A stretch of DNA of 21,447 nucleotides, taken from a virus. Positions 1-21,447 of the stretch are shown here, piece by piece. Made by a program: the position numbers and the translations under genes. How positions within the stretch are numbered: position 1 is the first letter of the stretch; the number at the start of each line of letters is the position of its first letter. A model generated the notes under the pieces. The model searched no databases. It saw only the letters and a program-made list of their open reading frames with translations, and was not told the DNA's origin. The DNA lies in IMG/VR virus record IMGVR_UViG_3300021960_005016, positions 1 to 21,447 of that record; one strand, written 5' to 3'.

Positions 1-298
1 AACCGTACTTGCCAATACCGTGTAGTTGTGTAGCATCTTCACCGTCCCAATCTCCAAACTGTTCGCTCATTCGATACAGTCTTTCTGCTCGAACGTGCTT
101 CATACCAAGCGGAGCAATTACTTCTTCAATCTCTCTGCGTGTTGCGTGTAATAAACTTGCGTGAGTAGGCCACTTAGCAAAAAACTTAGGTAGCACTGCT
201 TTTACTTGTTTACGATTAGTTAGATTCAAACAGATAACACCGACCATATGTTGCCATACGTTATCTACTTGTTGTTGTACCATTAGATCATCACGCAT
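1..298 (-). CDS. MBD4-like HhH-GPD DNA glycosylase, 5' part of gene (cut by window edge)
   Basis: This reading frame stays open from an ATG at 298 to the window edge, giving about 99 N-terminal residues. What is visible matches the helix-hairpin-helix base-excision glycosylase fold, and most closely the MBD4 / G-T mismatch branch: a WQHMVGVICLNLTNR segment, then VIAPLGMKHVRAERL, then the hairpin LHGIGKYG near the edge. Family members remove mispaired or damaged bases (thymine or uracil opposite G) and leave an abasic site. The catalytic Asp lies downstream of the hairpin and is outside the window, so activity cannot be judged. The start overlaps the cupin stop by 8 bases, which suggests translational coupling. 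A later in-frame ATG at 283 is an alternative start. The family call is fairly secure; substrate specificity is inference. Confidence 0.8.
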   Translation of the reverse strand, partial: MRDDLMVQQQVDNVWQHMVGVICLNLTNRKQVKAVLPKFFAKWPTHASLLHATRREIEEVIAPLGMKHVRAERLYRMSEQFGDWDGEDATQLHGIGKYG

Positions 299-620
299 TG
301 GATCTTCTTCCGTCAAACACACAAACAAAATAAAGTTCTTCATTGTCTGAGTGTACTCTATGGAACACACCATCTTTAATCAATACAGTGTCTCCTGGAT
401 TAACATTGAATGTTTCATCATCAAGTTCCATACGCCCACTACCATCAAGAAAGAAATAAACTTCTTCTTGTCCTTCGTGCTTGTGTCCTGTTGTACTTTT
501 TCTTGGATTTAATCTTGTAGAACTTACAACAAGATTTTTTAATTCTGTATTGTCTTTAACAAAATAACGATCGTCTTGTTTAACTACAGTTCCACCGATA
601 TCCCAATTACCATATTTCAT
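291..620 (-). CDS. Small single-domain cupin protein
   Basis: 109 residues forming one cupin beta-barrel. Cupin motif 1 is visible around residues 45-63 (GHKHEGQEEVYFFLDGSG, with two His and a Glu as likely metal ligands). Motif 2 follows around residues 75-90 (GDTVLIKDGVFHRVHS, with the third His ligand). The protein therefore probably binds a divalent metal. Cupins of this size include sugar isomerase- and dioxygenase-like enzymes as well as simple binding proteins, so no substrate can be named. The ATG overlaps the exonuclease TGA as ATGA, and its own stop overlaps the glycosylase start, so it sits in a tightly coupled run of small metabolic or repair genes downstream of DNA polymerase. 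Confidence 0.85.
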   Translation of the reverse strand: MKYGNWDIGGTVVKQDDRYFVKDNTELKNLVVSSTRLNPRKSTTGHKHEGQEEVYFFLDGSGRMELDDETFNVNPGDTVLIKDGVFHRVHSDNEELYFVCVFDGRRSNA

Positions 621-1156
621 TTTTTTACTCCAAAATGTTTATAAGATTTTTGTACACATTTTGCTTGATAGAAACAATCTGCAAGTGCATTGTGTAAACT
701 TTCTTGAATATCTTTTCTCGGATCATATGGCATCATAGCAAACAGTGTTCTGCTATCTCTAATTTGCCAGTAGTTCCACGGGCAAGGCTTTTCAATGTTC
801 TTATAAAAGTTTTGTAATATTGTAAAGTCAAATGTTGGACCTTGGCACCAAATGTAATCTAATCCTACACACCATTTGTTAAGTTGCTTTGCAAGACTAT
901 CACAAGTAACACGTTCATGATCGCCAAAGGCTTCATCTTGTATTTCTTTTGATTGTTTCCCCCACCAAGCCAACGTATTTTCATCAATAGTACGATTGTA
1001 CTTCTCTGACTGTTCTTCTACGTCTACACGTAGATATAGTGGCGTATGTGGCTCTGTATCACTGAACGGATCAAACTTAACAGCACCAAGAGTCATTATT
1101 ACACTATCGGGTTCAACTCCGAGTGTCTCTAAGTCAATCATTCCGTGAGTAGCCAT
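617..1156 (-). CDS. dexA: DexA-like DEDDh 3'-5' exonuclease
   Basis: 179 residues of the DnaQ/RNase T superfamily, closest by pattern to the Rv2179c/T4 DexA type. The active site can be read directly: D8 and E10 in MIDLETLG (Exo I), D110 in the GPTFDF segment (Exo II), and H155 with D160 in LHNALAD (Exo III, DEDDh type). Such enzymes remove nucleotides from 3' ends of single-stranded DNA or RNA. T4 DexA has about 227 residues, so this is a shorter version. It lies immediately after the 41-residue membrane peptide (1-base gap) and overlaps the cupin start by 4 bases. The symbol is by family similarity; an exoribonuclease role cannot be excluded. Confidence 0.8.
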   Translation of the reverse strand: MATHGMIDLETLGVEPDSVIMTLGAVKFDPFSDTEPHTPLYLRVDVEEQSEKYNRTIDENTLAWWGKQSKEIQDEAFGDHERVTCDSLAKQLNKWCVGLDYIWCQGPTFDFTILQNFYKNIEKPCPWNYWQIRDSRTLFAMMPYDPRKDIQESLHNALADCFYQAKCVQKSYKHFGVKK

Positions 1157-1157
1157 A

Positions 1158-1283
1158 TTAAATTACCTTCACTAAAATTACTATTTGAAGTATTAGCACA
1201 GCAATTGGAACAACAGTTCTAATTAGTTCCATAGTGTGATTATACTCGTCAAGTTTTCTTTCAAGTTTATTTCTTCTTGCCAT
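1158..1283 (-). CDS. 41-residue membrane microprotein
   Basis: A short frame between polymerase and exonuclease: ATG at 1283, TAA at 1158-1160. The peptide starts with a very basic, charged stretch (MARRNKLERKLDEYNHTMEL) and ends with about 19 hydrophobic residues (VVPIAVLILQIVILVKVI), so it looks like a single-pass inner-membrane peptide with a positively charged cytoplasmic N-terminus. The ribosome site is AAAGG in a GGATAGAAAGG run six bases before the ATG. The gene fills the space between the polymerase stop and the exonuclease start exactly (gaps of 10 and 1 bases), which supports it being real. Function is unknown. Tiny phage membrane proteins may affect lysis, superinfection or host membrane enzymes, but nothing here shows which. 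Confidence 0.65.
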   Translation of the reverse strand: MARRNKLERKLDEYNHTMELIRTVVPIAVLILQIVILVKVI

Positions 1284-1293
1284 AATCGCCTTT

Positions 1294-3963
1294 CTATCCT
1301 CCAAAATCAAATAAGTTGCTAAATGTGTTTTTAGTTTTTGTGCTTTCTAAATCATAGTTAAGCACACCAATTAAGTTATCAAGTTTGTTGTCAATAATTG
1401 TACCCTCCATTGCATCACCATCAAACGGAAGATCTTTGAACCATTGTGGTAAGTGCATTTCGTCTACAGGATATGCAACACTTGTATAACCCATTGGGTT
1501 TTGTTTTAGTTTGCAAACAATAACTTTCATACCGTCTACAATCTCTTGAGAATATTTGTCACCGTTCATACGTTTAAGTGTGTTCCAGTTAATACTTGCT
1601 CTTACGTGACCTGGCATATTAGCCTTGCCCTGTTTCTTTTCAAGACGCTCATAATGACCAATCTTGTTTGCACGTTTAGGTGAACCTTTTTCCCAACCTG
1701 GACGACTCTTAAATTCTGTTCTAAATTCAGTAATGCGATCAAGAAGTTTATCTTCATCTGCTTCTTGTAACACCATAAGCAATAGTTCACTTAAGAAGTC
1801 CTGCATAAACACTGGAGTATCAGATCTTTTAAGATCAAGACCCATTGCTTTTACTTTGCCCGGCTTACCGTCTACGTCTTTTCTGTTACCTTCTTCGTCA
1901 TATACTAATGCCGCATAACGTTTCTTTGTAATATACAAGCCTGACTCTGCAACAATCTCTCTACCCGCGGCAATAACTTCTGCACGACTCTTTGGACAAT
2001 GAAATGTATCAGCCATAAACTTACTGAATGACTTATTTGCTTCGTCACAGATTTGATCATAAAGTGCAATTACACTATCTTTAGTCCACGAAATCTTACC
2101 AGCATCAATATCTTGTTTAAGGATAGGATATGCACTAAAATACACAGAGTCTGTATCACCGTATATGATACATTTACCTACGTGATTATAATCGCCTGTT
2201 GCTACTTTGTTTACTTCAGCGGCCATGTGTTTTGCAATCTGTCTACCTGTAAGTGTAGTTGATTGACCAATACGTGGGTCAAAGAATCTACAACCTGGAT
2301 TTAGAATAGCACCATACAAACTATTTAGGTTAATCTTTTTAACCAACTGTCGTTTGTCCCAAAACTCAATCTCTGCTTTATTTCCTGCATTGATTGCCTT
2401 TTGTTTCATAGCCTGCATTTCTTTACGTTCACTGTACCAACGTTTTAGTAGTCCAGGAATAATACCTTCAAATTCATATGTAAAGATTGTACCATTTGCA
2501 CTAAGCATCCAAGGGTTATTACTATCAAATATAACTTTAGATATTTGTGCTCCGCTCATTACTTCTGACTGTCCGTTCTCCCAGTCAACAGTAATACTAA
2601 TATCTCTACGTTCTTCCATAACAGCATCAAACTCTATAGTTCCAAATCGGCCTTCCCAAGCCGCCGCAAATGATTTCTTCTTCAAGTCCATTTGTTCGCC
2701 GAGATATTTGTTTGTGTGTTCGGGTCGTAGTTGACCAATGATCGTTTCAGGAGCCATATTCAATGCACGAATTACACTTGGATACAGTGAGTTCAAGTCC
2801 ATCGAACCAATCCATTTGTGTACTCCTACTTTAGGAAATGCCACATAAGCACCTGCCGCTGGATCACTGCCTGGCTCACGTCTAATTCTATTAGGTACTT
2901 GCATACCTCTGTGATGTGATTCGTTGATAATTGCTTGTTCTGTAACTGCAACAGCACCCATTGTGGTCTGTAGCAAAACAGTATTTGCGTGTGCAAGTTC
3001 GTTACTAAGATCAATAAATCTTAGTTTTTTGTCCAACTTGTCCAGTAGTGCAACGTCTTGTCTGTTGTACTCAATGAACGTTCTGAAGTCATTGTTATAA
3101 AGTTGATCGAGTGTACCTTCGTACACAGTTTTCTTTTCACCGATCTCCATTTCACCAATAGCATCAAGTCTGTAAGTATGTCTTTCTTCATATGTGTATT
3201 TACGATATAATTCAAGACTATCTAAATGCACTCTACCTATTAGGTCATAGGTTTCTTGTGTTCTACCAAACTTTTCATATTCACGTTTCTTAGGAAACTG
3301 ATCCCATAAACAGAAACGTCTTGTATCGTCTTTGCTTAGTACCTTTTGTACACGGTTAACAGTATATGGAATATCATAACCTTCACTGTTCCAACCACTG
3401 ATAAGATCTGCATCTTGAATTAGATCAAGGAAGGTTTTTAACATATCGCCTTCATCTGCAAACAAATGTGTATTAGGAAATTCTTTTACTTGTTCTTCTG
3501 CTTGTTCCATTGTAAGTGTTTTAGGCGGAATAGCAAGTGTTACAAGTGTATCCATCCACTGTAAATGTACTGTGATTGCAGTAATTGGCATAAATGGATC
3601 TGCCGGATCAGCAAAGCCTCGCTCTGGATCAAAGTCAGTCTCAATATCAAAGAACGCAATGTTTAGTTTAGGAGCATCATGGTTAAGATAGTTTTCACTT
3701 AAACATTGAAAGATCGGATTTACATCACTTTCGTATAGTTCTTTATTTTTGTTTATTGCTAATTCTTTGCGGAAATCTTTTGTATTCTTACAAACAATTC
3801 TATTCAAAGGCTTGCCGTGAATGCTTTTATACTTGCCTCGTTGATCAGCATAATAGAATGTGTATTTTACAGGATACTCAGTAAACGATCGTTTACCGTC
3901 TTTGCGTTCTACAACACGGATAATATCTGCGTTGCGGTCAAAATGTGCGTCTACATAACTCAT
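1294..3963 (-). CDS. 43: DNA polymerase, family B (T4 gp43-like)
   Basis: The replicative polymerase, 889 residues from the ATG at 3963 (T4 gp43 has 898). The 3'-5' exonuclease domain shows Exo I NIAFFDIETD (D106, E108), Exo II SGWNSEGYDIP (D197) and Exo III YNRQDVALL (D303). The polymerase domain shows motif A SMDLNSLYPSV (D389), motif B KKINLNSLYG (near residue 543) and motif C YGDTDS (D603, D605). All catalytic acids are present, so both activities are expected. The C-terminus ends NLFDFGG, resembling the sliding-clamp-binding tail of gp43. A ten-residue upstream extension is open, but the chosen ATG has a strong AGGAGAG ribosome site; the upstream one does not. A hairpin sits directly before that site (see separate entry). 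Confidence 0.98.
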   Translation of the reverse strand: MSYVDAHFDRNADIIRVVERKDGKRSFTEYPVKYTFYYADQRGKYKSIHGKPLNRIVCKNTKDFRKELAINKNKELYESDVNPIFQCLSENYLNHDAPKLNIAFFDIETDFDPERGFADPADPFMPITAITVHLQWMDTLVTLAIPPKTLTMEQAEEQVKEFPNTHLFADEGDMLKTFLDLIQDADLISGWNSEGYDIPYTVNRVQKVLSKDDTRRFCLWDQFPKKREYEKFGRTQETYDLIGRVHLDSLELYRKYTYEERHTYRLDAIGEMEIGEKKTVYEGTLDQLYNNDFRTFIEYNRQDVALLDKLDKKLRFIDLSNELAHANTVLLQTTMGAVAVTEQAIINESHHRGMQVPNRIRREPGSDPAAGAYVAFPKVGVHKWIGSMDLNSLYPSVIRALNMAPETIIGQLRPEHTNKYLGEQMDLKKKSFAAAWEGRFGTIEFDAVMEERRDISITVDWENGQSEVMSGAQISKVIFDSNNPWMLSANGTIFTYEFEGIIPGLLKRWYSERKEMQAMKQKAINAGNKAEIEFWDKRQLVKKINLNSLYGAILNPGCRFFDPRIGQSTTLTGRQIAKHMAAEVNKVATGDYNHVGKCIIYGDTDSVYFSAYPILKQDIDAGKISWTKDSVIALYDQICDEANKSFSKFMADTFHCPKSRAEVIAAGREIVAESGLYITKKRYAALVYDEEGNRKDVDGKPGKVKAMGLDLKRSDTPVFMQDFLSELLLMVLQEADEDKLLDRITEFRTEFKSRPGWEKGSPKRANKIGHYERLEKKQGKANMPGHVRASINWNTLKRMNGDKYSQEIVDGMKVIVCKLKQNPMGYTSVAYPVDEMHLPQWFKDLPFDGDAMEGTIIDNKLDNLIGVLNYDLESTKTKNTFSNLFDFGG

Positions 3964-3974
3964 GTTCTCTCCTA

Positions 3975-3992
3975 TGCCACTTTCGGCTGGCA
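3975..3992 (-). promoter_or_regulatory. Candidate gp43 translational operator hairpin
   Basis: In the mRNA sense this reads UGCCA, loop GCCGAAAG, UGGCA: a perfect 5-bp stem with an 8-nt loop. One base later comes the AGGAGAG ribosome site and then the polymerase AUG. In T4 and RB69, gp43 represses its own translation by binding a hairpin of 5-bp stem and 8-nt loop (AAUAACUC) next to its ribosome site (established knowledge). Geometry and location match here; the loop sequence does not. That it acts as an operator is inference. Confidence 0.55.
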
Positions 3993-4010
3993 AATACCAA
4001 TTTGTCGATC

Positions 4011-4283
4011 TTAGCCGACTAAACTATACAAGTGCTTACTAATGCCATAAGCATATATTATTGTAAGCGTTCCGTTTAAAACAATCAATGACTTTTCTTT
4101 CCAAAGTACTCCTACGATTGTCCAAAGTGTAGAAGCGATACCAAATACATAAGTTGCATACATTTCATTTGGAAAAAGTGAAAGTAGTGCCGCCGCTGTT
4201 AGCAGTATTGCAGTTGACAACCATGCTAACGATTGGTATGGTTTAGGTTGCGTCTTTATTGTTTTTAAAGTATTCTTTGTCAT
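4011..4283 (-). CDS. Small three-helix membrane protein, unknown function
   Basis: 90 residues from the ATG at 4283 (MTKNTLKTIK...). After a basic N-terminus of about 17 residues there are three hydrophobic segments at about 18-36, 43-61 and 63-80, separated by short loops, so it should be an inner-membrane protein. This start has AAGG six bases upstream; another ATG at 4298 would add five residues, and a longer frame reaches 4328 without a convincing ribosome site. It overlaps the end of the HAD gene by about 41 bases in a different frame, an unusually long overlap for this genome. I do not recognise the family. Confidence 0.6.
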   Translation of the reverse strand: MTKNTLKTIKTQPKPYQSLAWLSTAILLTAAALLSLFPNEMYATYVFGIASTLWTIVGVLWKEKSLIVLNGTLTIIYAYGISKHLYSLVG

Positions 4284-4554
4284 TTTGTGCCTTGTCATCA
4301 ATCCAAATATCATAGTGTGGCTTACCAAATCTTAAACTTGTGTAATTAACACCCCAATCTTCAAATTGTTTAATTGTAAATTGTTCCCAGTCTTTGCCTG
4401 AATTTGCGCCTCTTGCTGTCCAATAATGTATTTCATGACCTTCGTCATGTAACTTATTAAAGTGCTCAATGCGTTCATTATTAGGTTTACTATTTTCATA
4501 ATTACTATCGTTAGTATAGCAGATAGTACCATCAATGTCAACCATATATTTCAC
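4243..4554 (-). CDS. Small HAD-superfamily phosphatase (GTG start)
   Basis: 103 residues covering a minimal HAD core with no cap domain. Motif I is MVDIDGTI (D6 nucleophile, D8 acid/base), motif II is YWTARG (T46), the motif III Lys is K78 in FGKPHYD, and motif IV is IWIDDKA (D86, D87). All four catalytic motifs are present, so it should be an active Mg-dependent phosphohydrolase. Capless HADs of this type often act on macromolecules or phosphorylated sugars; the substrate is unknown. The start is GTG at 4554, eight bases after an AGAGG ribosome site. The ATG at 4545 would leave a spacing of about 17. It follows the preceding stop after one base. Confidence 0.8.
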   Translation of the reverse strand: MKYMVDIDGTICYTNDSNYENSKPNNERIEHFNKLHDEGHEIHYWTARGANSGKDWEQFTIKQFEDWGVNYTSLRFGKPHYDIWIDDKAQNDKEYFKNNKDAT

Positions 4555-4555
4555 G

Positions 4556-4993
4556 TTATTGTCCTCTAATCTTCCTAAACTTCATGTTTTGGGGATATTC
4601 GTTATAATATCCTTTTTCTAAAAGTTTATTACTTGCTTCTTTAGTTTCATCTAATTTTTGGATAACAAAGAATCTAATACTTGGATCATTTAAATCGTTT
4701 TCATAATCCATATATTTGTATTCAATAAACAATAAATTCTTGTCCAAAAAATACTTTGTTCTGCATAATCCAAAAAGTTCTTCGCCTTCGTTCCAATCAT
4801 TTACATCGTGTAGTATTATTAACACAGCATGATGATCTTCAATATCATAATCAAATTCAAACATAACTTTCATTACGTCTAAGTATTGATCTGTATGAAA
4901 ACGTTTTACACGACTATTTGCCCAAGGGCATCTGCTTTTTGCTAATTCTTCTAAATGAGTATCTAACCATTTATCAACCTTAGCAATATTCAT
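4556..4993 (-). CDS. Hypothetical protein, 145 residues
   Basis: I do not recognise this family. It is a soluble-looking mixed alpha/beta protein with an acidic middle section (EFDYDIEDHHAVLIILHDVNDW, here split for length: residues about 47-68), many aromatic residues and a basic C-terminus (MKFRKIRGQ). There is no signal peptide or membrane segment. It begins one base after the stop of the upstream membrane-protein gene, and its own stop is one base before the GTG of the HAD gene, so it belongs to the same early/middle transcription unit that leads to DNA polymerase. No motif supports a specific function. Confidence 0.7.
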   Translation of the reverse strand: MNIAKVDKWLDTHLEELAKSRCPWANSRVKRFHTDQYLDVMKVMFEFDYDIEDHHAVLIILHDVNDWNEGEELFGLCRTKYFLDKNLLFIEYKYMDYENDLNDPSIRFFVIQKLDETKEASNKLLEKGYYNEYPQNMKFRKIRGQ

Positions 4994-4994
4994 T

Positions 4995-5276
4995 TTAATA
5001 CCAACCTGCGGCTATACCAAACCCGAATATGTTTACACAACTAAAATAAATTGTTAGCAACATAACCCAAGCCGCTCCACGTCTATATGCGGCATATGCT
5101 TGTGTTATACTACCTACAAAAAATCCTGGGTATACATACATCATGTTAGGATCTCTGGCAGTTATCGCTAAAGTAAGACTTGCTCCTACTGTAAAAATAA
5201 AACTAATAAGTTCAAATACAAATGCTGTTTTATCAGAGCGATAACTGTTTATCCAAAAGTCTTTTATTCGTTGCAA
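4995..5276 (-). CDS. Small integral membrane protein (TTG start)
   Basis: 93 residues with a basic, polar N-terminus (MQRIKDFWINSYRSDK) and three likely membrane segments at about 18-38, 45-62 and 70-88. The middle part has short helix-packing Gly and Ala residues (GFFVGSITQAYAAYRRGAAW). It resembles small unknown membrane proteins of marine T4-like phages, but I cannot name a family. The start must be TTG at 5276: an in-frame TAA lies five codons upstream, there is no ATG in the first 40 codons, and an AAGGA ribosome site is nine bases before the TTG. It follows the DsbA-like gene after two bases and shares its sigma70-type promoter. Confidence 0.7.
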   Translation of the reverse strand: MQRIKDFWINSYRSDKTAFVFELISFIFTVGASLTLAITARDPNMMYVYPGFFVGSITQAYAAYRRGAAWVMLLTIYFSCVNIFGFGIAAGWY

Positions 5277-5278
5277 AA

Positions 5279-5539
5279 CTATTTGTCCTTACCAACTGTA
5301 ACTACAAGTGTTTCGAGATCATCGAACTCGTCAGCAACTTTAGACCAGTCGCCTTTGTGTGCAATTTTAATTGCTCTGTTGATAAGACTTGCTTTAATAT
5401 CAAGTTCTTCTGCTACTGCTTTAACAGTATCTTTCAAACCTGCACTTAAATCTTCAATCTCTCTCATTACGTTAGCACCTTCATTAACCAATCTTTCAAG
5501 TTTGGCTTTCTCGTCGGCACCGTATGTTCTGTCTGACAT
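5279..5539 (-). CDS. dsbA: DsbA-like double-stranded DNA-binding late-transcription factor
   Basis: 86 residues from the ATG at 5539 (MSDRTYGADEKAKLERL). The middle carries a helical stretch IKASLINRAIKIAHKGDW, which fits the DsbA family annotated in marine T4-like phages. The end is acidic, EFDDLETLV. T4 DsbA (89 residues) binds double-stranded DNA near late promoters and stimulates late transcription (established knowledge). An in-frame upstream ATG would add 19 residues, but these would run through the promoter and leader; the chosen ATG has AGGAG seven bases upstream. It is the first gene behind a near-consensus sigma70 promoter, so it is expected early, before the late promoters described here become active. 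Family assignment is by pattern only. Confidence 0.7.
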   Translation of the reverse strand: MSDRTYGADEKAKLERLVNEGANVMREIEDLSAGLKDTVKAVAEELDIKASLINRAIKIAHKGDWSKVADEFDDLETLVVTVGKDK

Positions 5540-5567
5540 TAAGTAACTCCTATTGTTAATGTGTATT

Positions 5568-5596
5568 ATTATATATTCACTTACAGCGGAAGTCAA
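5568..5596 (-). promoter_or_regulatory. Near-consensus sigma70 promoter of the dsbA-polymerase block
   Basis: The minus strand reads TTGACT (-35, 5596-5591), a 17-base spacer, then TATAAT (-10, 5573-5568). The expected transcript start is near 5561, about 20 bases before the dsbA ATG. This is the best host-type promoter I see in the window and it lies in a 62-base gap between genes. It likely drives dsbA, the small membrane proteins, HAD, polymerase and downstream genes early in infection. Confidence 0.8.
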
Positions 5597-5601
5597 GTAG
5601 T

Positions 5602-6198
5602 TTATTGAGACATTGCAAATAAATCAAAATATTTTTTAGTCCACCATTTTTCATTTTCTCGACTGTCAAATACAATATTGTTGGTAGCAAAATGAGTTGG
5701 CCTTTCACGATATCGTATTTTGACCGGTCCAGCGTCGTGCCAAACATCAGGTGTTCGATTTACTATAAATCCTCTTGGTGCAGTTGCTCCAAACCTTTTT
5801 TGAAATGGTAATTGTGCAAAGTCTAAAATCCATTTAGGTGTTACTACCACTTGATGCGTAGCAATCATTCCACCTTGGGTATGATCATTATGCCCAACTT
5901 TTGCGTTCCAACCTTTTGTAGGATGTTTGATATCTACTTCGTACTGTTTTACGTGTGCTTCAATTCCGTGAAGTCTTAATATTCTTCTTAGTATTTGTGA
6001 CAGTAAGATACATTGGTTGCCAATTTCATACAGCATATCCATTTGATACATTCTGCAATACACTGTTACAAGTCTATAATCTAAATCGACAACATCTTTA
6101 CCAACGGCTAAACTATAATCCTCTGGATTAAGATCCCAGTCTGGATCAAATTTCATTAGCGAATCAAAGAGTACTCGACCTTGTTCATCTACGTTCAT
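5602..6198 (-). CDS. Transglutaminase-like / papain-fold protein (putative)
   Basis: 198 residues. The arrangement of a Cys at the start of a helix (C63 in GNQCILLSQILRRI), a following loop ending LHGIEAHVKQY, then His (H115 in THQVVV) and Asp (D126 in WILDFAQL) fits the Cys-His-Asp triad of the transglutaminase-like superfamily. Members act as peptidases, peptide N-glycanases or cross-linking enzymes; the substrate cannot be told. There is no signal peptide, so it acts in the cytoplasm or in the virion. The ribosome site GGAGGA is strong and partly inside a hairpin just upstream. Upstream lies the longest non-coding region of the window. I infer the fold from pattern only, so it could be an unrelated protein of unknown function. 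Confidence 0.5.
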   Translation of the reverse strand: MNVDEQGRVLFDSLMKFDPDWDLNPEDYSLAVGKDVVDLDYRLVTVYCRMYQMDMLYEIGNQCILLSQILRRILRLHGIEAHVKQYEVDIKHPTKGWNAKVGHNDHTQGGMIATHQVVVTPKWILDFAQLPFQKRFGATAPRGFIVNRTPDVWHDAGPVKIRYRERPTHFATNNIVFDSRENEKWWTKKYFDLFAMSQ

Positions 6199-6207
6199 TG
6201 TGTTCCT

Positions 6208-6226
6208 CCATTAACATCGTTAATGG
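6208..6226 (-). promoter_or_regulatory. Hairpin touching the ribosome site of the transglutaminase-like gene
   Basis: In the mRNA sense: CCAUUAAC, loop GAU, GUUAAUGG, a perfect 8-bp stem. The last two G of the stem are the first two bases of the GGAGGA ribosome site (6209-6204), and the AUG at 6198 follows. The hairpin could mask the site or hold it next to an upstream structure. It has no following U-run on either strand, so it is not a terminator. A regulatory role is inference. Confidence 0.5.
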
Positions 6227-6364
6227 CGAGTGAACCGAACCGAATGTAACGTCACCTTATGTAAATAATAACCTTTGTTTTGTCACCAGCCGTGTCGTAC
6301 GCGATCACTGTCACCAAAAGTAGGCGTTCCTATAAGTTACCGTCAATCAGCATTAACGTAAAAG

Positions 6365-6372
6365 TATTTATG
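6365..6372 (-). promoter_or_regulatory. T4-type late promoter CATAAATA (upstream of 6198 gene)
   Basis: The minus strand reads CATAAATA followed by CTTTT, with a predicted start at A6359. It lies just after the stop of the 186-residue gene and about 160 bases before the next ATG, so the transcript would have a long leader. It differs at one position from the T4 TATAAATA consensus. Confidence 0.55.
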
Positions 6373-6375
6373 GTT

Positions 6376-6936
6376 TTATGTTTGACTTGATAGTCGATGT
6401 GAGACTTTACTAATTAAGTACTGCAAAGACACATTAGACCATATGTTATGATCTTGCGGTTCATAATCATAGATAGGCACTATATTTTTCATTTCTGGAA
6501 TAAATTCTTTAGTTATTAAATTACCAATATAAATTGATTCTTTTACCTTTGTAGTATCAGTAAGTTCTACATCAAACAGTGTTGGGCCGTTAAACATAAG
6601 TTGTTCAAACTCAACAGTTTCTCCTTCGTTAATTGTAATTGGAAATGGTTGTGCTTCTAATTCATATCCATTAAATTTATACAAAGGTGTTTCAATTGGT
6701 TGATCAAATGTAATTTTTCCTTTCTTTCCATTTAGGATAGCAGGATAATCTACCAAACATTTTTCTAATGTAAGTGATCCTTTAGTTACTTCAATTTTAA
6801 TATTGCAACTATCGTGTAGAGTTGTTTCTGTAGAAAAACTATAAATTAAATCTGTATTAGATGATTCTGATAATTCTTGATTGATATAAACTTTGTATTC
6901 AGCATTGTTAATGCCATAAAGTTTTAAGGTACGCAT
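6376..6936 (-). CDS. Hypothetical late protein, 186 residues, beta-rich
   Basis: I do not recognise a family with known function. The sequence alternates short hydrophobic and polar segments typical of all-beta folds, for example VYINQELSES, ITFDQPIETPLYKF and PFPITINEGETVEFEQL. There is no signal peptide and no membrane segment. The start at 6936 has a GAAAGGA ribosome site and its own late-type promoter (6968-6961), so it is expected late and may be a virion or assembly protein. It is the last gene before the long non-coding region. No catalytic motif is visible. Confidence 0.65.
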   Translation of the reverse strand: MRTLKLYGINNAEYKVYINQELSESSNTDLIYSFSTETTLHDSCNIKIEVTKGSLTLEKCLVDYPAILNGKKGKITFDQPIETPLYKFNGYELEAQPFPITINEGETVEFEQLMFNGPTLFDVELTDTTKVKESIYIGNLITKEFIPEMKNIVPIYDYEPQDHNIWSNVSLQYLISKVSHRLSSQT

Positions 6937-6960
6937 AATATTCCTTTCAAAGTGTAAAAA

Positions 6961-6968
6961 TACTTATG
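6961..6968 (-). promoter_or_regulatory. T4-type late promoter CATAAGTA (6936 gene)
   Basis: The minus strand reads CATAAGTA then TTTTT, with a predicted start at A6955. This leaves a 19-base leader containing GAAAGGA before the ATG at 6936. The G in the sixth position departs from TATAAATA, so it is a weaker match. Confidence 0.5.
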
Positions 6969-6971
6969 CGT

Positions 6972-7622
6972 TTATGTGTCGAGGGTTTCGTCTTTTGACT
7001 TGTATGCCCATTCGTCAGTGTGTCCTACACTCCACTTAGGTGTGTTTTCAACTGTGTAGTTTTGGGTACATACTTTGAAGTCCGGAGTAAGTTTCTTATC
7101 CGGAACTAAACTTTGATCAGTCCAAACAATTCTATTATTTGGTTGTGCGGTAAATTGGCCGTTTTCTAATTTAATAAAGTTAAATGATTTGTGTTCTGGG
7201 TCGTGTTCTGAAAAGTTTACGTTTAATGAATTATTATCTCTATGGCAAGTATCAAGTGTAAACATATATTCGCCTTTGTGCATTTTTCGATCTTTACCAA
7301 AGAACTCGCAATCGCATAGCATAGGCTTTTTAATTACTGTAATGTCGTAATCAAAACAATCCCATATTTGTAAATGGTCTAATGGAAGTTGGTTGTCTTT
7401 GTCGTAATCTTCTTTCCAAACAAATGCACTAATAGGTAGTTTGTCGTATAATGCACCGTACTCAGTTAACAGTGTTTCAATGTATAGTGCTTTACTTTCT
7501 ATGCTTCTAATTGAAATCCAAATGCCAGGAGTAAGTTCTCCGTGTCCTTTTTGATGATCGTAGAGGTATTCTTTTTTAACAAAGACTTCAACAGGCGGTA
7601 GGTTATGCACAAGAAAAGACAT
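6972..7622 (-). CDS. Conserved marine T4-like phage protein, unknown function
   Basis: 216 residues. The N-terminus (MSFLVHNLPPVEVFVKKEYL) and segments such as YGALYDKLPISAFVW and CEFFGKDRKMHKGEYMFTLD recall a protein I know as conserved in T4-like cyanophages, where it has no assigned function. It has no signal peptide and is rich in aromatic residues. Cysteines occur at CDC near residue 120 and at later positions but form no obvious zinc motif. It has its own late promoter with a 20-base leader and an AAAGGAG ribosome site, so it should be strongly expressed late, which is compatible with a virion or assembly role. That role is inference. Confidence 0.75.
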   Translation of the reverse strand: MSFLVHNLPPVEVFVKKEYLYDHQKGHGELTPGIWISIRSIESKALYIETLLTEYGALYDKLPISAFVWKEDYDKDNQLPLDHLQIWDCFDYDITVIKKPMLCDCEFFGKDRKMHKGEYMFTLDTCHRDNNSLNVNFSEHDPEHKSFNFIKLENGQFTAQPNNRIVWTDQSLVPDKKLTPDFKVCTQNYTVENTPKWSVGHTDEWAYKSKDETLDT

Positions 7623-7647
7623 AGTGCTCCTTTAAGTTTGTTTAGTG

Positions 7648-7655
7648 TATTTATG
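7648..7655 (-). promoter_or_regulatory. T4-type late promoter CATAAATA (7622 gene)
   Basis: The minus strand reads CATAAATA then CACTA, with a predicted start at A7642 and a 20-base leader with AAAGGAG before the ATG at 7622. The TAA stop of the 47-residue gene (7653-7651) is inside the motif. Confidence 0.7.
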
Positions 7656-7794
7656 ACTTATTGGTCTTCTTCCGACCTTGACAGTGAGACTTTTGAGAGA
7701 ACCCTTTAGGGTTAGAACAGTTAATAGAGCGTTTGTATTTGTTGCTCCACTTTTCGTAAATTTCTAATTTCTTGAGAAGTTCAAGACGTTTCAT
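7651..7794 (-). CDS. 47-residue basic protein with NPKGFSQ...HC motif
   Basis: A short frame with ATG at 7794 that shares one base with the previous stop (TAATG) and TAA at 7653-7651. The N-terminus MKRLELLKKLEIYEK is a charged amphipathic helix. The C-terminal half has C26 and C38 in INCSNPKGFSQKSHCQGRKK, very rich in Lys and Arg. I recall this NPKGFSQ...HCQGRKK signature as a recurring tail in marine phage proteins, without known function. It could bind nucleic acid or a metal with Cys and His. Coupled start, conserved-looking motif and exact fit between neighbours support a real gene. Confidence 0.7.
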   Translation of the reverse strand: MKRLELLKKLEIYEKWSNKYKRSINCSNPKGFSQKSHCQGRKKTNKS

Positions 7795-8390
7795 TACATC
7801 TTGACGCAGTTGTCTACAGTTTTGCCACCTTTTTTCTTGGTGCCCATTCTTTTATAGCCTTTCCAGCATACTTTGCCGTCAACGCCTTTTTGTTTTTCTT
7901 CTGGTAATGTAGTGTAACTTGGTTTTCCACACTCTTTACAAGTACCAAGTTTATTTTCTAACATTTTAGATAAACTTGTTTTATAGTCTGAGGATTCTTT
8001 TTTAGCAAATTGTGGTGGTACTTCACCTTTTTTAGGCTTGCTACCTTTGTCTTTAAGTGCCTTCTTCATTGGCTCTTTTTTGTCGCCATCTTTGTCTACA
8101 TCAAGAAAGTCTGGCTTAGATTTCTTTGCTTCTGCTACTTCATCAAATTTAGTTTCATAATCCATATGATGGTATACTGAACTAATGTAGTCAGCGGCTT
8201 TTGTAATCTTTGCTTGAACCCAACCTTCAAGGCCGTCTGCTTCGCTAACGCCCTTCATCATTTCATGAAGTTTAATTGCGTACTTGGCTACTTTGTACAA
8301 CTCGGCACGTGCCATTTGTACTTCGTGATCTGATTCAGCCTTGTATGCTAAATCTGCTAAACCTTCAGTTGTAAGTTCTTTCTTTTTCAT
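7794..8390 (-). CDS. Late protein with DxDxDG loop and C-terminal Cys module
   Basis: 198 residues in three parts. Residues 1-85 are helical and start with MKKKELTTEG, similar to the starts of neighbouring genes. Residues 91-115 hold KPDFLDVDKDGDKKEPM, with a DxDxDGxxxE pattern (D97, D99, D101, E106) like short Excalibur/dockerin-type calcium loops; nearly the same module occurs in the 281-residue protein at 16227-15382. Residues 150-198 hold C151, C154, C175 and C195 in a basic tail (CWKGYKRMGTKKKGGK...NC), perhaps a zinc site. I recall such tails in many marine phage proteins. Function is unknown; capsid packaging is a hypothesis. The start lies five bases after a late promoter. Confidence 0.75.
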   Translation of the reverse strand: MKKKELTTEGLADLAYKAESDHEVQMARAELYKVAKYAIKLHEMMKGVSEADGLEGWVQAKITKAADYISSVYHHMDYETKFDEVAEAKKSKPDFLDVDKDGDKKEPMKKALKDKGSKPKKGEVPPQFAKKESSDYKTSLSKMLENKLGTCKECGKPSYTTLPEEKQKGVDGKVCWKGYKRMGTKKKGGKTVDNCVKM

Positions 8391-8395
8391 AATAG

Positions 8396-8403
8396 TATTT
8401 ACC
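8396..8403 (-). promoter_or_regulatory. Late promoter GGTAAATA five bases before the 8390 start
   Basis: The minus strand reads GGTAAATACTATTATG, matching the extended T4 late consensus TAAATACTATT with the ATG directly behind it. By T4 geometry the transcript would begin at the A of the ATG. The TAA stop of the previous gene (8401-8399) is inside the motif. A GAGG lies 11 bases before the ATG and could serve read-through transcripts. Confidence 0.6.
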
Positions 8404-9355
8404 TCTTAACTGTGCTTCCGCCCATTAAATTATTGCCCATGTCTAAAGCGTTTACTGCTGTACCGTCTGCTTTTTTCTTTTGTGGCGCCTTGGGTAAGCC
8501 TTTTGAATCTTTTGGTCTATGTCCGTATGCTTGTGCTGGATTTGCCACTGAAGCAATATTACCTGCTGAAGTTGCTCCTGCTGTTGCTACTTCTTTAATA
8601 CCTGCAAGTGCTTTCATTTCGTTTGCAAAATCAGATGCTTGTGTTTGTTGTGTTTCTGATGTACCTGAAACTAATTTTGCTAATTGCATAATATGATCTG
8701 CTTCGTCAACCGGCTTGTCTTTATCAAGTGCCGCTTTACGCTTCATTAATTCTTTTTTAAGTTCTGGATCTTTTGATGTTTCTGGATTCGTTTGAATATC
8801 CTGCAATGCTTTTTTCTTAGCATCGTAATCATCTTTGTCTTTAGTAGGTGTATAGTTAGATGATTCTGCTGGTGCCGCACCTTTTTCTGCTTGTTTAACC
8901 AGCATCATAAACTTTTGACGCATTGCTTGATCACCGAGAATAGTTGTTAACTGTTTTGCAAATGGAGCAATTTGTTTAGCAAGGTTACCTTGTAATGCAC
9001 CGCCTGATGCAAGTTTATCTAAACCCTTTGCCATCATAGCACCCGAACCACCTTTAGCACCCATAGCCGAAGTAGCCATTTTAGCACCTTGTGCTGTTTT
9101 TTGTGCCGCTTGTTTATCAGCACCAGAAGCCATTCCAGCAACTTTACCTGCAACACCACCTTGTTGTTGTGCCGCCGTTTTAACATCGTCTTTAGATGCT
9201 CCTGTAGCGTTTGCTACTGCACCTACAGCCATATCAGCACCTTTTTGTGCTACTTTGCCAGCCGCCGCCTTAACTGCACCAGCCGCCTTTTGAGCACCAG
9301 TTTTCATAGCATCTAATGGGTTTGCTTCTGTTGTTGTTAATTCTCTCAGTTTCAT
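8399..9355 (-). CDS. Ala/Gly/Lys-rich late protein, putative internal head protein
   Basis: 318 residues of strongly biased composition. After MKLRELTTTEANP comes about 110 residues rich in Ala, Gly, Lys and Gln (for example KAAGAVKAAAGKVAQKGAD), reminiscent of histone H1-like or amphipathic-helix proteins. A more ordinary helical part follows (about 125-160, KQLTTILGDQAMRQKFMMLV), then a charged middle and a Gly/Pro-containing C-terminus. There is no membrane helix long enough to be convincing and no catalytic motif. The start resembles the T4 internal-protein capsid-targeting peptide. It has a late promoter five bases before the ATG. A packaged DNA-associated protein is my best guess, but composition alone is weak evidence. 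Confidence 0.7.
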   Translation of the reverse strand: MKLRELTTTEANPLDAMKTGAQKAAGAVKAAAGKVAQKGADMAVGAVANATGASKDDVKTAAQQQGGVAGKVAGMASGADKQAAQKTAQGAKMATSAMGAKGGSGAMMAKGLDKLASGGALQGNLAKQIAPFAKQLTTILGDQAMRQKFMMLVKQAEKGAAPAESSNYTPTKDKDDYDAKKKALQDIQTNPETSKDPELKKELMKRKAALDKDKPVDEADHIMQLAKLVSGTSETQQTQASDFANEMKALAGIKEVATAGATSAGNIASVANPAQAYGHRPKDSKGLPKAPQKKKADGTAVNALDMGNNLMGGSTVKR

Positions 9356-9359
9356 ATTA

Positions 9360-10925
9360 CTATTTACCTTTTTTTCCGCCCTTCATATTAGCACACCAGT
9401 GATACATTTTGCCTTTTTCACCACCATGTTTACGAGCCTTAGCACGTAAACTACTTACAGATCCTTTACAACTTGCACCAGCCTTCTTGACTCTGCCCGG
9501 ACGACTTTTACCCTTTTTTTTACCGTCAGCAAAGTTTTCACTTACATCAGGACTTTTTTTTAGACCAATTATAAGCCTATATGCATTAGGATCATCACTA
9601 ATTACTTCGTCGTATTGTGCGTCTTTGTAACCATCAGCGTCTTGCACATCATAACCAAGACGTTTTAGTTGTTTTAACATATATGCTTTTTCTTTGTCAC
9701 CACCATAAAACTGCACCATGATATCAGGATCATCTGGATTCATATCGTTTGGGTCAATATCTTTAATGTTTGCCATATTAGTACCAAGTTTTATAAAGTC
9801 ATAATCAGCATCAGATTTGACCAATGAAGTATTTTTAGGATTAGGAATTAATTCACCTTCATCTGTTTTTTTATTAAACTTATGTGTGTACGCATCTTTA
9901 TCACCACGTGCCGCCGCGGCTCTTCTTGCTTTAACTTTATCTGCAACACTTGGCTCTTCTGGAGCACGTTTCTTTTTAATCGTTGTACGTGGAACATTAC
10001 GAGTAGCAAACCCTAATATTTCATTTGTGTTTTCTTCTGCTGGTTTATTAAAGTAATCTTTTAAACTTGAAGCAGTTCTTTCAAACTTGTGATCTTTGTG
10101 CTTAAATCCAACGCCACCTGCAGATTGCCATTTAGAAACGTTTTGACCAAAGTCGTCAATTAGTATGTTAGGTGTACCGTCTGGTTGTTTTGCATATGCT
10201 TGTTTGTCTGTGGTAATAATAACTTTCTTAGGCGGAAATGCTGATAGATTATTTTTAACCCATTCTCTTTTGTGTGGTTCTGCTCTGTCGTCATTAGCAA
10301 GAGGAGCAGAAAGAATATTGTACTCGCCTTTAATATCTTTAATGATACCTAATAGTTTATCTGCATTAGGTGTAGGCTTTAGTTTTAACCAAAAATCTTC
10401 TGTATCTCTAATCTTTTGTAATGCGGCATCAACATTTTTAATTTGTTTCCAATCTTTGACACCCATCATTTTAGTCCATTCACCAAAGAAGTCTACAAGT
10501 ACACCGTCCATATCCACATAGATTTCTGAATCGCTTGATAGTTCTTTGCCTTTAAGTTCGTTAAGTTTAGATTCTTTTGCCATCTTAGTTGCAGTTGCAT
10601 ACATGACTGCTTCTGCATCATCACCATAACGCTTTTTAAAATCTTTTTTGTTTTTCTTCATACCTTTGACGTATTTTTCTTTGTCTTTTTCTTCGCCTTT
10701 GGTAAGTGAACGTTCTTCAACACTTTCGGCCATACCTAAGTTGAATAGTACGTTTGTTTTAGAACCTTTGACTTTTTTGCTTAATGTTGGCGGACGGCCG
10801 TCTTTATCAACTTTGAAACCAAGTTTGCCTGCTTCAATTGGAATCTGATTTACTCCAACATCAGGCGTTGTATTAACACCTTTTACAATTCTTCCACCAA
10901 ATTCTTTTAGTTCTTGCCATCTCAT
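9360..10925 (-). CDS. Multidomain protein with HAD 5'-nucleotidase-like domain and shared phage modules
   Basis: 521 residues. Residues 1-70 begin MRWQELKEFGGR. Residues 77-117 hold a module (KYVKGMKKNKKDFKKRYG ... AVMYATATKMAKE) nearly identical to the end of the 281-residue protein upstream. Residues 132-290 form a HAD domain of deoxy-5'-nucleotidase type: D138 and D140 in YVDMDGVLVDF, S206 in ILSAP, K241-K246 region, and D257/D258 in ILIDDFG. An acidic region at about 375-470 and a basic Cys tail (C484, and WCANM near 512) follow. The HAD motifs look intact, so dephosphorylation of nucleotides is plausible. Domain order suggests an enzyme tethered inside a larger structural or packaged protein. 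ATGA-type overlap couples it to the gene upstream. Confidence 0.8.
   Translation of the reverse strand: MRWQELKEFGGRIVKGVNTTPDVGVNQIPIEAGKLGFKVDKDGRPPTLSKKVKGSKTNVLFNLGMAESVEERSLTKGEEKDKEKYVKGMKKNKKDFKKRYGDDAEAVMYATATKMAKESKLNELKGKELSSDSEIYVDMDGVLVDFFGEWTKMMGVKDWKQIKNVDAALQKIRDTEDFWLKLKPTPNADKLLGIIKDIKGEYNILSAPLANDDRAEPHKREWVKNNLSAFPPKKVIITTDKQAYAKQPDGTPNILIDDFGQNVSKWQSAGGVGFKHKDHKFERTASSLKDYFNKPAEENTNEILGFATRNVPRTTIKKKRAPEEPSVADKVKARRAAAARGDKDAYTHKFNKKTDEGELIPNPKNTSLVKSDADYDFIKLGTNMANIKDIDPNDMNPDDPDIMVQFYGGDKEKAYMLKQLKRLGYDVQDADGYKDAQYDEVISDDPNAYRLIIGLKKSPDVSENFADGKKKGKSRPGRVKKAGASCKGSVSSLRAKARKHGGEKGKMYHWCANMKGGKKGK
9361..9368 (-). promoter_or_regulatory. Late promoter GGTAAATA five bases before the 9355 start
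   Basis: The minus strand reads GGTAAATA, GTAAT, then the ATG at 9355. The TAG stop of the HAD protein (9362-9360) overlaps the end of the motif. An AAAGG lies 12 bases from the ATG. Confidence 0.5.
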
Positions 10926-11146
10926 TTTTTACGGCTCCTTAATCCTGGAGGATACTCTTGACCCTTCCAGTAAGGACGGCTAAACCATAGTTTAAACCAA
11001 TCTTCATCACCTGGACGTAAATTCTTTTCTTTTTCTATACGTCTTTTTTCTGTACCTGTATGACTAATATTTTCGTCTACAGGTTTTAAACCTTTAAAAC
11101 TATATTCGCCAACACCTGCTAATTTTTTAAGTGTATCTAAGTCCAT
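10922..11146 (-). CDS. Hypothetical small late protein, 74 residues
   Basis: The protein starts MDLDTLKKLAGVGEYSF and has a charged middle (TGTEKRRIEKEKNLRPGDED) and an aromatic C-terminal part (WFKLWFSRPYWKGQEYPPG) ending in basic residues. I have seen similar short proteins in marine T4-like phages without function. Its ATG shares a base with the previous stop (TAATG), and its TGA overlaps the next ATG. It is therefore translated as part of the run cytidylyltransferase, this gene, HAD protein. The tryptophan-rich motif may bind a partner protein, but nothing shows which. Confidence 0.7.
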   Translation of the reverse strand: MDLDTLKKLAGVGEYSFKGLKPVDENISHTGTEKRRIEKEKNLRPGDEDWFKLWFSRPYWKGQEYPPGLRSRKK

Positions 11147-11715
11147 TATGACGCCTGTAGTATTGTTGATAAGTTATCGAACATCTTTTTAGCATAAGGT
11201 TGTGCCGCTTTAGTAACGCCTTTACTAAATGCTTCAAAGTTATTATCCATAACTGCTTGACGCATTTTACTTGCACTCATTCCTGATGCATCATCTGCAT
11301 CTGGATTACGTGATAATCTTTGAAACTTAATTTCTTCAAAATCGAAAAATCCGTGATCTTTTTTTATGCCGTTGTATTGTTCTAATAATTTACCTAACTT
11401 ATCTTCACCTTCGAAGAAAGTCACTTTAGAATAACCTCTTGCATACAAATCACTTGCGGCAAACATAATATTTTTAGATAGTTCTATTTTAATATCTGGG
11501 AAACTTTTTCTTGCCCAATCTAATTTTTCATTTGGGTTTAAAGGATCTGTTGGAAGTTTTGCGGCTCTGTCTGTTAAGAAAAGTATTGCATCACCTGGAC
11601 CTTGTTTAAGTGCTTCAACAAGTAAGCCGTGTCCTGTCGTAGCCGGATTAAGTCTTCCTAAAGCAAAACTAACTTCTTTGCCCAACTGTTCAACAAACAA
11701 TTCTCTTAACTGCAT
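11146..11715 (-). CDS. Cytidylyltransferase-fold nucleotidyltransferase
   Basis: 189 residues of the HIGH-motif nucleotidyltransferase superfamily (NMN/phosphopantetheine adenylyl- and cytidylyltransferases). The first motif is FALGRLNPATTGHGLLVEA at residues 17-35; the usual HxGH is TTGH here, as in many phage members. The second is SGMSASKMRQAV at about 143-154, corresponding to the ISSTxxR-type motif. It should transfer an AMP or CMP unit to a phosphorylated substrate such as NMN, but the substrate is not readable. Before the fold starts there is an extra peptide, MQLRELFVEQ, like those of neighbouring late genes and like T4 capsid-targeting peptides. Lies in a coupled run after terminase, so it is probably a late gene. 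Confidence 0.8.
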   Translation of the reverse strand: MQLRELFVEQLGKEVSFALGRLNPATTGHGLLVEALKQGPGDAILFLTDRAAKLPTDPLNPNEKLDWARKSFPDIKIELSKNIMFAASDLYARGYSKVTFFEGEDKLGKLLEQYNGIKKDHGFFDFEEIKFQRLSRNPDADDASGMSASKMRQAVMDNNFEAFSKGVTKAAQPYAKKMFDNLSTILQAS

Positions 11716-12044
11716 TAGTACTCACCTTCTTTAAATGCTTCTACTTCCTGTTCATAAATCATTTCTGCAAGTGATTTTCTTTCGTCCATAGTAATAAGAT
11801 CATTACCACGTTGTGGTAAGTCATATTTTTTAATATAATGATCTACACCTTTATCAATCATAGGTAAAATAATTTCAATCGTTTTATTTTTATCGCCATT
11901 ATTATAACAGTCTTGACATTTTGCCATAGTAGGGTAGTACATTTGCCTATAGAAAGCAGTATCGTCTCTCATATGACACAATAAGTCACTTGGAACATCA
12001 TATGAAGGGTTATCTTCTTTATTTAAAATATCATCAAATTTCAT
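11715..12044 (-). CDS. Hypothetical late protein, 109 residues
   Basis: The chosen ATG at 12044 (MKFDDILNKEDNPSYDVP) has an AGGAAG ribosome site seven bases upstream, formed by the end of the previous gene. A 19-residue upstream extension is open but would overlap that gene heavily. The protein is helical and acidic, with three Cys (in LLCHMRDD and AKCQDCYNN) and a segment HMRDDTAFYRQMYYPTMAKC that I associate with small marine phage proteins of unknown function. Its stop shares one base with the start of the nucleotidyltransferase gene. No function can be assigned. Confidence 0.7.
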   Translation of the reverse strand: MKFDDILNKEDNPSYDVPSDLLCHMRDDTAFYRQMYYPTMAKCQDCYNNGDKNKTIEIILPMIDKGVDHYIKKYDLPQRGNDLITMDERKSLAEMIYEQEVEAFKEGEY

Positions 12045-12045
12045 A

Positions 12046-13677
12046 TTACCACTTCCTGCAAGACCAATATCTTGCCTTTGTTCTTGGACCTGGATTATCA
12101 CAGTTATGTCTTGCTCGGAAACTTCTTCTACGTGCAGGGTTAGACTTTTTAATGCTCATTGCTTTACCTTTAACACTTGAGCCACCGTGTCCAAAGTTTA
12201 CTTTCTTTACGTTGCCTGTTTTAGGATCTTTTACATATACCTTAAACTTCTTAACGTCACCTTGCATAGGCTTACCAAGTTTAACTTTACGTCCTTGGTA
12301 CTCTGCTTCGTCCATGATGTCATCTTCGTTATACCACATCTCACCGTATGCTTCGTAAAAGTCATCATCGTCATCATATGTTTCGTCAATACTTGCACCA
12401 GCAAGTTCTTTAATTCTATCAACTTCTTTTTGACCCATCTTATCATCGTAGTCATCTTGTGCCGCATCCATTGCATACTCATGATCCGGACCATCTGGTC
12501 GAACTACCATTGTAGCAAATTCGTCATCAACTTTAGCATTGCCTTCATATTCTGACTCACCTCTTAATGAGTTAGGATCTACTTTACCGTTAACTACTTT
12601 ATAGTATAATGTACCATATGCTGTTTCACCGTCATCACCTGTGAATTCAAATTCTGTTTCGTATTCTTCGTTGTTGTGCGATTCTTCTTTTACAACTTCA
12701 TCCAAATCAAGTGTTGTTTCACTAATTCTTTTTTGATGTATTTTGTGTAATAGAGGGAACATATCTCTCAATTCATTGTTAAATTGAGGAATAGTAAAGG
12801 CATTGGTAAGATCATTTACAATGTCTTCTCCCAATTCGTCATCAGTTGACTCTAAAGGTTGGAAATTTTCTTTGTATTCTGAATAATATTTTTGACCTTG
12901 TAATTTTTTAATATGTTCTCTCAAACCGTTTAATTCTGCTTCAGCACCTTCAATAATATCACTTGAAGTTTGATTCATAAAATCTTTTCTACCAACATAT
13001 CTTTTGAATGCTGAAAGTTTAGCAATGTTACCTGAAGTTTCAATAATGTGTTTACCTAATTCATCATGAGGAATACCGCCGTTAGCAACATGACGTGCCA
13101 TTGCTCTTGCGCCTGCTAAATGAGCAAACGGATATTTAAAACGTTCACCTGCTTCGTTTTCAATAAACAACGAACTAATATGTCTTGTTCTAGCACCAGT
13201 TTGTTCTGCGTTAATTTCTTTTTTATGTCTTACGATAAGTTTCGTCTTATCTAATTCCTCATAACTAGATTTTGTAGTTCCGTACATTGCCGACTCCTGA
13301 ACATTTTTGTTTGCCAAATAATTATAATCTCTTTTGTCTAAGTTTGCTTTTGCAATATCTCTAGTATCAAATTGCATCATGTGCCTCTTAGCAAAAAATC
13401 GCATTTCCTTAAGAAATGCATACCATTCATCTTCTTGTTGTTCAGACACATTTTCTAACATACCTTGGCTATAATAAATCTTTAATGTATCAGAATCTTT
13501 AATAGAAACAGATACAGCACCCTTGTTTTCACCGTTTGTTACATAATCAAAATCAAAGAAACGTGCTTGACTTTCATTTTGCGTAGGTGCACCAGTATCG
13601 TCGCCCATTTCCACACGTGGAAATCTCGATCTAATTTTCTCAAAAAGAGAAGTTGAAATAGAATCTAAACCCTTCAT
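12046..13677 (-). CDS. Large late protein with acidic middle and DUF5872-like C-terminal module
   Basis: 543 residues from the ATG at 13677 (MKGLDSISTSLFEKIRSRF). The first 300 residues look like a mixed helical domain. Residues about 305-460 are very acidic (runs such as YDDDDDFYE). The last 80 residues form a basic module that ends SFRARHNCDNPGP ... ARYWSCRKW, a tail I know from many unrelated marine phage proteins (DUF5872-like). Two Cys and aromatic residues in it may form a small fold. The function of the whole protein is unknown; its place right after terminase suggests head or packaging involvement. A longer frame would start at 13707 inside the terminase gene with no ribosome site; the chosen ATG is five bases after a late promoter but also lacks a Shine-Dalgarno sequence. 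Confidence 0.8.
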   Translation of the reverse strand: MKGLDSISTSLFEKIRSRFPRVEMGDDTGAPTQNESQARFFDFDYVTNGENKGAVSVSIKDSDTLKIYYSQGMLENVSEQQEDEWYAFLKEMRFFAKRHMMQFDTRDIAKANLDKRDYNYLANKNVQESAMYGTTKSSYEELDKTKLIVRHKKEINAEQTGARTRHISSLFIENEAGERFKYPFAHLAGARAMARHVANGGIPHDELGKHIIETSGNIAKLSAFKRYVGRKDFMNQTSSDIIEGAEAELNGLREHIKKLQGQKYYSEYKENFQPLESTDDELGEDIVNDLTNAFTIPQFNNELRDMFPLLHKIHQKRISETTLDLDEVVKEESHNNEEYETEFEFTGDDGETAYGTLYYKVVNGKVDPNSLRGESEYEGNAKVDDEFATMVVRPDGPDHEYAMDAAQDDYDDKMGQKEVDRIKELAGASIDETYDDDDDFYEAYGEMWYNEDDIMDEAEYQGRKVKLGKPMQGDVKKFKVYVKDPKTGNVKKVNFGHGGSSVKGKAMSIKKSNPARRRSFRARHNCDNPGPRTKARYWSCRKW

Positions 13678-13682
13678 AATGT

Positions 13683-13690
13683 TATTTATG
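13683..13690 (-). promoter_or_regulatory. Late promoter CATAAATA five bases before the 13677 start
   Basis: The minus strand reads CATAAATA, ACATT, then ATG. The terminase stop is three bases upstream of the motif. No Shine-Dalgarno sequence lies between terminase and this ATG, so the start may be used on a transcript beginning at or very near the ATG. Confidence 0.65.
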
Positions 13691-13693
13691 CTA

Positions 13694-15283
13694 TTAGAAA
13701 GAAACAAACACCGGCATTGGAGTTATCAATTCAGTGTCCATATCCTTCATTTTTTCGTAAATTGCTGGATCCCATTCCGCTAATATCTGTTGCATACGCA
13801 CATTTAGTAGTGTTGCTGACACTAAATCGTCATGCTCGCCTGTTTTAGCACCAAATGTAGTACCATGTGCAACATAGTTCTTGAGTTCTGATATTAGTGG
13901 TTTGCTTTTGATTTCCAGTTTGTGTGTTTCTAATAAATGCTTAAATTTAGCACAAGCACCCATTTTGGTTTTGTGTGTTGTGTTAAATCCTTTACGAAAC
14001 TTACGCACATGTCCTTTCCTAATAGGTTCACTTAAAAACATACCGTATATGTTTTCCTCTCCATAGTCCTTAACACTTACTAGTGCCGCTTCACCGATAG
14101 AGTTATTTTCAATGCTGTAATAAACTTGTGGTAACTGAGCACCCTTTGCTTCGCATTGTTCCTTAATAGTTTTTGTAATTTCTGCAAGTATTCTTACCTG
14201 TCCTTGAATTGGAGTTGTATTATGTTGCCATTCTGCTACTTGTTTAAAACTAGGAAGTTCAAATACTTGAATAGCCGCAAAGTCTCCTCCTGTACCTAAA
14301 CTAGGATCCATGCTAACAACATACGTGTACTTAGAATCACAATCTTTATACCAGCGTGTTTGTCCTAATCTACGTAGCGGTTCTTCGCCTTCCAATTCTG
14401 CAAGTCTAACACTATTAATTAATGTTTCATCAAAGATTAAAAACTCGCATTCATGTTCACGCCTAAAACGCTCTTCACCAATACGTGATTTTTCTTCTTC
14501 TGCCCATTTTTCATCTCTATCAGGGTGTTCACTCCAGTGTGCTGTAAAAGCAAAGAAACCATTTGTACCAACTTCTGTATCGTTTCCGTGTTCATCAAAT
14601 CGCTTATTTGCTTCTGTCCATATAAGTGCAAACTGATCCTCATCACTATTTGGTGTTGAAGTAATAATCGCCTTACCACCTGTTGCTAGTGTTGGAGAAA
14701 TTGCAGTCCAAAATTCTTTGGCAATAGTAGGATTAACAAACGCAAACTCATCACAATATAGTAAAGATATTGACATACCTCTACCAGTGTTATCTGTTGT
14801 TGTTTGTGATACAATACGCGAGCCATTATCAAATTCCATTGATCCTTTATTATAAGATGTAACTCCACAACGTATATGATCCGGACAATCTTCATAAGCA
14901 TAGCGAATACGATGCATAATTTCCTGAGCACCTGCATATTTGTGTGCCGCAATTAATATTGTTACATCTGGATTAAACATAGCATACCATAATAGATAAC
15001 CAGCCGCCGTAGTAGACTTACCTGTTTGTCTTGGTAGCATATTAATATTGAATCTATGATTGTGATATGAGTCTACAAGTCTTTCTTGGAATTCAAATGG
15101 TTCAAATAATAACTTACCTTTTGTTGGATGTTGGATATAAAAGAAATTATCCATAAAGAATTTTGCACCCGTAACAGGATCTGCACAGGCTTGTAACTCT
15201 TTAATTTCTTTTTCTGTATATCTGGTCTTGGAGTGTGCTTTTTTAACTAGTACTCCATCAAGACTCTTGCTATTTTGTACCAT
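13694..15283 (-). CDS. 17: Terminase large subunit (T4 gp17-like)
   Basis: The DNA-packaging motor ATPase and headful nuclease, 529 residues (T4 gp17 has 610). ATPase domain: Walker A PRQTGKST at 84-91, Walker B LLYCDE with D178 and E179, coupling motif TSTP at 208-211. Nuclease domain (RNase H-like): D326 in VSMDPSLG, E392 in YSIENNSIG, and D485/D486 in GEHDDLVSA. All expected catalytic residues are present. It cuts concatemeric DNA and pumps it into the prohead through the portal, working with the small subunit encoded upstream. Its transcription unit begins right after a terminator and a late promoter that ends five bases before the ATG; there is no Shine-Dalgarno sequence. Confidence 0.97.
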   Translation of the reverse strand: MVQNSKSLDGVLVKKAHSKTRYTEKEIKELQACADPVTGAKFFMDNFFYIQHPTKGKLLFEPFEFQERLVDSYHNHRFNINMLPRQTGKSTTAAGYLLWYAMFNPDVTILIAAHKYAGAQEIMHRIRYAYEDCPDHIRCGVTSYNKGSMEFDNGSRIVSQTTTDNTGRGMSISLLYCDEFAFVNPTIAKEFWTAISPTLATGGKAIITSTPNSDEDQFALIWTEANKRFDEHGNDTEVGTNGFFAFTAHWSEHPDRDEKWAEEEKSRIGEERFRREHECEFLIFDETLINSVRLAELEGEEPLRRLGQTRWYKDCDSKYTYVVSMDPSLGTGGDFAAIQVFELPSFKQVAEWQHNTTPIQGQVRILAEITKTIKEQCEAKGAQLPQVYYSIENNSIGEAALVSVKDYGEENIYGMFLSEPIRKGHVRKFRKGFNTTHKTKMGACAKFKHLLETHKLEIKSKPLISELKNYVAHGTTFGAKTGEHDDLVSATLLNVRMQQILAEWDPAIYEKMKDMDTELITPMPVFVSF

Positions 15284-15288
15284 ACTAT

Positions 15289-15296
15289 TATTTATT
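15289..15296 (-). promoter_or_regulatory. Late promoter AATAAATA five bases before the terminase start
   Basis: The minus strand reads AATAAATA, ATAGT, then ATG at 15283. The last 15 bases, TAAATAATAGTATGG, are identical to those before the gene at 19219. It follows a terminator, so terminase mRNA should begin here; no ribosome site precedes the ATG. Confidence 0.7.
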
Positions 15297-15329
15297 GGGT
15301 ATTTTGGTGTGCTATGATGTTTTAGATAA

Positions 15330-15353
15330 TAAAAAGCCCCGCTTCCGCGAGGC
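15330..15353 (-). terminator. Rho-independent terminator after the 281-residue gene
   Basis: The RNA would fold GCCUCGC, loop GGAA, GCGGGGC (7-bp stem with one G-U pair, 15353-15336), followed by UUUUUAUU. It lies 29 bases beyond the preceding stop and ends the block that starts at 19219. Confidence 0.85.
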
Positions 15354-15355
15354 CC

Positions 15356-15375
15356 AATCCTAAGGTAGTAGGATT
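15356..15375 (-). repeat. Second hairpin directly before the terminator
   Basis: AATCCTA, loop CTACCT, TAGGATT: a perfect 7-bp inverted repeat that ends two bases before the terminator stem and begins six bases after the stop codon. A U-run does not follow it, so it is probably an accessory 3'-end structure, for example one that protects the mRNA from 3' exonucleases. Confidence 0.6.
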
Positions 15376-15381
15376 AAAAAA

Positions 15382-16227
15382 TTATGCGTTCTTTTTAGCC
15401 ATTTTAGTTGCAGTTGCATACATTACCGCTTCTGCATCATCGCCGTATCTCTTTTTAAAATCGCCTTTGGCTTTTTTCATGCCTTTAACATATTTTTCTT
15501 TTGTTTTTTCTTCTGGCTTAGATAATTTCTTTTCGTTTACAAATGTTGTCCACTCGCCTTTTAATCTTTCTTCGAGACCTTCTAATGGATTGTCGCCTTG
15601 TTTAGAAAATTTACGTGGTAATTTTTTAAGTTCTGTTTTACCATATGTATCTTCTAGTTCATCATCGCTATACCATTCGCCTTCTTTTTCATCTCCCATT
15701 GAATTAGCATATCCTTCATATGGTGATGGATCTTTTACTCTAATGTCTTTAGGATGTTTGCTTCCATTTAAACCTGTTAAGCCTGCAAGTGTAGTAATAT
15801 CTGCTACATCGCCATGATGTACATCTGGCTCGTTTTCATAATCGCCGCCGCATGGTGTACCATTGATGCTATCATCTGGTTTCATTGATACTATCGGAGC
15901 ATCATCTTGTGGCATCATGTCTGGCGATACTTTTTGCATACCAGCAAGTGCCATAATTCTTTGAAGCATTGGTAAATCTTCTGGAGAGTTAGCAGTAATT
16001 GTAATTGCTTCGTTAGTTTTTTCTTTTTTATCTTTAATGGCTTTTTTCATAGGCTCTTTTTTGTCACCATCTTTATCTACATCAAGAAAATCTGGTTTTG
16101 CTTTTTTAGCCTCTTTAACACCGTTTGCTTTTTCTGTATTTTCGATTGCGTCAGTATGAACGTTAGGATTTTTTTCATCTAACTCTCTTAGTCTTTTTAA
16201 TACATCAATCATTTCAATACTAGCCAT
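15382..16227 (-). CDS. Late protein built from two shared phage modules
   Basis: 281 residues. After a helical start (MASIEMIDVLKRLRELDEKN) comes the module KPDFLDVDKDGDKKEPM (about 45-61) with the same DxDxDGxxxE loop as in the 198-residue protein at 8390-7794. The middle (about 90-225) is acidic and Pro/Gly-rich and probably flexible. The last 45 residues (KYVKGMKKAKGDFKKRYG ... AVMYATATKMAKKN) nearly repeat residues 77-117 of the HAD protein. No catalytic motif. Start overlaps the previous stop (TAATG) with GGAGAAG upstream. A terminator follows, so this is the last gene of its unit. A structural, scaffolding or packaged role is possible; none is shown. Confidence 0.75.
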   Translation of the reverse strand: MASIEMIDVLKRLRELDEKNPNVHTDAIENTEKANGVKEAKKAKPDFLDVDKDGDKKEPMKKAIKDKKEKTNEAITITANSPEDLPMLQRIMALAGMQKVSPDMMPQDDAPIVSMKPDDSINGTPCGGDYENEPDVHHGDVADITTLAGLTGLNGSKHPKDIRVKDPSPYEGYANSMGDEKEGEWYSDDELEDTYGKTELKKLPRKFSKQGDNPLEGLEERLKGEWTTFVNEKKLSKPEEKTKEKYVKGMKKAKGDFKKRYGDDAEAVMYATATKMAKKNA

Positions 16228-16727
16228 TATTCTTCTCCGTCGAATCTTTCTTTTTTATCTTTAACAAGACTTTGTAAGAAAGTTTCTTTTCCTTTTTCAG
16301 TTGCTACTAATTCATCTTTATCAACTTTAGGTGCATCTTTATATTCACCGTCTGTTAATTTTGTTTCATATGGTTTATCATCTTTTTCTTTTTGATATTC
16401 TTCATATGGTTCACCTGGCATACGTACTCTAATATGTTCTGGATTTAAATTTAATACGTTAGCAAGATAGTGTCTTAAATGATCTTGTGTTGAAGGATAA
16501 TTTAGCGTTGTTTCATAAACCGTAACTTCGCAATTTGATAGTTGTGGAAAATCTAACGGTAAACTTTGAATTGGTGTTTTCTTACCTGACGATAGATTTG
16601 CAACATCAAACTTTTTAAGTGCAACTTCTAAACTATCTTCGAAATTTTCGTCAAGTTCTCCTGCGACTTTAATAACAAAGTCATATTGTTTACTTGTTTC
16701 TGCTAGATATTTTTTAAATCCGACCAT
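16227..16727 (-). CDS. Conserved marine T4-like phage protein with capsid-targeting-like start
   Basis: 166 residues. The start MVGFKKYLAETSKQYDFVIK closely resembles the T4 internal-protein leader MKTYQEFIAE, where prohead protease gp21 cuts after an LxE/IxE site; YLAE would fit. Residues about 15-105 look like a compact alpha/beta domain with two repeated-looking halves (ferredoxin-like; my inference) containing KKTPIQSLPLDFPQL and EVTVYETTLNYPSTQ. The C-terminal third is charged and probably disordered. I recall relatives in marine T4-like phages without function. It has its own late promoter and an AAGGA ribosome site nine bases before the ATG. Confidence 0.75.
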   Translation of the reverse strand: MVGFKKYLAETSKQYDFVIKVAGELDENFEDSLEVALKKFDVANLSSGKKTPIQSLPLDFPQLSNCEVTVYETTLNYPSTQDHLRHYLANVLNLNPEHIRVRMPGEPYEEYQKEKDDKPYETKLTDGEYKDAPKVDKDELVATEKGKETFLQSLVKDKKERFDGEE

Positions 16728-16750
16728 AACTATGTTTCCTTTATATACGT

Positions 16751-17257
16751 TTATTTATCTTGATCCCTATTCAAAATCTTGTCTAAAATGGCATTGCGAT
16801 CGGTTATAATAACGCCTTCTGCGTCAATAGTATTGCCTGCATCGCCCGATTTTTGGTCAATAGCCTGTTTTTTAAGTTGTAATTCAACCATTTTTAGTTT
16901 TTTGTCCAATTTAGCACTTTTGGCATCGATTGCATTTCTTAAACTGCTTACAGCAACTTCAAATACACGCCCTGCATAACGTGATTCTACATTCATTCCT
17001 AAGTCCATTAAGTCTTCATATGTTGCTTTGGCTTTGTCTGCTAATTCGTCTAACTCTTTATCTGCTAGTTCTCCTAGGCCTTTTACCATAGGCAATGCCG
17101 CTGAAATTTTATCAAACTCGGCCATGCTTCTAGTTAAATTGGAAGTATCAGGCTTTTTGGATTCTACTTTTTTATCATCTTCTTTAGGTTCTTCAACCTG
17201 ATCCATGATTTCACCTACTTCGGGTAGTTCTAGCAATTCTTCTAATTTCTTTGTCAT
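16751..17257 (-). CDS. 16: Terminase small subunit, gp16-like
   Basis: 168 residues (T4 gp16 has 164). It starts MTKKLEELLELPEVGEI, an acidic leader like that of gp16 homologues. A central pair of long helices with heptad-like spacing follows (about 75-140, including ADKAKATYEDLMDLGMNVES and AIDAKSAKLDKKLKMVELQL), then a mostly polar C-terminus. Small terminases form oligomeric rings by coiled coils, recognise DNA and regulate the large-subunit ATPase (established for T4). Position close to gp4 and upstream of gp17 agrees. No helix-turn-helix is obvious, and sequence is too divergent for certainty; another coiled-coil late protein is the alternative. Confidence 0.7.
   Translation of the reverse strand: MTKKLEELLELPEVGEIMDQVEEPKEDDKKVESKKPDTSNLTRSMAEFDKISAALPMVKGLGELADKELDELADKAKATYEDLMDLGMNVESRYAGRVFEVAVSSLRNAIDAKSAKLDKKLKMVELQLKKQAIDQKSGDAGNTIDAEGVIITDRNAILDKILNRDQDK
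16752..16759 (-). promoter_or_regulatory. T4-type late promoter GATAAATA (16727 gene)
   Basis: The minus strand reads GATAAATA then AACGT, with a predicted start at A16746. The 19-base leader contains AAAGGA. The final codons and TAA stop of the gp16-like gene (16753-16751) overlap the motif. Confidence 0.65.
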
Positions 17258-17262
17258 AATAT

Positions 17263-17270
17263 TACTTATC
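17263..17270 (-). promoter_or_regulatory. Weak late promoter GATAAGTA five bases before the gp16-like start
   Basis: The minus strand reads GATAAGTA, ATATT, then ATG at 17257. The TAA stop of gp4 (17268-17266) is inside. A strong AGAGGAG, 12 bases before the ATG, also exists, so ordinary translation from a longer mRNA is possible. Confidence 0.4.
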
Positions 17271-17700
17271 TCCTCTTGCCTTGGTGGAATAAATCTTTTT
17301 CAGTTACAACACGAAAGAATATACCATGTTGTTTTGCATAGGCCGCCGCCGCTTCCCATTTTGCTTTATTCTTTACGTATTGTGCTTGATTGAATTGATT
17401 TTTTCCAACACTTTCACGCATGGTTTGATTATCAGGTTTTATTTCAATAATCTCTGCTTTAGTTTTTCCTTTTTTATTGCTATAGACTAGAAAAAAATCA
17501 GGCACATAAATTGTGTATTTTCCAGTTAATGGATCACGATATGGTATCTTGATACTTTCACTTGCCCACTTTGCAATAGCAGGATGTTCATCGCACATTT
17601 TCATAAAGTGCCATTCCCAACTACTTCTATATCTTGGAGTTTTTGTTCCTATATATTTGTCGGGGTTTTTAAGTTCATATTTTCCCTGAGCAAACTTCAT
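17266..17700 (-). CDS. 4: Head completion nuclease, T4 gp4-like
   Basis: 144 residues of the gp4/gp50 head-completion family, which has a TnsA-like PD-(D/E)xK nuclease fold. Visible signature: Y24-R25-S26-S27-W28-E29 (RSSWEW), then KWASESIKIPY, then D68 in YVPDFFLVY and E86-x-K88 in IIEIKP. The catalytic set E29, D68, E86, K88 is complete. In T4, gp4 acts after packaging and is needed for heads to mature and join tails. T4 gp4 is of similar length (about 150). The start shares two bases with the previous stop (TAATG), and the gp16-like gene follows, as expected for a head-maturation and packaging cluster. Confidence 0.88.
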   Translation of the reverse strand: MKFAQGKYELKNPDKYIGTKTPRYRSSWEWHFMKMCDEHPAIAKWASESIKIPYRDPLTGKYTIYVPDFFLVYSNKKGKTKAEIIEIKPDNQTMRESVGKNQFNQAQYVKNKAKWEAAAAYAKQHGIFFRVVTEKDLFHQGKRR

Positions 17701-18089
17701 TATGGTAAAATGTTCCTTGAAACTGATTCGGATCTGTTAAGTTGTGCCTTTGTTCCTAGCACACTTGTTTTCAAACGATTAAGATTTAAAATCTCACCTA
17801 ACGTATCGGTTAATTCTAATTGAGTATTATTTTTAATTTCAGCAATAGCATCAAACGGATTAACACCTTCTAATTTACATTGTTTTAAAACTGCGAATGC
17901 TGTTGATCTTGCCGCAATCGGACCCATACCTTTTTTCTCAAACAATCCAGTAATAGCATCAACATCGGTTGACTTAAACTCTAACGCTTTTTTATTAAAG
18001 TCTTCGAAAAACTTAAATGTATCGTTAGCACTATTGTTAACACTTTGTCCGCCTGCTGTTTCTGGAGTATTAGTATAAATGTTTCCCAT
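17700..18089 (-). CDS. Hypothetical late protein, 129 residues
   Basis: The protein begins MGNIYTNTPETAGGQSVNNS, a polar, flexible start, followed by a helical domain (about 25-110) with segments FFEDFNKKALEF and RSTAFAVLKQCKLEGVNPFD. I do not recognise a T4 counterpart. It sits between the tail-tube-related gene and gp4 and is coupled to both: two bases from the previous stop, and a stop overlapping the gp4 start. Small virion connector, neck or tail-completion proteins occur near here in T4-like genomes, so a virion role is plausible but unproven. An AGGTGA sequence upstream serves as ribosome site. Confidence 0.7.
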   Translation of the reverse strand: MGNIYTNTPETAGGQSVNNSANDTFKFFEDFNKKALEFKSTDVDAITGLFEKKGMGPIAARSTAFAVLKQCKLEGVNPFDAIAEIKNNTQLELTDTLGEILNLNRLKTSVLGTKAQLNRSESVSRNILP

Positions 18090-18091
18090 AA

Positions 18092-19219
18092 TTATTCACC
18101 TGATGTTTGTAAAGCATTAACCGACTGATTAGTTGTTGTAGATGTTGCCAATCCTGTATCAATTTGATTAGGATTTTGTCCTTTTTCTTTTGCTTGTACA
18201 TCTTTATTTGCATCAATTTTATCAGCACCTTTTTGATTCATAATTTCTTGTGTTGAATTAAAAATTGCTCTTTTCGTGATACCTGCAATCTCTTGCTTAA
18301 CACTATCACTTGACAAACGGTCTGCTTTGTCTACAACATTTTTTGCTTTAATTGCAGTACCGATAAGTGCAAAAGGATTTGAAAACGCTTCTCCGCTCAT
18401 TACGTCACCGAAGATATCTAAGCCACCAGCAATTACACCATTGGCTCCGAACAATCCTCCGCCACCTGCTTGTATAGGAGATGGTGATCTATCATAATGT
18501 ATTTGTGCAAACCCTGCTGGATTATCAACACTTATGGATCCATAACCATATTGAATACCTTCATAGATAACCTGCATTTGATTTTCTGCCGGTTGACTAT
18601 CACCTGCTGTCATGTTTGGCGGATCCCAACTTGACACAATAGGATTAATTAATTTAAATTCATGAAATTTATGTTGAGACAATTGATATATCGAGATGTC
18701 TCTAAAAAATTTAACACTTACATCACTGCTATAACCAAACTTCATGTAACTTGCTTCTGGTGGATTATATAGTTTATGTTTTTCTAACACCGTGGGAAAC
18801 AAACTATCATGATAATATGTTTGAAAATATTGTCGCCATAACGCGGCAGTTAATCCTCTATTATCATCATGAAATGTAAATGTCACTGGCTGATATTGAA
18901 CTGCTGTTTGAAAATTTGTTTTCTTTCCGTATTGATTTTTAACTTCTGTATTAACCTGCACTCCTGGAAGTTTTACATCTTTAACTAGCATACCACATTC
19001 TACTTGAGGCAATGCTTTATTAAAAATTGCATCAGGTGACTTTACTGCTTGTTGATTAATATTAAAAACAACATGATAAAGAAACTTGACTTTTGGAGCC
19101 AGTTTCATGTAGTCGTCAGTAAACAACCTTGCGGCGTGTTGATAATCGCTCATATCCCCGCGACTACCAAATATTCCGTCTACTACACTACCTAAGAATT
19201 TTGTAAATTTATTGGCCAT
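18092..19219 (-). CDS. Tail-tube-related virion protein (gp19/gp54-like fold), putative
   Basis: 375 residues. The central part looks like the tail-tube fold: CGMLVKDVKLPGVQVNTEVK, YQPVTFTFHDDNRG and MQVIYEGIQYGYGSISVDNP resemble the strand order of gp19 (LTKQVIDVTRP..., QPITLTVRDDVNN..., FVQDINYNQLTYSDSNP). The N-terminal 40 residues and a Gly/Ala-rich, then Gln/Asn/Thr-rich C-terminal third are extra. T4 gp54 (320 residues), the tube initiator on the baseplate, has this combination of tube-like domain and long tail, so a tube initiator or terminator is possible. The gene follows gp19 after a terminator and late promoter; there is no Shine-Dalgarno sequence at its ATG. Exact identity is uncertain. 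Confidence 0.6.
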   Translation of the reverse strand: MANKFTKFLGSVVDGIFGSRGDMSDYQHAARLFTDDYMKLAPKVKFLYHVVFNINQQAVKSPDAIFNKALPQVECGMLVKDVKLPGVQVNTEVKNQYGKKTNFQTAVQYQPVTFTFHDDNRGLTAALWRQYFQTYYHDSLFPTVLEKHKLYNPPEASYMKFGYSSDVSVKFFRDISIYQLSQHKFHEFKLINPIVSSWDPPNMTAGDSQPAENQMQVIYEGIQYGYGSISVDNPAGFAQIHYDRSPSPIQAGGGGLFGANGVIAGGLDIFGDVMSGEAFSNPFALIGTAIKAKNVVDKADRLSSDSVKQEIAGITKRAIFNSTQEIMNQKGADKIDANKDVQAKEKGQNPNQIDTGLATSTTTNQSVNALQTSGE

Positions 19220-19224
19220 ACTAT

Positions 19225-19232
19225 TATTTAGT
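19225..19232 (-). promoter_or_regulatory. Late promoter ACTAAATA five bases before the 19219 start
   Basis: The minus strand reads ACTAAATA, ATAGT, then ATG. It comes directly after the terminator U-run, so the mRNA of this gene should begin here, with the start site predicted at the A of ATG. Confidence 0.7.
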
Positions 19233-19235
19233 CGT

Positions 19236-19270
19236 AAAAAAAGGCCGGAGATTTTTACGTCTCCGACCTT
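19236..19270 (-). terminator. Strong rho-independent terminator after tail tube
   Basis: The RNA folds AAGGUCGGAGA, loop CGUAAAAA, UCUCCGGCCUU (11-bp stem with one G-U pair, 19270-19260 with 19251-19241), followed by a U-run. It lies 17 bases beyond the gp19 stop and insulates highly expressed tail genes from the next unit. It is symmetrical, but there are no plus-strand genes for it to serve. Confidence 0.92.
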
Positions 19271-19287
19271 AAATTTTAATAGTACTA

Positions 19288-19914
19288 CTAGCCTGTTGCT
19301 AAAGTTCTGATAGTTCTTCCAATTGCTTGACCAATACCATCTGGTTGACCAGCGCCATTAGTTTGAATTGCATTGTCATATTGTAATGACATTGTAATAT
19401 CAACTGGATTTGAATCACTATATGTTAACTGATTGTAGTTAATATCTTGTACAAAACAACCTACTAATTCAAATGTTTCAAGGACGCTAGGAGCATTAGC
19501 ACCATTTCCACCATCTAAAATTTCAATTCTAGTTTTGAATTTATAATCGATACCTGAAGCCGCACTTGATTGTTCAAAGAAATCAAATTGTTTCTGTAAT
19601 TGCTCGCCTGCAAGTTTGTTAACAGAGTTGTTAACATCATCACGCACCGTTAAAGTAATTGGTTGCCATGTATGCTTGCCAGCATAGTAAACTTTTGAGT
19701 TGTAAACATCAATTGCAATAGACTCAAAGTTCACATTTGGTCTAGTTACATCGATTACTTGTTTTGTCAGTTCCACCACAGGACTACCTGCACCAAAGTT
19801 CTCTAGAGAAACTCTAAAGCGATACTTTAGTTTCGGCATCAACAAACCTTGAGTGCCTGCTGATTGATCACTTGCTAGTGGTACCGTAAATCTTGATAAA
19901 CTTGAAATTGCCAT
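19288..19914 (-). CDS. 19: Tail tube protein, T4 gp19-like
   Basis: 208 residues (T4 gp19 has 163; marine homologues are often around 200). The sequence has the expected beta-rich tube fold: KLKYRFRVSLENFG, LTKQVIDVTRPNVNFESIAI, KHTWQPITLTVRDDVNN, ETFELVGCFVQDINYNQLTY and VDITMSLQYDNAIQ. The C-terminus is Gly-rich and flexible. Stacked hexamers form the inner tube through which DNA passes. It is immediately downstream of the sheath gene, as in T4, has its own late promoter and an AAGGAG ribosome site nine bases before the ATG, and is followed by a strong terminator, fitting very high late expression. Confidence 0.93.
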   Translation of the reverse strand: MAISSLSRFTVPLASDQSAGTQGLLMPKLKYRFRVSLENFGAGSPVVELTKQVIDVTRPNVNFESIAIDVYNSKVYYAGKHTWQPITLTVRDDVNNSVNKLAGEQLQKQFDFFEQSSAASGIDYKFKTRIEILDGGNGANAPSVLETFELVGCFVQDINYNQLTYSDSNPVDITMSLQYDNAIQTNGAGQPDGIGQAIGRTIRTLATG

Positions 19915-19938
19915 TTTATTTTGCTCCTTGTATAATTT

Positions 19939-19946
19939 TATTTATC
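19939..19946 (-). promoter_or_regulatory. T4-type late promoter GATAAATA (tail tube)
   Basis: The minus strand reads GATAAATA then AAATT, with a predicted start at A19933 and an 18-base leader with AAGGAG. It lies in the 36-base gap between sheath and tube genes, giving the tube an extra dose over the sheath. Confidence 0.75.
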
Positions 19947-19950
19947 ACCA

Positions 19951-21447
19951 TTATTGGGCACCTAATGTTGCAATCTCACCTGTGTTCTTCAAGCGTAATG
20001 GAATGTAAATGTATTCCACACTCTTAACTGGTTCAATAGCAATATCTAAATAAAGTTCATTACGATCAATTCTTGATGGTGTGTTGTTTGTTTCGTCACA
20101 CACTACTAAGAAGTCATATAATGCTCTTTGTCCTACTAGTTCAAGCATTAAACTTTCTGCCGCTTGTTTGATCTCATCACGTGTAATCTTATCGTTTGGT
20201 TCAAACAAGAACGGTTTAGCAAGTAGACTTAATTGACGTCTTAGGTACGCTGTTAAACGTGCCACGTTAATTCTGTCTAGTGCTGAAGCATTTCTTGCTC
20301 TAGTAAATTGTCCGAAGTTAACCAACCCACTTCCAGTAATGAATGTAATTGGGTTAATTTTAGCACTTTGCATGGTGTCTCTAGTACCTTCATTTAATGA
20401 TACCGGAGTAAACTCGCCTTCATCGTTGATATAACCAACGCTTGAAGCATTGCTAATACCACCACGTCTTGTACCTGCTGGTGCAAACCATGGAAACGAT
20501 ACAGCATCACTTACTGCAATAGTACGTAACATCATGTGACTTGGTGGAACAACAATGTTGTTACCATTTAGGTCAGTTGTAAATCCTGATGGATAAAATA
20601 CTGCCATGTATTCATCAAATGATGTAAATCCTTTTTCGCCGTCTGCTAGTGCGTTGTTTGAGTTATTACCCCACGCTAACAAATCAGTTGAAGAAGATTT
20701 TAATCTAAACGGTGAGTCAGCAACAACAAATCCTGTGATGCCTCTGTCAATGTTTAGACCAATTAAGTCGATTGTAAGTTCTGGATAACCTGGAGCACTT
20801 AACAATGTAAATGTTCTTGTTTCTTCGTCACGTAAATCTTGGTTTGATTTAACTTCTGATTTAAGTGCCGCAACAACCGTTTTACGTTGTGCTTGTCTAC
20901 CAAATAATCCTGATCCGTCTTCTGCTTGTGTGTTAAAGCCGATCCAACGGTCTGTTTTATATTTTGTTGTAGCCTGACCATTAACTGCTCTACCGTCCAT
21001 GATCTCACCGTCTGCTGTTTCAGTATCAGCACCGCTTACACCGTTAAATCTAATGTTTAAACCGTTGTTAGCGTTAATGTCGACATGACCTTTAACAAAT
21101 TTCTTAACGTTATAACCTGAACGTCTAGTATTCCATAACAACATACCTCTTGGATATAAGTCTGGATCTGGAGCGTCTGGATCTAAGTAGTTGCTTGATA
21201 GTAGGTCTTTAATTGTTCCTGCTGTGTCACCAGTTGTACCTGCTGAACCAAAACGTGCATCTGCAAATAAAATACCATCTTCTGAAGTTTGGTCTGATAC
21301 ATCAACAGCAACCCATTCTAAATTGTTGCCGTCCCATTTGTAAATCTTTTGACCATATGTTTCAGAGTTTCCTGAGTTAACCCAAATATCACCTGTTACT
21401 AATGCAGTACCATCTGATTGTGTAGTTGGCTCAGTAGCACTAACAAT
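19951..21447 (-). CDS. 18: Tail sheath protein, T4 gp18-like, N-terminus outside window
   Basis: The frame is open from the stop at 19951 to the window edge, giving 498 C-terminal residues. The segment DPDLYPRGMLLWNTRRSGYN and the following AALKSEVKSNQDLRDEETRT match the gp18 sheath of marine T4-like phages. The C-terminal part (RINVARLTAYLRRQLSLLAK, then FEPNDKITRDEI, then RNELYLDIAIEPVKSVEYIY) is the conserved contractile-sheath domain that carries the arm exchanged between neighbouring subunits. The visible N-terminal stretch (YKWDGNNLEWVAVD) looks like a variable surface domain. Sheath contraction drives the tube through the cell envelope. An internal ATG at 21144 is not the start. Confidence 0.96.
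   Translation of the reverse strand: MVSATEPTTQSDGTALVTGDIWVNSGNSETYGQKIYKWDGNNLEWVAVDVSDQTSEDGILFADARFGSAGTTGDTAGTIKDLLSSNYLDPDAPDPDLYPRGMLLWNTRRSGYNVKKFVKGHVDINANNGLNIRFNGVSGADTETADGEIMDGRAVNGQATTKYKTDRWIGFNTQAEDGSGLFGRQAQRKTVVAALKSEVKSNQDLRDEETRTFTLLSAPGYPELTIDLIGLNIDRGITGFVVADSPFRLKSSSTDLLAWGNNSNNALADGEKGFTSFDEYMAVFYPSGFTTDLNGNNIVVPPSHMMLRTIAVSDAVSFPWFAPAGTRRGGISNASSVGYINDEGEFTPVSLNEGTRDTMQSAKINPITFITGSGLVNFGQFTRARNASALDRINVARLTAYLRRQLSLLAKPFLFEPNDKITRDEIKQAAESLMLELVGQRALYDFLVVCDETNNTPSRIDRNELYLDIAIEPVKSVEYIYIPLRLKNTGEIATLGAQ

Follow-up and report, generated by a model that had tools for sequence, protein, structure and literature searches.

Unrelated proteins encoded by a marine T4-like phage begin with a shared short N-terminal peptide that is real and above chance. 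We analyzed a 21,447-nt stretch of DNA, here called the window (IMG/VR record IMGVR_UViG_3300021960_005016, positions 1-21,447; Table 1), in which the peptide looks, from its residue pattern, like a T4 prohead-protease site within a shortened T4 capsid-targeting sequence (CTS). The peptides are likely T4 internal-protein-type capsid-targeting propeptides that would be cut by a gp21-like protease, with their cargo retained in the head and delivered at infection. The favored reading is a peptide of T4 type that serves to load enzymes into the head and to be processed, for which we infer cleavage, delivery and function.

Table 1. Features of the window (the slash marks the position after Glu).
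Feature	Position	Strand	Observation
47-aa ORF MKRLELLKK, weak member, no E	7651-7794	-	conserved in three relatives
Modular protein (KPDFLDVDKDGDKKEPMKKA and C-terminal Cys module), start MKKKELTTEG	7794-8390	-	relatives M[KR]xK[DEHQ]LKEGL
Ala/Lys-rich protein, start MKLRELTTTEA	8399-9355	-	relatives keep MKLRELT..EA
IKE/VATAGATSAGNIASV, copy of major capsid protein site context (KYLAE/AATAGATSAGNVATL in G12)	8546-8599	-	phrog_17311 matches both proteins
Modular protein, HAD 5'-nucleotidase-like domain at residues ~135-290, start MRWQELKE	9360-10925	-	Pfam NT5C 4.4e-8; phrog_2643 2e-22
N-terminal tag MRWQELKE of HAD protein	10902-10925	-	E8 invariant in alignment; E precedes GRIVKGVNTT module
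Small cluster protein MDLDTLKKLAGVGEY, untagged	10922-11146	-	conserved in relatives
Nucleotidyltransferase-fold protein (PPAT/NMNAT-like; "cytidyltransferase" of cyanophages), start MQLRELFVEQ	11146-11715	-	phrog_3041 1.7e-32; AF2 and PDB fold matches
N-terminal tag MQLRELFVE of nucleotidyltransferase	11689-11715	-	residues 1-10 pLDDT<50; 21/26 relatives with (L/I)xE
Small cluster protein MKFDDILNKED	11715-12044	-	conserved in relatives
Composite ORF	12046-13677	-	N-terminal part of terminase-side protein (native 745 aa) and C-terminal part of MTKKFRDYLKE protein
Exact 50-nt stretch, probable mis-join point	12621-12670		common to both native loci
Modular protein with KPDFLDVDKDGD and KYVKGMKKAKGDFKKRYGDDAEAVMYATATK modules common to the 7794 and 9360 proteins	15382-16227	-	profile match, relatives
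Head protein MVGFKKYLAET, between small and large terminase genes	16227-16727	-	phrog_14802 virion structural protein; 64 relatives among viral contigs
N-terminal tag MVGFKKYLAE, canonical T4-like	16698-16727	-	KYLAE also at G12 capsid protein site

A shared N-terminal peptide on unrelated proteins

Comparison of relatives of the nucleotidyltransferase and the HAD protein, which have unrelated folds, reveals convergence over the first ~8 residues to one pattern, M-x-Phi-x-[EDQ]-[L/I]-x-E, with the octamers MRLRQLYE and MKLRELFE each occurring identically in relatives of both. An (L/I)xE tripeptide lies at residues 8-11 in 21 of 26 distinct nucleotidyltransferase relatives, 29 of 41 HAD relatives and 9 of 10 members of a second nucleotidyltransferase family, against 1.6-2.9% in an internal-position control. 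The comparison of homologous N-termini proposed in the sequence-only reading showed the start pattern to be kept while most letters change: MQLRELFVE or MFLRELFEA for the nucleotidyltransferase, MRWQELKE, MRFKDLTE, MKFSEIKE or MKFIDFKE for the HAD protein, MKLRELTTTEA or MKLRELTLKEA for the 8399 protein, and MKKKELTTEG or MREKDLKEG for the 7794 protein. Residues M1 and E8 are invariant across 31 aligned HAD relatives; among 55 relatives, almost all have Glu immediately ahead of the GRIVKGVNTT module, and some variants carry KD at positions 7-8 instead of (L/I)xE.

A genome-wide motif search, also proposed from the sequence, succeeded with some motifs and failed with another. The motif M.Phi.[DEQKN]Phi, taken from the other lineage and thus a held-out test, occurs in 6 of 10 cluster genes versus 5 of 179 genes elsewhere in a related 182-kb genome, G12 (Fisher p=1.5e-6), and a T4-CTS regex matches 5 of 15 cluster genes versus 3 of 184 others in C48C1 (p=6e-5), but the T4-spaced regex by itself showed no enrichment in G12 or HTVC008M. 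In a set of 986 distinct N-termini drawn from 114 contigs, 85 of 180 module proteins fit the pattern, compared with 107 of the 806 remaining proteins and with 2.4% of internal positions (p about 1e-21).

Tag spacing is canonical for T4 (targeting positions 4 and 7, Glu 10) in C48C1, S-SM1, S-CREM2, S-SCSM1, S-SZBM1 and the window 16227 protein, and is shortened to 3, 6 and 8-9 in the window lineage, where it is weak in the 7794 and 8399 proteins. The cleavage sites first proposed for these starts hold in strict (L/I)xE form for the HAD protein (LKE) and MVGFKKYLAE (LAE), but the nucleotidyltransferase has FVE, MKKKELTTE and MKLRELTTTE have TTE with T at P3, and MKRLELLKK has no E. The nucleotidyltransferases of HTVC008M, PA5oct and S-PM2 likewise have no clean (L/I)xE site.

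Predicted cargo enzymes and a T4-type processing context

Conserved GRLNPATTGH (HxGH-like) and SGMSASKMR (SxTxxR-like) motifs and a predicted fold place the nucleotidyltransferase in the nucleotidylyltransferase superfamily (PPAT/NMNAT). Its AF2 model (pLDDT 90.5) begins to fold at residue 13 after a disordered stretch covering residues 1-10, and a fold search against the PDB matched 4nah (PPAT) and 2qjo (NadM) with TMq about 0.6, although a sequence search against the PDB gave no match. For the HAD domain, a DxDGV nucleophile and a DD motif point to a 5'(3')-deoxyribonucleotidase (NT5C), with a Pfam NT5C score of 33.7 bits against a cut-off of 24.8 and the catalytic residues D138, D140, D257 and D258 invariant in 31 sequences. 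The full-length HAD model is of low confidence (pLDDT 66) and says little, so the scores below 50 at residues 1-15 were not counted as evidence; nor was an entropy profile of the RARHNC family taken as independent evidence, because its sequences were picked by motif.

The window itself contains no gp21-like protease gene, but the relative G12 encodes such a protease at 94474-95100 (phrog_207 1.7e-56), and relatives also encode a portal and a capsid protein. After Glu, small tagged proteins (L192, L193) match the mature capsid protein, with REILE/AATAGATSAGS compared to RKYLAE/AATAGATSAGN. The T4 CTS comprises the first 10 residues of IPIII, in which residues 4 and 7 serve targeting and residues 8 and 10 processing, and gp21 cleaves after L/I-x-E (PMC9026906). 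Hydrophobic residues at the targeting positions, a processing Glu, (L/I)-x-E in several families and a gp21-type protease in a relative argue for a T4-type CTS, in agreement with the original proposal of a T4 internal-protein-like peptide with T4-type protease sites on unrelated proteins.

Structure of the window

The window is probably made of two distant genome parts wrongly joined at the exact 50-nt repeat. The C-terminal half of the composite ORF derives from a 235-aa native protein with a RARHNC module that starts MTKKFRDYLAE or MTKKFRDYLKE in relatives, and MTKKFRDYLKE, the clearest member of the tag set, is absent from the window because the mis-join took away its start. Every start quoted in the sequence-only reading is present on the minus strand and has a plausible start codon, but MVGFKKYLAE is no neighbor of the others because the join at 12621-12670 alone links them; in relatives its gene lies near terminase, tens of kb from the cluster, so the proposed cassette is not contiguous. 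Two different phages in one contig would fit the lack of terminase in the G001 contig, a reading weakened by the scaffold-like gene at the G001 contig end and by G12, which carries both window halves in one genome. The simpler explanation is that parts of the genome of a single phage type were mis-joined; alternatively, the window may combine two close relatives or come from a recent recombinant.

Tagged enzymes in cyanophage virions

Published mass spectrometry detected the nucleotidyltransferase in virions of S-SM1, S-CREM2, S-SCSM1 and S-SZBM1, and combining these detections with N-termini compiled here reveals that all four proteins start with canonical T4-like tags (S-SM1 MKKFSAFLNEA, S-SCSM1 MKSFLQFLKEA, S-SZBM1 MRFRQFIIEA; cytidylyltransferase of S-CREM2 MKNFSSFLTEA). 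Virion-detected S-CREM2 proteins also include a SAM hydrolase (MKDFDSFLEE), a kinase (MKRFDAFLTE), gp13 (MKDLHSFLTE) and gp136 (MQTFSMFFSE), and the tag occurs in 5 of 41 detected S-CREM2 proteins versus about 1 of 146 others (p=0.002). In S-PM2, the nucleotidyltransferase domain sits behind another domain without a tag, and the protein is reported as not detected in virions. The S-SCSM1 cluster proteins 90, 92 and 93 were detected in virions and have no tag, and the tagged S-SZBM1 proteins 191 and 192 do not appear in the accessible part of the S-SZBM1 virion table.

The idea of a packaged protein set is partly supported by tagged nucleotidyltransferase homologs in published virions of other phages, but not as one cassette. 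The accompanying claim that no such system is described in marine phages was too strong, because published cyanophage work already describes virion-associated NMNAT-like proteins, kinases and a SAM hydrolase. These enzymes (NMNAT/cytidylyltransferase, kinase and SAM hydrolase in S-SM1, S-CREM2, S-SCSM1, S-SZBM1 and S-CBWM1) include a homologous nucleotidyltransferase and were reported as unexplained virion proteins, in contrast to the targeting-peptide reading here, and the authors of the proteomic studies caution that non-structural virion proteins may be carry-over. As far as the literature could be searched, no targeting peptide is named for cyanophage virion enzymes, and no published case of N-terminal processing in a marine phage came to light.

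Discussion

We propose that a tag of ~8-10 residues in this lineage, M-x-Phi-x-[ED]-Phi-x-E, would dock proteins on the prohead core through its hydrophobic pair during head assembly. Cleavage after Glu by a gp21-like protease would follow, so that the mature protein would remain alongside the DNA inside the head and enter the cell at infection. Predicted cargo comprises the nucleotidyltransferase (PPAT/NMNAT fold), the HAD 5'-nucleotidase-like protein and a group of modular proteins rich in Lys and Cys. In the host, this cargo would most likely act in early NAD or nucleotide metabolism.

An alternative that we regard as unlikely, though the strongest of the competitors, is that these are head components with a shuffled N-terminal assembly module, scaffold-like or DNA-binding, and are not delivered as enzymes. 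Modules common to neighbors and terminase-side proteins favor it, as do low-complexity Lys/Ala-rich and Cys modules that resemble packaging or DNA-binding parts, but the catalytic residues of the HAD protein and nucleotidyltransferase are conserved and, in S-CREM2, a SAM hydrolase and a kinase bear the tag. Improbable too is a tether for packaging or assembly only, in which the peptide would attach its protein to the prohead core or shell and stay uncleaved: no other tag residue is as conserved as Glu, and small proteins show the post-site sequence of the capsid protein after it, even if the window 7794 and 8399 proteins and the HAD variants with KD lack (L/I)xE and a T4 CTS with Asp at position 10 supports targeting without processing (PMC9026906). 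Chance or composition, by which AT-rich phage late genes tend to begin with MK or MR followed by hydrophobic and acidic residues, is rejected as highly implausible by the genome-wide, held-out and internal-position controls and by exact octamers common to unrelated folds, despite the short and loose initial list and an unbiased pairwise N-terminal test in which tail-fibre paralog blocks scored above the cluster in G1 and the G12 cluster was not among the best.

The T4 internal head proteins IPI, IPII and IPIII resemble the tagged proteins here in starting with about 10 residues that contain a hydrophobic i,i+3 pair and an (L/I)xE site and end in Glu, in a phage that has a gp21-type protease; the putative tag here is usually 1-2 residues shorter (E at 8-9) and is carried by enzymes and modular Cys/Lys-rich proteins. 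T4 Alt is an ADP-ribosyltransferase, an enzyme class that differs from the cargo here. It is likewise head-carried, and the prohead protease cuts both its ends (PMC9026906). In phiKZ and SPN3US, many head proteins are processed after Glu and some are ejected with the DNA (PMC9026906), but the phiKZ protease motif is S/A-x-E and the cargo of these phages is unrelated.

A broader reading, on which we judge the balance to be even, is that a single portable N-terminal tag for loading and cleavage serves marine T4-like phages (Kyanoviridae and relatives) to fill their heads with a changing set of enzymes and Cys/Lys-rich modules, which would arrive together with the DNA and strike first at host metabolism and defense. 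The cargo would include nucleotidyltransferases, HAD nucleotidase, ligase-like proteins, SAM hydrolase, kinase and a Cas9-annotated protein, and the tag would predict it. NMNAT-like enzymes and kinases have been detected repeatedly in cyanophage particles, with packaging versus carry-over so far undecided, and a readable tag with a defined cut site makes this question testable peptide by peptide. If the broader reading is true, virion cargo of uncultured phages could be predicted by reading the tag from sequence in a great many marine phage contigs, where at least 590 stretches contain relatives of one module protein.

Shared N-terminal peptides in the cluster

Several proteins of the gene cluster at 7.8–12 kb begin with a short peptide (tag) that the sequence-only reading had likened to the start of T4 internal head proteins, known as the capsid-targeting sequence (CTS). 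The core idea holds, with details corrected. Two genome-scale tests were run on genomes other than the one defining the pattern: a short pattern occurs in 6 of 10 cluster genes of G12, the 182-kb genome of a relative, versus 5 of 179 others, and a T4-spaced pattern in 5 of 15 cluster genes of phage C48C1 versus 3 of 184 others. Close relatives keep the start pattern within each family, with varying letters. With 114 further contigs added, octamers such as MRLRQLYE and MKLRELFE occur identically in both the HAD and the nucleotidyltransferase family, which are unrelated in fold. The nucleotidyltransferases have an (L/I)xE ending at residues 8–11 in 21 of 26 cases, the HAD proteins in 29 of 41 and a second nucleotidyltransferase family in 9 of 10, compared with 1.6–2.9% at internal control positions; for two of the starts listed earlier, the proposed cut sites were corrected. 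All 31 HAD proteins of one alignment (a somewhat selected set, long-form starts excluded) have M1 and E8, and of 55 HAD proteins nearly all place a Glu directly before the GRIVKGVNTT module, also in long-form starts such as MKFHSLKDIENKVPKPGSFKHFLRIQE/HGG (slash, putative cut after Glu). The tag survives as a candidate head-loading peptide with a predicted T4-type cut site on marine phage enzymes.

Relation to T4 capsid targeting and processing

In T4, the first ten residues of IPIII are enough for targeting; positions 4 and 7 are important for it and positions 8 and 10 for processing, and the protease gp21 cuts after L/I-x-E (PMC9026906). Marine tags of cyanophages and C48C1, MTKKFRDYLAE and MVGFKKYLAE have T4 CTS spacing, whereas window-lineage tags are one to two residues shorter. 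G12 has genes for a gp21-like protease (phrog_207, 1.7e-56) and for a gp23-like capsid protein whose last (L/I)xE ahead of the capsid domain lies in KYLAE/AATAGATSAGNVATLN; because the alignment of mature T4 gp23 begins at about this point, we infer that this Glu is the probable cut site. Post-Glu sequence resembling that of the capsid protein follows the tag in small proteins of contigs L193 (MRFREILE/AATAGATSAGSVASV) and L192 (MRLREIIE/AATSGATSAGNVAAV), and the C-terminal part of the 8399–9355 protein contains the capsid-site context (IKE/VATAGATSAGNIASV). Proteins of ~70 aa in L192, L193, L179, L131, L197 and others consist of a tag joined to a copy of the N-terminal stretch that the capsid protein has after its putative site (ATAGATSAGN...VANP). 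T4 Alt is reportedly cut at both ends (PMC9026906); CTS-like C-terminal peptides are tabulated.

Coordinates of features in the window and related sequences
Sequence	Positions	Feature	TAAATA-N5-ATG
Window	7794-8390	ORF	yes
Window	8399-9355	Tagged protein (MKLRELTTTEA)	yes
Window	9360-10925	HAD protein (MRWQELKE)	
Window	11146-11715	Nucleotidyltransferase (MQLRELFVEQ)	
Window	12046-13677	Composite ORF	yes
Window	12621-12670	Repeat at probable mis-join	
Window	13694-15283	ORF	yes
Window	15382-16727	Modular/tagged, between terminase genes	
Window	16227-16727	ORF (MVGFKKYLAE)	
Window	18092-19219	ORF	yes
L243 (S-SCSM1 93)	10627-10836	CTS-like C-terminus, ...KKRTFKEFLEYIE	
G012	167754-168404	CTS-like C-terminus, ...SSLFKEYLDFVEKDV	
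L029 (C48C1)	10338-11561	KWDGAP protein	
L119 (DLP6)	5095-6330	KWDGAP protein	
HTVC008M gp127		KWDGAP protein	
S-PM2 S-PM2d138		KWDGAP protein	

A probable mis-join within the window

The 21,447-base virus record is from a T4-like marine phage, with genes on the minus strand and PHROGs matches to tail tube, head-closure protein, small and large terminase, two virion structural proteins, cytidyltransferase and a 5'-deoxyribonucleotidase-like protein. Contig L002 matches 1149–12670 at 99.96% identity and then diverges sharply; L034 matches from the opposite side at 99.2%, its exact match stopping at 12621; exactly 50 nt (12621–12670) are identical in both. Past the join, left-hand relatives carry a short gene whose product begins with MTKKFRDYLAE or a similar peptide, and in the two closest right-hand relatives the terminase-side ORF extends to 741–745 aa, followed by genes resembling gp32 and UvsX (names given by eye, using sequence and order). 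A ~93-residue module with 69% identity is common to the two native proteins, and the join lies at its edge. Both halves occur in G12, far apart (33–46 kb versus 162–175 kb). Because L002 and L034 diverge at the repeat and the halves are distant in G12, the composite ORF is most likely an assembly artefact, and the window probably joins two loci wrongly inside it. The MVGFKKYLAE start therefore belongs to the terminase-side locus, which breaks the single neighbouring cassette originally proposed, and the clearest cluster tag (MTKKFRDYLKE) is missing from the window. Several T4-like marine phages encode modular or tagged proteins between the small and large terminase genes, including S-SZBM1 (191, 192; L240) and S-SM1 (GC119).

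Tagged enzymes and virion proteomics

The nucleotidyltransferase was modelled confidently (pLDDT 90.5), with residues 1–10 disordered and the fold starting at residue 13, so tag removal would leave the enzyme whole; among solved structures, PPAT and NMNAT enzymes come closest in fold (TM about 0.6). NT5C is the Pfam match of the HAD domain (4.4e-8), whose catalytic Asp residues are conserved. Shuffled modules recur across the neighbouring proteins (KPDFLDVDKDGDKKEPMKKA; KYVKGMKK...YATATK), including Cys modules that contain RARHNC...WSC, MYHWCANM and xNCV. The equivalent neighbourhood encodes a P-loop protein starting MIPFILKEG in HTVC008M and KWDGAP ligase-like proteins in other phages, some tagged (DLP6 MMKFTQFLAES, C48C1 MMLDFKNFITEQ). 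KWDGAP proteins (ligase-like nucleotidyl transfer) also lie beside, or fused to, the cytidyltransferase (Table).

The suggestion that nothing of this kind was known in marine phages was too strong, as homologous enzymes were already reported in virions. The cytidylyltransferase T4-GC190 was detected in purified S-SM1 particles, though not by S-PM2 proteomics (Sullivan et al. 2010, PMC3037559), and virion cytidylyltransferases are reported for S-CREM2 (PMC10665884, Table 3), S-SCSM1 (PMC9602691) and S-SZBM1 (PMC9146016). The detected proteins begin MKKFSAFLNEA (S-SM1), MKNFSSFLTEA (S-CREM2), MKSFLQFLKEA (S-SCSM1) and MRFRQFIIEA (S-SZBM1); in S-PM2 the nucleotidyltransferase domain lies untagged behind a KWDGAP ligase-like domain. 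Tags also occur on virion-detected S-CREM2 SAM hydrolase (MKDFDSFLEE), APH/ChoK kinase (MKRFDAFLTE), gp13 (MKDLHSFLTE) and gp136 (MQTFSMFFSE), and Cas9-annotated gp12 has LRFASFMAEA internally at residues 17–26. With annotated starts, the canonical tag is on 5 of the 41 S-CREM2 proteins detected in virions and on about 1 of the 146 that were not (p=0.002), the undetected set being genes called here from 148 of 175 kb. The tag–virion link is a correlation, and the proteomic papers caution that virion detections may be carry-over. Among the papers found on the capsid-targeting sequence, none has a marine-phage title; as far as our searches reach, a targeting peptide on these marine virion enzymes is undescribed.

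In five window genes (Table), 8 genes in G001 and 17 in G012, TAAATA precedes the start codon by exactly 11 nt; in S-SM1 it peaks at 26–30 nt instead. If TAAATA is a T4-type late promoter, mRNAs would start at or next to the ATG and be leaderless.
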